A DNA stretch of 64,000 bases from Desulfobacula sp. (lineage in GTDB: Bacteria > Desulfobacterota > Desulfobacteria > Desulfobacterales > Desulfobacteraceae), in the NCBI GenBank assembly GCA_023701135.1, contig JAMPXP010000004.1:62001-126000 (forward strand), written 5' to 3'. Positions 1-64,000 of the stretch are shown here, in pieces (position 1 is the first letter of the stretch; every line of letters begins with the position of its first letter). The position numbers and the translations under genes were made by a program. The notes beneath the pieces were generated by a model. It was not told the origin of the DNA and searched no databases. It saw only the letters and a list, made by a program, of their open reading frames with translations.

Positions 1-1404
1 CTGATGAAGATCGGACTTCACCCGGTGATTTACGAAGCCGGTCAAAATCCCGACGGCAGCCCCAGGATCGGGGGGAGGGCCTATACCTACCGGTTTCCCG
101 GAGATCCCAAAGCCCTGGCCGAGCTGGGCGCCATGCGGATTCCCCCTGTCCATGGGACCGTCTGCCAATATATGGAGCAATTCGGCATTGATTATGGAAC
201 CCCTTTCCCGGACCCGCTCGTTGTTCCCACCACCCTGTATGTCAAAGGGAAAAAATATTTTATCCCTTTGGGCGGCCCCTTGCCCGGCCCCATCCAAAAA
301 GCAAGCAATGCATGGAAAAAATTGATCGATCCCCTGGTGGAAACATGGGCCTCATCCCGGCCGGACCTGCGGGCCCGCCAATGGCAGGACTATGTGGAAC
401 GGTTTAAGGATATCAGTTTCTATGAAATCCTTAACCGGCAAGGGCTTTCAAAAACAGACATTGATCTGTTCGGTTCCCTCGGCATTGGCACGGGCGGATT
501 TGATTCCATGTTTCCCATCAGTTTTCTTGAAATTTTCAGGCTGGCGGCATTGAGATGGGAAACCGGCCAGCGCCTGGTCAAGGGCGGGGTCGGGCAGATT
601 CCTGAAGGCTTCTGGCATACCCCTTGCCCATGCCGCCATTTCGGAAATACAAGCCTAAAAGACCTTAACAAGGGGCAGCCCCTTGGTGCGGTAACGCAGA
701 TCCAGACCCGGCCCGGAGAAAAGATCGCCGTCACGGATATCAAAGGCCGGACGGAAACCTATGAGGCCGTGATCCTCACCTGTTCCCACAGGGCCCTGGA
801 AACCGGGATCAAAATCAGCCGGAACACCTTTTCCGACGAGGTCTGGACCGCCATACAGAATATCCATATGACCCGGTCCGGAAAAATTTTCATCCGGACC
901 CGCGAGGCCTTCTGGAAAGGCCATCCCCCGGAAACCACCCTGAACTGCACCATTACCGACGAAGCCGTCCGGGGCACCTATCTCTTTGATTTTGAGGATA
1001 CCGCATCCGGGGTCATCTGCCTGAGCTATACCTGGGAGGATGCCGCCACAAAATTACACGGGCTGGAGGAACAGGAACTTTTAGACAAAAGCCTGGATAT
1101 CCTGAAAACCATTTATGGCCGGGACCTGATCTCAGACCAGGTTGAAGAGGTCAAGACCATTTTCTGGGAGCATCAGAAAGGCTACCACGGGGCCTTCAAG
1201 CTCAATTACCCGGGTCAGTATGAAGATCAGAAGGCCTTGTTCCTGCAATCCCGGCCGGAATCCGATGAAAATGCCAACGGTGTTTTTTTGAGCGGGGAAT
1301 CCACCTCCTTTGCCGGGGGCTGGATTGAAGGCGCCCTGCAATCCGGACTGGATGCGGCCATGGCCGTGGTCCGAAAGCTGGGCGGGAAAATTTTTACACC
1401 CTGA
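1..1404 (+). CDS. Flavin-dependent amine oxidase, 5' end outside window
   Basis: FAD-dependent oxidoreductase of the flavin monoamine oxidase / tryptophan 2-monooxygenase type. The frame is open at base 1, and the first visible residues (LMKIGLHPVIYEA) are the second strand of the Rossmann fold, so the GxGxxG dinucleotide motif and start codon lie upstream of the window. The RIGGRAYTYRF segment fits the usual GGR FAD-contact motif. The C-terminus has the family's closing FAD motif around residues 430-450 (SGESTSFAGGWIEGALQSG). These enzymes oxidise an amine or amino acid with O2 or another acceptor; the substrate cannot be read from the sequence. It lies 50 bases upstream of a hydroxyacid dehydrogenase and a glycerate kinase on the same strand, suggesting a shared catabolic unit. 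Confidence 0.85.
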   Translation: MMKIGLHPVIYEAGQNPDGSPRIGGRAYTYRFPGDPKALAELGAMRIPPVHGTVCQYMEQFGIDYGTPFPDPLVVPTTLYVKGKKYFIPLGGPLPGPIQKASNAWKKLIDPLVETWASSRPDLRARQWQDYVERFKDISFYEILNRQGLSKTDIDLFGSLGIGTGGFDSMFPISFLEIFRLAALRWETGQRLVKGGVGQIPEGFWHTPCPCRHFGNTSLKDLNKGQPLGAVTQIQTRPGEKIAVTDIKGRTETYEAVILTCSHRALETGIKISRNTFSDEVWTAIQNIHMTRSGKIFIRTREAFWKGHPPETTLNCTITDEAVRGTYLFDFEDTASGVICLSYTWEDAATKLHGLEEQELLDKSLDILKTIYGRDLISDQVEEVKTIFWEHQKGYHGAFKLNYPGQYEDQKALFLQSRPESDENANGVFLSGESTSFAGGWIEGALQSGLDAAMAVVRKLGGKIFTP

Positions 1405-1454
1405 GACCTGCCCGCCGGACAGGGCCAAAAAAGAACCTCCAAAAAAAGGACCCT

Positions 1455-2438
1455 ATGAAAAAGAAAATTCTCATCACCCGGAAATACCCCGAGGCCGGGA
1501 TCAGTCTTTTGAGGGAACAGGGTTTTGACCTGACCCTCTGGGAAAAGGACAGGCCCATGACCCCCATGGAACTGGCGGACCTGGCCAAGGATCACCAGGC
1601 CCTGGTCTGCACCCTGACCGACCGGATCGACCGGGACTTCCTGGGAAAATGCCCCCATCTGGACATCATTTCCCAGTTTGCCGTGGGCTATGACAATATC
1701 GATATTGCCTCTGCCACACGCCTTCGCATTCCCGTGGGATATACGCCGGGGGCCATGACCGAGGCCACGGCAGACATCGCCTTCGGCCTCATGATTGCCG
1801 TGGCCAGAAAAATGTTTTTCATGCACAAGACCATTATCTCGGGCCAATGGGGATATTTCAATCCCACGGGTCACCTCGGCATGGAACTGACGGGCAAAAC
1901 CCTGGGGATATTCGGCCTGGGCCGCATCGGTTTCAGCCTGGCAAGACGCTGCAAGGCCGCCTATGGCATGAAGATCCTCTATCACAACCGGACCCGGAAC
2001 GCAGAGGCGGAACAGGCCCTTGGGGCAGGCTTTGTGGATTTTAACGATCTTCTGGCCCAAAGCGATATCCTGTCGGTTCATTGCGCTCTGACCCCGGAGA
2101 CAAGACAGATTTTCAACCAGGCCGCCTTCAAAAAAATGAAACCCTCTGCCATCTTCATCAACACGGCCAGGGGCCCGGTGCACCATGAAGGGGACCTGAT
2201 CGAGGCCCTCCGGGAGGGCCGTATCCGGGGGGCCGGACTGGATGTCACAGACCCTGAACCCATGAGGCCGGACAACCCCCTGCTCTCCATGGAAAATGCC
2301 TGTGTTCTTCCCCATGTGGGCTCCGCCACCATGGAAGCCCGGACCCAAATGTCCGTCCTGGCCGCCATGAATATCATTGAATTTTACAGGACCGGCAAAG
2401 TCCCCCATATCGTGAATCCCGAGGTCCTGAACCCATGA
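1455..2438 (+). CDS. D-2-hydroxyacid dehydrogenase (glyoxylate/hydroxypyruvate reductase type)
   Basis: NAD(P)-dependent reduction of a 2-keto acid, most likely glyoxylate or hydroxypyruvate to glycolate or D-glycerate. The 327-residue length is normal. The nucleotide-binding motif LGIFGLGRIG lies near residue 150. The catalytic Arg is in NTARGPVHHEGDL (about 235), the Glu is near DVTDPEP (about 265) and the His is in PHVGSAT (about 285). The ATG is preceded by AAAGGA at good spacing. The stop overlaps the next start by four bases (ATGA), so it is translationally coupled to a glycerate kinase. That neighbour makes hydroxypyruvate reductase the best guess; the family also contains phosphonate and formate dehydrogenases. 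Confidence 0.88.
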   Translation: MKKKILITRKYPEAGISLLREQGFDLTLWEKDRPMTPMELADLAKDHQALVCTLTDRIDRDFLGKCPHLDIISQFAVGYDNIDIASATRLRIPVGYTPGAMTEATADIAFGLMIAVARKMFFMHKTIISGQWGYFNPTGHLGMELTGKTLGIFGLGRIGFSLARRCKAAYGMKILYHNRTRNAEAEQALGAGFVDFNDLLAQSDILSVHCALTPETRQIFNQAAFKKMKPSAIFINTARGPVHHEGDLIEALREGRIRGAGLDVTDPEPMRPDNPLLSMENACVLPHVGSATMEARTQMSVLAAMNIIEFYRTGKVPHIVNPEVLNP

Positions 2439-3772
2439 AACAGGAGATTCTTGAACGCATGCGGCAGGAGGTCCGGGATATTTTTTACGAGGGCCTGGCT
2501 GCCGTTGACCCGGAGACCTGCATCCATCAATGCTGCTCAATTCAGGGTCCGATTCTGAAAATCGAGGGCAAGACCTATGACCTTGACCGGTTCACCAAAA
2601 TCCTCGTCCTGGGGGCGGGCAAGGCCGGGGCATCCATGGCCTTTGCCCTTGAATCCGTCCTGGGGGACCGGATCACGGCAGGGCTGGTCATTATCAAATA
2701 CGGCCATGCCAGACCCCTCAACCATATCACCCTGGCCGAGGCAGGCCACCCGGTGCCCGACGAAAACGGGCTCCGGGCCACGAAAAAACTGCTGGACCTG
2801 GCCCGGGAAGCAGACGAAAACACCCTGATCCTCTGTCTTATGTCGGGCGGCGGCTCCGCCCTCATGACCCTTCCGACGAAGGGCCTCAGCCTTTTGGACA
2901 AGCAGGTGACCACCCAACTGCTTCTGGACTGCGGGGCGTCCATCCATGAGATCAATACCATCAGAAAGCACCTGTCAGGGATCAAGGGAGGCCGGCTTGC
3001 CAAGGCCGCCGTCCCTGCCGTCCTGGCCTGCCTGGTCTTGTCCGATGTGGTGGGAGACAACCTGGACATCATTGCCTCGGGTCCTGCCGTGGCTGATCCG
3101 GGAACCTTCGGGCAATGCCTGGACATCATCCGGGCCAGGGGCCTTGCTCCGAAACTGCCCCCTGCTGTTCTGGAGCGCCTTGAAAGCGGAGCCCGGGGAC
3201 AGATCCCGGAAACCCCGAAAAAGGGGGACCCGGCCTTTGAAAAGGTTTCCCATTTCCTCATCGCCAATAATTCCCTGGCCCTTAGGGCGGCCCAAAAAAA
3301 AGCAGCGGCCCTGGGATACCACACCCTGGTCCTGCCTGCCCCGGTTGAAGGGGAAACCCGTGACGCCGCAACCCTTCACGCCGCTCTGGCAAGACAGATC
3401 CTTGCCGAGGGCAGGCCGATGAAACCGCCGGCCTGCATCCTGTCCAGCGGGGAAACCACGGTGACCCTTCAGGGAAAGGGCAAAGGGGGCCGGAACCAGG
3501 AATTTGCCCTGGCCTCGGCCATTGAGATCAAAGGCCTTGAACATGCCGTCATCCTGAGCGCCGGCACCGACGGCACCGACGGTCCCACGGATGCGGCAGG
3601 GGCCATCGCCGACGGGACAACGGCAGAGAGGGCGAACCGCCTGGGCCTTGTCCCGGAACACTTCCTTTCCAAAAACAATGCCTATCCTTTTTTCGAATCC
3701 CTTTCAGACCTGTTTAAAACCGGACCCACCCTCACCAACGTCATGGACCTGCATATTCTTCTCGTCCGGTAA
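2435..3772 (+). CDS. Glycerate 2-kinase (GckA/MOFRL family)
   Basis: Phosphorylates D-glycerate to 2-phosphoglycerate with ATP. The 445-residue protein has the N-terminal DUF4147-type Rossmann domain (LGAGKAGASMAFALE near residue 60, LMSGGGSALM near 145) and the C-terminal MOFRL domain (GKGKGGRNQEFALA near 350, SAGTDGTDGPTDAAGA near 375). It starts inside the stop of the dehydrogenase, so the two act in series: hydroxypyruvate to glycerate to 2-phosphoglycerate, feeding lower glycolysis. The gene ends 41 bases before a convergent diguanylate cyclase; I saw no convincing terminator hairpin between them. Confidence 0.9.
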   Translation: MKQEILERMRQEVRDIFYEGLAAVDPETCIHQCCSIQGPILKIEGKTYDLDRFTKILVLGAGKAGASMAFALESVLGDRITAGLVIIKYGHARPLNHITLAEAGHPVPDENGLRATKKLLDLAREADENTLILCLMSGGGSALMTLPTKGLSLLDKQVTTQLLLDCGASIHEINTIRKHLSGIKGGRLAKAAVPAVLACLVLSDVVGDNLDIIASGPAVADPGTFGQCLDIIRARGLAPKLPPAVLERLESGARGQIPETPKKGDPAFEKVSHFLIANNSLALRAAQKKAAALGYHTLVLPAPVEGETRDAATLHAALARQILAEGRPMKPPACILSSGETTVTLQGKGKGGRNQEFALASAIEIKGLEHAVILSAGTDGTDGPTDAAGAIADGTTAERANRLGLVPEHFLSKNNAYPFFESLSDLFKTGPTLTNVMDLHILLVR

Positions 3773-3813
3773 GAATCGGAGACCTGCCTGATGATTTTCA
3801 AGCCTTGCCGCCC

Positions 3814-4884
3814 TTATTCAACCCTGATTTTTACACAATTTTTTCCGGCTCTTTTAGCATCATACATGGCAGCATCGGCATTTTCAATAAGGGCTTTTAT
3901 ACCATTTGCTTGTGTCTGCCGATGGTCGAGCATTGCAAGCCCGATACTCACGGTCAGATTCAAATTATGGTGTTTGATGCCGCCTTTTTTATCCCTGACC
4001 ACAAAGGAATAACTGCTGATTTTTTTCCGGATGGTTTCTGCTATTTTAAAGGCCTCATTAATATCTACCACAGGTAATATAACAGCAAACTCCTCTCCGC
4101 CATACCGAACCGGAAAAAAAAAGATTCCATTGCTGCTCAATTCGTCATCACAAATAATTTGTATATTTTTTGAAACGATTCTGAGCGCTTGATCGCCAAT
4201 CGGATGTCCATATTGGTCATTGAATTGTTTAAAATCATCAATATCAATCATTAAAAGATTTAAACAGGTTTTTTCTTTTATGGACTGAGAGGCTTCGATG
4301 TCCAGTTGTTCATCAAAAAACCGCCGGTTATAAAGACCGGTTAAATGGTCGGTATTGCTCATTTGACCAAGCCTGATCAAATCTGTTTTGAACAGGTCCA
4401 TGGTTTTTTTGAATTTGGATTTTATCAATTTTATTTTATCGTCAATATTAAGATCAGACTCTATTAATATCACTGTCTCAGATTCAAGGGTCTTAATATT
4501 TTCCTGTTTTTCCATGGTCATTGATTTAAATTCATTTGTCAGCTCATAGAGTTCATCTACAACGACTTTCAGACGATCCTCACATGTGGCGGAAGAAGCG
4601 GAGTGATAGTCTTTGATCAGGTTAAAAATAGCTGTTTCTGAAAAATCTTTATTTTTTATATTTTCCAGGGCCCTTATCGCAACCGGTTCGAGAAAGGCTC
4701 TTGGTATTCTTTGATTCAGATTGGGATTTGAATTGATTCGAACATCAAAAATCATCCTGTAAATGGTTCTCCAACAGTTTTCTTTGGGAATCCCTACCTC
4801 ATCAAATAAAATGAAAAGCTCGTTTTTTGATATTTTTGTTTTATTATAAAACAGTTGATGAAGTGCTTTAAAAGAATCATTCAT
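3814..4884 (-). CDS. Diguanylate cyclase with novel N-terminal region (GGDEF)
   Basis: Makes the second messenger cyclic di-GMP from two GTP. The C-terminal half (about residues 185-355) is a GGDEF domain with DHLTGLYNRRFFDE, the metal-binding LMIDIDDFKQFND and an intact active-site RYGGEEFAV. No RxxD inhibitory I-site is seen at the usual position. The N-terminal ~180 residues are helical, look cytoplasmic and match nothing I recognise; they resemble the undescribed N-termini of some TackOD1/GGDEF-type proteins only in general character. The ATG at 4884 has AGGA at six bases; a TTG at 4899 would add five residues. Codon use and base composition are clearly AT-richer than all neighbours, so recent acquisition is possible. 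Confidence 0.88.
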   Translation of the reverse strand: MNDSFKALHQLFYNKTKISKNELFILFDEVGIPKENCWRTIYRMIFDVRINSNPNLNQRIPRAFLEPVAIRALENIKNKDFSETAIFNLIKDYHSASSATCEDRLKVVVDELYELTNEFKSMTMEKQENIKTLESETVILIESDLNIDDKIKLIKSKFKKTMDLFKTDLIRLGQMSNTDHLTGLYNRRFFDEQLDIEASQSIKEKTCLNLLMIDIDDFKQFNDQYGHPIGDQALRIVSKNIQIICDDELSSNGIFFFPVRYGGEEFAVILPVVDINEAFKIAETIRKKISSYSFVVRDKKGGIKHHNLNLTVSIGLAMLDHRQTQANGIKALIENADAAMYDAKRAGKNCVKIRVE

Positions 4885-4914
4885 AAAAAATCCTGTCAAC
4901 TCTATCGGGTTCTA

Positions 4915-5007
4915 TTAATCCGTTTCCGTCATGGAGATCTCATTCAGGATATTGTTTTTTGCACATTCCCGGCAAATACTCATCATTGCAGGCTTATTTT
5001 CCCACAT
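4915..5007 (-). CDS. Possible 30-residue leader ORF with a CxxC motif
   Basis: A short frame reads MWENKPAMMSICRECAK and ends at TAA 30 bases upstream of the diguanylate cyclase start. It has a GGGGAA ribosome site (5016-5021) at eight bases and a TATAAT hexamer (5034-5039) placed to give a short 5' leader. The CREC motif recalls the CQDCAK half of the CxxC module found in three proteins further right, but the match is too short to prove kinship. It could be a leader peptide, a small protein or chance. Confidence 0.35.
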   Translation of the reverse strand: MWENKPAMMSICRECAKNNILNEISMTETD

Positions 5008-5033
5008 CCAAAAAATTCCCCGGTAAAAGGCTA

Positions 5034-5039
5034 ATTATA
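5034..5039 (-). promoter_or_regulatory. Candidate -10 box for leader ORF and diguanylate cyclase
   Basis: A perfect TATAAT on the minus strand, about 27 bases before the leader ORF start. No good -35 hexamer stands 16-18 bases upstream, but the flank is A/T-rich. Position is sensible; function is inferred. Confidence 0.35.
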
Positions 5040-5229
5040 GATAACAAACACAGCTTGTATTTTTTTGAAGCGTGTGAAAAATAATTATGTCAGTTGGGAA
5101 AAAAACGCAATGATAAAAATCTCAAATCACACGATTCGATATTCAAGGGAGTATCCGATTTTAGATCAGAAATCTAATTTTTGAATTTCGTTTGCCGGTC
5201 TTTAACAAGGCCTTTACAAGCCCTGAACA
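5040..5229. other. AT-rich intergenic stretch, no gene seen
   Basis: About 190 bases between the candidate promoter of the diguanylate cyclase and the end of the dehalogenase-like gene. It is A/T-rich with stops in all frames. I see no RNA gene, clear terminator or repeat in it. Confidence 0.5.
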
Positions 5230-6399
5230 CTATTTCATCTCCCGGTTTTTCGGAATGGTCAGGATGCCGTCGCCGTTCTCATCTTCAAGATCAAACCACC
5301 ATTTGTTCCGGTCGTCGGGTTTGCCGTAGCCCATGAGATCGTCTCCCAGGATGCCGAATCGTCTGGCCGGCCCCACATGCCGCATGGTCCAGTTGACGGC
5401 CCGGTGAAAAGGCGTATAGGGTTTGCTCCAGGGGCAGACCTTGATGCAGGTGCCGCACCCGGAGCCATGCTGGTTACCCACCCGCATGGTCGTGCATTTC
5501 CGGATATCCAGGGGCCATTTTTCATAGCCGTTGAACATGACCTTTCCGCCATGGCTGATGGCGCCGGAGGGGCATTCCCGGGCGCATTTCTTACAGGTCG
5601 AACAAAACTCCTGGAGACCGAAATCAATGGGCTTGTCCGGTTCCATGGGCAGATCCGTGGTCACCACGGCCGCCTTGAACCGGGGCCCCAGGAACGGATG
5701 CAGCACCGTATCCCCCATGCGGCTTAATTCCCCCAGCCCGGCCCAGAGCAGCACCGGCGGCACCACAATATCATAATAGGGCGCATAATGGGCCTTGGCG
5801 GAATACCCGAGGCGCCGGATATATTCGGCCAGGGTAATGGCGATGAATCCTGAGGTGGCATAGGCCATCATGCTCATGGAATTGGAAATCCAGTCACTGC
5901 CGGAAAAGGCCTGGTTGGTCCGGTCATCCTGGTCGATGAGCACGGCCACGGCATATTTGTGGCCGAGTTCCAGAGGCACTTCTCCGGCGGCCATGTTCTT
6001 GAAACTGAATTTATGGCTGTAAACTGAATAGGCCGGCAGTTCACACACGCCAACGGCATCGGCCCTTAAAAAATAAGCGGTCTCCTTGATGTGCCGGGCA
6101 ACGGCAGCCGGGTCATCCGGAATCGGGGCTGTTTTCCCGGCCGGCTTCCCGTCCCGGAAGGGCATCATATTGTCCCTCATCCAGGCAATGGCCCCGGAAA
6201 GGGGGTGCTTGGGAACAAAGCGCCGGAATTCTTTTTGGAGCCTTTCCCCGTAATCTCCGGCCGCAGCCTTGCAGAAACCGGCTTCCCGCTCCCTGACCCG
6301 CTGAATTTCCGTTTCATTGATCTGTGTCGTGGGCCTGTCCACCCGTTTGATCCTGTCCATGGGAAAGGTTTCCCAGTCCCGTTTCAGATATCCGCTCAT
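5230..6399 (-). CDS. Cytoplasmic reductive dehalogenase homologue (corrinoid/two 4Fe-4S)
   Basis: Homologue of RdhA reductive dehalogenases, which remove halogen from organohalides using a corrinoid and two [4Fe-4S] clusters. The first cluster is CX2CX2CX3CP at Cys266/269/272/276; the second is CX12CX2CX3CP at Cys302/315/318/322, the arrangement typical of RdhA. The signature GLGELSRMGDTVLHPFLGPR lies at about 221-240. The 389 residues start without any twin-arginine signal, and no membrane-anchor gene (rdhB) is adjacent, so it should be cytosolic and non-respiratory. It is divergent from a LysR regulator, and an acyl-CoA synthetase lies nearby. Substrate unknown; the related QueG epoxyqueuosine reductase family is an alternative but lacks this signature. 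Confidence 0.82.
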   Translation of the reverse strand: MSGYLKRDWETFPMDRIKRVDRPTTQINETEIQRVREREAGFCKAAAGDYGERLQKEFRRFVPKHPLSGAIAWMRDNMMPFRDGKPAGKTAPIPDDPAAVARHIKETAYFLRADAVGVCELPAYSVYSHKFSFKNMAAGEVPLELGHKYAVAVLIDQDDRTNQAFSGSDWISNSMSMMAYATSGFIAITLAEYIRRLGYSAKAHYAPYYDIVVPPVLLWAGLGELSRMGDTVLHPFLGPRFKAAVVTTDLPMEPDKPIDFGLQEFCSTCKKCARECPSGAISHGGKVMFNGYEKWPLDIRKCTTMRVGNQHGSGCGTCIKVCPWSKPYTPFHRAVNWTMRHVGPARRFGILGDDLMGYGKPDDRNKWWFDLEDENGDGILTIPKNREMK

Positions 6400-6478
6400 G
6401 TTGTCTTTAATCCTTAAATTTGAATCTCAACCTTTGGCTGTTTACAATCCGGAATGAAAATAGTAGAAATTGACGGAT

Positions 6479-6489
6479 TCATCAAATGA
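6479..6489. promoter_or_regulatory. Candidate LysR operator (TCAT-N3-ATGA)
   Basis: An inverted repeat TCATCAAATGA lies in the 112-base divergent gap between the dehalogenase homologue and the LysR gene, and a second small ATG-N4-CAT palindrome follows at 6491-6500. LysR regulators usually bind such imperfect dyads in their divergent promoter, so this is a fair candidate for autoregulation and control of the dehalogenase-like gene. A TTGACG hexamer at 6470-6475 overlaps the region but has no well-spaced -10. Confidence 0.3.
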
Positions 6490-6511
6490 TATGTTTTCAT
6501 AAAGGTTATGC

Positions 6512-7456
6512 GTGAAAATGGATATCCGGAACCTGGATCTCAATCTTTTAAAAACCCTTCATGTGCTTCTGGAAGAACTGAATGTCGGCCGGGCGGCCCT
6601 TCGCCTGTCCCTGAGCCAGTCTGCCGTGAGCCACGCCCTGTCAAAGCTCAGAATCCATTTTAATGATCCTTTGCTCATTAAAATCAAGGACGGCATGGCG
6701 CCCACGGCCCTGGCCCAGGAACTCAAAATCCCGCTTTCCGGCATCATGGAGCAGATCAGGGATCTGACCCATGAAGAAGAAATTGACCCGGCCGTTGAAA
6801 AAATGACTTTCAGAATTTCAGCAAGCGATTACGGGGCCGGTATCATCCTTCCCCGCCTCATGGAAAAAATGTCGGTGTCAGCCCCCCACTGCTCCATAGA
6901 CTGCAGCCTTGTCTCGGACCACCTGGAGCATGATTTGAGACTGGGCCGCATCGATCTTGCCTTTGGCGGGTACAAACCCTTTGACCATTACAGTTATGAA
7001 ACCCTCTTTGATGACCGGTATGTGGGGGTGGTCCGGTCCGGGCATCCCCTCCTGGACCGGGAGATTCAAAAGGAGACCATTACGGCCTTTCCCCATGCCT
7101 ATATCGCCGTCTCCGCCAATACCCGGAGAAAGGATGAACTCTATAAATCCCTGGGAATCAACAGCGGCCATGTCCTCCTGCGGGAGCCCTATTTTCTGGC
7201 AGCCCCGCTCATCGTGGAAAAAAGCGACCTCATCCTCATCATGCCGGAAATGGGGGCCAAGGTCATGGCCCGAATCATCGACGTCACCCTTTTTGATCTG
7301 CCGACGGAAATCCGGACCTTTCCCTTTATCCAGGTCTGGCACCGGCGGCGGGACAATGATAAGATGCACCAGTGGTTCAGAAGCGAGGTCAAGGACGTGT
7401 GCGGCAATATCAAACATTTTTTAAACCCCCCAATAACCGTTTCAAAAAAAGGATGA
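6512..7456 (+). CDS. LysR-family transcriptional regulator
   Basis: A DNA-binding regulator that senses a small ligand through a periplasmic-binding-protein-like domain. The N-terminal winged helix (about residues 5-65) has LDLNLLKTLHVLLEELNVGRAA and SQSAVSHALSKLR; the remainder is the effector domain. The GTG at 6512 sits six bases after AAAGG; the ATG two codons later is the alternative. It is divergent from the reductive-dehalogenase homologue and likely controls it. The next gene starts three bases after its stop with good ribosome-binding bases inside the end of this gene, so the two are cotranscribed. Confidence 0.9.
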   Translation: MKMDIRNLDLNLLKTLHVLLEELNVGRAALRLSLSQSAVSHALSKLRIHFNDPLLIKIKDGMAPTALAQELKIPLSGIMEQIRDLTHEEEIDPAVEKMTFRISASDYGAGIILPRLMEKMSVSAPHCSIDCSLVSDHLEHDLRLGRIDLAFGGYKPFDHYSYETLFDDRYVGVVRSGHPLLDREIQKETITAFPHAYIAVSANTRRKDELYKSLGINSGHVLLREPYFLAAPLIVEKSDLILIMPEMGAKVMARIIDVTLFDLPTEIRTFPFIQVWHRRRDNDKMHQWFRSEVKDVCGNIKHFLNPPITVSKKG

Positions 7457-7459
7457 CCC

Positions 7460-7972
7460 ATGCATTTGGATGTGTTTGAAGACATGAACAAAAAGGAACT
7501 CAAGGCCTATATTGAATTTCTCCTCTGGAATTACCGGGTCATGGATGCCTTCTGGTTCATTAAAATCACCGATGCCTTTGACCAGGCAACGGCTGAAAAA
7601 CTCAATGAAGAAGTCTGGGACAGGGTGGCGGGTTACGCGGCCAAGGACCTGAAGGAAAAATTCAATATCACGGAAACCGGGCTTCCCGCCTTTGTCAAGG
7701 CCTTAAAGCTCTTCCCCTGGTGCATCCATGTGGGCTATCGGTTTGAGGAAAAAGCCGATGAGGTCATCCTGACGGTGCCCTCCTGCCCCACCCAGGAAGC
7801 CCGCCTCAAGCGGGGCCAGGACGAATATGTCTGCAAGCATATGCACATGAAGGAATTTGAGAGCTTTGCCCGGGTCATTGACCCACGCATCACCGTGGAA
7901 TGCCTCTTTGCCCCGCCGGACCCTCATCCCGAAAACCTGTTCTGCAAATGGCGGTTTTTTCTTAAGGATTAG
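7460..7972 (+). CDS. DUF6125 / ATC-hydrolase-like small protein
   Basis: A 170-residue cytoplasmic protein of the DUF6125 type. The C-terminal part has a pattern CP..EAR..G..EYVCK.MH that resembles the L-2-amino-thiazoline-4-carboxylate hydrolase fold, including a late cysteine near residue 162 (LFCKWRFF). No function is established. It is coupled to the LysR gene (AAAGGA six bases before the ATG) and converges on an acyl-CoA synthetase, with the two stop codons overlapping by four bases. The gene at 9590-10048, on the other side of that synthetase, looks like a distant relative. Confidence 0.7.
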
Positions 7973-9498
7973 AAAAGGTCGGGTTTTCTGATCTTGCCCA
8001 GGGAGGTCCGGGGAAATTCGGTCTTAAAGGTCACCCGTTTCGGCCATTTGTATTTGGCCAGCCTGCCTTGACACTGGGCAATGACATCCTCCTCGGTGAG
8101 GGAAGCGCCGGGGGCCGGGATCACAAAGGCATGGCCGGTTTCGCCCCAGGTCTCGTCGGGCACCCCCTTGACGGCCACATCCTCGATATCCGGGTGAAGC
8201 TTGAGAATTTTTTCCACCTCGGCCGGGTACACGTTTTCCCCGCCGGAAATATACATGTCCCCGGCCCTGCCCACCAGATAGAAGAATCCGTCCTCATCCA
8301 TGCGGGCCAGGTCACCGGTATGAAGATACCCGTTTTTAATGGTTTCTTCGGTCTTGACCGGGTCCTGCCAGTATTCCTTCATCATGATGGAGCCCCGGAC
8401 CACGATCTCCCCGATTTCACCGGGCCTGGCCTTTTTTCCCCTTTCATCCAGGATGGAGACTTCGGCGTGGAAAACGGGCCGGCCTACGGTTCCGGGTTTT
8501 TTCAGGGGATCATCCTCGGAGGCCCAGAGCAGGATGGAGGTTTCCGTCTGGCCCATGATCTGCCTGAAGGCAAGCCCTGCCTCCCGGCATTTTTTGATCA
8601 GGTCTTCGGTGAGTTTTTCCCCGCCCCCGGCACAGACCCTTAAGGATGAAATATCACTTCTTTTTTCCGGGGGAACCTTGAGCAGTTCCCGGTACACTGT
8701 CGGAACCCCCAGGAATTTGGTCACCTTATGGGCTTCGATATCCCGGTAGATCCGGACCGGATCGAATTTTTTGTGCAGGACAATGGTGGCGCCCTTGTAG
8801 AAAATCGGGGCCGCCTGGATAAAAAGGCCCCCCGAATGAAAGAGAGGCAGGAAGATCAGCATGATATCGCTGGAATGCAATTTAAAGAAGATATCGGCAT
8901 TGAGGCAGTTGAAAAAGGTTTTCCGATGGGAAAGGACAGCTCCCTTGGGCTGGCCCGTGGTGCCGGAGGTGTACATGATGACCTGGGGCTCTTCAGGGTC
9001 GGCGGGCCCCAGGGACCGGGTCAGAAAAGCCCGCTGGCCGTCGAACCGCTCCGTTTCCCAGGTAAAATCAAATACCCTGGAACCGGATGTTGCCTTGCCC
9101 GCCGCCGCCACCATGAGGGGCGGCAGGTAGCTGGACAGCTCAAGGGCGTTCACCACCTCGGCCACCTCTTCCCCATGGACAAAGAGCCGGGGCCGGCAGT
9201 TTTTGATGAAATAATCCAGCTCCACCGGCGTAATCCTGAAATTGATGGGCACAAAGATGGCGCCCAGCCTGGCGCAGGCCAGGAACAGGTCGAAAAATTC
9301 CAGGCCGTTGCCCAGCATGACGGCCACGCGGTCGCCCTTTTCAATGCCGATGGACTGGAGCCAGCAACTGGTCCGGTCCGCCCGGCGGCAGAGTTCGGCA
9401 TAGGAAATGGTCCGGCCCTCAAACAGGATGGCCGGTTTTTCAGGGCTCAATTCAGCCCATCGCTGCACCCACCAGGCAATATTCATGGATTTGATCAT
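7969..9498 (-). CDS. Acyl-CoA synthetase (AMP-forming, long/medium-chain type)
   Basis: Activates a carboxylic acid to its CoA thioester through an acyl-adenylate. The 509 residues have the AMP-binding P-loop [18 protein letters not shown] (about 172-189), the [20 protein letters not shown] hinge region (about 390-410) and a C-terminal domain ending GKIRKPDLF with the catalytic lysine. The ATG has AGGGGA at a good distance. It has no signal peptide. It follows a small ATC-hydrolase-like gene on the same strand 91 bases upstream. The substrate may be a fatty or an aromatic acid; proximity to the dehalogenase homologue makes a haloacid conceivable, but that is speculation. Confidence 0.88.
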
Positions 9499-9589
9499 TA
9501 AATTCCCCTAACATCTTCAACCTTCACATTTTTTTCTTCTTTTATTTCCTATTTTTCCGGTAATAACAAGCTTTCAAAAAGGTATTTTT

Positions 9590-10048
9590 TCAAACACCGT
9601 CTTTCATATAATAAAAATGATCGCAGCATTCATGACCTTCCATTATTGTTTTTGTCCGCAAAAACCCCATATCCGGGTTAAATTTACGAACAATCGCCTC
9701 ATCTGCCGCACAATACAAATGATAGCCCCAGTCTGCTCCGCCGGCCGCCTGATACAATGCAGCCAGCGGGCATGCTGTGCAGATGATCTGCACCCCCTTG
9801 TCCGAGCGATGGATTGTGAATTCATACCGCTGAGACCTTAAGGGTTCCCATAACAATTGGATCAGACCCTCCATACTCCTGTCGTTTGCTTTCTGCATCA
9901 CCATCTGCTGCAGGGATTCTGTCTGAGCCTTTGCCGCTATTTTTGCAACAGAGGACCCCAATGCATTTCTGAGTGCATTGAGCAAGGTTGTCTGCTGTTT
10001 GACATACATAAAATGGACCTGTCTTAATTCTTTCAAATTGATTTCCAT
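9590..10048 (-). CDS. L-2-amino-thiazoline-4-carboxylate hydrolase family protein
   Basis: A 152-residue protein of the ATC-hydrolase family, judged from the C-terminal half: CPLAALYQAAGG, then YHLYCAADEAIV, FNPDMGFLRTKT and EGHECCDHFYY. In the founding family this fold hydrolyses a thiazoline ring in cysteine synthesis from DL-ATC; most homologues in anaerobes have no known substrate. The start has a strong AAAGGAG at eight bases. It lies between a Crp-like regulator and an acyl-CoA synthetase on the same strand, so a three-gene unit is possible. Confidence 0.7.
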   Translation of the reverse strand: MEINLKELRQVHFMYVKQQTTLLNALRNALGSSVAKIAAKAQTESLQQMVMQKANDRSMEGLIQLLWEPLRSQRYEFTIHRSDKGVQIICTACPLAALYQAAGGADWGYHLYCAADEAIVRKFNPDMGFLRTKTIMEGHECCDHFYYMKDGV

Positions 10049-10137
10049 GTATCTTCTCCTTTAGATTGTGTCATTCCTCAAAAAAAAGAACAAGATTAGA
10101 TCAGGCAAATCAAATCTTCATTTACATATGTTGATAT

Positions 10138-10722
10138 TTAAAAAATCTTATGTTTTCGGATTCTGCTGAGCTGGGTCGGTGTAATTCCGATATAAGAGGC
10201 TATGAGGTGCTGGGGAATTTCTTCCTCTATCATGCCGTATGTTTGCTTAAAAATATCATACCTCTCTTTTGCCTGCATTCCTGCAAAAGATTCCAGCCGG
10301 CCGCAAAGAGATTCAAACCGTTTTTCCATCCCCCTCAGGGCCAGCATTCCAAGATCCGGATATCGTTTAAAAACCGACTGAACATCTGAATATTTTGATT
10401 CCAGAAGGATGGAATCCTTTAAAGCCTGGATACAAACCCCGGCTTCTTGTTTGGGGTCAAAGGAAGCCAGTATAAACTGATCATTAACCATAAAATCTTT
10501 TACAAAAACCGTCCCGTTTTCTCTCAAAGCATGCATGAAAAATAAACCGCTAACCAGGAAACCAAGCTTATCTGCCCGTTCACCGGCAAATGCAAAGTAT
10601 TCGTTTTTCCGATACCGCCTGATATGAAAACAGACCATAAGATCATCAATGACGGCATCATCCAAATGAAGATTCAACAGATAGTTTCTTAAGCCTGTGC
10701 GATGGATGTCCATCTTAAGCAT
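10138..10722 (-). CDS. Crp/Fnr-type regulator
   Basis: A 194-residue transcription regulator with an N-terminal cyclic-nucleotide-binding-like beta barrel (about 20-120) and a C-terminal helix-turn-helix (IPQHLIASYIGITPTQLSRIRK, about 170-192). It lacks the cysteines of Fnr and the full set of cAMP contacts of Crp, so the ligand is unknown. The start lies five bases after the stop of the six-PAS hybrid kinase, so they are likely cotranscribed and may be functionally linked. It is the only DNA-binding protein in the window besides the LysR. Confidence 0.85.
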   Translation of the reverse strand: MLKMDIHRTGLRNYLLNLHLDDAVIDDLMVCFHIRRYRKNEYFAFAGERADKLGFLVSGLFFMHALRENGTVFVKDFMVNDQFILASFDPKQEAGVCIQALKDSILLESKYSDVQSVFKRYPDLGMLALRGMEKRFESLCGRLESFAGMQAKERYDIFKQTYGMIEEEIPQHLIASYIGITPTQLSRIRKHKIF

Positions 10723-10727
10723 ATCCC

Positions 10728-13700
10728 CTATTCTTTCTTATCAAAGGCATCCTCCGTGTCCAGCACATGCCGGACCTTGGCAATCAGATCATTCATAGAA
10801 AACGGTTTCTGGATAAAATGCACAGGTTCACCTAAAACCCCGTGTCGTGCAATCACACTGGCCGTATAGCCGGACATAAACAGGCATTTGAGACCGGGAT
10901 AGAGGGACATCAGTTTTTCAGCCAGATCATACCCATTCATTCCAGGCATGACCACATCGGTCATGACCAGGTGAATTTCATCGGCATGGTCACCAGCTAT
11001 TTGGAGGGCTTCATCCGGGTTTAGGGCAATCAGGACCTGATAGCCGTTCAGTTCGAGCATCTCTTTTGTCATGTCCAGCAGTATGGGCTCATCTTCCACC
11101 AGGAGAATGGTTTCATGGCCTTTTCCAGCCGTCACTTCAATCTCTTTGTTATCTGTATCGGATAGACTTCCCCGATGACGGGGAAGATAAATTTTAAAAC
11201 GAGTGCCGCAAGAAAGCGTGCTCTCCACTTTAATGAAACCCCTGTTTTGCTGTACGATGCCGTAAACGGTGGCAAGTCCAAGACCTGTCCCCTTACCGAC
11301 CTCCTTGGTCGTAAAAAAAGGCTCAAACAGATTAGAAAGTGTATCCTCACTCATGCCGCAGCCATTGTCCGCCACCTCCACCATGACATAATCACCGGGA
11401 ATTGATCCGGGAATATTCAAAAGATCATTCTCCGTAAAGCTCTCATTTCCCGTTCTGATGGACATCCGTCCGATACCCGAGATGGCATCCCTGGCATTGA
11501 CGCAAAGGTTCATAAGAATCTGATCCAACTGGGAAGGGTCAAGATTGACCTGCCAAAGTCCCTTGGCCGGTTGAAAATCCAATTCAATATCCTCTCCGAT
11601 GAGGCGTTGAATCATTTTCAACATGCCGGCAGCAGTCACGTTCAGATCGAGGGCCTTGGGAGATATGGGCTGTTTTCTGGCAAAGGCCAGCAATTGTCTT
11701 GTCAGGTCGGCGGACCGAAGCGCAGCCGCCTGAATCTGCTTCAGATAGCTGTGCATCTCAGGGTTGTCTGAAGAATTGATCAGACCGAGTTCAACATAGC
11801 CGATGATGGCGCCCAGCATATTGTTAAAATCATGGGCCACGCCTCCGGCCAGACGGCCGATGGAGTCCATTTTCTGTGCCTGGATGAGTTGTTCCTGCAG
11901 TTTTTCCCGCTCTGCTTCAGCCTGTTTTCTATCCGTAATGTTACGGGCAAAGGCAAAACTGCCTTCATTTCCTTCAAAGCAGACATAGTTTCCGGTCACT
12001 TCCACAGGGAAAATTCTTCCATCCCGGGTCCTGTGACGGGACTCGTGGGTTACGGAGCCGTATTTTCTCAATTTTTCAAGCTGGGGCGGCCAGGCCTCGG
12101 GAGGAAAATCAGGATCAATATCTGAAATTGTCATGGATAACAGTTCCTCCCTTGAATACCCGAGGGATCGGCAGGCTGCATCATTGACATAGACCAGCCG
12201 GGTTTCAGAATCCAGCCAGAAAATACTGTCCCGGGAATGGTTTACCCCATACTGAACCAGATGCAGGATGCTCTCAGCCTGTTTTCGCTCCGTAATATCC
12301 CGGCCCGAGGTAATCACGGCTTTGACCTCCCGGCCGGTACCGAATTCCGGCATCAGGAGCCAGTCTACCCATGACCCGTTGGGAAGCCTGAACTCAATCC
12401 GGTGCTTTTCCCCGGTATCAAAAACCTTTTGTATGGCCTCGTGCCCCTGCCGGCACAAATCAGGGGGAAATCCGAGTTCTTCATGGGTTTTGCCGAGAAA
12501 AACCTTTTTTTCGATCCCTGTTTCCTGTTCCACGGCCGGATTCACATAAAGATGCCGGCCAAACCGGTCAAACCGCATGATGGTGTCGGCACTGTTCTCT
12601 GCCAGCGCCCGAAACGTCTCTTCGCTCCGGCGAAGGGCCTCCTCCGTCTGCCGCTGTTCCGTGATGTCAAGGCTTTCCGGGATAAGGCAAAAGACTTTTC
12701 CCTGACTGTCAAGAACCGGTTTGATGGAAAAATCGATACGCCGCAATTCATTTTCATGGTTCATATGGGTGGTTTCAAAACGCACGAATTCTCCCTGCAA
12801 TGCCCTTTCAAAACCGGATTTCAACAGTTGTTGCGCCTCCCTTGAATGCTCCCACCATGGGGTTTCCCAAAACAGCTTTCCGATAAAAACCGATTTGTCT
12901 TTGCCGATGAACTCCCTTGCTACCCGGTTTGTCTCGAGCAAAACCCCTTCCTTACTGACGATTCCGGCCAGATGAGAGGCCTGATCGTAAATGGCCCGGA
13001 ATTTGGATTCATTGATCACCTTTTCATCCTCTGCCCGTCTGATATCGGTGAGGTCGATCAAAATTCCCCTGAGTCCGACGGGGTTTCCCTCTTCTTCCAT
13101 AGGAGAAGAGTAAATCATGACGGGAAAAACCGACCCATCCTTTTTTAACGCACGGTATGCATTGCCTCGCATGGGCCTTCCCGCCAGAACGTCTTGAATA
13201 TTTTTGGATGCAACAGGGCGATCTTCCGGTGCAATCATGGAAAAGACATTCAAACCGTTCCCAAACTCCTCCGGACTGTAACCAAAATTTTCATAAGCGG
13301 TTTTATTCACATAGGTCAGTCGACCGGTCAGATCTGTTTCAAAAATGGTCTGAGGCAGGAGATCGGCCATCATCCTGAATTTCTTTTCACTTTTGACCAA
13401 GGCTTCTTCAGTTTTCTTTTTTTCAGTGGTGTCACGGATGATAAAGACCATTTCAGTGGGATGGCCTTCATTATCAAAAACAACGGTGCCGTTGACCTCG
13501 CAGGGAACCGTTCTGCCATCCTCAAGAATGATATCATACGTTTCAATACCGACAGGTTCCCGCAACATGCGGATATAGTTATTCATAGCCCTGGCCCTGT
13601 CGTAAGGAGCAATAAAAGACAAAAAATTTTTGCCCGTGGGATCGGTTTCAGGGCTGAAATATTTCAGGTACAGGGGAGATTCTTCATTAATAAAGCTGAT

Positions 13701-14183
13701 ATGGCCTTCAACATCGGTTCTGACCACGATATCCGGAATAGCCTTCATCAGTTTTCTGTACATCTCTCCGTTTTTCAATACAGCAGTTCCCGCTTTTCTT
13801 CGCTGGGTGATATCGGTAAATGTCACAAACCGGTAGGATCGTCCCCCGGCGTCAAAGTCCCGGGCTGAAGCCATGACATCAATGGGGGTGCCATCCTTTT
13901 TCTTATGCCTGAAAAAGGGGACTTTGCGAACATCAGATGCATCCATGGCAATGCCCTTCATCATGGCCTGAATTTCTTCGGGGGGTCTGAGTTCTTTAAT
14001 CGTCATGGAGAGAAATTCTTCACGGCTATATCCGTAGTGCCCGACGGCGGCATTGTTCACATCGACAATAGCCAGGGTTTCCCGGTCAAATATAATTGAC
14101 GGCAAAGGATTCTCATCAAAAAAGGCCTTATCTTTCAACCCATGGTCAAACAATTTCTTTTCCTTGTTTTGCTTTGGAATCAT
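10728..14183 (-). CDS. Six-PAS hybrid histidine kinase with receiver
   Basis: A soluble sensor of 1151 residues with no transmembrane segment. Six PAS domains run at about 15-130, 136-256, 265-385, 388-510, 515-635 and 637-760, each closing with a DIT.R/K motif. HisKA follows with acceptor [15 protein letters not shown] (about 790), then HATPase with N box [10 protein letters not shown]1 VADNGCGM and G2 [13 protein letters not shown], and a receiver at about 1025-1145 with phospho-Asp in [14 protein letters not shown]. The catalytic cassette closely matches those at 29434, 31522 and 47306. The Crp-like gene follows at five bases and may be its output. Confidence 0.92.
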
Positions 14184-14326
14184 TATTATCCCTTGATGCC
14201 CTTATGTTTCGTTTCCATTCAATATCAAGCTCTCTGATGTGATACAAGGCCCATCTGTTCAGTTGATAAGCATAAAACATCCTCAGCCGGCCGCATGGCA
14301 AAAGATACAAATTCGTTCAGAAAGAT

Positions 14327-16276
14327 TTAATGCTCCGGAAGCTGAATGATAAACCGGCTGCCGTCTCCTTTACGGCTTTCCACCCAGAGCCGACCCCGAT
14401 GACGGGAGGTAATGATAAAATAGGATACGGAAAGGCCGAGTCCGGTCCCCTCGCCGGTTGTTTTTGTTGTAAAAAAAGGCTCAAATATCGAATGCCGATT
14501 CTGTTCATCAATGCCCGGCCCATTGTCCCGGATTTCCATCCGAATGTCCGTATCCTCCTGTAAAATAAAAAGATCGATTTCCGGCGCCCTGTTTTGGGGC
14601 ATTTCTTCCGCCATGGCCTGGGCTGCATTTTTAAGAATATTGAGGAGTACCTGGACAATTTCGGACCGGACACAGAAAACCGGTCTAACCTCATTGTAAT
14701 GTCGGTTGATCCGGATATTTTTAAAATCATACCGGCGTTTCAGATCATAATCTTTGGACACGATTTCAAGCGCGCTTTCCATCATTTCTTCGGGCCGGCA
14801 GAGCGTTTTTTCCGATCCGCTTTTCCGGCTGAATTCCAGCATGCTCCTTACAATTTCGGCAGCCCTCTCCCCTGCCTCCTTAATGGCGCCCAGGGACCTG
14901 TCAATGGATCTTTTCCGTAAATAGGCATCCAGGATGGATAAATCCAGCCCGAGTTCTTCAGCAGCTTTTGAATTTGCAGGAAGATCCTTCCCGAGACGGC
15001 GGGTAATATTCTGAGCAGACTGAAGAATAATTCCCAGGGGGTTGTTGATCTCGTGGGCCATGCCGGCGGCAAGCTCGCCAACGGCCATCATTTTTTCCGT
15101 CTGGACCATGATATTCTGCATACGGACATGGTTGGAGATATCCCGGCCCATGCCCTGATACCCGATAAAGGAATCCCTTGTCTTTTTCTCCGATGAGAAA
15201 AGTGCATCCATATCCACCACCAGGGTGGAGAGGCCCGTCGCGGATTCATGCCGGCCAATATGGTATGCCGGCGTCTTCCCGGCATTCAAAAACCTGAGTT
15301 CAAGGTTTCTGAACCTTGGAAATTCACCAGACCGGCCGGCAAGGATTTTCAGTTTTGCCGCTTCTTCCGGAAAAACCAGATCCAGCGGGTTTTTACCGAT
15401 GAGATCAGTGGGAGCGTACCCGTATTTCAGGACGGCATGATTGACATAGCTGATTCTGAACTCCCGATCCAGCCGGAAGATGATATCCGGTGTATTGTTC
15501 AGAATATTTTCCACAAAAGATTTGATCTCGTAAAGCTCCTGATTTTTCTGTTCGATCCGCTCAAGGGAGGCTGAAATTTTTTCTGCCATCCGGTTAAAAC
15601 TGACGGTCAGCTCGCCGATTTCGTCTCGAGAAGTGACGATCATGCTTTTTGCATACCGGTTCTGTTCAAATTCGGCCATTTTCCGGTTCAACACCCTGAC
15701 CGGAAGAATCACCATTTTCCTGACCAGAAGATCGAATAAAAAAAAGGCCAGGGCCAGGGCCGCAAAAATAAAAGCGGCAAAAGACCGGATGTCCCTGACA
15801 TTCATCTTGCGGACATCGTCAAAGGCAAACCGGATCACCAGGAAACCAAAAATTTCCCCCTGGGCTTTCACAGGTCTTAAAAAATAGAGGTCGTCCTCAA
15901 TGATCCGGTAAATGTCTTGCTGTTCCAGCATGGCTTTGATCTCAGGCCGGGCCCAAAGGGTGGGGACCCCTGCTCCGGGCTCATGCCCGGGAGAAACCAG
16001 GGTGAAATCCTTTTTAAAAACCGCGGATGCCTTGATTCCATCGATGAGGGCCAGGGATTCCATCCGGATATGAACCGCCTGGTACCGTTCCTCAAAAATC
16101 TCATTGGCAAGGGGCATGACATGGGCATCCGTAATGGTATTCAGAAAAGACACCATTTTCCGGGTGACCAGAGAAATCCGGTTTTTCTGCAGAGGGATTT
16201 CCACCAAAAGATAAATCACCACCATCAGAAAAAAAATTCCGGCAATGGTAAGATTCAGCCTGGCTGTGAGTTTCAA
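14327..16276 (-). CDS. Membrane PAS histidine kinase (HEINNPL clade)
   Basis: A 649-residue transmembrane sensor. TM1 is at about 8-28, an extracytoplasmic sensor spans about 29-165, TM2 is at about 166-187, followed by HAMP (about 188-240), PAS (about 255-385), HisKA with [12 protein letters not shown] (about 410) and HATPase with [15 protein letters not shown] and [12 protein letters not shown]. It has no receiver. It starts 14 bases after the stop of a LivJ-type binding protein, which suggests that the binding protein presents a ligand to this kinase. Its closest relative in the window is the kinase at 54858. Confidence 0.92.
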   Translation of the reverse strand: MKLTARLNLTIAGIFFLMVVIYLLVEIPLQKNRISLVTRKMVSFLNTITDAHVMPLANEIFEERYQAVHIRMESLALIDGIKASAVFKKDFTLVSPGHEPGAGVPTLWARPEIKAMLEQQDIYRIIEDDLYFLRPVKAQGEIFGFLVIRFAFDDVRKMNVRDIRSFAAFIFAALALAFFLFDLLVRKMVILPVRVLNRKMAEFEQNRYAKSMIVTSRDEIGELTVSFNRMAEKISASLERIEQKNQELYEIKSFVENILNNTPDIIFRLDREFRISYVNHAVLKYGYAPTDLIGKNPLDLVFPEEAAKLKILAGRSGEFPRFRNLELRFLNAGKTPAYHIGRHESATGLSTLVVDMDALFSSEKKTRDSFIGYQGMGRDISNHVRMQNIMVQTEKMMAVGELAAGMAHEINNPLGIILQSAQNITRRLGKDLPANSKAAEELGLDLSILDAYLRKRSIDRSLGAIKEAGERAAEIVRSMLEFSRKSGSEKTLCRPEEMMESALEIVSKDYDLKRRYDFKNIRINRHYNEVRPVFCVRSEIVQVLLNILKNAAQAMAEEMPQNRAPEIDLFILQEDTDIRMEIRDNGPGIDEQNRHSIFEPFFTTKTTGEGTGLGLSVSYFIITSRHRGRLWVESRKGDGSRFIIQLPEH

Positions 16277-16290
16277 ACCGATCTTTCCCC

Positions 16291-17418
16291 TTACGGCGTA
16301 TACTGTTTGACAAGGTTGGACGTCCCATCCTTGAACTGTAAAATCACCGCGGGTTTGACCGGGTTCCGGTCCGGGCCAAAGCTGATACGGCCGGTTACTC
16401 CCCTGAAATCCGTTGTTGCGGCAAGGGCGGCCCGGATCTGCGTCGGATCTGTTGATCCTGCCCTTCGGATGGCATCGGCCAGAAGATAGACCGAATCATA
16501 GGACAGGGCCATACCGGCGTTGATCTTATCATCGTCGAAAACTGTCCGGAGTTTCTCGACAAAGGCCAGGCTGGCCGGGTCCTGAACGGTCTTAAACCAG
16601 TGGCTGAGATAATAGGTATGACTCAAGGCGTTTTCCGGCGCATAATTGTACATCAGGTTGCTCCACCCGTCCCCACCCAGGATTGCACAATGGATTCCCA
16701 TCTCCCTCGCCTTTTTGATGATCTGAGCCGAATCCCGTGAATAGCCGGGAATAAACAGCCCGTCATATTCATATCCCTTCAGCATTCCCAGCATTTTGGC
16801 ATAATCCGTCAAATTCTCGGAATAGTCAAGACTGATAGGAATTTCGCCCCCCCCGGCCTTGAAAGCTTCCCTGAACCGATCCGCCAAATCGGTGCAATAG
16901 ACATATCCGGTATTCACCAGGATGGCAACCCGGGAAAATTTAAGATCACCGGCTGCAAACCCGGCCAAGATATCACCCTGGAAAGAATCTATGAAACAAA
17001 CCCTGAAAATAAAATCACCGACCTGGGTGACTTTGGGACTGGTGGATGTGGGGGTGATCATGGGGATCTGTTGTGCCTGGAGGATCGGCGCCATGGCCAA
17101 TGCATGGGAACTCCAGGATGGGCCGACAACCGCGCAGACCCCTGCCGTGACCACCTCTTTGGCAGCCTGTTGAGATCCAAGTCCCGTGCTCTGGTTGTCA
17201 AACTCCAGAAGTTCGATCTGCCGACCGAGAAGACCACCCTGGAGATTGATCTCTGCCACCGCCATCCGGACCACGACCAGGTGCTCATCCGATATGGCCA
17301 TGGCCTCACCGGATTTTGAAAAAACGGCTGCCACTCGGATGGTATCAAGGCAAAAGGCCGATGCCGGAATGGAACCAAGATACATACAGACGAATAAAAG
17401 AATCAAAGTTTTTTTCAT
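16291..17418 (-). CDS. Orphan periplasmic amino-acid/urea-type binding protein (LivJ family)
   Basis: A type I periplasmic binding protein of 375 residues, as in branched-chain amino acid or urea ABC importers. The ATG at 17418 is chosen for its GGAGGG ribosome site and because it directly begins a signal peptide (MKKTLILLFVCMYLGSIPAS, cleaved near residue 22); a longer frame exists upstream but has no such signal. Typical features are the VGPSWSSHALAMAPI loop and DSVYLLADAIRRAG. No ABC permease or ATPase is nearby. It is followed at 14 bases by a membrane kinase, so it probably serves signal perception rather than import. Confidence 0.88.
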   Translation of the reverse strand: MKKTLILLFVCMYLGSIPASAFCLDTIRVAAVFSKSGEAMAISDEHLVVVRMAVAEINLQGGLLGRQIELLEFDNQSTGLGSQQAAKEVVTAGVCAVVGPSWSSHALAMAPILQAQQIPMITPTSTSPKVTQVGDFIFRVCFIDSFQGDILAGFAAGDLKFSRVAILVNTGYVYCTDLADRFREAFKAGGGEIPISLDYSENLTDYAKMLGMLKGYEYDGLFIPGYSRDSAQIIKKAREMGIHCAILGGDGWSNLMYNYAPENALSHTYYLSHWFKTVQDPASLAFVEKLRTVFDDDKINAGMALSYDSVYLLADAIRRAGSTDPTQIRAALAATTDFRGVTGRISFGPDRNPVKPAVILQFKDGTSNLVKQYTP

Positions 17419-17636
17419 ATCTATTCCCTCCATTTCATAAAGTTTTGGGGGAAATACGATCAATGGTTTTATGCTTGTTTCCTATACGAATTTTCTAGCA
17501 TGGAATTATCTTATCTATTAGGGCAGGAGACTCCTCTTTGTCAATTAAAATTTAAAAATAACCTTTCCCGCCTGAATTTAGTTGAAACTTGGACATAAAC
17601 TGCATATGGTATGGGGTATAAAAGACAGGGGTACGA

Positions 17637-19991
17637 ATGAAAAATAGACTGAATCTGCCCTCTTCGGGAGATATTAAGAAAACGCTGAGACTGGAAGACG
17701 GGAAATTGCCGAGTTTTCCCCAGGCCGCGGCCAAACTGCTTGAGGCGTCAAAGGATGAAAAGTCCTGCCTTGCCGATCTCGCAAAAATTGTGGAAACCGA
17801 TCCCGGGATTTCCGTCCGGGTTCTTGAAATTGTGAATTCCGCCATGTACGGGCTCAAGCGGAAGATCACGGCCCTTTCAGAAGCCGTGGTATTCCTGGGT
17901 CTGGACGAAATCAAAAAACTGGCCATCGGCATGACGGTGTTTGAAAAATTATTCAAATCCGGCCGGGCTGAAAAATTCGACCGGCTGCTCTTCTGGCGTC
18001 ATTGCATCGCCACGGCTGTATTGAGCATGGAAATCGCAAAACAGACCCGGTATCCTGACCCGGAAGAAGCTTATATCGCAGGCCTTCTCCATGATATCGG
18101 AAAGGTCCTCCTGGATGTCAGGGGCCGGGTGAATTACGGCGATTTCATCGCAGATCTTGAAACCTCCACAGACCTTATCATTGAAAAAGAACGCGGAATT
18201 ATGGGCCTGGGCCACGACGATGCGGGCGCCTTTTTCTGTTCCCTGTGGAAACTGCCTGAAAAACTGACCCTGGCCGTCAAATACCACCACCAGCCCTTTG
18301 AAAACCTGGGCCTCACCCGGGACGAAAGGCTTTTGATCTCCATTGTCTCTGCTGCGGATTTTCTCTGCTGGACCCAGGGCATCGGATCTTTTGACCTCAT
18401 CCGTCCTCCCATCCTTGCCCCGGAAGTAGAAAGAACCGTTGATCTGGACCGCATCAACCTCATCGACTGTATTCAGAAGATGAACAAAGAAGTGGACGCC
18501 ATTTCAAAATTTTATCATTTTGTATTCCCGTCGGCGGACCAGCTCAAGGAAAACCTCCTCTGGACCAACCTCAAGCTCTCAAAGGCCAATACGCGGTATT
18601 ATTACCAAACAGACCCCCTGGCCCTTATGCAAAAAGAAGCCTCTGAAATATCGGCCCCCTCTTCCGGCATGGAGCTGGAACTGGCCAAACCCCTTGCCAA
18701 GGCAAAAACCATCAAGGAAGTCCTGGATACGGTCATGTACCAGGTGGGTCAGATGTTTGAGCCGCTTCACTGGTCCATTCTTCTGAAGGACCCCAAAACC
18801 GAAGACATGATGTTTTCCATTGTGGTGGGCGCCAACAGGGATAAGCTACAGGGGACAAGGCTGCCCAAGGGCGAAGGCATTGCAGGAGCCATCATGGAAA
18901 AAGGGGAGCCCCTCATTGTGGCGGACGTTGAAAAAGATCCCCGGTTCAGCAGCCGTGTGGATCAATACACGGGATTCAAAACCCGTTCCATCATCGGGGC
19001 CCCGTTAAAAACCGAGGACAAGGTCTTCGGCGTCATCGAACTCATCAATCGGATCAATGAGGACCGATTCGCGCCAAAGGATCTGAAGATCCTTTCTTCC
19101 ATTGCCGAATACGCAGCCATTGCCATTGAACGGGCCTATTATAACCAGGCATTGACGGCCCTTGCCACAAAAGACGCCCTGACCGGCCTTAAAAACCGGT
19201 GGAGTTTTGAACGGGCCGTCAGCAGCAAGGACGATGTCATGAAACGGTACGGAACGATTTTTTCAATGCTCATTGCCGTGGTGGGCGGATTAAAAGACGA
19301 GGGGGATGCCGGAAATGACGATGTTCTTAAACGGGTGGCCGGGCTTTTGAACACCACCAAACGGCGTCAGGATGATATTTTCAGGTACGGAGAGGACACC
19401 TTTATCCTGCTCTTGCCCCTGACCTATGCAGATGATGCAGACCTGGCCAAATACAGAATATTAAAAGTCTTTTCAGCCGCTTTCCCCTACGATGACCAGG
19501 ACCCGGTCCAATTGCAGATCCAGGCCTATACCGTAAGCGCGGAAGATTCCGTCCATTTGAAAACCCTGGTCAAAGGGGTTCTTCCAAAATCCAAACGCCT
19601 TGTGAATGAAAACAGCGTCAAGGAGATAGAAGACCATCTTCACGCCCTGGTGGAAAATGAAATTCCCAAAAACGAGCCTGACACGGAAAGACCTTCAAGC
19701 TTTGGAAAGGCCGTCTCCCTGGGCGGAGACTTTATCCGGCTGAAAACACGGGAATCCGGCCATATCCAGGTGGAAAGGCTGTCCATGACGGCGGTTCGAT
19801 TCCGGGTTCCAAAATCCCATGGCATTGAGGTCAATGATTTTCTCGATATCCGGTTCACCCTTGATGATCTGAAAAAATCAGTGGTGGAAAGGCGGATTGT
19901 GGTCCGGGAAATCAGACCGGCCTATATCCTGGCCGATTTCTACAACCCGCCTCCCTATTCAAAGGACCTGGGATTTTATCTCATGAGCTGA
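17637..19991 (+). CDS. HDOD-GAF-degenerate GGDEF-PilZ-like signalling protein
   Basis: A 784-residue cytoplasmic protein. An HDOD domain is at about 20-215 (IVNSAMYG, AGLLHDIGK), a GAF domain at about 355-500 (PKGEGIAGAIMEKGEP, SIIGAPLKTEDKVFGV), and a GGDEF-like domain at about 505-645. That domain keeps TKDALTGLKNRWSFE, but the active-site loop reads RYGEDTF (583-589), so it should not make c-di-GMP. The last ~100 residues (686-784) look like a divergent PilZ domain, which could bind c-di-GMP. The gene is divergent from the LivJ-type gene and converges with a DEAD-box helicase. A role in c-di-GMP-linked motility or cell-cycle control is a guess from the HDOD family. Confidence 0.85.
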   Translation: MKNRLNLPSSGDIKKTLRLEDGKLPSFPQAAAKLLEASKDEKSCLADLAKIVETDPGISVRVLEIVNSAMYGLKRKITALSEAVVFLGLDEIKKLAIGMTVFEKLFKSGRAEKFDRLLFWRHCIATAVLSMEIAKQTRYPDPEEAYIAGLLHDIGKVLLDVRGRVNYGDFIADLETSTDLIIEKERGIMGLGHDDAGAFFCSLWKLPEKLTLAVKYHHQPFENLGLTRDERLLISIVSAADFLCWTQGIGSFDLIRPPILAPEVERTVDLDRINLIDCIQKMNKEVDAISKFYHFVFPSADQLKENLLWTNLKLSKANTRYYYQTDPLALMQKEASEISAPSSGMELELAKPLAKAKTIKEVLDTVMYQVGQMFEPLHWSILLKDPKTEDMMFSIVVGANRDKLQGTRLPKGEGIAGAIMEKGEPLIVADVEKDPRFSSRVDQYTGFKTRSIIGAPLKTEDKVFGVIELINRINEDRFAPKDLKILSSIAEYAAIAIERAYYNQALTALATKDALTGLKNRWSFERAVSSKDDVMKRYGTIFSMLIAVVGGLKDEGDAGNDDVLKRVAGLLNTTKRRQDDIFRYGEDTFILLLPLTYADDADLAKYRILKVFSAAFPYDDQDPVQLQIQAYTVSAEDSVHLKTLVKGVLPKSKRLVNENSVKEIEDHLHALVENEIPKNEPDTERPSSFGKAVSLGGDFIRLKTRESGHIQVERLSMTAVRFRVPKSHGIEVNDFLDIRFTLDDLKKSVVERRIVVREIRPAYILADFYNPPPYSKDLGFYLMS

Positions 19992-20007
19992 TAAGCTCTC
20001 TTATGCA

Positions 20008-21135
20008 TTAACCTCTGGAGGGCTGATGATTTTTCACAGGAATCCGGTGGTTTAAAAGACGCTGGATCCCCATCAGAAGCTTTTGTTCTTCCGGGCTGAC
20101 CAGGGAATGGGCCACACCGGAAAAACCGGCCCGGCCGGTCCGGCCGATCCTGTGAATATAATCTTCGGGAACATGGGGCAGATCAAAATTGACCACATGG
20201 GGCAATTGCTGGATATCCAGGCCCCGGGCTGCAATGTCCGTGGCCACAAGGGTCTGGACGGCCCCCCGTTTGAAATCCGCCAGGGCCTGGGTCCGGACGC
20301 TCTGGCTTTTATTGCCGTGGATGGCAGCGGCGCTGAGCCCGTCACTCAAAAGCTGTTTGGTCAATTGATTGGCCCGGTGCTTGGTTCTTGTAAACACAAG
20401 GGTCTGGCACCATTTTCCTTCCCGGATCAGGCTGGAAAGGAGCTGACGCTTGCCGGTCTGGGCCACGGGATAGACCAGTTGGGTCACCCCTTCGGCCGCC
20501 GTATTCCGTTCCGAAACCTCAATGAGTACCGGATTTTTCAGCAATCCGTCGGCCAGCCGTTTGATTTCCGGGGAATAGGTGGCGGAAAAAAGCATGTTCT
20601 GGCGTTTTACGGGCAACAGTTTGATCACCTTGCGGATATCGTTGATAAATCCCATGTCCAGCATGCGGTCCCCTTCATCCAGAACCAGGATCTCAACCCT
20701 GGACAGGTCCACGGTCTTCTGACCGGCATGGTCCAAAAGCCTTCCCGGAGTAGCCACCAGAATATCCACACCGGTTCTGAGTTGTTTTTTCTGGGGAATG
20801 ATGCTGACGCCTCCGAAAACAACGGCCGTGCGAAGGGGAAGGTTTTGGCCATAGGTCTCAAAACTTTGGGCCACCTGGGCGGCCAGCTCCCGGGTCGGGG
20901 TCAGTACCAGGACCCTCGGATGGTGTGTCCTGCCTGTGGATTCGCTCAGACGCTGAAGGATGGGCAGGGCAAAGGCCGCTGTTTTTCCGGTGCCTGTGCG
21001 GGCGCCGGCAAGGATATCCCTGCCGTTGAGAACTTCGGGAACAGCCCGGGTCTGAATGGGGGTTGGGGTGGTATAGCCCTGTGCTTCAACAGCACGGAGC
21101 AGTTCGGTCCGAAGACCAAGGGTTGCAAATGACAT
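20008..21135 (-). CDS. DEAD-box RNA helicase, RhlE-like, motif II reads DEGD
   Basis: ATP-dependent RNA helicase of 375 residues, for RNA unwinding in ribosome assembly or decay. It shows the Q motif (TPIQ, about 25), motif [10 protein letters not shown] (44-52), PTREL, motif III SAT, motif [12 protein letters not shown] and motif [12 protein letters not shown]. Motif II is DEGD (153-156), not DEAD. The start at 21135 is chosen from family alignment (MSFATLGL) and AGGAG upstream; the frame continues 57 codons further without family support. It lacks the long basic tail of some RhlE proteins. It converges on the HDOD gene, with 16 bases between the stops. Confidence 0.92.
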
Positions 21136-21384
21136 TGCTATAATACTCCTGTTATCGCCCGCATCCGTGTTATAGGAGCCGATCCAGGCAAGAATGAATA
21201 AATGTAAGGATTGAGCCAAAAAGGTAGGATTCAACCACAACACGGCGCCGACCGGATGGCGCCAAAAGAAATGTAGTATAGCACGGTTTCCATTAAAGGC
21301 AAGCATATTAATTTTTTCCGCTTATTTACAGGGGGAGTAAATCCTGTTATGAGTTCACAACACAATTTTGCAGGGAGGCTGAAC

Positions 21385-22200
21385 ATGGCTGAATTCTTTT
21401 TACAATTGAATCCCGTTACACAGGCTTTGGCCGCCACCCTCTTTACTTACGGCGTCACGGCCGCCGGGGCATCCCTGGTCTTTTTCACCAAAACCGTCAA
21501 CCCCAAGCTCATGGATTCAACCCTGGGGTTTGCGGCAGGGGTCATGATTGCCGCAAGCTTCTGGTCCCTTCTGTCACCGGGAATTGAAATGGCGGCATCC
21601 CTGGGCCATATTCCCTGGCTGACGGCCACCATCGGATTCATGGGAGGCGGGATCTTCATGCGGGTGACGGATAAATTTCTGCCCCACCTTCATCCGGGTC
21701 TCAGCCGGGAAAAATCCGAAGGCATCAAAACCTCCTGGCAAAGAAGCACCCTTCTGGTGCTGGCCATCACCCTGCACAATATACCGGAAGGAATGGCCGT
21801 GGGCGTGGCCTTCGGCGCAGTGGCGGCCCATCTGCCATCGGCCACCATGGGCGGGGCCATTGCCCTGGCCATCGGCATCGGAATCCAGAATTTCCCAGAA
21901 GGTACGGCCGTATCCATGCCCCTGAGACGGGAAGGCATGTCAAAACGGAAAAGTTTTTTCATGGGCCAGGCCTCGGGTATGGTGGAACCCGTGGCCGGTG
22001 TTGCGGGCGCCCTGTTTGTTCTGCACATGCAGAATATCCTGCCCTATGCCCTCTGCTTTGCGGCCGGGGCCATGATCTTTGTCGTGGTGGAAGAACTCAT
22101 CCCGGAATCCCAGAAAACCCCCGGCCATATCGATATCGTGACCCTGGCCACCATGCTGGGCTTTACCGTGATGATGATCCTGGATGTGGCCCTGGGATAG
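21385..22200 (+). CDS. ZIP-family divalent metal transporter
   Basis: Inner-membrane transporter for zinc or related divalent metals, of the GufA/ZupT branch. About eight membrane spans are visible. The metal-site helices carry HNIPEGMAVGVAFG (about 138) and NFPEGTAVSMPLRREG (about 178), and a short His-containing loop (LPHLHPG, about 100) lies between spans. The ATG at 21385 is preferred because GGGAGG stands six bases upstream and homologues start at this point (MAEFFLQLNP); an ATG at 21349 is the alternative. It is divergent from the helicase gene. Confidence 0.9.
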   Translation: MAEFFLQLNPVTQALAATLFTYGVTAAGASLVFFTKTVNPKLMDSTLGFAAGVMIAASFWSLLSPGIEMAASLGHIPWLTATIGFMGGGIFMRVTDKFLPHLHPGLSREKSEGIKTSWQRSTLLVLAITLHNIPEGMAVGVAFGAVAAHLPSATMGGAIALAIGIGIQNFPEGTAVSMPLRREGMSKRKSFFMGQASGMVEPVAGVAGALFVLHMQNILPYALCFAAGAMIFVVVEELIPESQKTPGHIDIVTLATMLGFTVMMILDVALG

Positions 22201-22278
22201 GCCATACCCAAAGCTTAGGGAAACCGTCCTGCCAGGATAAACCGAACAATGCCAACCCCCGGAATAAAAGGAGACAAA

Positions 22279-23025
22279 ATGCCGCTGATGGATATGGAAA
22301 TCAAAAACAATATTGCCTTTGTGCGAATGAAAAACGGAGTGACCAATGCCGTCAGCCCTGAACTCATTGCAGACCTGTCCGGCATCATGGCCAAAACAAA
22401 AGATGACGCCGCTGCCATGATATTGACGGGAAACGACCGGTTTTTTTCCATGGGGTTTGACCTGCCCAGAGTGATGGAATTTGACCGCCCGAAGCTTGGC
22501 GCCTATCTTGCCGATTTTCAGGATATGATCTTTCAAATGGCCTTCCTTCCGTTGCCGGTCATTGCCGCCCTGACCGGACATGCCGTGGCAGGCGGGGCCA
22601 TCCTGGCCATTGTCTGTGACTACAGGATCGCAAAATCCGAAAAATTCAGAATCGGCTTCAATGAAAGCCTTCTGGGGCTTACCCTTCCCTATCTGGCGGA
22701 ATTGATGCTGGAGCGCTTTACCGGCAGCCGCATTTGCGGACGCCTGATGCTGGAAGGCAGCCTGATCAAAGCTGAAAATGCAATTTCCCTGGGATTAATC
22801 GACGATATCTGCCCCCTGGACGGCGTAATGGAACGAGCGGTTCAAAAAGCCCGCCAATTAATGGAAATCCCCGGGGAAACCTTTGCCGCCATGAAAGACA
22901 ATCATTTGGCGGCTGTCCGGGAAAAATACCTGGCCCGGATAGGCCCCAGGACCGAACAATTCATGGATCTGTGGTTTGCAAAAGAAACCCAGAAGCGTCT
23001 TGCCAAAGCCATGGAAAAATTTTAG
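22279..23025 (+). CDS. Enoyl-CoA hydratase/isomerase family protein
   Basis: Crotonase-fold protein of 248 residues acting on acyl-CoA thioesters. Oxyanion-hole segments are DRFFSMGFDL (about 53) and GHAVAGGAILAIVCDYRIA (about 100). The helix that follows, FNESLLGLTLPYLAEL, resembles delta3-delta2 enoyl-CoA isomerases more than hydratases, which would carry two catalytic acids here. The ATG at 22279 has AAGGAG at five bases; an in-frame ATG ten codons upstream lacks this. It sits alone after the ZIP gene and may be cotranscribed with it. Confidence 0.83.
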   Translation: MPLMDMEIKNNIAFVRMKNGVTNAVSPELIADLSGIMAKTKDDAAAMILTGNDRFFSMGFDLPRVMEFDRPKLGAYLADFQDMIFQMAFLPLPVIAALTGHAVAGGAILAIVCDYRIAKSEKFRIGFNESLLGLTLPYLAELMLERFTGSRICGRLMLEGSLIKAENAISLGLIDDICPLDGVMERAVQKARQLMEIPGETFAAMKDNHLAAVREKYLARIGPRTEQFMDLWFAKETQKRLAKAMEKF

Positions 23026-23042
23026 GCTGAAACGTCCTACAG

Positions 23043-23327
23043 TTAACGGATATTCAGGCGGGCAAGAATCTGTTCAACGGCAATGACCTGGCGTTCAAGG
23101 CTGTCGGCAATTCTTTCCTGGGCATCCGTAAGATATTTCCGGTTCTCGGCAAAGTCTCCCAAACGGCCGTTCAGGTCTTCAACAGCGCCCTGAAGCCGTG
23201 AGGATGCAGTTTCGTCCACAGATCCCGGCATCCTGCTGCTATACGTTGCGTCATAATTTTTCCGGGTCATGGCCGGCCGCTGTTTCTCAGAACGTTTGGT
23301 ACGAAGGGTCTGTAAAAAGTCATTCAT
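23043..23327 (-). CDS. Small coiled-coil hypothetical protein
   Basis: A 94-residue hydrophilic protein that I do not recognise. The first 40 residues are basic and low in hydrophobics; the second half is strongly heptad-like (LQGAVEDLNGRLGDFAE, ERQVIAVEQILARL) and probably forms a coiled coil. It converges on the crotonase gene, with 17 bases between the stops. The ribosome site is weak. It could be a small scaffolding or cell-envelope protein, but nothing shows this. Confidence 0.55.
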   Translation of the reverse strand: MNDFLQTLRTKRSEKQRPAMTRKNYDATYSSRMPGSVDETASSRLQGAVEDLNGRLGDFAENRKYLTDAQERIADSLERQVIAVEQILARLNIR

Positions 23328-23553
23328 GGTAAAACGCTTTCTCCTCGGGTGATTTATCTCTCAATTTCCTGAATCGATTGCTATTAAATCCTTTCGAACG
23401 AATAATGCCCTATGATGAATGCGATTTTCATGCCAGAGGGGAATAGCTTTCTTTTTTTTATGGAACCCCTTGTTTTCGAAGGAATTTACCGGGGAATCAC
23501 CCCTTTGGGCCATGAATCGAATCTTTTAAAATAGTGAAATTAATTCCATAGTT
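23328..23553. other. AT-rich intergenic stretch upstream of tandem promoters
   Basis: About 225 bases with stops in all frames and no gene that I can support. It contains several A/T tracts and leads into the two promoters before the thioesterase gene. No RNA gene or terminator was recognised. Confidence 0.5.
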
Positions 23554-23582
23554 TTGACACAAAAGCTTCCCAGTTTTATGAA
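23554..23582 (+). promoter_or_regulatory. Sigma70-type promoter, distal (TTGACA-N17-TATGAA)
   Basis: A consensus -35 TTGACA at 23554-23559 and TATGAA at 23577-23582, separated by exactly 17 bases. It lies about 67 bases before the thioesterase start. Confidence 0.55.
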
Positions 23583-23584
23583 CA

Positions 23585-23613
23585 TTGACAAACCCGTGTT
23601 TCCATTTTATAGA
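23585..23613 (+). promoter_or_regulatory. Sigma70-type promoter, proximal (TTGACA-N17-TATAGA)
   Basis: A consensus -35 TTGACA at 23585-23590 and TATAGA at 23608-23613 with a 17-base spacer, placing transcription start near 23620, just before the AAGGAGGGG ribosome site of the thioesterase. This is the best promoter in the window. A third TTGACA follows at 23617-23622 with no usable -10. Confidence 0.7.
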
Positions 23614-23648
23614 ATCTTGACATCACTATTTTACAAAGGAGGGGTTCA

Positions 23649-24152
23649 ATGGATAATCAGAAATGCACCCATGATTCCAGCGTGATCATCTCCCGGATCC
23701 TGCTGCCGGAAGATGCCAATGCCGCCGGCATTGTTCACGGGGGGGTCATCATGAAGGAAATCGACAATGCCGCCGGGGTCTGCGCCGTCCGGCATACCCG
23801 GAAAATATGCGTCACCGCGTCCATCGACCGCCTGGACTTTCACAAACCCGCCTTTATCGGCAATCTTCTGACCATCAAGGCCGGGATCAATATGACGGGA
23901 AAAACCTCCATGGAAATCGGGGCCAGGGTGGAAACCGAAGACCTGTTGACCGGGACCAAAACCCATCTGGCCTCGGCCTACCTGACCTTTGTGGCCCTGG
24001 GACCGGACAAGCGGCCCGTGCCCGTCCCGCCCCTGACCCTGGTCACGGAAGAAGATCTCCGGCGAAACCGGGAGGCCCTGGCCCGCAGAGCCCTGCGCAT
24101 GTCTGAAAAAAAGAAGGAATATGAATGCCAGAGGGATGAAAACAAGTGCTGA
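23649..24152 (+). CDS. Hotdog-fold acyl-CoA thioesterase
   Basis: Hydrolyses acyl-CoA to free acid and CoA; 167 residues, YciA/cytosolic acyl-CoA thioesterase type. The family motif NAAGIVHGGVIMKEIDNAAG is at about 24-43, with the catalytic acid near the end of it. The last ~35 residues are a charged helix (RRNREALARRALRMSEKKK) as in many such enzymes. It has a strong AAGGAGGGG ribosome site and two promoters upstream. It heads a small unit with the gamma carbonic anhydrase and YbaK-like genes. Confidence 0.9.
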   Translation: MDNQKCTHDSSVIISRILLPEDANAAGIVHGGVIMKEIDNAAGVCAVRHTRKICVTASIDRLDFHKPAFIGNLLTIKAGINMTGKTSMEIGARVETEDLLTGTKTHLASAYLTFVALGPDKRPVPVPPLTLVTEEDLRRNREALARRALRMSEKKKEYECQRDENKC

Positions 24153-24213
24153 ACCCGGATACGCATGGGGAAAACACAACACCGGGCCCGGCCGGTAAAA
24201 AAGGCGGAAAACC

Positions 24214-24753
24214 TTGACGCTTTATGCCTGCCGCCATTTTGTTCCTTTGCTGGATGCCACGGTTTTTGTGGCACCGACGGCCCAGATCATCGGGAATGTT
24301 CATATCGGCCCGCTCTCCTCGGTCTGGTTTCATACGGTGTTGCGCGGGGATCTGGCCGAAATCAGGATCGGTGAACGAACCAATATCCAGGACCTTTGCA
24401 TGGGCCATGCCGACGAGGGTATCCCCCTGACCATCGGTAACAGGGTGACCGTGGGCCACAGAAGCATCCTCCACGGCTGCACCATTGAAGACGAATGCCT
24501 TGTGGGCATGGGCGCCATTGTCATGAACCATGCCGTCATCGGAAAAGGGTCCATCATTGCGGCCGGAACCCTGGTCCTGGAAAAAACCATTATCCCTCCC
24601 TACAGCCTGGTCACAGGGTCTCCGGGCAGCGTCAAAAAAACCTTTCAGAACCGGGAAGAAACCCAAAAAAACATCAGGGCCATGTCTGAAAGCTATGTGG
24701 AAAGCGCCCGGATCTTTGGTTCTCCTCAAAACTTTTATCCCATCAAAGGCTGA
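24214..24753 (+). CDS. Gamma-class carbonic anhydrase-like hexapeptide protein
   Basis: A left-handed beta-helix protein of 179 residues related to archaeal Cam and bacterial YrdA/PaaY; it may interconvert CO2 and bicarbonate. Hexapeptide repeats run from about residue 15 to 140. The zinc ligands are visible as MGHAD (about 68) and VGHRSILHGC (about 87 and 92), with the RGD Arg/Asp pair near 45. The start is a TTG: an in-frame stop lies five codons upstream and no ATG/GTG fits; AAGGCGGA precedes it. It is 61 bases downstream of the thioesterase and 12 bases before a YbaK-like gene. Confidence 0.87.
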   Translation: MTLYACRHFVPLLDATVFVAPTAQIIGNVHIGPLSSVWFHTVLRGDLAEIRIGERTNIQDLCMGHADEGIPLTIGNRVTVGHRSILHGCTIEDECLVGMGAIVMNHAVIGKGSIIAAGTLVLEKTIIPPYSLVTGSPGSVKKTFQNREETQKNIRAMSESYVESARIFGSPQNFYPIKG

Positions 24754-24765
24754 GACGGATTTCAC

Positions 24766-25233
24766 ATGACCCCTGCCGTCAACAGCTTGAAAAAGGCAAA
24801 GGTCCGCTACACCCTTCATTCCTATGATCACGACCCCGCATCCAAATCCTATGGCGAAGAGGCGGCCCAAAAGCTGAACGTCTCCTTTGACCGGCTTTTC
24901 AAAACCCTTGTGGCGGCTGGGGAAGACGGCACCTTCATGACGGCCCTGGTCCCGGTTTCAAAGCAGCTCGACCTGAAGGCCCTTGTTAAGGCCACCGGAA
25001 TAAAAAAAGCGGAAATGGCGGAAAAGCAGGATGTCGAACGGGTAACGGGCTATGTTTTGGGCGGGGTCAGCCCCCTGGGCCAGAAAAAAAAGCTGGCCGT
25101 CTTCATGGATACCTCGGCCCGAAATTTTGATACGATTTTCGTCAGCGCCGGTCGAAGGGGACTACAGATCGAGATCTCCCCAAAGGACCTGGCCCGGCTG
25201 ACCCAGGCCGTATTTCTTGACATCAGCCGGTAA
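24766..25233 (+). CDS. ybaK: Cys-tRNA(Pro) deacylase, YbaK/EbsC family
   Basis: Editing enzyme of 155 residues that removes cysteine mischarged onto tRNA(Pro). The family pattern is complete: YTLHSYDHDP near the start, the conserved lysine in RLFKTLVA (about 46), LDLKALVKATG (about 67), GYVLGGVSPLGQKKK (about 95) and FVSAGRRGLQIEISP (about 128). It has no own promoter in the 12-base gap to the carbonic-anhydrase gene and is probably cotranscribed. Confidence 0.92.
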   Translation: MTPAVNSLKKAKVRYTLHSYDHDPASKSYGEEAAQKLNVSFDRLFKTLVAAGEDGTFMTALVPVSKQLDLKALVKATGIKKAEMAEKQDVERVTGYVLGGVSPLGQKKKLAVFMDTSARNFDTIFVSAGRRGLQIEISPKDLARLTQAVFLDISR

Positions 25234-25299
25234 ACGAGTGTAATCTGCTAGTTGTAGAAAAAACCGTATCCCCTTTTTGTAAACAAACAGGACAGGAAA

Positions 25300-27366
25300 A
25301 TGAAGCCGTCAACCCCGGAATTGGAAAAAGACCCGCTTGAAAACCCTCTGGCCGGACATGAAACCTGGTATCGCCGGTTATTCAAATGCCACCGGGATGC
25401 CGCCTATCTTCTGGCCCAGGACGGCAGCCTCATCGATGCCAACCCTTCTGCATGCAACACCTTGGGAAGAAGCCGCCAGGACCTGCTGTCTTTGAACATA
25501 AAAGATGTGGATTTCAATTACGATGAGGCCGGCTTCCTGTCCTTCTGGTCCGGCCGGCCCGACGAAGAGATGCGCATATTTGAATCCCGCCATATCCGGG
25601 CCGACGGCACGATTTTCCCTGTGGAAATCATTGCCATTCCCTTTATTGAACAAGGCAGGCGATTTGTATACGGATTTGCCCGGGATATGACCCTCCAGAA
25701 ACAGGCTGAAAAGGCCCTCAAACAGAGCAAAAACGACTTGGCCGCCCTCATCCACGCAAGCCCTGAATCGGCCCTGCTGGTCGATACCGAAGGCCGTATC
25801 ATTCTTTGCAATGCCATGGTTCCCCAACGGCTGGGGCTTGGGGTCCGGGATATGGTGGGCCGGTCTGTTTTCGACTATATGCCGCCGGAAACGGCAACCC
25901 TCAGGCGCAACCATATCGCAGAAGTGGTCCGGACCGGCGAGCCTCTTCATTTCAAGGACAGTTTGGGCGACCGGTTTTACAGCCATTACCTCTATCCGGT
26001 CATGGACGATTTTAAACAGGTGACCCGCATCGCCATTTTCGGCCATGACATTACCGAATTTAAACGGGCCGAACAAAGCCTTCAGGGCGACAACGACCTT
26101 CTGGCATCGGTCCAGGAGGCCCAAAGCCTTTTCATCTCAGGCCGGGAACCGAAAGAGGTGTATGAGAATCTGATCCGGATCCTGGTCCGGCACACCAAAA
26201 GCGAACTGGGTTTTCTTCATGAGGTCCAGTATGACCCGGAAGGCGCTCCCTGTCTGGTGAGCCTGGCCATTTCAGATCCTGCCTTGGATGACATCGCCCT
26301 TCTTCACCTCAACAGAGCCCCTGTTTTCGAAGGCCGGACCGTTATTGCCAAAAAGGACGCGAAGGACGATGCCGATACAGACATTCCATTGAATCATCCC
26401 CGGTTGAACCGCTATATGGGGATTCCCCTTTATTTCAGGAATGAGATCATGGGCGTGGCCGGTGTTACCAACCGTTTAGATGAATACACGGAAACTCTGG
26501 CTGAATCCATGAAACCCTGGGCCCAGGCCTGTGCGGCCATGATCTGGGCCGGGCGGATGGTCCGGCAGCAAAAGGAAACCGAAAAACGGGTCCTCCAACT
26601 GCAAAAGGCCGAAAGCCTGGGCCGGATGGCCGGGGCCGTAGCCCATCATTTCAACAATATGATGGCCGTTGTCATGGGAAATCTTGAACTGGCCCGGTCG
26701 GATCTGCCCCGGGAATCCCGGACTTACAAAAACCTGTTTCGAGCTGAAAAGGCCGGCTGGCGGGCCGCCGATATGAGTCTGCTCATGTTGACCTACCTGG
26801 GCCAGCAACAGGGAAAACCCAAACCCCTGGATCTGTCAAAAATCACCCGGGACTGTCTTGAAAAAATCCATGCCCAATTGAGGAAAGAGCTGACCCTGGA
26901 ATTGAATCTTTTGCCCCAGGGACCCGTCATCCAGGCAGACCCGGCCCAGATGGAACAGGCTTTAAACGCCCTGGTCACCAATGCCTGGGAGTCCATGGAC
27001 GAATATCCCGACGGCAGGGTAAAGGTCTGCGTCGGAATCCGCCCGGCATCCTCCATTGGTCAAGAACACCGGTTTCCGGTAGATTGGCAAAGCCCTGATC
27101 CTTCCTTTGCCTGCCTCAGCATCACGGACACGGGCAAGGGACTGGATGAGGTCATGATCGGCGGCATCTTTGATCCCTTTTTTACCGACAAATTCACCGG
27201 CCGGGGGCTGGGCCTGCCCGTCACCCTGGGTATCGTCAAGGCCCACGGGGGGTGCATCACCCTGGAAAGCAAACCCGGCAAAGGCAGCACCTTCAGCATT
27301 TTTCTACCCCTTTCCCCGGCAGCAATCGGGAAAAAAAGCCCTGACCTGTATCAAGGAGTAATATGA
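25300..27366 (+). CDS. PAS-PAS-GAF histidine kinase (HHFNN clade)
   Basis: A soluble kinase of 688 residues. PAS domains lie at about 20-140 and 145-260, a GAF domain at about 265-420 (including FLHEVQYDPEG and YMGIPLYFRNEIMGVAGVTN), HisKA with VAHHFNNMMAVVMGN (about 448) and HATPase with NALVTNAWES, ITDTGKGL and FTGRGLGLPVTLG. It has no receiver. The acceptor motif HHFNN and the overall kinase core match the hybrid at 38788. Its stop overlaps the next start (ATGA), opening a four-gene translationally coupled operon whose downstream receiver at 29054 is a natural partner. Confidence 0.92.
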   Translation: MKPSTPELEKDPLENPLAGHETWYRRLFKCHRDAAYLLAQDGSLIDANPSACNTLGRSRQDLLSLNIKDVDFNYDEAGFLSFWSGRPDEEMRIFESRHIRADGTIFPVEIIAIPFIEQGRRFVYGFARDMTLQKQAEKALKQSKNDLAALIHASPESALLVDTEGRIILCNAMVPQRLGLGVRDMVGRSVFDYMPPETATLRRNHIAEVVRTGEPLHFKDSLGDRFYSHYLYPVMDDFKQVTRIAIFGHDITEFKRAEQSLQGDNDLLASVQEAQSLFISGREPKEVYENLIRILVRHTKSELGFLHEVQYDPEGAPCLVSLAISDPALDDIALLHLNRAPVFEGRTVIAKKDAKDDADTDIPLNHPRLNRYMGIPLYFRNEIMGVAGVTNRLDEYTETLAESMKPWAQACAAMIWAGRMVRQQKETEKRVLQLQKAESLGRMAGAVAHHFNNMMAVVMGNLELARSDLPRESRTYKNLFRAEKAGWRAADMSLLMLTYLGQQQGKPKPLDLSKITRDCLEKIHAQLRKELTLELNLLPQGPVIQADPAQMEQALNALVTNAWESMDEYPDGRVKVCVGIRPASSIGQEHRFPVDWQSPDPSFACLSITDTGKGLDEVMIGGIFDPFFTDKFTGRGLGLPVTLGIVKAHGGCITLESKPGKGSTFSIFLPLSPAAIGKKSPDLYQGVI

Positions 27367-29057
27367 TGCCAACCCGGAACCCCTGGTCTTTTCATGGATA
27401 TTTTTTCCTGATGACCGTTGTTTTCATCCTGGTTCCGGCATTTCTCCCGGCGCTTTCCGCAACAGCCGGGGAAGCCGTGGTTCGGGTGGGGGTCTATGAA
27501 AATTCCCCCAAGGTCTTTACCTCGGAACAGGGGGAGCCGGCCGGGATCTTTATCGATATTATCCGGCAGATTGCGGAGCTTGAGGGATGGACCCTGGAAT
27601 ATGTCCACGGGACCTGGACCGAAGGCCTGGACCGCCTGGCCAAAGGGGAAATCGACCTCATGCCCGATGTGGCCTATACCGCCGCCAGGGAAAAAACCTA
27701 TGCCTATCACCAGGTGCCGGTGCTCTCGGACTGGTTCCAGGTCTATGCCCGGAAGGGCAGCGGGATCAAATCCATTGTGGACCTGGACGGCAAACGGATC
27801 CTTGTCCTGGACCGGTCGGTTCAGCAATCCTCGTTTGGACAGATGGTCCAGGGCTTCGGAATCAACTCCATCCTCACCGGCCTGCCGGATTACAAGGCCA
27901 TTTTCGAGAAGATTGCGGCCGGCGAAGCCGATGCCGCCATCACCAACCGGTTTTACGGGATGACCCACGCCGCAAAATACGGGCTGGAAGACACGGCCAT
28001 TATTTTCAATCCGACCAAGCTCTTTTTTGCAGCCCCTTTGCAGCATAACGGCGGTCCGTTGCTGACCGCCATCGACACCCGCCTGGATCAATTTAAACGA
28101 GATTCCCAATCCATATATTATGCCTCCCTGGCGCGGTGGACATCGGAAAAGGTGAATTTCAGCCTGCCGGCCTGGGTCCGGATCACAGGCCTCATCATCG
28201 GTGTTGCGCTGATCATGAGCCTTTTGGGCAGCCTTGTCCTCAAACGCCAGGTGAACCTCCGGACCCGGGAATTGCAGGACATCAACCGGGAAATGGAAGG
28301 CCGGATAGAACAACGGACCGCCGAGCTGGCCGTGGCCATGCAAAAAGCCCAGGCCGCCGACCATCTCAAATCCGCCTTTTTAGCCTCCATGAGCCACGAA
28401 CTGAGAACCCCCTTGAATTCCATCATCGGCTTCACCGGTATCCTTCTCCAGGGGCTGGCCGGACCCTTGAACGAAGAACAGAAAAAACAGCTCCTCATGG
28501 TGCAGAACAGTTCCCGGCATCTTCTGGCCCTGATCAATGATGTGCTGGATATTTCCAAAATCGAGGCAGACCAGTTGTCCCTTTCCTTCAGCACCTTTGA
28601 ATTGAGGCCCTCCATCGAAAAAACGGTCAAGCTGGTGGCCCCCCTGGCCTATAAAAAAGGGCTTGAACTGGTATTGGAAATCGGCCCGGATGTGGCTGCC
28701 GTCACCACGGATCAGCGCCGGCTGGAACAGGTCATCCTCAATTTGCTCAACAATGCCGTTAAATTCACTGAAAAAGGGAGGGTGTCCCTGGCCTGCCGCA
28801 CCGAAAAAAACGGGTATCTCCTGTCCGTGTCCGACACCGGCATCGGCATCCGGGCCGAAGAAATCCCGGGTCTTTTTCAACCCTTTCACCAGATCGACAC
28901 CGGCCTGTCCCGCAAACATGAAGGGACCGGACTGGGACTTTCCATCTGCAAAAAGTTAGTGGGAATGATGAGAGGCACCATCGAGGTTCAAAGTCAATGG
29001 CGCGAGGGCAGCATCTTTACCGTCTGGTTTCCGGAAAATGGAGGAGAATCGTCATGA
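27363..29057 (+). CDS. Histidine kinase with periplasmic SBP_bac_3 sensor
   Basis: A 564-residue membrane kinase. A signal/anchor at about 10-33 leads into a solute-binding domain of the SBP_bac_3 type (about 37-260; motifs RVGVYENSPKVF, GEIDLMPDVAYT and FNPTKLFFAAP). A TM segment at about 273-295, a coiled coil, HisKA with SHELRTPLNSIIG (about 342) and HATPase ([32 protein letters not shown]) follow. The sensor probably binds an amino acid or similar solute directly. AAGGAG serves either of two adjacent ATGs. The stop overlaps the receiver gene by four bases, so that protein is the likely phosphate acceptor. Confidence 0.93.
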   Translation: MMPTRNPWSFHGYFFLMTVVFILVPAFLPALSATAGEAVVRVGVYENSPKVFTSEQGEPAGIFIDIIRQIAELEGWTLEYVHGTWTEGLDRLAKGEIDLMPDVAYTAAREKTYAYHQVPVLSDWFQVYARKGSGIKSIVDLDGKRILVLDRSVQQSSFGQMVQGFGINSILTGLPDYKAIFEKIAAGEADAAITNRFYGMTHAAKYGLEDTAIIFNPTKLFFAAPLQHNGGPLLTAIDTRLDQFKRDSQSIYYASLARWTSEKVNFSLPAWVRITGLIIGVALIMSLLGSLVLKRQVNLRTRELQDINREMEGRIEQRTAELAVAMQKAQAADHLKSAFLASMSHELRTPLNSIIGFTGILLQGLAGPLNEEQKKQLLMVQNSSRHLLALINDVLDISKIEADQLSLSFSTFELRPSIEKTVKLVAPLAYKKGLELVLEIGPDVAAVTTDQRRLEQVILNLLNNAVKFTEKGRVSLACRTEKNGYLLSVSDTGIGIRAEEIPGLFQPFHQIDTGLSRKHEGTGLGLSICKKLVGMMRGTIEVQSQWREGSIFTVWFPENGGESS

Positions 29058-29437
29058 CCAAATCGTTACTGATTATTGAAGATAATGCCCAGAATTTTTA
29101 TATGATGCGTTTTTTGCTGGAAAAAAACGGGTTTACCGTTATTGGGGCCGAAAACGGCCGGGAGGGCATTGAAAAAGCCCTGGAATCCAATCCCAAAGCC
29201 ATTCTGCTGGATATCCAACTGCCGGAAATGGATGGCTATGCCGTGGCCCGGGAACTTAAAAAACACCCTGAACTGGATAGGGTACCGATTATTGCGGTCA
29301 CCTCCTACGCCATGGTGGGAGACAGGGAAAAAATCATGGAAGCAGGCGCCACCGGCTATATTGAAAAACCCATCAACCCGGATACCTTTGTTGCGGAAAT
29401 CCTCCAATATCTTCAGGACCAGGAGAAACCCTCATGA
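29054..29437 (+). CDS. Receiver-only response regulator (DivK/CpdR-like)
   Basis: A single receiver domain of 127 residues with acidic pocket IIEDN (8-12), phospho-Asp in LLDIQLPEMDGY (about 53), Thr in AVTSYA (about 82) and Lys in IEKPINPD (about 104). It has no output domain. The ATG at 29054 overlaps the kinase stop and has GGAGGAG upstream; the frame is open further into the kinase gene but that part is only the kinase tail read in another frame. It probably shuttles phosphate between the two kinases that flank and overlap it. Confidence 0.93.
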   Translation: MTKSLLIIEDNAQNFYMMRFLLEKNGFTVIGAENGREGIEKALESNPKAILLDIQLPEMDGYAVARELKKHPELDRVPIIAVTSYAMVGDREKIMEAGATGYIEKPINPDTFVAEILQYLQDQEKPS

Positions 29438-31464
29438 AAATTCTGATTGTGGATGACCATGAGGAGAACCTGTATCTTCTGGAAAGCATGCTCAAGGCCG
29501 GCGGACACCGGATACTGCCGGCTGAAAACGGGGAAGAGGCATGGAAAATCCTTGAGTCCGAAGAAATTGACCTCATTATCAGCGATATCCTCATGCCGGT
29601 CATGGATGGGTTTCAATTGTGCCGGAAAGTCAAAACCGACCAACGGCTGCGCACCATTCCCTTTATCATCTACACCGCCACCTATACGGGCGCCCAGGAC
29701 CAGGCCTTTGCCATGACCATCGGTGCGGACCGGTTTATTGAAAAGCCATGCGAGCCTGAGGTTTTCATAGCCGCAGTCCATGAAGTCACGGCCTCTGCCG
29801 GCCGGTCCCCGGATATCCCGGCCCCGGTAAAGGAGGAAGAAGCCCTCAGGCTCTACAGCGAGCGTCTGGTCCGAAAACTTGAAAAGAAAATGCTGGAAGC
29901 CGAACAAGAAATCCAGGCCCGGAAAGAGAGTGAATCCCGGTTCCGTTTATTTACGGAAACGGCGCCCGTGGGCGTCATCATTGCCAATCAGGACCAGAAA
30001 GCGGTCTATATCAGCCAGAAATGCATTGATCTTTTTGGCTATACCCTGGATGACATCCCCGATATAGAGGCCTGGCTCGCCCTTGCCTACCCGGACGAGG
30101 CCTTGCGAAACCGGGTTCGCAGGGAATGGCAGGCTGAGGTGGATAGGGCCAGGGCCACCCTGTCTGAAATCAGGCCCCTGGAATATCCTGTGACATGTAA
30201 AAACGGCAGGGTCCGTGAAATTGAATTCAGAATGTCCACCAATGGGGATCTGGATTTTATTGTACTGACCGATATCACCCAGCGAAAACAAGCCGAGGCG
30301 GAATGGAAAAAACTCCAGGACCAGTTGACCCAGGCCCAGAAAATGGAATCCGTGGGCCGTCTGGCCGGGGGAGTAGCCCATGATTACAACAATATGCTGA
30401 GCGTGATCATCGGTTATGCGGAATTGGCCCTGGACAAGCTTAAACCCGGCGAGCCACTGCATGACGACCTTACCGAAATCCTCACCGCTGCCCGGCGGTC
30501 CGCCGACATTACCCGGCAATTGCTGGCCTTTGCGCGTCAACAGACCGTTGCCCCCAAAATCATCGACCTCAACCAGACCATCCAATATATGCTCAAAATG
30601 ATGAAACGGCTTATCGGAGAAAATATTAAATTAACCTGGCTGCCCGGAACCGATCTCGGAAAAATCAAAATAGACCCGTCCCAGATTGATCAAATCCTGG
30701 CCAATCTCTGCGTCAATGCCAGGGATGCCGTCTCCGGCGTGGGCAAAATCACCATAGAAACCAGGGCCGTCCGGTTTGACAAAGCTTACTGCGACAGCCA
30801 TGCCGGTTTCGTTCCCGGAGAATTTACCATGCTGGCCGTAAGCGACGATGGTTCCGGTATGGATAAGGAAATCCAGGACCGGATTTTTGAACCGTTTTTT
30901 ACCACCAAGGGGATCGGCGAAGGGACCGGTTTAGGGCTTTCAACGGTTTACGGGATTGTCAAACAGAACAACGGATTCATCAATGTCTACAGCGAGCCGG
31001 GGAAAGGGACCAGCTTCAGGATCTATCTGGCCCGCCATTCGGGTCCGGAGGGTGAATCCTGCCGGGAAGAGATGCGGGAAACCCCGCTCAGTTGCGGAGA
31101 AACCATACTGCTGGTGGAGGACGAAGCCGCCATCCTGAAAATGGCTGAAAGAATTCTCAAGGATCTCGGATATACCGTATTGTCCGCCATATCCCCCCTC
31201 AAGGCCCTGGACCTGGCAAAAGCCTATGGGGACAAGATCCATCTCCTGATAACGGATATGGTTCTGCCGGAAATGAACGGCAAGGATCTGGCCCGGCAGG
31301 TTCAATCCATTTATCCGGCCATCAAAATTCTGTTCATGTCGGGCTATACGGCCAATGCCATTGCCCATCACCATGTATTGGAGCCCGGCCTCTGCTTTTT
31401 GCAGAAGCCGTTTTCCGTCAAAGATATGGCCGTCAAGGCCAGAGAGGCCTTGGAGAATACATAA
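29434..31464 (+). CDS. REC-PAS-kinase-REC hybrid
   Basis: A soluble hybrid kinase of 676 residues with receivers at both ends: REC1 at 2-118 (IVDDHEEN, phospho-Asp in IISDILMPVMDG), a short coiled coil, PAS at about 165-285, HisKA with VAHDYNNMLSVIIGYA (about 312; Tyr replaces the usual Phe), HATPase ([30 protein letters not shown]) and REC2 at about 550-670 (LITDMVLPEMNGKD). Last gene of the coupled 25300-31464 operon. It converges on another hybrid kinase, 57 bases between stops, with no strong terminator visible. Confidence 0.92.
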   Translation: MKILIVDDHEENLYLLESMLKAGGHRILPAENGEEAWKILESEEIDLIISDILMPVMDGFQLCRKVKTDQRLRTIPFIIYTATYTGAQDQAFAMTIGADRFIEKPCEPEVFIAAVHEVTASAGRSPDIPAPVKEEEALRLYSERLVRKLEKKMLEAEQEIQARKESESRFRLFTETAPVGVIIANQDQKAVYISQKCIDLFGYTLDDIPDIEAWLALAYPDEALRNRVRREWQAEVDRARATLSEIRPLEYPVTCKNGRVREIEFRMSTNGDLDFIVLTDITQRKQAEAEWKKLQDQLTQAQKMESVGRLAGGVAHDYNNMLSVIIGYAELALDKLKPGEPLHDDLTEILTAARRSADITRQLLAFARQQTVAPKIIDLNQTIQYMLKMMKRLIGENIKLTWLPGTDLGKIKIDPSQIDQILANLCVNARDAVSGVGKITIETRAVRFDKAYCDSHAGFVPGEFTMLAVSDDGSGMDKEIQDRIFEPFFTTKGIGEGTGLGLSTVYGIVKQNNGFINVYSEPGKGTSFRIYLARHSGPEGESCREEMRETPLSCGETILLVEDEAAILKMAERILKDLGYTVLSAISPLKALDLAKAYGDKIHLLITDMVLPEMNGKDLARQVQSIYPAIKILFMSGYTANAIAHHHVLEPGLCFLQKPFSVKDMAVKAREALENT

Positions 31465-31521
31465 GATCCGGATAAGGATCCATGGAAGGGTTGAGCGCCG
31501 GATAACCCCTGGGCCTGTGCC

Positions 31522-34500
31522 TCAGATTGAATCCGGATGACCCGTTGCGGCATCCAGGGCCTCCCGCAATTTCAGGGCCAGATCGTTTTTTGAAAAGGGT
31601 TTCTGAATAAAACACACCCCTTCATCCAGGACCCCGTGATGGGCAATGACATCAGCGGTATAGCCGGACATGAACAAGAGTTTCAGGTCCGGATACAGCC
31701 TGGTCAATTGTGCGGCCAGATCCCGGCCGTTCATTTCCGGCATGACCACATCGGTCATGAGCAAATCGATTTTCCCGGCATGGGTCCGGACCAGTTGCAA
31801 GGCTTCCGCCGGACTTGAGGCCGCCAGAACCCTATACCCCATCCGTTCCAGCATCAACCGGGCCAGCCCCAGGATGGCGGCTTCATCCTCCACCAGCAAC
31901 AGGGTTTCATCGCCTCCCGGAGCGGCTTCTCCTGAAGGATGGGTGGTGACGGCCGGACCACCGGACAGGTACCGGGGCAGATAAATCCTGAAAGTCGTTC
32001 CCCGGCCCGGTTCACTGTAGACATTGATAAAGCCCTGATTCTGTTTGACAATGCCGTATACCATGGCAAGGCCGAGGCCGGTGCCCTTGCCCAGGTCCTT
32101 GGTGGTGAAAAAGGGCTCGAAAAGATTGTCCAGGGTCTCTTTGTCCATGCCGCAACCATTGTCGCTGACGGCCAGGAGGACAAAATCGCCGGGCAGAAAG
32201 CCTGTGTGCTCGGTGCAATAACCCTGGTCAAAGGTCTTCATGCCGGTTTCGATGGTGATCTTTCCCACGCCGGTAATGGCGTCCCTTGAATTGACGCAGA
32301 GATTGGCCAGGATCTGATCAACCTGGGAAGGGTCTATCTTAACGGGCCACAGATCCTGGGCCGGTTTCCAGATCAGGTCGATATCTTCTCCGATGAGGCG
32401 GTGCATCATGGTGATCATTTGCTGGACCGCCTGGTTCAGGTTCAAAACCTTGGGGCTGATCATCTGCTTTCTGGCAAAGGTCAGCAATTGGCGGGTCAGA
32501 TCGGCGGACCGCTGGGCCGCCGCCTGAATCTCTTTGAGCTCTGCATAAAGGGGAGAATTATCGCTGACCTCTTCCAATGCCATTTCCGCATGGCCCAGGA
32601 TCACTCCCAGCATATTGTTGAAATCATGGGCCACCCCACCGGCCAGCCGGCCCACGGATTCCATTTTCTGGGCCTGGATCAACTGATCCTGGAGTTTTTC
32701 CCGTTCCGCCTCAGCCTTTTTACGGTCCGTGATATCGTGTAAAATACAATGGGTCTGCTGAAAATGGCCGTTTTGATCCCTGGCGATCTTGCCATTGAAA
32801 GAGACTTGAATCAATGCCCCGTCTTTCTTCATCATCTCAAATTCAACGCCCAGAATTTCACCGATGGCCTTGAAGCGCGGAAAATTTTCCTTGAAATGAT
32901 CCTGCCAGTCCGGATGCAGAAAATCGGCAAAGGATTTTCCGATGACGTCTTCCCTTGTATAGCCAAGGGTATCCAGCCAGGTTTGATTCACCTGGATAAA
33001 ACGGCCGTTTTCATCCAGGGACTGATACCCCAGGGGGGCTTTTTCGTAGAGCAGCCGGAAGCGGGCCTCGCTTTCCTTCAGGGCCTGTTCGGCGTCCAGA
33101 CGTTCCATTTCCCCGGCAGCGCGCACGGCCACCAGCTTCAGGACATTCTCGGCCAGGATGCGGTTTGTCAGCGGCTTACGCCCGATGACCGCGATGAGGC
33201 CGATGGGAGCGCCGGTATGGCCAAAGAGGGTCACACCGGCATAGCTCTCTGCGCAGAGATCCTGGAGCACCTGGTCCCGGGGAAAGGACCGCTTGACACC
33301 GGCGGGAAAGCAGCAGACCGTCTTGCCCACAACATCCCCGCAGGGCGTGTCTTTCAGATCATAAATCACATTGTCCTCAAAATGACCGTCACACCAGACA
33401 GAAACCGTCCGGGCCGTCAGACCGGATCCCTCAAGGCGGTCAATACAGACAAAATCCATGTCCAGGGTTTGGGCCAGGTACCGGGCCAGCATATCAAAAA
33501 ACGGCTCACCGGCCCTGCCCGTGGTGCTTTGGGCCAGGAACAGCAGAACGGCCTCCTCTTGTTTGCGTCCGGTGATATCCTGATAATTCCCCAGAAGCCC
33601 CCCGATATCCGGATCATGAAAAAGGCCGGTCCCTGTAAATTCTATCCACCGGTAGCCGCCATCCCTGTGTTTATAACGGACTTCCATGGTTCCGACGGCA
33701 TCGGGCTCCTGCATCATCTTTTCGAAAAATGTCCGGGCAGAGGACAGGTCATCGGGATGTACATTATCCCAGGCGCTGGTGCCGATGAGTTCTTCGGGTT
33801 TCCAGCCGAACCGTTTTTCAATGTTCGGGCTTTTATACCGGATGATGCCGCCCTCATCAATGATGGTGATGACATCCCCGATATTGGCCACCATTTTGGC
33901 TTGCCTGGCCGATAGAATTTCATACCGGTCTGCAGACTCAATCAGGGATAGGGTCTTTCTTTTTACCTGCTGTTTGAGCGCAAGGACGAAGGCAGCGGCA
34001 ACCAACGCAGAAATACCGGTCCCTATCAATACGATGACCAGCCAGCGGGGGATAACGGTAATCGTATCCGTCCGGTGCAGCCATTTCTGGCGAGCCTTTT
34101 CATAGGGCGAATCGTCTTGAATCCGCCAATTGGCAAGATTGGTTTCCAGGAGGGCCAGCAAATCCTGATGTTTATCTTTGGCAACCGCAAAAAAAATGTC
34201 AAAGGGGTTAAAAACAATGCCGGTTGATCTAAGGCCATATTCTCTGTGCCTGGCGCTGCCAAAGGTGCTGTTGACCACCCCGGCGTCGGCCTCTTTGGAT
34301 GCGACTGCCTTAAACACCTCATCAAAATTGGATTTTTTAATAAAATCGCATGTGATATTAAACTGTTTTACAAGATTAGCAAAATTTCCGGCATTGTAAT
34401 CCCCTTCCATGACGGCGATTCGTTTACCCTGCACCTCACGTATCCCGTCAATTCCGGACGCCGCCGTGGTATAGAGTTCGGCCCACACCGTCAGAAGCGG

Positions 34501-34875
34501 AGTAACCGTATAGTCCAGAAACCCTGCCCTCTCCTTGGTAAAGGCGACACTGGTCAGGACATCCACCTCCCCGGATTGTATCCGCTCCAGCCCCTCGGCC
34601 CAGGAACCGTAAACATATTCAAACCGGATGTTTTCCCGCTGACCGATATCGGCCAGGGCATCCACATAAAATCCTTTTACAACCCCGTCGGTATCCTTGA
34701 AGATGCCCGGATAATAATTAAAGGCCCCGACCCGGACGACCCTATGTTCGGCAGCTTCCAGTGAGATACCGCCCAGAAGGAAAAGAATCATGCCCACGGC
34801 CCATAGAACGGCCAGGGACCATTTGGACGGCCGTATCGCCGATTTCCTGAATTCCTCCTGAACACTATTTTTCAC
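31522..34875 (-). CDS. Hybrid kinase with SBP_bac_3 sensor, PAS, GAF, PAS and receiver
   Basis: A membrane hybrid kinase of about 1117 residues. A signal anchor (about 18-40), SBP_bac_3 sensor (about 45-260), TM (about 278-300), PAS (about 335-455), GAF (about 465-610), PAS (about 620-740), HisKA with [16 protein letters not shown], HATPase ([30 protein letters not shown]) and a C-terminal receiver ([14 protein letters not shown]) follow in order. The start is uncertain: GTG at 34875 has a GGGGA nearby, whereas a TTG at 34983 has none. The first PAS and the catalytic cassette are very close to those of the kinase at 47306. It is the last gene of the minus-strand array, after a gap of about 190 bases. 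Confidence 0.88.
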
Positions 34876-34945
34876 TCTGCTGTTCCCCGATTTTGTGGTA
34901 TGGGTCACTTTATTCTCATATTTTAAAAAGAGACTATTACCGAAA

Positions 34946-34962
34946 GATAGATTTAACCTATC
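34946..34962. promoter_or_regulatory. Small inverted repeat before SBP hybrid kinase
   Basis: GATAG and CTATC arms separated by seven A/T-rich bases, in the gap between the REC-GAF gene and the last hybrid kinase. It could be an operator for an internal promoter; no clear -35/-10 pair was found with it. Confidence 0.2.
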
Positions 34963-35067
34963 ACACAATGATGTCTGAAACAATAGTGTAAAAATCCGCT
35001 TTATTTTCCACGAAAAAGTTCCAACTCACCCGGAATAGACATTAAACAATTTGATCTGCCTGATGGA

Positions 35068-35247
35068 TCAAGATTTATCCTTATACAAATCATAATCCGG
35101 ATAATATTTTTTGGCGCAGTCCTGACAGATGCCGTGGCTGAATTTGGCTTCAGAGTGCTGGTCAATATAGACCTCAATCTGGTTCCAATACCCTTTGTCG
35201 TCCCGGATCTTTTTGCAGTGGGAGCAGATGGGCAAAAGCCCGCTCAA
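35068..35247 (-). repeat. CxxC...CxxC module, copy 1
   Basis: The 59-codon tail of the REC-GAF gene. At DNA and protein level it is nearly the same as copies at 44898-45086 and 56422-56598; residues CSHCKKIRDDKGYWNQIEVY are identical in all three. Confidence 0.8.
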
Positions 35248-36261
35248 CTGTTTCACATTGGCCAGGGCCTGCCGGAGTTCCCGGATAAGATCGGCATTCT
35301 GCTTTTCAGCCGTATCCCGCTGATCTAAATGGCGGCTGTTTTGAAGGGCGATGGCGGCCAGCTCGCCGAATCCGCCGGCGATTCGGGCATCATTCTCCGT
35401 AAAATCCGTGCTCTTATTGGCAAGCCCCATGATGCCCACGGTTTTCCCTTCTATCACCAGGGGGGCGAACAGGACATTGCCGAGCCATACATGGCCTTCG
35501 GGCATGAATTTGACCCAGTCGGAATTCATAAAATCATTGTCATAAACGGTGGAATTGGTCCGGTAAGCGGTTTCCCTCAATCCCCGGATGGGCATGGGCA
35601 GTTCCGGATCAACCGTGCAGGGCAGTCCTCCGGCTTCCAGAAACAATACCTCGTTTTCATCCCCGGCCTCGGACAGCAGGGCAATATAACCCGAGGTGGC
35701 CCCAATGATCTCGGAACAGATATCAAACACATGCCGGGCCGTTGTCTTAAAATCCGTGGCCGCCAGGACAGCCCTGGCGCCCCTTAACAATCCCCTGATC
35801 TCGTTCTCCCGGATTCTGGATTCGTTCAGGAGATTCTGAAGCGTGGATCTGGCCGTTTCCAGATGGGCCTTCAACTGATGCCGTTCCATGGCATAGCGCA
35901 GGGTCCGGGTGATGGCGGCAACCGAGGGTTCCCCCTTATGGATATAGTCCTGGGCCCCTTTTTGAATGGCTGAAAGGGACAGCTCAAGGTCCTTGGCCCC
36001 GGATATGATGATGACCGGAATATTGGGAAAGCCTTCATGAAAGGACAGAAAGGTGCTGAGCCCGACACTGTCCGGCAGATGAAGGTCCAGGATGGCCGCA
36101 TGAATCATATTTTCTTTGGCCAGGGCCAGGGCTTTTTCCAGCCGGTCGGCATGAAAAATTGAGATGGCCATGTCTTCCGAGGATTCAAGAACTTCTTTTA
36201 ACAGCAAAAAATCATCGGGGCTGTCTTCCAGAATCAGGATATGGATTTCTTGACGCGCCAT
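35068..36261 (-). CDS. REC-GAF protein with C-terminal CxxC...CxxC module
   Basis: A 397-residue signalling protein. REC is at about 5-122 (ILEDSPDD, phospho-Asp in AAILDLHLPDSVG, Ser in IIISGAKD, Lys in YIHKGE), a coiled coil to about 160, GAF at about 165-310 (PLVIEGKTVGIMGLANKS), a second coiled coil, then a 59-residue tail with ICSHCKKIRDDKGYWNQIE and GICQDCAKKYYPD. The tail's four cysteines could bind zinc or act as a redox switch. The start overlaps the preceding receiver gene by one base (TAATG). The output is unknown: it has neither kinase nor DNA-binding domain. Confidence 0.88.
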   Translation of the reverse strand: MARQEIHILILEDSPDDFLLLKEVLESSEDMAISIFHADRLEKALALAKENMIHAAILDLHLPDSVGLSTFLSFHEGFPNIPVIIISGAKDLELSLSAIQKGAQDYIHKGEPSVAAITRTLRYAMERHQLKAHLETARSTLQNLLNESRIRENEIRGLLRGARAVLAATDFKTTARHVFDICSEIIGATSGYIALLSEAGDENEVLFLEAGGLPCTVDPELPMPIRGLRETAYRTNSTVYDNDFMNSDWVKFMPEGHVWLGNVLFAPLVIEGKTVGIMGLANKSTDFTENDARIAGGFGELAAIALQNSRHLDQRDTAEKQNADLIRELRQALANVKQLSGLLPICSHCKKIRDDKGYWNQIEVYIDQHSEAKFSHGICQDCAKKYYPDYDLYKDKS

Positions 36262-36713
36262 TATCCCCTCCTTCGCGGCAGCCTCACCAATTGAAACCAG
36301 AACCCTTCAATCTGTCGTACAATTTCGGAAAACCGCATAAAATCGACGGGTTTGGGAATATAACAATTGGCATGGAGTTTATAGGCCTTGCAGATGTCTT
36401 CCTCGCTTTGGGAGGTGGTCAGGACCACCACGGGCAGATCCGTCAGATCCGGGTCATTCCGGATTTCCTTGAGCACCTCCCGGCCGTCCATCAAGGGCAG
36501 GTTCAAATCCAGGAGCACCAGATCCGGCCGGGAGCGATTAGCATATTCTCCTTCCCGCCGCAAAAATTTCATGGCTTCCAGGCCGTCGGACACCACATGC
36601 ACGTCCATGCGGACCTTTGAATCCTTCAAAGCCTCCAGGGTCAGTTCCACATCATCCACACTGTCCTCCACCAGGAGGACTTGAGCCGGTCTTGCCTCAT
36701 CCGTCAATGTCAT
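36261..36713 (-). CDS. Receiver-only response regulator (Rcp1-like)
   Basis: A 150-residue receiver of the Rcp1 type that pairs with phytochrome-like kinases: VLLVEDSVDDVELT at the start, phospho-Asp in LVLLDLNLPLMDGRE (about 68), Thr in VVLTTSQSEED (about 98) and Lys in YIPKPVDF (about 123). It has no output domain. The start overlaps the stop of the SBP-PAS kinase at 36710 by four bases. That kinase has the HDLQEPLR acceptor that usually goes with this receiver type, so the pairing is well supported. Confidence 0.93.
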   Translation of the reverse strand: MTLTDEARPAQVLLVEDSVDDVELTLEALKDSKVRMDVHVVSDGLEAMKFLRREGEYANRSRPDLVLLDLNLPLMDGREVLKEIRNDPDLTDLPVVVLTTSQSEEDICKAYKLHANCYIPKPVDFMRFSEIVRQIEGFWFQLVRLPRRRG

Positions 36714-38791
36714 TTAACACTCCTTTCTTTGGGCAGGGTAAACGAGAAGGCGGCCCCTTCTCCTTTCCGGGATTCAACCTGGATACTGCCGTTGTGACGT
36801 TCTACGATTTTTTTGCACAGGGCCAGCCCGATGCCGGTCCCTGAATATTCCTGCCGGGTATGCAGGCGCTGGAATATCATAAAAATACGGTCATGAAATT
36901 GAGGGTCGATGCCGATGCCGTTATCCCTGACATAAAACCGGCAGGTTTCCCCCTCTTCCTCACACCCTATTTCAATCTCGGGGGGTTTATCCTGATGGTA
37001 TTTCAAGGCATTGGCCAATAGATTCTGGAAAAGGCTGACCATCTGGTTTTGATCCACCCGGAGCGTGGGCAATGGGGCGCAGGAGATCCTGGCCTGCTTT
37101 TCCTGGATGACGGGATTCAGATTTTCCAGGACGGCCTGAACAATTTCGTTCAAGTCCGTCCGTTCCAGGACCAGGGCCTGGGTGTTCACCCGGGACAGGG
37201 ACAGAAGATCATTGATGAGACCCTGCATGCGATGCCCGGCAGCGACGGCCCGTTCGATATAATGATGTCCTTTTTCGTCCAATTGGCCCGCATACCGGGA
37301 TTCGATCAATTGAAGAAACCCCACGGCGGCCCGCAGGGGCTCCTGGAGGTCATGGGAGGCCACATAGGCAAATTGCTGGAGCTCGGCATTGGACCGCTCC
37401 AGATCGGCCAGGGTCTTTTTCAGGATTTCCTCCATTTTCAGGCGCTCGGTAAGATCAATCAGCGTCGCCAGAAAATCGGCCTGAAAAGCGGTTCCCGAAA
37501 TGATCACCTCTTTGACCTCACCGCTCTTGCAGGTCACATGATATTCAATGGGCTCTATGCTGGTTTGTGCATCCCGGGCCTCTTTGACGGCCTTTTCCCA
37601 GGTGTCCATGACCCATTGCCGGTACCTCGGGTCAGGATAGGCCTTTGCCCACCAGTCTGCCAGGCTGGGAATATCCGACAGGGAATACCCGAACACCTGG
37701 GTAAATTTTATATTCACATCCACGAAGATCCCCTCATGATTGACATAGCAGAGGGGAATGGCCGCCACATGGAACAGGGTCCGAAATTTGGTCTCGCTTT
37801 TCTGCAGGGTGAGTTCGGCAGATTTTCTATCCTCGATTTCTTTTCGCAGATCACGGGTTTTCCGTGCAACCTCTCTTTTCAAATACCAGAGTCCCAGAGC
37901 CGCCGTGAGAAAAAGCAGGGGCAGAAGAATGGAAGCCAGGTATTTGGCGATCCTGGCCCAGCTTACCGATGGCTGGGGCAGGATGGGACCGAACCATCGG
38001 TCATAAATTTCATTGTATATGCCGTTGGCAATGACGATGCTCAGGCCCTCATTTAAAATGGCCAGCAATTCTTTATGTCCCTCGGGCACGGCAAAACAGA
38101 ATTTCTGTTCATAGCCGGACAAAGGTTTGGCCGCAGGTTTTAAACTGGTCTCTTCAATGGACCCGATGCTGACCACATTGTTGATGTTCAGTTTTTCAAG
38201 AAGCTGGAACCCCACCAACTGCAGCATGAGAACGGCATCATGCCGGCCTGAAGACAGAAGGGTCATGGCCTCTTCATAATTTTCCGTCAGGATCAAAGCG
38301 TCGGTCAACTGGTTTTGCACGGCATATTCATGGGCGTTGTCGCCCTTCATGACCAGGACTTCCCTGCCCTTTAAATCCGCCTCACTCTGAATGGAGGTGT
38401 CTCCTTTGCGGACAAACACGGTGCCGTGCAGCCGCAGATAGGAAGCGGAAAAATCAATCTCCCGGTCCCGTTCCCTGGAGTATGAAACCAGGGGAAGGAC
38501 GTCCAGTTCCCCTTGGATTAATTTCTGTTTGATGTGATGCCAGGGCCCTACCGTAACCTCTATCTTTAACCCCATGGCCTGAACAACCGCCTTCAGGAGT
38601 TCAACGGAAAACCCGTCCGCCGACCCATCCGGGAGCACCACGGCAAAGGGGGGATAATCCAGTTCGCTGGCGGATTGAAGGGGCCGGGCGCCTGAATGGC
38701 CCCCAGGCAAATCACTGCCATGGCCGGACAGGGGCATGCTCACCCATGCCAGACCCATGCAGAACAACAGGCTTGCGATTCGAAATCTCAT
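36710..38791 (-). CDS. SBP_bac_3-PAS histidine kinase (HDLQEPL clade)
   Basis: A 693-residue membrane kinase. Signal peptide at 1-25, SBP_bac_3 sensor at about 38-268 (more divergent than the other three such sensors here; YPPFAVVLPDGSADGFSVEL near the start), TM at about 280-305, PAS at about 330-450, HisKA with ASHDLQEPLRAAVGFLQLIE (about 478) and HATPase with NLLANALKYH, VRDNGIGIDP and GTGIGLALCKK. It has no receiver; the Rcp1-like gene downstream overlaps its stop. Its own start overlaps the stop of the GAF-PAS hybrid (ATGA). Confidence 0.93.
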   Translation of the reverse strand: MRFRIASLLFCMGLAWVSMPLSGHGSDLPGGHSGARPLQSASELDYPPFAVVLPDGSADGFSVELLKAVVQAMGLKIEVTVGPWHHIKQKLIQGELDVLPLVSYSRERDREIDFSASYLRLHGTVFVRKGDTSIQSEADLKGREVLVMKGDNAHEYAVQNQLTDALILTENYEEAMTLLSSGRHDAVLMLQLVGFQLLEKLNINNVVSIGSIEETSLKPAAKPLSGYEQKFCFAVPEGHKELLAILNEGLSIVIANGIYNEIYDRWFGPILPQPSVSWARIAKYLASILLPLLFLTAALGLWYLKREVARKTRDLRKEIEDRKSAELTLQKSETKFRTLFHVAAIPLCYVNHEGIFVDVNIKFTQVFGYSLSDIPSLADWWAKAYPDPRYRQWVMDTWEKAVKEARDAQTSIEPIEYHVTCKSGEVKEVIISGTAFQADFLATLIDLTERLKMEEILKKTLADLERSNAELQQFAYVASHDLQEPLRAAVGFLQLIESRYAGQLDEKGHHYIERAVAAGHRMQGLINDLLSLSRVNTQALVLERTDLNEIVQAVLENLNPVIQEKQARISCAPLPTLRVDQNQMVSLFQNLLANALKYHQDKPPEIEIGCEEEGETCRFYVRDNGIGIDPQFHDRIFMIFQRLHTRQEYSGTGIGLALCKKIVERHNGSIQVESRKGEGAAFSFTLPKERSVK

Positions 38792-41217
38792 GATGCTGTT
38801 CCCCTCCCATCCATCAGGGACCGGTTCAATGCCGTTTTCAGTTCAGCCGTTGAATAGGGTTTATGCAAAAAGGCATTGGGCTGCTCGGGCGCATCCCGGT
38901 TTAGGGCCAAGGCTTCTTCGTAACCGCTGGCCAGGATAACCGGCAAACCGGGCTGGATCGTTCGCAAGGCCGCAAGGGTTTCCCATCCGTCCAACCCCGG
39001 CATGGTGAGATCGGTGATCACACAACAGACCTCGCCCTGGTGTTGGCGAAAAAGGTCCAGGGCCTCGGCCCCGCCGGCTGCAGACAGGATTGAAAACCCC
39101 AGACGTTCCAGCAGGGTCTCCCCCATTTTCCGGACCGGTTCCTGGTCATCCACCATCAGGACAAGGCCGCTGTATTCAGCTTCCCTGGTCCTGGCGGCCC
39201 TATCGGATGCTTCGGGAGAGGCCTCGTTAAAAACCGGCAGCAATATGCGAAAGGTGCTTCCCTGATCCTTGATGCTCTCCACCTGGACGGCTCCCTGCCA
39301 TGCTTTAACAAGACCCAGAACCACGGACAGGCCAAGGCCCCGGCCCGTGAATTTGGTCGTAAAAAAAGGATCAAACAGCTTGGGCATTTCCGGTTGAGGG
39401 ATGCCGCATCCCGTGTCCGCCACCGTCAGGCAGGCGTAGGTGTCGTCAACCGGTTTCCAGGTCATGGGCGCAATCAAGCCCCCGGGGATGTCCGCCGCCG
39501 GGAGGATTCCCACCGAAAGTCTGACCCTGCCCTTACGGCTGCCCATGGCTTCCGTACCGTTGGTGATCAAATGGTTCAGGATGATCCGGATCTGGTTGGC
39601 ATTGGCAAAGACCATGGGACCTGACAACATGACGTCCGTTTCCAGGACAACACCTTTGGGGATGAGGGCCTGGACAATGGGCAGATGCCGGCGGACCAGC
39701 CGGGAAAGGTCCAGGGCCTCGCTTTTATCGATTCCCTGGCCGATATAGGTCAGCATGAGCCCGCTGATCTCCGATGACCTTCTGGCCGCCTTCAGGGCTG
39801 CCAGAAGACAATTTCGGATTCCGGGGGCCTCTTGCAGATCCTCCAGTGCAATCTCCAGATTGCCCAGAACCACCGTAAGCTGGTTGTTAAAATGATGGGC
39901 CACGGCGCCGGCCATGCGGGACAGGCTTTCGGTCTTACGCAGGTGGTGGGATTGTTCATCGGCCTGTTTTCGCTCATTGGTATCAATGATAAATCCTTCC
40001 AAGCCGATGACTTCGCCGTCCTGCACGACAGGATGGGCGGAAAAGCTATGGTATCCGATGGAGCCGTCCCTGCATTTCCGGGTAAACTCCCCGGTGGCAA
40101 TGGCCTTTCCGCTGAAAAGCCTTTCCACATTCTGATCCGCGGCGCTGAGGTCCGATGACGCCTGGGTCAGGGTATAGGGCCGTCCAATGACCTCATCGGC
40201 CGAATCATAGCCATGGATTTTCAGCCAGGCCTGATTCACCTGCTGAAAATTTCCCTGTTTATCGATGAAAAAATAACCGGCACTGGTATTTTCAATAATC
40301 CGGCGAAACCGTTCCTCCTTGTCCCGCAGGGCCTGCTCAATCTGCTTGTGTTCGGTCATATCATAGCCGATGGCGATGCGCCCGGCGATTTCACCCGGAA
40401 CGATTCCATAGGGATGGTAATGGAGCTGAACGAATCGCCTGCCCAGGCTCGGTGAATCCAACCAGATGCCAAAGGAGAAAGCCTCTCCTTTTAAGCAGCG
40501 GTCTGCCCTCTCCTTTACGATTTCCCTGAATTCTTTCGTCCCGATAATATCCTGCACATGCTTTCCGATGATCTCGGTTTTATCCAGATTCCAGAATCGC
40601 TCAAAACCGGGGTTGACCATCACATAGGTATTGTTCTCATCAATGACGGCCATGGGTTCCGATATGGACGATACAATGGTTTTATATATATTGACCGAGG
40701 TTTCCGTCAGGGAATTTGTCAGTTCCCGGTTTTTCTCCAACATCATCTGATTTGTATATAGAATTTCAAGGTCGGACTGGATCATGCGCTGGAATTTCTG
40801 CATCAACCGCTCAAAGACATCTGAATAAACATTCTCCTTGTTGTCCAGAACACAGATGGTGCCAAAGGGGCTTCCGTCGGGCAAAAGAATGGGAAACCCG
40901 AGATAGGAAATCATATTCCATTTGATATCAGGGTTCTCTTTCCAGCGCTCATCCTTCAGGGCATTGGGAACCAGAAGCCTGTCCCGGCTTTTGATGACCG
41001 TCTCGCAATACAGGCCCGACCCCCAGACAGGCTCCCTATCTCCCGGATGATAGGGATTGCCGTTGCTGCGGCTGGACACAAACACTTCCATATACGGCTC
41101 CTGGAGCCGCATCACCAGGGCGGCGGGGATCTCAAAAATATGCGCCAGGATATCAACCATCTCCTGCCAGTCTTCCAGTTTGGCGTCCGGAACCTGGACC
41201 TGAATCTTATGTTGCAT
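38788..41217 (-). CDS. GAF-PAS-PAS hybrid histidine kinase with receiver (HHFNN clade)
   Basis: A soluble hybrid kinase of 809 residues. GAF is at about 10-160 (SYLGFPILLPDGSPFGTICVLDN), PAS domains at about 190-300 and 305-420, HisKA with VAHHFNNQLTVVLGNLE (about 440), HATPase with NHLITNGTEAM, VADTGCGIPQ and FTGRGLGLSVVLG, and a receiver at about 680-800 (CVITDLTMPGLDGWE). The ATG at 41217 is chosen because GGAGA stands five bases upstream; two in-frame ATGs further up have no such site. It overlaps the preceding hybrid gene by 11 bases. The kinase core pairs with that of the gene at 25300. Confidence 0.9.
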   Translation of the reverse strand: MQHKIQVQVPDAKLEDWQEMVDILAHIFEIPAALVMRLQEPYMEVFVSSRSNGNPYHPGDREPVWGSGLYCETVIKSRDRLLVPNALKDERWKENPDIKWNMISYLGFPILLPDGSPFGTICVLDNKENVYSDVFERLMQKFQRMIQSDLEILYTNQMMLEKNRELTNSLTETSVNIYKTIVSSISEPMAVIDENNTYVMVNPGFERFWNLDKTEIIGKHVQDIIGTKEFREIVKERADRCLKGEAFSFGIWLDSPSLGRRFVQLHYHPYGIVPGEIAGRIAIGYDMTEHKQIEQALRDKEERFRRIIENTSAGYFFIDKQGNFQQVNQAWLKIHGYDSADEVIGRPYTLTQASSDLSAADQNVERLFSGKAIATGEFTRKCRDGSIGYHSFSAHPVVQDGEVIGLEGFIIDTNERKQADEQSHHLRKTESLSRMAGAVAHHFNNQLTVVLGNLEIALEDLQEAPGIRNCLLAALKAARRSSEISGLMLTYIGQGIDKSEALDLSRLVRRHLPIVQALIPKGVVLETDVMLSGPMVFANANQIRIILNHLITNGTEAMGSRKGRVRLSVGILPAADIPGGLIAPMTWKPVDDTYACLTVADTGCGIPQPEMPKLFDPFFTTKFTGRGLGLSVVLGLVKAWQGAVQVESIKDQGSTFRILLPVFNEASPEASDRAARTREAEYSGLVLMVDDQEPVRKMGETLLERLGFSILSAAGGAEALDLFRQHQGEVCCVITDLTMPGLDGWETLAALRTIQPGLPVILASGYEEALALNRDAPEQPNAFLHKPYSTAELKTALNRSLMDGRGTAS

Positions 41218-44200
41218 TTTTGTCTCCATCCAGAACATCCCGTATTTTCAAGGCCAGATCCTTCATGATGATCGGTTTTAATACCAGTCCCCTGATGCCC
41301 AGGGATTTGATTCTCTCTTCCGTCAGGGTTTCGCTGAATCCGGTGCACAGAAGGACCGGAATATCCGGCCGGATGCGGATCAGTTCAACGGCCAGTTTAT
41401 CGCCGGACAGAGTGGGCATGGCCATGTCCGTAATGACCAGGTCAAATTGATCCGGGCCGGCCCTGAAGGTTTTCAGGGCTTCCATACTGCCGGAACAGGC
41501 GGTTGCATCATAGCCGAGGCGCTTCAGCATCTGTCGTTCCATGGCAATGATGGCCTCTTCATCATCCACCAGCAAGACTTTTTCCGATCCACCCGGCAGG
41601 GCCTCACGTGTCAACAATTCTTTTTTTTCAGCACCCTGGCCGACAACCGGCAGATAAACCCGGAATTCAGTCCCCCGCCCCGGCTCACTGGACACCTGAA
41701 CCGCCCCGTTCATGGCCTTTACAATCCCGTGAACCACGGACAGCCCCATTCCTGTTCCTTTTCCCTTTTCCTTGGTGGTAAAGAACGGCTCAAAGATTCG
41801 ATCCCGGATTTCCCGGGGAATTCCCGGGCCCGTATCGGCCACCGTGAGGCAGGCATAGACGCCGGGGGCCATATCCGGATAGACCGGATCCGGCCGGTTC
41901 CATCGGATTTGTTCGAGGCTGACCTTCAATTCCCCCCCACCCTCTTCCATGGCATGATAGGCATTGGTGGTCAGGTTCATAACGATCTGGTGGATATGGG
42001 TGGGGTCCGCCGTAACCGCACCGCAGCCGGGTTGGATGTTCTGAACCATGGCAATGCTGGTGGGGATGGTGGCTCGAATCAATTTCAGGGCCTCTTTGAC
42101 GATGGGCTGAAGCTTCATCATCTGTAATTCCGTCTCACCCTGCCTGGAAAACGAAAGGATCTGATGCACCAGATCCCTTGCCCGCAAGGCGCCGGCATAG
42201 ATCTCATTCAGGCTGCTGCGGACGGGACCATCCTCGGGAATATCGTCCATCAGCATCTCGGTATGGCCCACAATGGGGAAGAGAATATTATTAAAATCAT
42301 GGGCAATGCCGCCGGCCAGGGTGCCGATGGATTCCATCTTCTGGGCCTGATTCAAATGGGCCTGGAGTTTCATCTGCTCTGCTTCCGCCTGTTTGCTCGC
42401 GGTAATGTCCTGGAAGATACAGGCAAACCGATTGGGGACAGGTTGAAAGGCCCTTATCTCAAAATATTTGTTCAAATCAGCAGAATAATTCTCGAAAAAT
42501 ACCGGTTCTCCGGTAAGGGCTACCTTGCCGTAAGCCTCGATCCAGTGCAGCTCGGTACCGGGCAGAACCTCCAGAACCGTCCGGCCCTCAATATCCTCCG
42601 CCTTGAGGCCGGTCATCCGTTCAAAGGCCGGATTGACCTCGAGAAAACGATAATCCACCGGCTTTCCGGCCGGGTCGCAAAGAATTTCGTGCAGGGCAAA
42701 ACCGTCCAGCATTTCCTGGAACAGGGTCTTGTAATTCTGCTCTGCCCGGCGCTGGCTGGTGATATCACGGCTGAGCGACAGAACGGACTCCACCTTTCCC
42801 GAACTTTGCCCTTCGGGCACAAGGCGCCAGTTGTGGATAACGGGTCCTGTTTTTCCCTCAAACATGGATTCCGTCTCAAAGGGAGTACCGCTGTCAAACA
42901 CCTTCTGAATGGTCTCTTCCCAGAACCGGCACTGGTTCTCGGGGAATCCCAGTTCCCGGTGGGTCTTGCCGATGAACTGTTCCGCCTTAAGATCCACCAC
43001 CTGGCCCACGTTTTCAGAGACAAACAGATGCCGCCCTTCCCGGTCAAACCGCATCACCACGTCGGGCAAGCTTTGAATCAGGGCCCGGTGGATGCGCTCA
43101 CTCTCCAGGAGGGCCGATTCCGTCTTTTTAATTTGCGAAAGATCCCGGACCATACTGATCCAGCCGGCCCGCTCGCCGGAATCCGCTTTCATTTCCACCA
43201 CCGTGTGCTCCGAGGGGAAAATAGCACCGTCCTTTCGTTTCATTGAAAATTCAAACTGCCTGAGATGGCCTTGATGCTGAATCGAAGAAAACAATTGGGT
43301 TTGGAACCGCTCCAGATGGGAGCTGTCCACATGCAGTTTGTCCACCGGTTCCCCGATCAGGTCTTCTGGCGCATAGCCGAAAATATCAACGGCTGCCTGG
43401 TTACACTCCAGGACCATGGCAGGCACATCTGTGGTCAAAACAAAAATCGCATCAAACTGGCTGTCAAATACGTTTTTAAACCGCTCAACGGCCTCCCGGA
43501 CCTGTATCTCTGAAATTTTGCGTTCGGTAATATCCTGGGTAAACCCGATCCCCCGGACACATTCATCCGCCTCATTGAATTCAAGCTCCGCCTTTTCCCT
43601 CACCCATTTCACCTTGCCCTCCACAACCAGCCGATGCTCAATATCATAGGGTTTCTTGAGGAATGCCGCCTTCCATTTTTTGTCCACATAGGCTCTGTCA
43701 TCGGGGTGGACACAGTTCAGAAAGGTTTCATAGGAAAGCGGTGTTCCCGGGGCCAGCCCGAAAATTTTATAATTTTCTTGGGTCCAGGTCAGTTCATTTT
43801 TTCGGATATCCAGTTCCCAGGTCCCTATACATCCTATCTCCTGGGCTTTTTGCAGAAAATAGGCCTGCTTTTTCAAGGCGGCTTCGCCGGCCCGCAGGGC
43901 CGTTGTCTGGATCTGGAGCAGGTCACGGCTTTGTTTCAATTCACGGGTTTTAATGTTTACCATCCTTTTTGACAACCGGTTAAACCCCATCAAAAGAAGA
44001 GAAAGAACCGTGAGGACGAAAAATAATCCATAGACCCAGGTTGGAATGAACCGTTTTTGAATAGTCGCCTGCATGCCCGACGGCGTTATCCACACATCAT
44101 AGGCCCGGTGGTAAACCGAATGGACATCCGCTTTATATTTGGAAAAATAACGGTCCAGGGTTTCCACGACGGCAATCCCGGAAATTGGGTTTGAACCGTT

Positions 44201-44908
44201 GTTTTTTCCGACGGCAAACCGCAATTGGGTAGGGGCAAAAAAAATCTGGGTCCGGGTCAGGGGATGGGTGTCCAGAAACCGGAAGCTATAGAGATTGGTG
44301 AATACCCCGGCATCGGCGGCAGAGGCCTCCAAAGACTGCAAAACCGCTTCATAGTCTTCGTATTCCTGAAACCGGGCCGATATTCCGAATCCCTCCAGAA
44401 GGGTCTTCAGCTCTTTGTTGACCTGGGCCCCTTTCACCAGGCTGACGCTTTTGCCCTCAAGATCCAGGATGGTCTTAACAGGACTTTTTGGGGACGTGTA
44501 AATTTCCGCCCAGATGATAAAAAGGTGTTCCCTGGTAAACTCAAAAACTTTGGCCCGTTCATCTGAATAGGCAATGCCGGCAATCAGGTCAATTTCTCCA
44601 TTCTTCAACCGGGACAGGCATTGGTTAAAACTGCCGGAAACATAGGTGAGGGACCATTTTTCCTGCTTTGCCATATCCTCCAGGATGTCGATGAAAAACC
44701 CTTTGGCCTTTCCATCCGTATCCAGAAAGGCCAGGGGCTTGAAATCATAGATGCCCACCCTGACTTCATGAAGGGTATCCCCGGATGAGGCCGGTCCGGC
44801 ATGGACAAAAACGGCCAGGACCAGAACCGCCGCCATAATGCGGATAAGGCCCCTGCCGGCATTTAAAATTGGAAGTGCAACCGCTCTTTGTCCGGCCTCA
44901 TGTCTCAT
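41207..44908 (-). CDS. SBP_bac_3 hybrid kinase with four PAS domains and receiver
   Basis: A membrane hybrid kinase of about 1233 residues. A signal anchor lies at about 16-38, SBP_bac_3 sensor at about 42-275 ([29 protein letters not shown]), TM at about 300-325, four PAS domains at about 360-485, 490-620, 625-750 and 755-880, HisKA with [20 protein letters not shown] (about 905), HATPase ([33 protein letters not shown]) and a receiver ([14 protein letters not shown]). The start at 44908 has GGGGA at eight bases; the frame is open 44 codons further, but that is the preceding gene read out of frame. It overlaps that gene's stop by 11 bases. Confidence 0.9.
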
Positions 44909-45086
44909 GATTTGTATCCCCATATAAATCAAAGTCAGGATAATATTTTTTGGCGCATTCCTGACAGATGCTGTGGCTGAATTGGGCTTCAGAATGCTGG
45001 TCAATATAAACCTCAATCTGATTCCAATATCCTTTGTCATCCCGGATTTTTTTGCAGTGGGAGCAGATGGGCAGGAGCCCGGTCAA
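44898..45086 (-). repeat. CxxC...CxxC module, copy 2
   Basis: The 62-codon tail of the GAF-like gene, nearly identical to the copies at 35068-35247 and 56422-56598; the only changes in the core are in the SEAQFSHSICQEC stretch. Confidence 0.8.
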
Positions 45087-45629
45087 TTGTTTGACACTGG
45101 ACAAGGCGGCTTCAAGTTTTTCCTTTTCCTTTCTCAGGGTATTCTCAATCTCTTTGATCCGTTGGTATTGCCTGGCATTTTCAATGGCCAGACCGCAGAC
45201 CAGGACCATGGACAGGGTCAGGTTCAGATATCGTTCCCCATGCTCTGGAAATTTTAAATCATCAACCTCAAGAATGCCCAGGCCTTTGTCATTGTGCGAA
45301 ATCAACACCCGGAAGCCCTTGCCGGTTTGTGTCCATGAATATTGACCGTCGAATCCCGTCAACCGGTCTTTAATGGATTGGACCTCGTCCTTGGGCGGCA
45401 ATAAAGAATACACCCGGTCCGGCCGACCGTTTTCCAGAGAAACATAAACCAGTCTGCCGGGTGAAAAAAGGATGTCAAACACCTGAAGAACGCTTTCAAC
45501 GGCTTCCTGCTCTGTGCAGGAATGGGTGATGTTGGCCAGCAGGTCAAAGGCCATGGCATATTCAGACAATTGCTTTCTGATCATTGCCGGGTCGTTTTCC
45601 GGTTTGAGATCGTCAGGGATCTGCATCAT
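44898..45629 (-). CDS. GAF-like protein with C-terminal CxxC...CxxC module
   Basis: A 243-residue cytoplasmic protein. The N-terminal part (about 25-160) looks like a divergent GAF domain (RVLISHNDKGLGILEVDD, LVCGLAIENARQY), followed by a coiled coil (about 160-185) and the 62-residue module with ICSHCKKIRDDKGYWNQIE and SICQECAKKYYPD. It has no catalytic domain. It starts two bases after the URO-D-family gene and overlaps the next hybrid kinase, so it physically links the corrinoid/methyltransferase pair to the kinases. A role as a ligand or redox input to that kinase is inferred from position only. Confidence 0.8.
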   Translation of the reverse strand: MMQIPDDLKPENDPAMIRKQLSEYAMAFDLLANITHSCTEQEAVESVLQVFDILFSPGRLVYVSLENGRPDRVYSLLPPKDEVQSIKDRLTGFDGQYSWTQTGKGFRVLISHNDKGLGILEVDDLKFPEHGERYLNLTLSMVLVCGLAIENARQYQRIKEIENTLRKEKEKLEAALSSVKQLTGLLPICSHCKKIRDDKGYWNQIEVYIDQHSEAQFSHSICQECAKKYYPDFDLYGDTNHET

Positions 45630-45631
45630 GT

Positions 45632-46696
45632 TTAAATTCCCCTTTCATCCGTCACCCAATCCAGGGGATATCGCCCCCAGGTATGAACCGCCTCGGACAG
45701 CGCCATCAGGACCTCATCCGGCACCTGAAAGGGGATCTCCCCGTGATTGTCCGACAGGATAAAGCCTCCGCCGGCGCCTGCCCCGGAAAGGATGTGTTTG
45801 ACCTGAGCTTCGGCTTCCGCCGGAGTCCATCGGCACATTTCAATCCCGTTCAGATTTCCCAGCACTGTCAATTTGCCCTTGCAGGCGATCTTCATCTCCC
45901 TGATATTTTCCTGGCTGCTGACCCCGATGATGGCGGTTCCGGTTTTTGCAATGTCTGAAACAACCGGCAGACATCGGCCAGAGGCCATGTGTGTGGCCGT
46001 GGGACCCTTGATCCGCGCGAGGGTGCGTTTGGCAATCTCAAATCCGGTTTTCAGGTACAAATCTTTGGGGGTGATGGTGGTTGAGGATAAGGGATCAAAA
46101 TAACAGATGGCTGTTGCGCCGGCTTTTAATTGTGCATTTGCCCAGTTGACGCAAAACGCCTCGTTTATTTGCATGAGATCCCAAAACAAATCAGGCGCTT
46201 CAACCATCAAATCAAAATATCGATCAAAGCCCATCTGCATCACGGGCAGAGAAAAGGGGGACATGACCACGCCGATAATCGGGACTTCGTCTTTGGTTTT
46301 TTCTTTGAGCATCCGGGCCGACGCCAATACCTTTTCAAGGCAGGGAGTGTTTCCGATATCCGGTAGTTTTAGACGTTTGATATCCTGGAATTTTTTAATG
46401 AGAGGCTCGCCGGAGTTTGGAGGACCGTCGTCGCTATAGATCACCTCTCCCCCCCAGGCTTCCACCTCCAGCGGGGCATAATAAAAATTATAAATACAGT
46501 CACTCCGGTATTTGGCCCGCAATCTGAGCTGGCCCTCCACCACATGCCCGGGTTTTGAAAAATACCGGTTTATGGACAACCCCAGTTCCTTGGCCCCGTG
46601 CAGGGTAACCAGAAGAAAGAAAGGAACCCGATCCGGCTCCCGATGACCAAGGGTGGTCAGGGTGCGCTGCATGGAGGTCATTTGGACGGCATTCAT
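45632..46696 (-). CDS. URO-D-family methyltransferase homologue, atypical metal site
   Basis: A 354-residue TIM-barrel protein of the uroporphyrinogen decarboxylase superfamily, in the branch that includes MtaA/MtbA-type methylcobamide:thiol methyltransferases. The N-terminus has REPDRVPFF; the C-terminus has ILSDNHGEIPFQVPDEVL. In the methyltransferases zinc is held by an HxC motif and a later Cys; here the first site reads H236-M-A238 and the later one N-H318-G, so both cysteines are missing. It starts inside the stop of a corrinoid protein (ATGA), so the two work together, probably moving a methyl group to or from that corrinoid. It is unlikely to be a haem-pathway HemE. Confidence 0.82.
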   Translation of the reverse strand: MNAVQMTSMQRTLTTLGHREPDRVPFFLLVTLHGAKELGLSINRYFSKPGHVVEGQLRLRAKYRSDCIYNFYYAPLEVEAWGGEVIYSDDGPPNSGEPLIKKFQDIKRLKLPDIGNTPCLEKVLASARMLKEKTKDEVPIIGVVMSPFSLPVMQMGFDRYFDLMVEAPDLFWDLMQINEAFCVNWANAQLKAGATAICYFDPLSSTTITPKDLYLKTGFEIAKRTLARIKGPTATHMASGRCLPVVSDIAKTGTAIIGVSSQENIREMKIACKGKLTVLGNLNGIEMCRWTPAEAEAQVKHILSGAGAGGGFILSDNHGEIPFQVPDEVLMALSEAVHTWGRYPLDWVTDERGI

Positions 46697-47325
46697 ATTT
46701 TGCCTCCCATAATGGTTTTAATGACGGATATGACGTCGGATGCGGTTTTACACATGGCATCGGCGCCCACCGCTTCCCATAGCCGGTCATCAAACCGGAA
46801 GGGCGCTCCGCCCACAATCAGTTTGATATTAATACCGGAAGCCGTCAGTTTTTCTTTCAGGAGCTTTATCTTCAGGGCCGATGGAAGCATCAAAACCGAG
46901 ATTAAAAGAATCTCTATCTTCTCTTTTTGGATTCGTTGGAACAGATCATCCACCTCCATGACCCCGTAATCGGATAAATCAAAGCCGCCGGCCCTTAGAA
47001 CCGAATATACGATAATTTTCCCCAGTTTATGATGATCGCTGAGAACACAGATGGCCATCTTTGGCTGATCTTTTCTGTCGGGATCTCCGGGAGGAAGAAC
47101 CTCATCCACCAGGTTTTCACAAATCCTTCCCGCCATATAGACCTGGGACAGGGCAAGGGTTCCATCCTGCCATCCCGCACCGATCCGTTCAAGGGCAACC
47201 GCAACCACCTCTTCAACAAATTTCATGGGAGCAACCTTCTTGACCGTATTCTCTAAAATCCGCTTTGCAGCCAATCTGTCCAGAGACAGAAGGGCCTGCA
47301 TAAACTCATTGACAATCGTTTCCAT
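46693..47325 (-). CDS. Methyltransferase corrinoid protein (B12-binding)
   Basis: A 210-residue corrinoid carrier. The N-terminal helical cap (about 1-85, RIGAGWQDGTLALSQVYMAG) and the C-terminal Rossmann cobalamin domain are both complete. The base-off/His-on motif DxHxxG is D97-H-H99-K-L-G102, with the SVLML (about 142) and VGGAPF (about 174) loops following. It carries a methyl group on cobalt for a partner methyltransferase. The start overlaps the end of a six-PAS hybrid kinase by 20 bases and its stop overlaps the URO-D gene, so it is embedded in the signalling operon. No dedicated substrate methyltransferase (MttB, MtaB) is seen nearby. Confidence 0.9.
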   Translation of the reverse strand: METIVNEFMQALLSLDRLAAKRILENTVKKVAPMKFVEEVVAVALERIGAGWQDGTLALSQVYMAGRICENLVDEVLPPGDPDRKDQPKMAICVLSDHHKLGKIIVYSVLRAGGFDLSDYGVMEVDDLFQRIQKEKIEILLISVLMLPSALKIKLLKEKLTASGINIKLIVGGAPFRFDDRLWEAVGADAMCKTASDVISVIKTIMGGKI

Positions 47326-50300
47326 AATTTCCTTTATTTTCTATATCCAAGACCTCCCGCAATTTATCGGCAAGGTTATTCATTGAAAAAGGCTTCTGGA
47401 TAAAGGCGACGCCTTCATCCAGAACTCCCTGGTGGGCGATGACATTGGCAGTATACCCGGACATGAACAGGCATCTGATGTCAGGATAAAGCGCCGTCAA
47501 CCGTCTTGCCAGATCCCGGCCGTTCATCCCGGGCATGACCACATCCGTCATGAGCAGATGGATTTTATCGGCAAGGCTTGCAGCCATGTCAATGGCCTCG
47601 GCGGGTGTGGCTGCGGATAAAACCGAATATCCCTTGCGTTCGAGCATCATCCGGGTCAGGTTTAAAACAGCCGGTTCATCTTCCACCAGAAGGATGGTTT
47701 CGTTTCCACCCGGGACCGGTTTCTCCGTTTGGGTAACGGCAGATATCCGGCCATCATCAAAGAACCGGGGCAGATAAATCTTGAAGGTGGAACCCTGACC
47801 GGGTTCGCTGTAAACATTGATAAACCCGTTATTCTGTTTGACAATCCCATATATAGTCGCAAGTCCGAGTCCGGTGCCCTTGCCCGTTTCCTTTGTGGTA
47901 AAAAAGGGCTCAAACAAATTGTTCAGAGTTTCTTTGTCCATGCCGGACCCGTCATCACTGACACCCAACAGAACAAAATCACCCGGGATAAAACCGGTAT
48001 GGTCGCGGCAGTAGGCCTCATCAAAGCTGACCACCCCCGTTTCAATGGTGAGCTTTCCCACCCCTGCAATGGCATCCCGCGCATTCACGCAAAGATTGAT
48101 CAGGATCTGGTCGATCTGGGAAGGGTCCATCTTCACCGCCCACAAATTTTTAGCAGGTTTCCAGAGAAGATCAATATCTTCCCCGATAAGCCTTTGCAGC
48201 ATGTTGATCATCTGCTTGACGGTCGGGTTCAAATTGAGGATTTTAGGCTCTATGATCTGTTTTCTGGCAAAGGTCAGCAATTGTTTGGTCAGATCCGCCG
48301 ACCGTTGCGCTGCCGTTTGGATCTCCTTCAGGTCTGAACCAATGCCGCTATTTTCTTCGACCCGTTCCAGGGCCAGTTCTGTATGTCCCAGGATGACCCC
48401 CAGCATATTGTTGAAATCATGGGCCACGCCGCCGGCCAGACGGCCCACGGATTCCATTTTCCGGGCCTGGAGGAGCTGGGCCCGGAGTTTTTCTTTTTCC
48501 AATTCAGCCTGTTTCTCGCCCGTAAGATCACGGAATTCAACCGTTCTTACCGGTTTTCCTTTATAGGGCACATTGCGCGCTTCCAGTCGCATGGGAAATT
48601 CTTCCCCGTTTTTACGCAATCCCATGGCTTCATAGGGTTTTTCATAGCCTGATACAATGTTGTCCATGACAGCAGGTCTGGATTTTTCTGCGATCAGCAG
48701 CAATCCGTTCATTCCGATTAATTCATCCATAGAATAGCCGGTCATTTCCGACAAACCCTGATTGCACTCGAGGATCATCCCCTTGTCATGGATGCAGATA
48801 CCGCCGAAAGAAGCATTGTGAAGCGCTTTGAAACGGGCTTCGCTCTCCTGCAGATCCCTTTGCTGATTTTTTTCATTGGTGACATCGTTATAGATGGTCA
48901 CGATCTCACCTGAGGGTAATTTGAAAATATGATTTTCATAATAATTTGAAAACCTGTCATCTTGGTATATCCTGACCGGATAATACTCAGGGATGCCGGT
49001 TTCCCAGACTTTTTTCATGACGGGAATCAATCCGAAGTCATCAATATTGGGCCTCAGGTCAAAAAGGCTTCTGCCCATGACTTCTTCCGGCTTTTTCCCT
49101 TCCATTTCAAGGCTTTTCCGGTTAAATTCCCGGATAATATAATCCGTCCCCTTTGACCCGTCATTTCTGACTTCATAAACAGCAGAACCACTGGTCATAT
49201 GATCAAATAATCCCCGGAACAGCGCCTCTTTTTCGATCAGCGCCTTTTCAGCCCGCTTACGTTCGGTAATGTCCTGATAATTCCCTAGAAGTCCCTGTAT
49301 ATCCGGATCATTGAAAAGATTGATTCCCGTGAATTCTATCCATTTGTAGCTGCCGTCTTTACAACGATACCTGCATTCCATCGTCGCCACGGCATCCGGC
49401 GTGCGCATGATCTTTTCAAAAAACTTCCGGGTGAATTCTATATCATCGGGATGTACATTATTCCAAGTGCTTTCCCCGACAACATCTTCGGGTTTCCAGC
49501 CAAATATTTTTTCGATATTCGGGCTTTTGTATCTATTGATGCCGTTCTGATCTATGATGACAATGACATCCCCGATGTTCGCCACCATTTTGCCGTGCCT
49601 GGCGTCGCTTTTTCTCAAGGTCTCATTTGCCTGTCTGCGCTCGGTGATGTCTTGGGCAGCGCCCCAGAGTTCCACTGTTTTACCTGCCGGATCAACAATG
49701 GCCTCACCCTGAACCCACAACCATCCATTGCTTCCGTCTTTTCTTACGGTTTCCAGTTCCAGCGTGTAAGGAATTCCGGTCTCCCTGGTATGGGCCAAAG
49801 CCGTGGACAGCCTCTCCCAGCTTTCAGGGGTAAACAGTTTCATATGCTCGGTATAGGGCGGAGGGGGAAGTGATGGATCGAATCCATACATATTGTAGAG
49901 TTCTTCCGTCCAAACAACCTGATTGGTTGCCGCGTCCAGACGCCAACTGCCGACATGGGCAATCCGCTGAGATTCTCTCAGATCCTTCTCGTTCCTTCGC
50001 AGCGCGTCCTCGGCCTGTTTGCGCTCAGTGATATCATGAATTATTGAGAACAGTAGAATACGATTTTGAATTTCTATGGGTGTTGAATGAACTTCCACAT
50101 GACGAATCTGCCCATCTGCCATTAAGTGTCTGAATTTGAACCTGTTGATCTCTTTGTGCAACGCGCGATGCATCTCTTTTTCAATTTCTGCCGGTGATGA
50201 CATATTGAGTTGGTGAATTTTCATCTCTCGCATTGTTTCGAGAGGATATCCATAAAATTGAACGGCAGCATGGTTGGCATTAATAATCAGACCTGTTTCA

Positions 50301-50836
50301 GAGTCAATAAGCAGCATCACTGCACTGTGATTATTAAACATCCCTCGGAACAGAGTTTCGCTTTCGATCAGCTTGCCTTGTATTTTTTTTAACTCGGTAA
50401 TATCCTGAAAAACTGAAAGGGTCGCCGGACTGCCATTGTGCGTGATTCGAACGGTATTCGCCAACACGGTCATTTCCCGGGCATCTTGCCCCATAAGGAC
50501 GAGCTCCTTAGGCTCGCCCATTTCTCCGGTCTCCAGAACCCGGCGCCGTCTCTGATACCCAAGATCGATGAAATCAGGATGAATCCATTTTCCTGGAGTG
50601 GTTCCGATGATCTCGCCCTCATCCCCAACACCAAAAAAATTCAGAACGGCTGGATTTACAAAAACGATCTTCTCTTCCTGTGTCACCAAAAAGGGTAAAG
50701 GCGAAAAATGGATCAGAGATCGATATCGCTCCTCACTCTCCAGTAAAACGCCTTTTATTTGTTTGAGTTCGAATTCAGTCTTTTGAAACTCCTGAATCCG
50801 TCTTTCCAGTTCTTCATATGTGGGTTTTTCAGCCAT
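47306..50836 (-). CDS. Six-PAS hybrid histidine kinase with receiver
   Basis: A soluble hybrid kinase of 1176 residues. A short N-terminal coiled coil (KPTYEELERRIQEF) precedes six PAS domains at about 30-155, 156-275, 290-405, 410-530, 535-665 and 670-790. HisKA with [19 protein letters not shown], HATPase ([30 protein letters not shown]) and a receiver ([14 protein letters not shown]) follow. AAAGGGG supports the start. The fourth PAS and the whole cassette are close copies of those in the gene at 31522. Its 3' end overlaps the corrinoid gene, so it is the first kinase upstream of the corrinoid/URO-D pair. A 200-base gap with a GGDEF remnant separates it from the gene above. Confidence 0.93.
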   Translation of the reverse strand: MAEKPTYEELERRIQEFQKTEFELKQIKGVLLESEERYRSLIHFSPLPFLVTQEEKIVFVNPAVLNFFGVGDEGEIIGTTPGKWIHPDFIDLGYQRRRRVLETGEMGEPKELVLMGQDAREMTVLANTVRITHNGSPATLSVFQDITELKKIQGKLIESETLFRGMFNNHSAVMLLIDSETGLIINANHAAVQFYGYPLETMREMKIHQLNMSSPAEIEKEMHRALHKEINRFKFRHLMADGQIRHVEVHSTPIEIQNRILLFSIIHDITERKQAEDALRRNEKDLRESQRIAHVGSWRLDAATNQVVWTEELYNMYGFDPSLPPPPYTEHMKLFTPESWERLSTALAHTRETGIPYTLELETVRKDGSNGWLWVQGEAIVDPAGKTVELWGAAQDITERRQANETLRKSDARHGKMVANIGDVIVIIDQNGINRYKSPNIEKIFGWKPEDVVGESTWNNVHPDDIEFTRKFFEKIMRTPDAVATMECRYRCKDGSYKWIEFTGINLFNDPDIQGLLGNYQDITERKRAEKALIEKEALFRGLFDHMTSGSAVYEVRNDGSKGTDYIIREFNRKSLEMEGKKPEEVMGRSLFDLRPNIDDFGLIPVMKKVWETGIPEYYPVRIYQDDRFSNYYENHIFKLPSGEIVTIYNDVTNEKNQQRDLQESEARFKALHNASFGGICIHDKGMILECNQGLSEMTGYSMDELIGMNGLLLIAEKSRPAVMDNIVSGYEKPYEAMGLRKNGEEFPMRLEARNVPYKGKPVRTVEFRDLTGEKQAELEKEKLRAQLLQARKMESVGRLAGGVAHDFNNMLGVILGHTELALERVEENSGIGSDLKEIQTAAQRSADLTKQLLTFARKQIIEPKILNLNPTVKQMINMLQRLIGEDIDLLWKPAKNLWAVKMDPSQIDQILINLCVNARDAIAGVGKLTIETGVVSFDEAYCRDHTGFIPGDFVLLGVSDDGSGMDKETLNNLFEPFFTTKETGKGTGLGLATIYGIVKQNNGFINVYSEPGQGSTFKIYLPRFFDDGRISAVTQTEKPVPGGNETILLVEDEPAVLNLTRMMLERKGYSVLSAATPAEAIDMAASLADKIHLLMTDVVMPGMNGRDLARRLTALYPDIRCLFMSGYTANVIAHQGVLDEGVAFIQKPFSMNNLADKLREVLDIENKGNYGNDCQ

Positions 50837-50949
50837 ATCAACCCCTTTTAATGTTCAAATGCCTTTGAAATGCCGGTGAAATTATTTTAAAACGAAATTT
50901 TTCCAAATGCTATAATCCTTATGTCCTATCATACCGCTTTTCGAACAGA

Positions 50950-51021
50950 TTAGCCACATGCTATTCTGTCTCGACCTTGTTCTTTAGCAAGATAGAGCCG
51001 TTCATGGGCAGGTCTATGGCC
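50950..51021 (-). pseudogene. C-terminal remnant of a GGDEF domain
   Basis: Out of frame with both neighbours, the minus strand here reads AHERLYLAKEQGRDRIACG then TAA, the typical last helix and strand of a diguanylate cyclase (normally ADEALYxAKxxGRNRV). There is no start and nothing else of the domain upstream; the preceding frame belongs to the REC-HisKA gene. I read it as what is left of a GGDEF gene cut by a deletion or by insertion of the REC-HisKA segment. Confidence 0.6.
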
Positions 51022-51037
51022 TCCGCTGCAATCTCAT

Positions 51038-51694
51038 TTAACCTGCCGAGGCCCGGTCAATATCGACAATTTTGCTTTTCAGATAGGGCTTGGATTGATA
51101 GCGTGTGATGGTCATGATTTTTTGAGTCACTTTTCCAATGCGATCAATCTGATCTTTTATGTTTTTCAGGTTTTTAAAATTCGGGTCTCCGGCGTTTATA
51201 TCCATGAGGATAATTTCAGATAGGCCCAAAACCACCTGCAACGGCTGGTTCAGCTCGTGACAGAGGGCGCCTGCCATTTCCAGAACCCCTTGAAGCTTTT
51301 CCTGTTCCATCATTTTGTTCTGAATCTCTATCATGCGGCAGCCTGCATTGACTCTGGCCTGAAGCTCAGCATGGTGATAAGGTTTAATCATATAATCATC
51401 AGCGCCGGCTTCCAGACCTTGAACAATATCTTGGGTATCTTTTCTCGATGTGAGAAGAATCAGATACAAGGGATCTTTTCGATCCTGGTTTCGTAATTTT
51501 TGGCACAGGGCAGGGCCATCAAGTCCCGGCATCTCCCAATCCAGGATGGCAATCTGCGGGGCATCGATTTTTTGCATGATATCCCAGGCTGAGTTTCCCT
51601 CTTCAACCGCAACCGGATCATGCCCCAGTTTTTTCAGGATGGCGGACAAAATGCTGAGAGAGGTTCTATCATCTTCTGCAATCAGAATTCGCAT
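51038..51694 (-). CDS. REC-HisKA protein without ATPase domain
   Basis: A 218-residue protein with a receiver at 1-120 (IAEDDRTS, phospho-Asp52 in [12 protein letters not shown], Lys in YMIKPYHH) followed by a HisKA dimerisation helix pair with acceptor His146 in [14 protein letters not shown]. It ends soon after ([18 protein letters not shown]) where a HATPase domain would normally begin. It cannot phosphorylate itself with ATP, so it may pass phosphate from His to Asp or regulate another kinase. The start overlaps the BarA-like gene by 13 bases. A GGDEF remnant follows its stop, so a longer ancestor may have been truncated; a close relative at 60895 ends at the same point, arguing that the short form is real. 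Confidence 0.85.
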
Positions 51695-54600
51695 TTACGA
51701 TTCTCCATAACTGTTTTCAATTCGTTAAAGCAGCCTTCAAGTTGCGGCATCAGATGATTCAATGTTTCCAAATCAACTGCCTTGGCCGCGTCTTCCATCA
51801 GGCGGGAAATGTCCTGCAGGGCGGTTGCTGAAAGATTTCCCGCGGCGCCCTTGATTTTATGCGCCTGGGCGCCGGCTTGTTCTGATTGATCCTGTTCGAT
51901 ATAAGATCTCATGGTTTTTATCTGGGCCGGCATATCGGCCAGGAACTCGGCAATAATGGTTTCGGCCAGGTCTTCATCGCCCATCACCCGTTCGAGGAAT
52001 TCTTCACGGTTAAAAATAGCGGAAGGGGAATCGCCCCTATCTCCGATGGCTGTTAGGGGTGCAGAACCTTTGATCAGCCATTTTTCAAGTTCCTCCGCCA
52101 ATGTCAGCGGGTCAACCGGCTTGGGCACATACCCGTTCATTCCGGCTTCCAGACATTTTTCCCGGTCACCGGCCATGGCATTGGCGGTCATGGCAATGAC
52201 AGGGATGTCATGATCCAGGACGGAGGACCCAGGGTCCCGAATTTTACGGGTGGCCTCATAACCGCCCATCACCGGCATCTGCACATCCATCAGCACCAGA
52301 TCATAGGGGATCATTTCCAGGGCATGGAGGACTTCCTGGCCGTCAGCCACGGCATCTGCGGCCAGCCCCATTTTTTTAAGGATGCCCAGGGCCACCTGCT
52401 GGTTGATCCTGTTGTCCTCGGCCAAGAGGATACGCGCCTTGATGCCGGCGAACCGGTTCAGGGATTCCAGGACGGTATGGCGGGTGGTGATGGGTCGGGG
52501 CCTGTTTTTCTCCTTTTCCGCCAGTGATAGAGACAAAACCCCCCGGAGTTCCTGATGCCGTGCCGGTTTGGTCAGATAACCGGAAAAGCCCAAATCGGCA
52601 AAGCGTTTGACATCACCCCGGATGCCCAGGGAGGTCAGCATCACCATGCGGGTTCCCGACAGGCGGGGGTCTGCCTGGATGGCACGCCCCAGCGCTTCGC
52701 CGTCCATGTCCGGCATCTGCATATCAATTACGGCAATCCGGAAGGGATCACCTTCATCCAGGGCTTTGGACAGGATTTGGATGGCCCGGGGGCCGGCTTC
52801 TGCTTCGGCAGGCCGCATCCCCCAGGAATGCAGCCGTCTGGACAGAATTTCCCGATTGGCGGAATTGTCATCCACGATCAAGGCCTTCACGCCGATAAGC
52901 TCTGCAAGGGGGGCTGTGCTGATTTGGATACATTTATCCTGTTGCTCCAGAACAGCGGTGAACCAGAATTCCGACCCCTTTCCCAAGACGCTTTCGACAC
53001 CGATTTCTCCCCCCATCATTTGGGCCAATTGCCTGGAAATAGCCAGCCCAAGCCCTGTCCCCCCGAACTGCCGCGTTGTTGAAGCATCCACCTGGGTGAA
53101 TTTTTCAAACAGCATTCCCCTTTTATCCTCCGGAATACCCATGCCGGTATCACGGACGGAGAAACGAAGCATCACCCTTTCATCGGTTTTTGATACCACG
53201 GAGGCCCGGATCACCACTTCACCTGAACCCGTGAATTTGACGGCATTGCCTGCCAGATTTGTAAGAACCTGCCGCAGCCGCCCGGGGTCACCCCGTAAAA
53301 ACACCGGCACTTCCGGATCAGCACCGCAAATCAGTTCCAGGCCTTTTTCATGAGCCTTCAATGCCAGGGTGACGGCAAAATCATCCAGCAAGGTCTGCAG
53401 ATCAAAATCCAGGACCTCCAACTCCAGTTTACCTGCTTCTATCTTTGAAAAATCCAGAATATCGCTGATCAGGACCAGGAGAGACTCTCCGCTGCTGCGA
53501 ACAATCTCGGCATAATGTCGCTGTTCCTCATCAAGGCCGGTGTCCATCAATAATCCGGTCATGCCGATGACCCCGTTCATGGGGGTTCGGATTTCATGAC
53601 TCATATTGGCGAGAAATTCACTTTTGGCAATATTGGCCATCTCGGCTTCAAGCACCATTTGATTGGCTCTTGCAGTCTGTTCCTCAAGGGCCTGCTGAAC
53701 GGATTTCAATTCTGAAATATCCACAAAACTTTCAAGAAGATATTCCTGGTCGTCAAAATGCAGCCGGGCAACCGTCTTTAAGACAGGAAGACTCGTTCCA
53801 TCCGCACAGAGAAGGATTCGTTCAGCATTTTCCACATCCCGGCCCAGATCAAAAACAGGGCACCGGCCCGACTCGGCCGGGCAGATGTATTGATTGCAGA
53901 TTTTCCCGATCAGTTCCTGAATTTCAACACCTATCATCCGGGCTGCCGCCGGGTTGGCATCAACAATGACCCGGTCGAACCTGCGAACCATGATGATGCC
54001 GGACTGGACCGATTCCATAATGGATCGGGTCCGTTCATGGACAAGCTTCAAATTGGTTTCAGCCTGTTTTCGCTCGGTCACATCACGCAGGGACCATACC
54101 CGGCCGACAATTTCATCGCCGGATGTCTGGGGCTGGGAATAGCGTTCAAAAATACGCCCATCCAAAAGCTCAAGCTGATCAAAACTTGTTTTTTCAGGAT
54201 GACGGTATATATCCATGACCCCGGACTGAAATAAATCCGGTTGGCGCATCTGCCGTGTGGCATAAGACAGTATCTGACGGCCTTTTTTCATATTCACCAG
54301 GTCTTCCGGGATCTTCCAGAGATCGATAAACTTCCGGTTCCATTTTACGGGGTTGCCTTCCCTGTCTGCGATGAGAATGCCGTCTGCAGTAGCGTCCAAA
54401 GCGGCATTCAACAGGGAAAAGGAAGCCTTTAATTCATTCTGCTGAGCCAGTATGGCTGCATCGGTGCGGCGCAGCAAAACAAAGAAAAAAAGGAGCAGTA
54501 TAGAAACAAGCCCTAAGACTATTATAACCGCTGCCGGAGAACGGGATTGTTCAGCCAGAGCCCTCGCCAATTCGCCGGTACCATCCTCGAAGATCCATTG

Positions 54601-54777
54601 GCTGAACCCATTCAACCGGCTGTCATACGGAATGGCTATCAGGGTGATAAAACCAATGAGCAGCAGGGCCGGAACAATGGTCAGCGGGATCATCAGGCGC
54701 AGAAGGACCGGTTTCGGTGAGGGTTCTGCCGAATTAAAATCTATTTTTTTGAACGCATCTCCGGATTCGTTCGACAT
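51682..54777 (-). CDS. BarA-like tripartite hybrid kinase (PAS-HK-REC-REC-HPt)
   Basis: A membrane hybrid kinase of about 1031 residues. TM1 lies at about 28-50 and TM2 at about 83-103 with a short outside loop, PAS at about 120-245 and 250-365, HisKA with [15 protein letters not shown] (about 395), HATPase ([35 protein letters not shown]), REC1 ([20 protein letters not shown]), REC2 ([20 protein letters not shown]) and a C-terminal HPt ([11 protein letters not shown]). It is the only HPt in the window. ATG 54777 has GGGGGA at seven bases; an ATG at 54858 overlapping the preceding stop is the alternative, adding 27 residues. Confidence 0.9.
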
Positions 54778-54857
54778 GATGGGTTCCCCCTGGTTTTCCA
54801 GCCTTTTCCTGCTGATTTGATACGAATAACCCGGCCTTCGACAATGCCCAAAACGCA

Positions 54858-56417
54858 TCAGACCGGAAGCCTGATGATAAATTTAGTCCCCTTTCCCGGA
54901 GACGACTCCACTTCCATTTCGCCTTTATGATCCTCCACAATGATAAAATAGGAGATGGACAAACCAAGTCCTGTCCCTTTATCAACACTTTTGGTTGTAA
55001 AAAAAGGTTCGAAAATCCGCTTGCGGATGTGGACATCCATTCCCGGCCCATTATCTTCAATCTCCAGGCGCACCCGGTTGGTTTCATGTTTCAGCCTGAA
55101 CCAGAGGGTCAGGTCCTTTGGCCTTTTTGTAAGCCCGGCGGCTGCGTCCAGGCTGTTTTTAACAATATTCAGAATGACCTGTTGAATTTTATTGCCTTCA
55201 CAGGGGACTCCGGGCAGATCCGGATCAAAGGACCTGATAAATTTCACGGTCTTGAGATCGTATCCCTTTTGCATTAAATCAAGGGTTTTTTCAATGAGCA
55301 CCGGTAAATCCTGAAGGGTTTTGACCGGGGCCTTCATTTTTGAAAAGCTCAGCATATTCTGAACGATTTCCGCGGCCTGGCAACCGGCAGCATTGATATA
55401 GCCAAGCATCTTAAGGATTTCTCTTTGTTCCATATAGGTTTTGATGGCCTTCATGGTGGTGCCGGATGCGGCGGCGGCTTTTTCATTGGCCGGCAGATCC
55501 TTGGACAGCCGGTTCATGACCACCTGGGCGTTCTGGATCATCCCGGCCAGGGGATTATTGATTTCATGGGCCATGCCGGCAGCCAGGCCGCCGATGGACA
55601 TCATTTTTTCATTTTGAATGAGAACCTCCTGGGTGCGCTTTTTTTCCGTCATATCAATCAGAAACCCTCTGAATCCAATGGCTTTGTCATCATGAAGGAT
55701 GAGTGAAGAATGAAACAGCCCCGGGAAAGTGCTGCCCTTCTTTGTGCACATTTCATATTCCGTAACCCCGGGGTTTTCACCATTCAGAATCTTCCCCATA
55801 TTGGCAAGGACCCTTTCCCTGTCTTTCTCATGAACAAAATCCAGGACATGAATCCCTTTTTCAAATTCTTCCTGGCTGGCGCCGAATAGATCAAAGGCCC
55901 TCTGGTTGACAAAGGTCAACCGGCCCTGCAAATCGATTTCAAAAATGGTTTCCGGCAGCATTTCCGCCAGGTCCCTGAACCGCCGTTGCTCCCTCAGGCG
56001 CTGGGTCACATCTTCCAGGAATGAATAAAACCGTCCGGGTTCTTCCCTGAGATAGGTCGTACTGATCTCGACATCGATGAAAGTGCCGTCTTTTCTCCTG
56101 TGCCGGGTCAAAAAACGATCCGATCCCTGTTCTATAATCGTTTGAATATGGCGCCGGGTTTCCTCAACGGTTTCGGCGGCCTCCATATCTGAAATGTGCA
56201 TGCCCAGCAATTCCTTTTTTGTATAACCGGACATGCGGCAACACGCCTCATTGGCATCCAGTATCCTTCCGTCCGCATCCACTATCCAGAAACCGCTGAG
56301 GGTGGTCTGGACAACGGTTTGATACCGCGCCGCCATTTGCTTGTGCTCTTTTTCGGCCCTTTCCAATTCCAGGACCCGTTTTTCAAGCGCTTCATAGGTT
56401 GGTTTTCGGGTCAACAT
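54858..56417 (-). CDS. PAS-PAS histidine kinase (HEINNPL clade)
   Basis: A soluble kinase of about 519 residues. [16 protein letters not shown] coiled coil opens it, then PAS domains at about 35-150 and 155-275, HisKA with [14 protein letters not shown] (about 302) and HATPase with [19 protein letters not shown] and [13 protein letters not shown]. It has no receiver. The start at 56417, four bases after the preceding stop, is preferred because homologues begin near MLTRKPTYE; 56435 is possible. A longer frame reaching 56552 is the preceding gene read out of frame. Kinase core closest to the one at 14327. Confidence 0.9.
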
Positions 56418-56421
56418 CCTC

Positions 56422-56598
56422 TTATTTCTCTCCATATAAATCAAAATCCGGATAATATTCTTTGGCACAGTCCTGACAGATGCCGTGGCTGAACCTGGCT
56501 TCAGAATGCTGATCAATATAAACCTCGATCTGATTCCAGTATCCTTTGTCATCCCGGATTTTTTTGCAGTGGGAGCAGATGGGCAAAAGACCGGTTAA
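56422..56598 (-). repeat. CxxC...CxxC module, copy 3
   Basis: The 58-codon tail of the RsbRD-like/PAS gene, matching the copies at 35068-35247 and 44898-45086 almost base for base in the core. Confidence 0.8.
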
Positions 56599-57570
56599 TT
56601 GTTTGACATTGGCAAGGGCCTGTTTCAATGAGGTGATATCCTCCAGGATAATAATGGTTCCTTGAAATTTACCGCTGATATCTAAATTTCTAGATAATTT
56701 GACCCTGAATATCATATCCTGATCATGATACGAAAAGATCTTTTCAAACATCTTGGATTCAAGATTCTTTTCATGGAAGTCTTGAACCTCTTCTTTAAGC
56801 CACGGCAAAAGATCAAACAATTGGATCCCGCCGGAATACCCCGGTCCGCCGTGGTTTTTCACCTGGTTGAGAAAGGGTTCAATCTCCGTCTTCCTATCTT
56901 TTGAGATCCGATAATATTGGGAGCCGGGAGACAAATCCTCCTTAAAAAGCGATACAGCCGCAAAATTCAAATTATCGATTTCATTCTTCCGGTTCAATAG
57001 GATGACCGGATTGGGAATGCTTTCAAAGATGGTGAGATATTTATTTTTTTCATTGGTCATCCGGCGATTGTTTGCCTGTAAATCCGCTATGGTTTTATTT
57101 CCCTTTTCCCCGGCCCACTCTACACAGAAACCGATCTCGATTTTGTCAAACATCCGGTTGACGGACAGTTCGCATGCCTGTTGATTCTCATAATGCGGGA
57201 CCTTCTTTCTGATCAGGTCCACATAGGCCTGACGGTAATATTTCATCAATCCCAGAAACATATCCAAGCTGATCCCCCGTTCTTTATGCCTTTGGGCCTC
57301 GATGATGCCGAACCGGGCGATGGGATCTTCTTTTAAATCCTCTTCCGGGGTCATCCCCGGGACATCTGTATAACGGGCAAGCCCCTCGGTCATGGATGCC
57401 GATAATCCGGATACGGACAGCCGCCAGGCTTCCTTCAGGGTTGATGTATAGGCGGTATAGCCCTGCCGTTTGGCATACATGAGGACGCGTTCCATCAACC
57501 AGTCTTCATTTGTCTCTAGGATGACCTTAATCATACCGGAAATTTTATATCCGCACCCATTTCTCTCCAT
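56422..57570 (-). CDS. RsbRD-like/PAS protein with CxxC...CxxC module
   Basis: A 382-residue cytoplasmic protein. The N-terminal ~150 residues are helical (LMERVLMYAKRQGY, HKERGISLDMFLGLMKYYRQ) and resemble the RsbRD N-terminal sensor fold. A PAS-like domain follows at about 180-320 (IFESIPNPVILLNRKNEI, GTIIILEDITSLKQA), then the 58-residue module with ICSHCKKIRDDKGYWNQIE and GICQDCAKEYYPD. It has no kinase or output domain. It starts five bases after the multi-TM hybrid stop with AGGTGA, and the next kinase begins directly after its end. It may be an adaptor between the two kinases. Confidence 0.82.
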   Translation of the reverse strand: MERNGCGYKISGMIKVILETNEDWLMERVLMYAKRQGYTAYTSTLKEAWRLSVSGLSASMTEGLARYTDVPGMTPEEDLKEDPIARFGIIEAQRHKERGISLDMFLGLMKYYRQAYVDLIRKKVPHYENQQACELSVNRMFDKIEIGFCVEWAGEKGNKTIADLQANNRRMTNEKNKYLTIFESIPNPVILLNRKNEIDNLNFAAVSLFKEDLSPGSQYYRISKDRKTEIEPFLNQVKNHGGPGYSGGIQLFDLLPWLKEEVQDFHEKNLESKMFEKIFSYHDQDMIFRVKLSRNLDISGKFQGTIIILEDITSLKQALANVKQLTGLLPICSHCKKIRDDKGYWNQIEVYIDQHSEARFSHGICQDCAKEYYPDFDLYGEK

Positions 57571-57574
57571 ATTT

Positions 57575-60469
57575 TCACCTCACCCCATCCAGAATTTCCC
57601 GTATCTTTTTCGCAAGATCCTTGACAATAATAGGTTTTAACACCAATCCCCTGATCCCTAGAGATTGGATTTTTTCTTCGGTCATGGTTTCACTGAAGCC
57701 GGTGCAGAGCAGGATGGGGATGTCCGGACGGATGCGGATCAGCTCCACGGCCAACTTGTCCCCGGACAGATTCGGCATGGCCATGTCCGTCAGGACCAGA
57801 TCAAACCGGTCCGGACCGGCCCTGAAGGCCTCAAGAGCGTCAATGCTGCCGGTGCGGGCGGTCACACGGTAGCCCAGCCGCTCCAGCATCTGTTGCTCCA
57901 TGGTGATAATGGCCCGTTCATCATCCACCAGAAGGATCCGTTCACATCCGCCCGCTATGGGATCAGGGGCCGCGGAGTAGCGTTCTTCAGGCATTTTTTT
58001 AATGACCGGCAGGTAAACATGGAATTCAGTACCCCGTCCCGGTTCACTATACACCTGAACGGCACCCTTCATTCCGGTGACAATGCCGTGAACCACGGAA
58101 AGACCCAGCCCGGTTCCTTTTCCGTTTTCCTTAGTGGTAAAGAACGGATCAAACATCTTATTCATGACCGCTTCGTTCATGCCCATACCGGTATCGGCAA
58201 CCGTGAGGCAGGCATAGGCGCCGGGGGCCATATCCGGATTGATTCGATCCTCCTCACCCAGTTCAATTTCTTTAAGACGGACAAAGAGGGTTCCGCCGCT
58301 CTCTTCCATGGCATGGAAGGCATTGGTGGTCAGATTCATGAGCAACTGATGGATCTGGGTCGGGTCTGCAGTGACGGCGCCGCAGTCGGCCGCAAGGTCC
58401 TGACGGATGGAAATGGTGGCGGGGATGGTGGACCGGATGAGCTTTAAGACCTCTTTAACAATGGGCTGCATCTTCATGAGTTTTATTTCATTTTTTTCCT
58501 GGCGGGCAAAGGCCAGAATCTGCCGGACCAGGTCCCTGGCACGCAAGGCACCGGTATAGATCTCGGTCAGGCTGCTGCGGACAGGTCCGTCTTCCGGAAA
58601 ATCCTCCATCAGCATCTCGGTATGGCCCACAATGGGAAACAGGATGTTGTTGAAATCATGGGCGATGCCGCCGGCCAGGGTGCCGATGGCTTCCATTTTC
58701 TGGGATTGCATCAGCTTTTCCTCCATCCGGACCTCATGGGTGATATCCCGTTTCACTGCCACAAAATTGATGATGTTGCCGGCCGGATCAAAAACCGGGG
58801 AGATCGTGGTATCTTCCGTATAAAAAGACCCATCCTTTTTTTTATTGGTTATTCTGCCGTTCCAGGTGATTCCGGAAGTGATGGTCTCCCACATCCCGGC
58901 ATAGAATGAATCCTCCTGGTACCCGCTTTTCAGAATCCGCGGATTCTTTCCCATCAGTTCCTGGGCACTATAACCGGAAATCTTTTCAAAGGAAGGATTT
59001 GCATATTCAATGGTTCCGGTGACATCTGTGATCACAATGCCCTCTGCGGCCTGCTCAATGGCGGTCAGAAGGCGTTCTCGATCCTCTTCCATCCGCCTTC
59101 GGTCGGTGATGTCCCGGGTAATGGAAAGAATGACGGCCTCATTATTGACTTTCAATATCCGGGCCGACATGAGGCCGGTTCTGACCCGGCCGTCCTTTGA
59201 CTTGAATTCCGCTTCCAGGTTTTCCACCACCCCGGATTTCTCTAACCCTGAAACCAGGCGGTCCCTGTCCCGTTCATCATTCCAGATGTTCAGCTCAAGG
59301 GAGGATTTTCCGATCACATCCTCCCGGGAATAGCCCATGATCTTTGTAAACCCCTCATTGATTTCAAGGTATACCCCATCCTCAAGCCGGTTAAGATTAA
59401 TGGAGTCCGGGCTTGTGATAAAAGCCGACCGGAATATTTCTTCGCTCTCCCTTAGAGCCCTTTCCGCCTGCACACGTTCGGTGACATCATCCAGTGTCAA
59501 TACCAGGCGGGTAACCTCTCCCCCCTCATTTTTCACGGGAGCCAGGCTCCAGTCCCAGTAGGTGATCCCCCGTTCCGGGTGGTCCGGAAATTCAAAGGGC
59601 TTGGCAAATACAAAAAAGGGTTCGCCCGTATCCGCCACCTGTTGAAAAATACGTTGATTCTCCTCGCTGGGATACAGATCAAAATGATTCTTGCCGGGGA
59701 AAAAGGACGGGGCATGGCCGCAGGAGTCCGCATAGGCCTGGTTGACCCAGATAAAATTAAATTTCAGATCAAGAAAAACCGTCTGCATATGGGTATGGCT
59801 TAAAATCCCGTTCAAAATCTGGTTGGCTTCAAATTGTTTTGCCTCGCCGGCCTCCAGTTCATTCCGGATTTTCCGGAAATACACCAGCAACAGTCCCAGG
59901 GCAACGGTAAATTCTAATATTGCGGCAAAAAGATAGCCCCAGGGCGCAAACCAGGCCACGGGTTGAAGAAAAGGATAATTCGCCTTATGGATACCCCAGA
60001 GGATGAATCCTATACCCACCACGGCAGCTTCTTTTTTTTCCGACGAGGAGGCTTTTAAAAAAACAATCCCTGTCCAGATATAAACATAGGCCAAAAAAGA
60101 AAAAGTCGGCAGAGACATGAGCAAAAAAGAGAACCCGCCCAGGATGCTGATCAAAATCCACAGGATACCCGCCACGGACAGATAAACAAAAGACCGGGGA
60201 AACGGTCTGCCAATGAACAGATAGGACCCGTATAAGAGAAGAACCCCGCTTAAAAGGCTTGCCGTCTGGTTGCCCATGAGCAGAAAGGCATTTTTCTGCC
60301 GGACCAGCATCATAAGCATGAAGGCATACCGGAAAAGATAGATACCCCAACTGATGGCCCATATCTTAAGGTATTTTTGACGGTCCAAAAGATACACATA
60401 GGTATAGCAGGCAGCCAGAATGGCGGTTCCTGCGGCTGTGGCAATGACCGATGGGATCAACCAGGGCAT
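57575..60469 (-). CDS. Multi-TM hybrid kinase with three PAS domains and receiver
   Basis: A 964-residue hybrid kinase. The first ~200 residues hold about seven hydrophobic spans with short loops (MASE-like integral sensor), then PAS at about 215-345, 350-470 and 475-595, HisKA with [20 protein letters not shown] (about 625), HATPase ([33 protein letters not shown]) and a receiver at about 845-960 (VLTDMAMPNLSGDK). The kinase and receiver are near-copies of those at 41207 and 61660. The membrane domain may sense lipid-soluble or membrane-state signals. AGGATA precedes the ATG. The upstream receiver gene ends 39 bases earlier. Confidence 0.92.
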   Translation of the reverse strand: MPWLIPSVIATAAGTAILAACYTYVYLLDRQKYLKIWAISWGIYLFRYAFMLMMLVRQKNAFLLMGNQTASLLSGVLLLYGSYLFIGRPFPRSFVYLSVAGILWILISILGGFSFLLMSLPTFSFLAYVYIWTGIVFLKASSSEKKEAAVVGIGFILWGIHKANYPFLQPVAWFAPWGYLFAAILEFTVALGLLLVYFRKIRNELEAGEAKQFEANQILNGILSHTHMQTVFLDLKFNFIWVNQAYADSCGHAPSFFPGKNHFDLYPSEENQRIFQQVADTGEPFFVFAKPFEFPDHPERGITYWDWSLAPVKNEGGEVTRLVLTLDDVTERVQAERALRESEEIFRSAFITSPDSINLNRLEDGVYLEINEGFTKIMGYSREDVIGKSSLELNIWNDERDRDRLVSGLEKSGVVENLEAEFKSKDGRVRTGLMSARILKVNNEAVILSITRDITDRRRMEEDRERLLTAIEQAAEGIVITDVTGTIEYANPSFEKISGYSAQELMGKNPRILKSGYQEDSFYAGMWETITSGITWNGRITNKKKDGSFYTEDTTISPVFDPAGNIINFVAVKRDITHEVRMEEKLMQSQKMEAIGTLAGGIAHDFNNILFPIVGHTEMLMEDFPEDGPVRSSLTEIYTGALRARDLVRQILAFARQEKNEIKLMKMQPIVKEVLKLIRSTIPATISIRQDLAADCGAVTADPTQIHQLLMNLTTNAFHAMEESGGTLFVRLKEIELGEEDRINPDMAPGAYACLTVADTGMGMNEAVMNKMFDPFFTTKENGKGTGLGLSVVHGIVTGMKGAVQVYSEPGRGTEFHVYLPVIKKMPEERYSAAPDPIAGGCERILLVDDERAIITMEQQMLERLGYRVTARTGSIDALEAFRAGPDRFDLVLTDMAMPNLSGDKLAVELIRIRPDIPILLCTGFSETMTEEKIQSLGIRGLVLKPIIVKDLAKKIREILDGVR

Positions 60470-60508
60470 ATGGGGTATCCTGTTAATTTTAGGGTTTTGG
60501 TTTTCACA

Positions 60509-60895
60509 TCATTTCTTTTTCCAGCGGTCGATTCGTTCAAAGGCCTCATTTGCCGCTCTGACCAGACTCTTCATATCCACCGGCTTTTTGAAATAATCAT
60601 CAAACCCGGCTTCCCGGCAGTCCGCCAGCTCAAAAAGGGAGGCATATCCGGTCACTGCAAATACAATGGCCATGGGCTTGTCTTTTTTGATCCGCCTGCA
60701 CAGGTCCATGCCGTTCATCCCCGGCAGGTTCAGGTCCAGAAACATGACCGCAATGTCCTCCTGTTCCAGGACCTTGAGGGCCTCTTCAGCGCTTTCAGCC
60801 GACCGGACCTCAAATCCGGCCCTGAAAAAGGCTTGCTTTAAAAGGCTGATAATCGCCTTTTCATCATCCACAACCAGAATTTTCTTATCAGACAT
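60509..60895 (-). CDS. Receiver-only response regulator
   Basis: A 128-residue receiver: ILVVDDEKAII, phospho-Asp in VMFLDLNLPGMNGMD (about 53), Thr in FAVTGYASL (about 82) and Lys in YFKKPVDMKSL (about 104). No output domain. It overlaps the HisKA-only PAS gene by one base (TAATG), and the multi-TM hybrid follows. It may exchange phosphate with His163 of the overlapping gene's product, since that protein has an acceptor helix but no ATPase. Confidence 0.92.
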   Translation of the reverse strand: MSDKKILVVDDEKAIISLLKQAFFRAGFEVRSAESAEEALKVLEQEDIAVMFLDLNLPGMNGMDLCRRIKKDKPMAIVFAVTGYASLFELADCREAGFDDYFKKPVDMKSLVRAANEAFERIDRWKKK

Positions 60896-61632
60896 TATGA
60901 CTCCTTTTCTTTGTCCAGTTCATCGTTTTCATCTGAAGCTGCATGAATATCAATAATCTCACCACTGAGATATTTTTTGGTTTTAAACCGGGTGATGGAC
61001 ATGAGCTTGGCCGTAATCCTTCCCAACCGTTCCACCTGGGTTTTGATCTCAAGGATATTGAGCCTTTGCAGATCATCCGTTGGCAGGTCCTCCAGCAATA
61101 GATCCGAAAATCCCAGAATGACCATCAGGGGCTGGTTTAATTCATGGCAGATCCCGCCGGTGGTTTTCAGCACCGCCGCCAGTTTTTCTTTTTCCAGACG
61201 GATCTGTTCATGATGCTTTGCCTCGGTCATATCCTCAATGGAAACCAGCACCACTTCTTCACGGTTCAGGGTCAGAGGCGAGGTGGAAATTCGAAGATGC
61301 CGCATCCCCAATCCCTTGAACGCCATTGTGGTTTCCACCCCGCTCAGGGACTTTTTTTTATCCATGGTTTCAAGAAGCGCCCCCCGCAATTTGCATTTCG
61401 GGCATTCCGGACCAAATCCGCATCCTTGGGACACATCATCATGATGGGCACAGCCAAAGGCCTCTCCGCTGACATGACCAATCAGCCGGCTCTCATCCCT
61501 GTTCACGAACAGATAGGTCTTTTGGTTGGCCAGGGCCACCCGGCGGTTTTTATCAATGACGGCAATGGCCAGGGGCAGGGCCTCAATGATGTCCAGGAGA
61601 CTTTCCGGAGTATAAGCATGTGAACCTGTCAT
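60895..61632 (-). CDS. Cysteine-rich PAS-HisKA protein without ATPase domain
   Basis: A 245-residue protein. A PAS domain (about 10-135) carries an inserted cluster with Cys61, Cys71, Cys77 and Cys80 plus His63/64, a spacing that suits an Fe-S or zinc site. A HisKA helix pair follows with acceptor His163 in [15 protein letters not shown], and the protein ends near ITRFKTKKYLSGEIIDI with no HATPase. The ATG at 61632 has GGAGGG five bases upstream; a longer frame to 61659 lacks one. It is closely similar in its second half to the REC-HisKA protein at 51038. Overlaps the receiver gene at 60509. Confidence 0.88.
   Translation of the reverse strand: MTGSHAYTPESLLDIIEALPLAIAVIDKNRRVALANQKTYLFVNRDESRLIGHVSGEAFGCAHHDDVSQGCGFGPECPKCKLRGALLETMDKKKSLSGVETTMAFKGLGMRHLRISTSPLTLNREEVVLVSIEDMTEAKHHEQIRLEKEKLAAVLKTTGGICHELNQPLMVILGFSDLLLEDLPTDDLQRLNILEIKTQVERLGRITAKLMSITRFKTKKYLSGEIIDIHAASDENDELDKEKES
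61393..61452 (-). other. Four-cysteine cluster in PAS domain
   Basis: Codons 61-80 of the PAS-HisKA gene, with the pattern C-x9-C-x5-C-x2-C. Similar cysteine clusters occur in PAS domains of many anaerobe kinases, but I know of no proven cofactor for this form. Confidence 0.55.
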
Positions 61633-61659
61633 TTCATCCCTCCACATAATATCCAACAA

Positions 61660-64000
61660 TCATTTCAACACTGCCTTCTTTTTATGACCAATAGAATAGG
61701 AGTTATCCAGGACTTCCCGGATTTCCTTTGCAAGAACCCTTGTGATGACCGGTTTTAAAAGGATGCTCCTGATGCCTATGGATTCAATGGTTGTTTCGGA
61801 AATGGTTTCGCTGAAACCGGTACACAAGAGGATGGGTATCCCGGGCCTGATTTTCATCAGTTCACCGGCAAGTTTGTTTCCCGGCAGCCCGGGCATGGCA
61901 AGATCGCAAATAACAAGATCAAACCGGTGGGACCCGTTGCGAAACGCCTCCAGGGCCTCAATGGGGTTGGCGTGGGATTCTACCCGATACCCCAGCCGCT
62001 CCAGAACCTGTTTTTCCATGGCAATGATATCTTCTTCATCATCCACCAGGAGAATTCTTTCCGTTCCGCCGGGTATGGGCTCCTGGATAAGGGCCTCCGG
62101 GGGTTCAGCAGCCTTCCGGATCACCGGAAGATAAACATGGATTTGAGTCCCCCGGCCCGGATCACTGTAAACCTGGACGGCACCGTTCATATGTTTGATA
62201 ATCCCATGGACCACGGACAACCCCAGCCCGGTTCCCTTGCCTTGCACCTTTGTGGTAAAAAACGGCTCAAACATCCGATCTATGATATCCCGGCTCATGC
62301 CTTTTCCGGTATCCGCCACCGTCAGACAGGCATAGGAACCAGGCGCCATATCCGGATCAATCAGATCATATGCCCCGAGTTCTGCTTCTTTGAGCGTCAC
62401 GGTCAGTTCTCCGCCGGTCTCTTCCATGGCATGAAAGGCATTGGTGGCCAGATTCATGATAATCTGATGAATCTGCGTTGGATCTCCAATGATCACCCCG
62501 CAGTCGGGCCGGATGTCCTGACGAATGGCAATGGTGGCCGGAATCGTGGAACGGATCAGTTTCATGGCTTCTTTGATAATCGGCTGGATTTTTATCATTT
62601 TCAATTCACTTTTCCCCTGACGGGAAAAGGTCAGGATCTGCTGCACCAGATCCCTGGCCCGCATTGCGCCGGAATAAATCTGATCCAGACTGTCACGGAA
62701 CGGGCTTTCTTTGGGACAATCATCCATTAAAAGTTCCGTATGACCGATGATGGGAAAAAGGATATTGTTAAAATCATGGGCAATGCCTCCGGCAAGAGTG
62801 CCGATGGATTCCATTTTCTGGGCCTGAGATAGTTTTTCTTCCGTTTCAATCTCATGGCTGATGTCCCGGAAGACCAGGACCACACCAATGAGACGGCCGT
62901 CGCTATCCTTTATAGCAGCGGCAGAATCGGAAATCCGATATTCCTTTCCGTCTTTTGAGACCAGAATGGTATGGTTGGCAAGCCCCACCGTCAACCCATC
63001 CCTTAAGACTCTTTCAACCGGATTGTCCACTCGCTCCCGGGTTTCTGCATTGATGATGCAAAAGACCTCTTCCAGGGGTTTTCCCAGAGATTCATCCTGT
63101 TGCCGGCCGGTGAGGGATTCCGCCACCGGGTTCATGAGCGTGACAAAACCCTTGGCATCCGTTGAGATAACGGCGTCGCCAATGGCTTTTAAGGTTGTGC
63201 TGTGGCTCTCCAGGGCCTGCCTCAGGACGGATTCGGATTGATAGAGTTTTTGAAATTCAACCTTTTTTTCCCGTTGCCGGATCACCAGGCCCACCGCACC
63301 GATGAGAAGGGTCAGGCCGATGATCAGCAACACAAGAAGAAGAGAACGGAAATGCCATTCGGAAAAGGCTTCTTTCCTGTCGATCTTGGCAATCATGAAC
63401 CAGGGAGAATCCGGTATGGGCAGGATGACGGCTGAAACGTCCATCCCCCGATAGTCTTTGCCATCTACATATCCTTGTTTTCCCAGGGCCGCCATAACAG
63501 AAACAGCATCTTTCCGGGTCAGAGGAATCCGCAGGTTTAAGGCGGCGTCCGCTTGATAGCGAAGATCGTTCAAAAAAAGCACATGGTCATTGTCGCTTCG
63601 GACAAGAAGGGTCTCGGCAGTTTTTTCAGCCGTGGGCCAGGACTGGATCAGGGGAGACAGAAACCTTGTTATATCGGTGATAAGCACAAGCGCACCGATG
63701 GCCGGGGATTCCGGACCTTCGTCTTCAAAAAGCGGTGCAACAACGGTACTGTGAATGGATGGATCCTTGGGCTCTCTGTGCAGATCCAGGAAAACAGATT
63801 TTCTTTCGCCCAGCACTGTTTCCAGAACAGGCAGGTATCCTTTGTGGGCATCCAGGGTTCCGGAAAGGCTTAAAAGCTCTTTGCCTTCCAGGGATACCAG
63901 GATGATATCATCATAATCATGCTGGTCGGCAATGCTCCGGAACCGAAAAAGATTATCCTTGCGGTTCTCTTCACTGGGATCTGCCAGAAACCGGGGTACG
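61660..64000 (-). CDS. Cache-like/PAS hybrid kinase with receiver, 5' end outside window
   Basis: The frame stays open to the right edge ([16 protein letters not shown] are the first visible residues); a GTG at 63814-63816 lies within the sensor and is not the real start. The extracytoplasmic part looks like the second half of a double Cache domain ([20 protein letters not shown]), followed by TM ([21 protein letters not shown]), PAS, HisKA with [20 protein letters not shown], HATPase ([32 protein letters not shown]) and a receiver ([14 protein letters not shown]). The kinase-receiver cassette matches those at 41207 and 57575. It ends 27 bases before the PAS-HisKA gene. Confidence 0.92.

Follow-up and report, generated by a model that had tools for sequence, protein, structure and literature searches.

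Corrinoid carriers of the B12 type that are paired with a methyltransferase usually belong to one-carbon metabolism. In the MtaA, MtbA and CmuA systems, a protein of the URO-D fold is accompanied by an adjoining gene for a separate DxHxxG carrier, as in MtaC and MtbC, and HxC...C is the zinc-ligand motif of the MtaA/CmuA-type enzymes. Here we examine a gene pair from a 64-kb window, i.e., the whole stretch of DNA that was analysed, which resembles these systems both in the URO-D fold and in the adjoining carrier gene. The pair differs from them in that its scores are far under the family cut-offs and HxC...C is absent, and the module to which it belongs differs in its tie to signalling proteins and in that RamA-like and MT II genes occur in 1 of 80 loci each.

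Corrinoid-binding domains also serve as signalling inputs, as in CarH and in 8j2y, a GGDEF protein with an N-terminal stretch that matches the carrier of our pair, P0001; we know of no methyltransferase partner or DUF1638 for either. In Methanosarcina, the sensor kinase MsmS is linked to methyltransferase genes, and both MsmS and RdmS sense via haem or thiols within the kinase itself and are not known to use a corrinoid carrier and a URO-D protein. RdmS, too, is a sensor kinase linked to methyltransferase genes, according to the accessible text of its description (PMC11784639).

The mec cassette for dichloromethane, as portrayed in the available portion of PMC9768040, comprises the kinase MecA, the corrinoid protein MecB, the URO-D proteins MecC, MecE and MecI, and the MT II protein MecF; that is, a histidine kinase, a corrinoid protein and URO-D proteins share one cluster, as they do here. 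In the mec cassette, however, there is an MT II and the kinase carries PocR, whereas the module described below has DUF1638-GAF proteins, outputs that depend on the locus and, as a rule, no MT II.

DUF1638 has been tied by genetics to corrinoid reactivation. In the accessible part of Price et al. 2018 (PMC5764234), DUF1638 and RamA-like proteins are assigned to reactivation of the corrinoid of methionine synthase, DUF1638 mutants of Phaeobacter inhibens are rescued by methionine, and the authors make no specific proposal for it. There, the DUF1638 gene adjoins that for a corrinoid-binding protein on its downstream side, which is also the arrangement seen here; its role is metabolic, whereas the DUF1638 of the module either is fused to a GAF protein and a signalling output or precedes them in the gene order. 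DUF1638 is also named together with RamA in proteomics (PMC12478193, in the section available). The paper on type 1 mlp gene clusters (Kountz and Balskus, PMC10418091) likewise reports MtaA-like proteins to be widespread outside methanogens; as far as its main text goes, the terms histidine kinase, sensor, GAF and DUF1638 are absent. Searches of an open-access library, outside which most subscription papers fall, turned up no description of the module.

Organization of the locus

All module genes in the window are encoded on the minus strand. The gene for the corrinoid carrier P0001 (210 aa; 46693..47325) follows that of a multi-PAS hybrid histidine kinase of 1176 aa (47306..50836), which matches HisKA, HATPase_c, REC and several PAS models of Pfam. 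It is followed by the genes for the URO-D-superfamily methyltransferase homologue P0002 (354 aa; 45632..46696), the GAF/CxxC protein P0003 (243 aa; 44898..45629), and a second hybrid histidine kinase with an SBP_bac_3 sensor and PAS, HisKA, HATPase_c and REC domains (41207..44908). The close packing of these genes had been described in an earlier note, and its figures hold: P0001 overlaps the upstream kinase gene by 20 bases and P0002 by 4, and P0002 and P0003 are 2 bases apart. P0003 overlaps the next kinase gene, by 143 bases if that gene starts at its first ATG or by 11 if it starts at ATG 44908. We consider ATG 44908 the likelier start, and have re-assigned the gene to it. A stem with a T-rich tail lies at 47394-47424, inside the 3′ end of the upstream kinase gene. 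Scans for promoter-like and terminator-like sites returned 24 of each, versus 14.9 (sd 4.0) and 17.3 (sd 4.4), respectively, in shuffles, counts to which, the stem apart, we attach no weight.

The corrinoid carrier and the URO-D protein

P0001 was said to be a complete corrinoid carrier, and it matches both B12-binding (1e-15) and B12-binding_2 (3e-10) of Pfam. Its D97-x-H99-x-x-G102 motif (codons at 47020..47037, minus strand) is present as described, and D97, H99 and G102 are invariant in 65/65 aligned orthologues (alignment A7, 65 of 77 rows, sufficiently long matches only). This combination of B12-binding_2, B12-binding and DxHxxG is the one that defines carriers of methyltransferase systems. 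P0001 nonetheless scores below the substrate-specific NCBIfam cut-offs for MtbC (54.3 vs 350 bits), MtaC (42.6 vs 420) and MtgC (47.3 vs 370). Identity with the photoreceptor CarH was considered as well, and rejected (35.4 bits vs a cut-off of 400). In locus L152, the corrinoid gene is separate from the URO-D gene (8728-9399).

The assignment of P0002 to the URO-D family is likewise confirmed (PF01208, 2e-51). Its AF2 model (pLDDT 94) is a URO-D TIM-barrel, for which the best structural match is the methylcobalamin:CoM methyltransferase 4ay8 (Z 39.9, rmsd 2.4, 333 aligned). Both the best profile match and the best fold match are to this methyltransferase (4ay7/4ay8); HemE chains ranked first in a single-sequence search, and the HemE structure 3cyv matches the model with Z 37.5. 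P0002 falls below the NCBIfam cut-offs for mtaA_cmuA (91.8 vs 235.4 bits) and for hemE (57.3 vs 302.95 bits).

The positions of the zinc ligands were inspected in a 78-row alignment (A4, from which L060, L106 and L110 are omitted because of a stop within the stretch read). The first ligand position, H236, is kept in 77/78 rows; position 238 is Ala in 77 and Ser in 1, position 239 is Ser in 72 and Ala in 6, and Cys thus occurs at neither in any of the 78 (codons H236 to A238 at 45983..45991, minus strand). Residues H318-G319-E320 (45737..45745, minus strand) lie at or beside the site of the last Cys ligand of MtaA-type enzymes, and His occupies position 318 in 78/78 rows. A 305-aa URO-D protein of the same genome has Cys in this alignment column, while H318-G319 aligns with the HG of HemE proteins. 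HxC...C is present in L058, L059 and a paralogue from the window's own genome. The residues H318, E320, D201, N178, Q189 and W290 are invariant in 78/78 rows. The predicted fold of P0002 is that of a methylcobalamin methyltransferase-like protein, minus the Cys zinc ligands; because these ligands of MtaA-type enzymes are absent, catalysis by P0002 is not assured.

Conservation of the three-gene unit

Of 362 relatives that matched the URO-D protein, the best 80, from 13 named phyla, make up the core sample; the phylum labels are those of the record titles, mostly metagenome bins in which stray contigs are possible, and 4 records that name no phylum do not add to the count. Among these best 80, the URO-D gene is immediately preceded by a corrinoid gene in 80/80 loci and is followed, in 76/80, by one for a protein that shares the GAF domain of P0003, three of the four misses being contig ends. 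Locus L085 is a real loss, i.e., a corrinoid/URO-D pair without the third gene. An orphan URO-D protein, 58% identical and with Asn in place of H318, has neither module partner (L148), and one locus has the pair and the GAF/CxxC gene and lacks an adjacent kinase (L066, identical with L034).

The unit was also approached from its other members. On the GAF side, 20 of 22 matches in 97 related genomes fall in module loci (18 adjoin the pair and 2 are second copies in the same loci), and the remaining 2 are weak and partial; in a phylum sample of 395 genomes there were 4 matches, 3 adjoining the pair and 1 weak and partial. On the corrinoid side, 18 of the 19 strongest among 52 matches in the 97 genomes adjoin URO-D and GAF genes, and the other one is close to where a 3,068-base contig ends. 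Distances between the three module proteins are correlated over 53 loci (Mantel r 0.52-0.60), which is partly expected from shared ancestry alone. Since the gene order recurs in different genomes, on the corrinoid side in 80/80 loci and on the GAF side in 76/80, we reject the idea that it arose by chance or merely reflects a region rich in kinases. The corrinoid carrier, the URO-D protein and the third protein are a conserved gene unit. The counter-case named in the earlier note was a pair that travels independently of kinases; what we find is a pair tied to signalling proteins across phyla.

Genes of catabolic one-carbon systems are, by contrast, nearly missing from these loci. Their absence from the neighbourhood, already pointed out in the earlier note, is borne out by a tblastn search of the 64-kb window at E 1e-3, which gave 0 matches to the MT II, the RamA-like protein and the two URO-D proteins encoded on contig C28 of the window's genome, whose locus has both MT II and RamA-like genes. 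In the best 80 of 362 relatives, a RamA-like gene occurs in 1/80 loci (at the far upstream end of L119), MT II in 1/80 (in L093, within a protein of ~815 aa, ~4 kb past the URO-D gene), and an MtrH-like gene in 0/80. These counts come from few queries, namely single own-genome proteins and then small profiles and an MtrH-like query, which recovered RamA-like genes in L144, L056 and L059, MT II in L144 only, and MtrH-like genes in L058 and L059 as positive controls; they cover more than 5 kb of flank upstream of the URO-D gene in 55/80 loci and downstream in 59/80, genes farther out being visible only partly.

The third protein, its outputs and the flanking kinases

P0003 has neither a kinase domain nor any Pfam match. 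Its GAF domain (45114..45596, minus strand) is homologous to that of the DUF1638-GAF-output proteins, and matches profile A6 with 1.6e-59, P0003 being itself a row of A6 (61 of 71 rows, sufficiently long matches only). The GAF label derives from the predicted structure of its homologue in L075, whose GAF region is 45% identical; residues 201-352 of that model would adopt a GAF fold, with 3mf0 as best match (Z 15.8, rmsd 2.1, 144 aligned). The Pfam GAF model itself matches just 1/78 third proteins. The C-terminal CxxC tail of P0003 (44901..45113, minus strand) has BLAST matches of 87% identity at 56422-57570 and 64% at 35068-36261; because two other window proteins thus carry the same tail, it was ruled out as a module-specific part.

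In 55/80 loci (best 80 of 362), the third protein is a DUF1638-GAF fusion, usually with a histidine kinase or GGDEF domain next; Pfam DUF1638 (PF07796) is found in 55 of the 78 third proteins. Kinases of this DUF1638-GAF type are encoded along with both partners in Desulfonema magnum (L074) and in the Chloroflexaceae locus L075. Their outputs include HATPase_c (47 proteins), HisKA (37), REC (12) and GGDEF (8), so that the output of the [DUF1638]-GAF-[output] architecture varies by locus among histidine kinase, hybrid kinase, GGDEF and CxxC tail, with HD_5 in a distant relative (L153). The two-component domains HisKA, HATPase_c and REC occur both in module proteins and in the window kinases. 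Neither PocR nor MEDS is among the 20 families matched by the 78 third proteins, P0003 included, and PocR is absent from the window kinases scanned. In distant loci, 9 of 12 have corrinoid, URO-D and DUF1638 genes and then a kinase or GGDEF protein, and three URO-D genes (L056, L058, L059) are without DUF1638. Residues C10, C/H38, C68 and C90 of DUF1638 are conserved (alignment A5, 55 rows, sufficiently long matches only), His being the residue at position 38 when the domain stands alone. Structure comparison of a two-domain DUF1638-GAF model gave matches that are all to GAF (residues 198-364), and the DUF1638-GAF profile had no match among PDB chains at E 0.1, a result that says nothing on the fold.

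DUF1638 was found neither in P0003 nor anywhere in the genome of the window (98.87% complete); its own relay therefore cannot use the DUF1638 reader proposed below. In the window, the module is reduced to a variant lacking DUF1638, which probably signals through adjacent kinases. The earlier note had linked the pair to the flanking kinases. The tie to signalling holds, but the conserved partner is the GAF protein of the third gene (DUF1638-fused in 55/80), not the multi-PAS kinases that flank the pair; an immediately upstream kinase gene is mainly a feature of close relatives of the window. Such a kinase is present in 8/14 loci with a kinase-less third gene versus 5/51 others (Fisher p 0.0005), in a comparison that omits 15/80 loci, 11 because their output is unknown or truncated and 4 more because they lack sequence upstream. 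Given these omissions, and because all 8 loci are from Desulfotignum or Desulfamplus, there is only a hint that the upstream kinase complements the missing kinase of the third gene. Two loci scored as having unknown output, L088 and L103, have HisKA_2 kinases by Pfam and no upstream kinase.

Interpretation and alternatives

Two readings had been offered for the pair, namely that it reports to the kinases, or that the kinases control a one-carbon reaction. We favour the former, because RamA-like and MT II genes occur in 1/80 loci each while the outputs are exchanged; the latter loses ground. Together with kinases and other signalling enzymes, the pair makes up a module present in many bacterial phyla, which is probably an undescribed type of cell sensor. 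On balance, though by little, we take the carrier and the URO-D protein to be the input stage of this module, whose corrinoid or methyltransferase state is read by DUF1638-GAF proteins. The gene association is observed directly; we infer the ligand, the chemistry and the direction of signalling. The URO-D protein would bind a methylated small molecule, and would transfer, or try to transfer, a methyl group to or from the corrinoid of the carrier. DUF1638, whose conserved Cys/His set is a probable site for a metal or Fe-S cluster, would read whether the carrier is methylated, Co(I) or oxidised Co(II), and this state would pass via GAF to the output enzyme. In the lineage of the window, DUF1638 and the fused kinase would be gone, and the GAF/CxxC protein may pass the state on to the hybrid kinases with overlapping genes.

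An explanation to which we give perhaps one chance in a few is that the module is a redox or gas sensor, in which the cobalt of the carrier, set by the cell's redox state (O2, NO, sulfide), is itself the signal and the URO-D protein is a non-catalytic binding or reactivation partner. In its favour are the absence of Cys zinc ligands from the URO-D family, the conserved C10, C/H38, C68 and C90 of DUF1638, and the habitats of many hosts, which, to judge from record titles, are redox boundaries (Beggiatoa-type bacteria, magnetotactic Nitrospirota, sulfate reducers); the link of DUF1638 to corrinoid reactivation, as given in the available text of PMC5764234, fits it too. However, the URO-D protein has many polar and aromatic positions that never vary (H318, E320, D201, N178, Q189, W290), which suggests, at the level of sequence, a specific ligand.

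It is improbable that the pair acts as an enzyme of one-carbon catabolism or assimilation whose expression the kinases regulate, as proposed for the dichloromethane mec cassette, where the accessible text (PMC9768040) places a PocR histidine kinase beside a corrinoid protein and URO-D enzymes. MT II and RamA-like genes on another contig of the window's genome could indeed act in trans, but such genes are as rare in the loci as stated above, with MtrH-like genes in none of the 80, and PocR and MEDS are absent from the families matched by the 78 third proteins. Moreover, the GGDEF outputs, and HD_5 in the distant relative, act without a promoter at the locus, and the fusion of DUF1638 and GAF to the output implies a physical, not a regulatory, link. 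Least credible is a URO-D protein that binds a tetrapyrrole or corrinoid precursor, such that the module senses cobamide supply or repair rather than methyl donors: H318-G319 aligns with the HG of HemE and the fold is close to HemE (3cyv, Z 37.5), but it is the methylcobalamin methyltransferase 4ay7/4ay8 that matches best by profile and by fold, and the hemE score is far below its cut-off (57 vs 303 bits).

The reading of the pair as an input stage can be carried one step further, to a proposal that we hold tentatively, at slightly under even chances: a corrinoid methyltransferase system may have been recruited as a general receptor, in which methyl transfer, or an attempt at it, on an environmental compound would set the cobalt state, which the DUF1638 metal site and GAF would convey to two-component and cyclic-di-GMP outputs in many phyla. 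If so, this would be a class of receptors that take as their signal the reaction state of a cofactor bound to a separate carrier protein, and a widespread one, which annotation has split into seeming metabolic enzymes (URO-D and corrinoid proteins) and DUF1638. Some of the URO-D and corrinoid genes of anaerobes that have no known substrate would then be explained, and DUF1638 would gain a testable role, that of binding and reading the corrinoid carrier.

Genomic context of the corrinoid/URO-D pair

The Desulfobacula sp. genome (G000; 4.8 Mb, 98.87% complete) carries a run of signalling genes on the minus strand of the window. Around the pair these are, in transcription order, a multi-PAS hybrid kinase (47306-50836), the corrinoid protein P0001 (46693-47325), the URO-D protein P0002 (45632-46696), the GAF/CxxC protein P0003 (44898-45629) and an SBP_bac_3 hybrid kinase (41207 to 44908 or 45040). 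The earlier note described the pair as embedded in a sensor-kinase operon; this is borne out, more strongly than the sequence alone could show. The gene overlaps and the DxHxxG motif of the corrinoid protein were also correctly reported, and the motif is invariant among orthologues. The 3' end of the upstream kinase gene contains a 14-pair stem followed by a T-rich tail (47394-47424, minus strand), some 70 bases ahead of the corrinoid gene; this could be a terminator or attenuator.

Conservation of the gene order

A profile of 13 orthologues was run against a species-level genome collection. It returned 362 URO-D relatives, the best 80 of which were kept, each with up to 10 kb of both flanks. 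By record title these 80 loci span 13 named phyla, with one archaeal record among them; 4 records lack a phylum, and single labels may be wrong because most records are metagenome bins. The loci were picked on URO-D similarity alone, so what lies next to them is independent of the selection. In every one of these best 80 of 362 loci, the gene directly upstream of the URO-D gene encodes a corrinoid protein, and the spacing between the two tblastn matches is at most 30 bases in 75/80, with a maximum of 152. A protein with a P0003-type GAF domain is encoded downstream in 76/80. The GAF gene is missing at contig ends in three loci (L080, L094 and L132); in L085, from Candidatus Halobeggiatoa, the pair is kept and the third gene is truly lost. 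There, an HsdM-type DNA methylase (restriction-modification) gene comes after the pair. The start of the third gene overlaps the URO-D gene in 48 of the 77 loci with a start assigned by our own rule, and in another 26 it lies no more than 100 bases away; the rule is biased towards overlap because it picks early starts. In Candidatus Brocadia (L101:1285-2985, plus strand), the corrinoid and URO-D proteins share one 566-aa reading frame.

The converse searches began from the other components. The GAF profile, run on 97 related genomes, matched 22 times in 19 of them: 18 matches adjoin a corrinoid/URO-D pair, 2 are second copies within the same loci, and the other 2 (G023:C34 and G082) are weak and partial. 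The second copies (G049:C5:88835-89308 and G057:C74:31982-32455) lie in proteins of about 350 aa. The corrinoid profile gave 52 matches in 40 of the 97 genomes. Module loci account for 18 of the 19 strongest; the other lies close to the end of a contig of 3,068 bases. Across 395 genomes of the phylum, the GAF profile had 4 matches, 3 adjoining the pair and 1 weak and partial, and the URO-D profile had 8, namely 3 full modules (the window, L147 and L149), 4 distant loci (L150-L153) and 1 orphan. This orphan (L148:9709-10779, minus strand; 58% identity to P0002) has no corrinoid or GAF neighbours and adjoins an ABC-transporter operon; its His318, otherwise invariant, is replaced by Asn.

Domain composition of the third protein

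According to our own profiles, a single third gene encodes DUF1638 followed by GAF in 55/80 loci. The two domains are separate genes in 3/80, GAF occurs without DUF1638 in 18/80, DUF1638 is cut off by a contig end in 1/80, and neither domain is found in 3/80. Pfam was applied to 78 third proteins: P0003 and 77, some of them truncated, from the 80 loci. It detected DUF1638 in 55/78, HATPase_c in 47, HisKA in 37, REC in 12 and GGDEF in 8. Pfam's own GAF model matches 1/78; structurally, the corresponding region of the P0003 homologue L075 folds like GAF domains (best Z 15.8, rmsd 2.1, 144 aligned). Local rules assign a kinase to 46/80 loci and GGDEF to 8/80, missing L088 and L103, which are HisKA_2 kinases by Pfam. 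On the URO-D tree, in which many branches are weak and 34/75 are open, the output type has switched at least 12 times, and DUF1638 has been gained or lost at least 6 times. Such exchangeable outputs are as expected for a sensory input. Third genes of a mostly magnetotactic Nitrospirota clade (L097, L105, L119 and L130) also lack DUF1638, an absence separate on this tree from that in the window's clade.

P0003 is a reduced member of this larger protein type. It has no kinase domain, and DUF1638 is absent both from it and from the whole 98.87%-complete genome. The nearest named rows to its URO-D partner on the tree are Desulfamplus and Desulfotignum. Of 14 loci without an output of their own, 8 have a kinase immediately upstream of the corrinoid gene, compared with 5 of the 51 that have one; those 8 are all close relatives. 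The simplest reading, weakly supported, is that a neighbouring kinase has replaced the fused one in the window. In L066, the pair and a GAF/CxxC gene have no adjacent kinase. No Pfam family matched P0003, including its CxxC tail. This tail was recognised in 11 third proteins and seen in 4 others (L060, L062, L063 and L067). Two further proteins in the window (35068-36261 and 56422-57570, minus strand) carry it as ICxxCKxIR..., and it looks like a general end of signalling proteins in these bacteria.

Catabolic partners and distant members

In the 1.26 Mb of DNA from the 80 loci, a search with few queries (single proteins of the window's genome, then small profiles) found RamA-like genes in one locus (L119) and MT II genes in one (L093), and an MtrH-like query had no match. 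A canonical demethylase-like locus is present on another contig of the window's own genome (L144; G000:C28:11000-30000), with a URO-D enzyme, a corrinoid protein, a pterin-binding MT II, a RACo/RamA-like activase, a second corrinoid protein and a second URO-D protein, the last having HxC...C. Methyl transfer in this organism thus has a locus of its own, distinct from the pair in the window. A BLAST search of this genome with P0002 at E 0.001 returned the self-match only; the URO-D proteins of C28 are distant members of its superfamily.

Twelve more distant URO-D genes (21-34% identity) were found in relatives. In nine, the genes run corrinoid, URO-D, stand-alone DUF1638 and then a signalling protein, which is a kinase in 8 and GGDEF in 1; these 9 loci are also the next corrinoid-profile matches after the 19 strongest of 52. 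The three lacking DUF1638 look catabolic, because RamA-like genes occur in L056 and L059, the HxC...C ligands are retained in L058 and L059, and L058 also has an MtrH gene. Four loci of the phylum sample (L150-L153) repeat the order corrinoid, URO-D, DUF1638, with a hybrid kinase next in three. In the fourth, L153, DUF1638 is fused to GAF, PAS and HD_5 (HD-GYP-type) domains in a protein encoded directly after the pair (10419-12986, plus strand).

Molecular clues and proposed mechanism

The best structural match of the URO-D model (pLDDT 94, from 78 sequences) is methylcobalamin methyltransferase 4ay8/4ay7 (Z 39.9/39.8, rmsd 2.4/2.3), and HemE comes next (best Z 37.5). Position 236 is His and position 238 Ala, each in 77/78 rows, and positions 318-320 are His-Gly-Glu in 78/78. 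As read from this pattern, the site is conserved, yet differs from the zinc site of MtaA. In the fused DUF1638 proteins, C10 is present in 54/55 and C68 and C90 in 52/55 each; position 38 is Cys in 52/55 and His in 12/12 distant relatives. This Cys/His set is probably a metal or Fe-S site.

We consider it very likely that the module is, broadly stated, a sensory input stage: its genes are linked, DUF1638-GAF is fused to outputs and catabolic partners are rare. DUF1638 would be the natural reader of the corrinoid carrier, given data from two bacteria. In passages of PMC5764234, the DUF1638 gene of Phaeobacter inhibens, which adjoins that of a corrinoid-binding subunit, has a fitness pattern that tracks the methionine synthase genes; in passages of PMC12478193, the DUF1638 protein of Ruegeria pomeroyi is more abundant on N-osmolytes. 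The signal may be methyl transfer from a specific donor. Redox sensing is a serious alternative, because the Cys ligands of URO-D are lost and DUF1638 carries a Cys-rich site.

The nearest described system is the mec cassette, whose PocR kinase, according to passages of PMC9768040, may regulate a catabolic cluster; searches of an open-access library gave no paper on corrinoid, URO-D, DUF1638, GAF and kinase together. The window's genes are an unusual, reduced form of a signalling module that is shared widely and is apparently undescribed.
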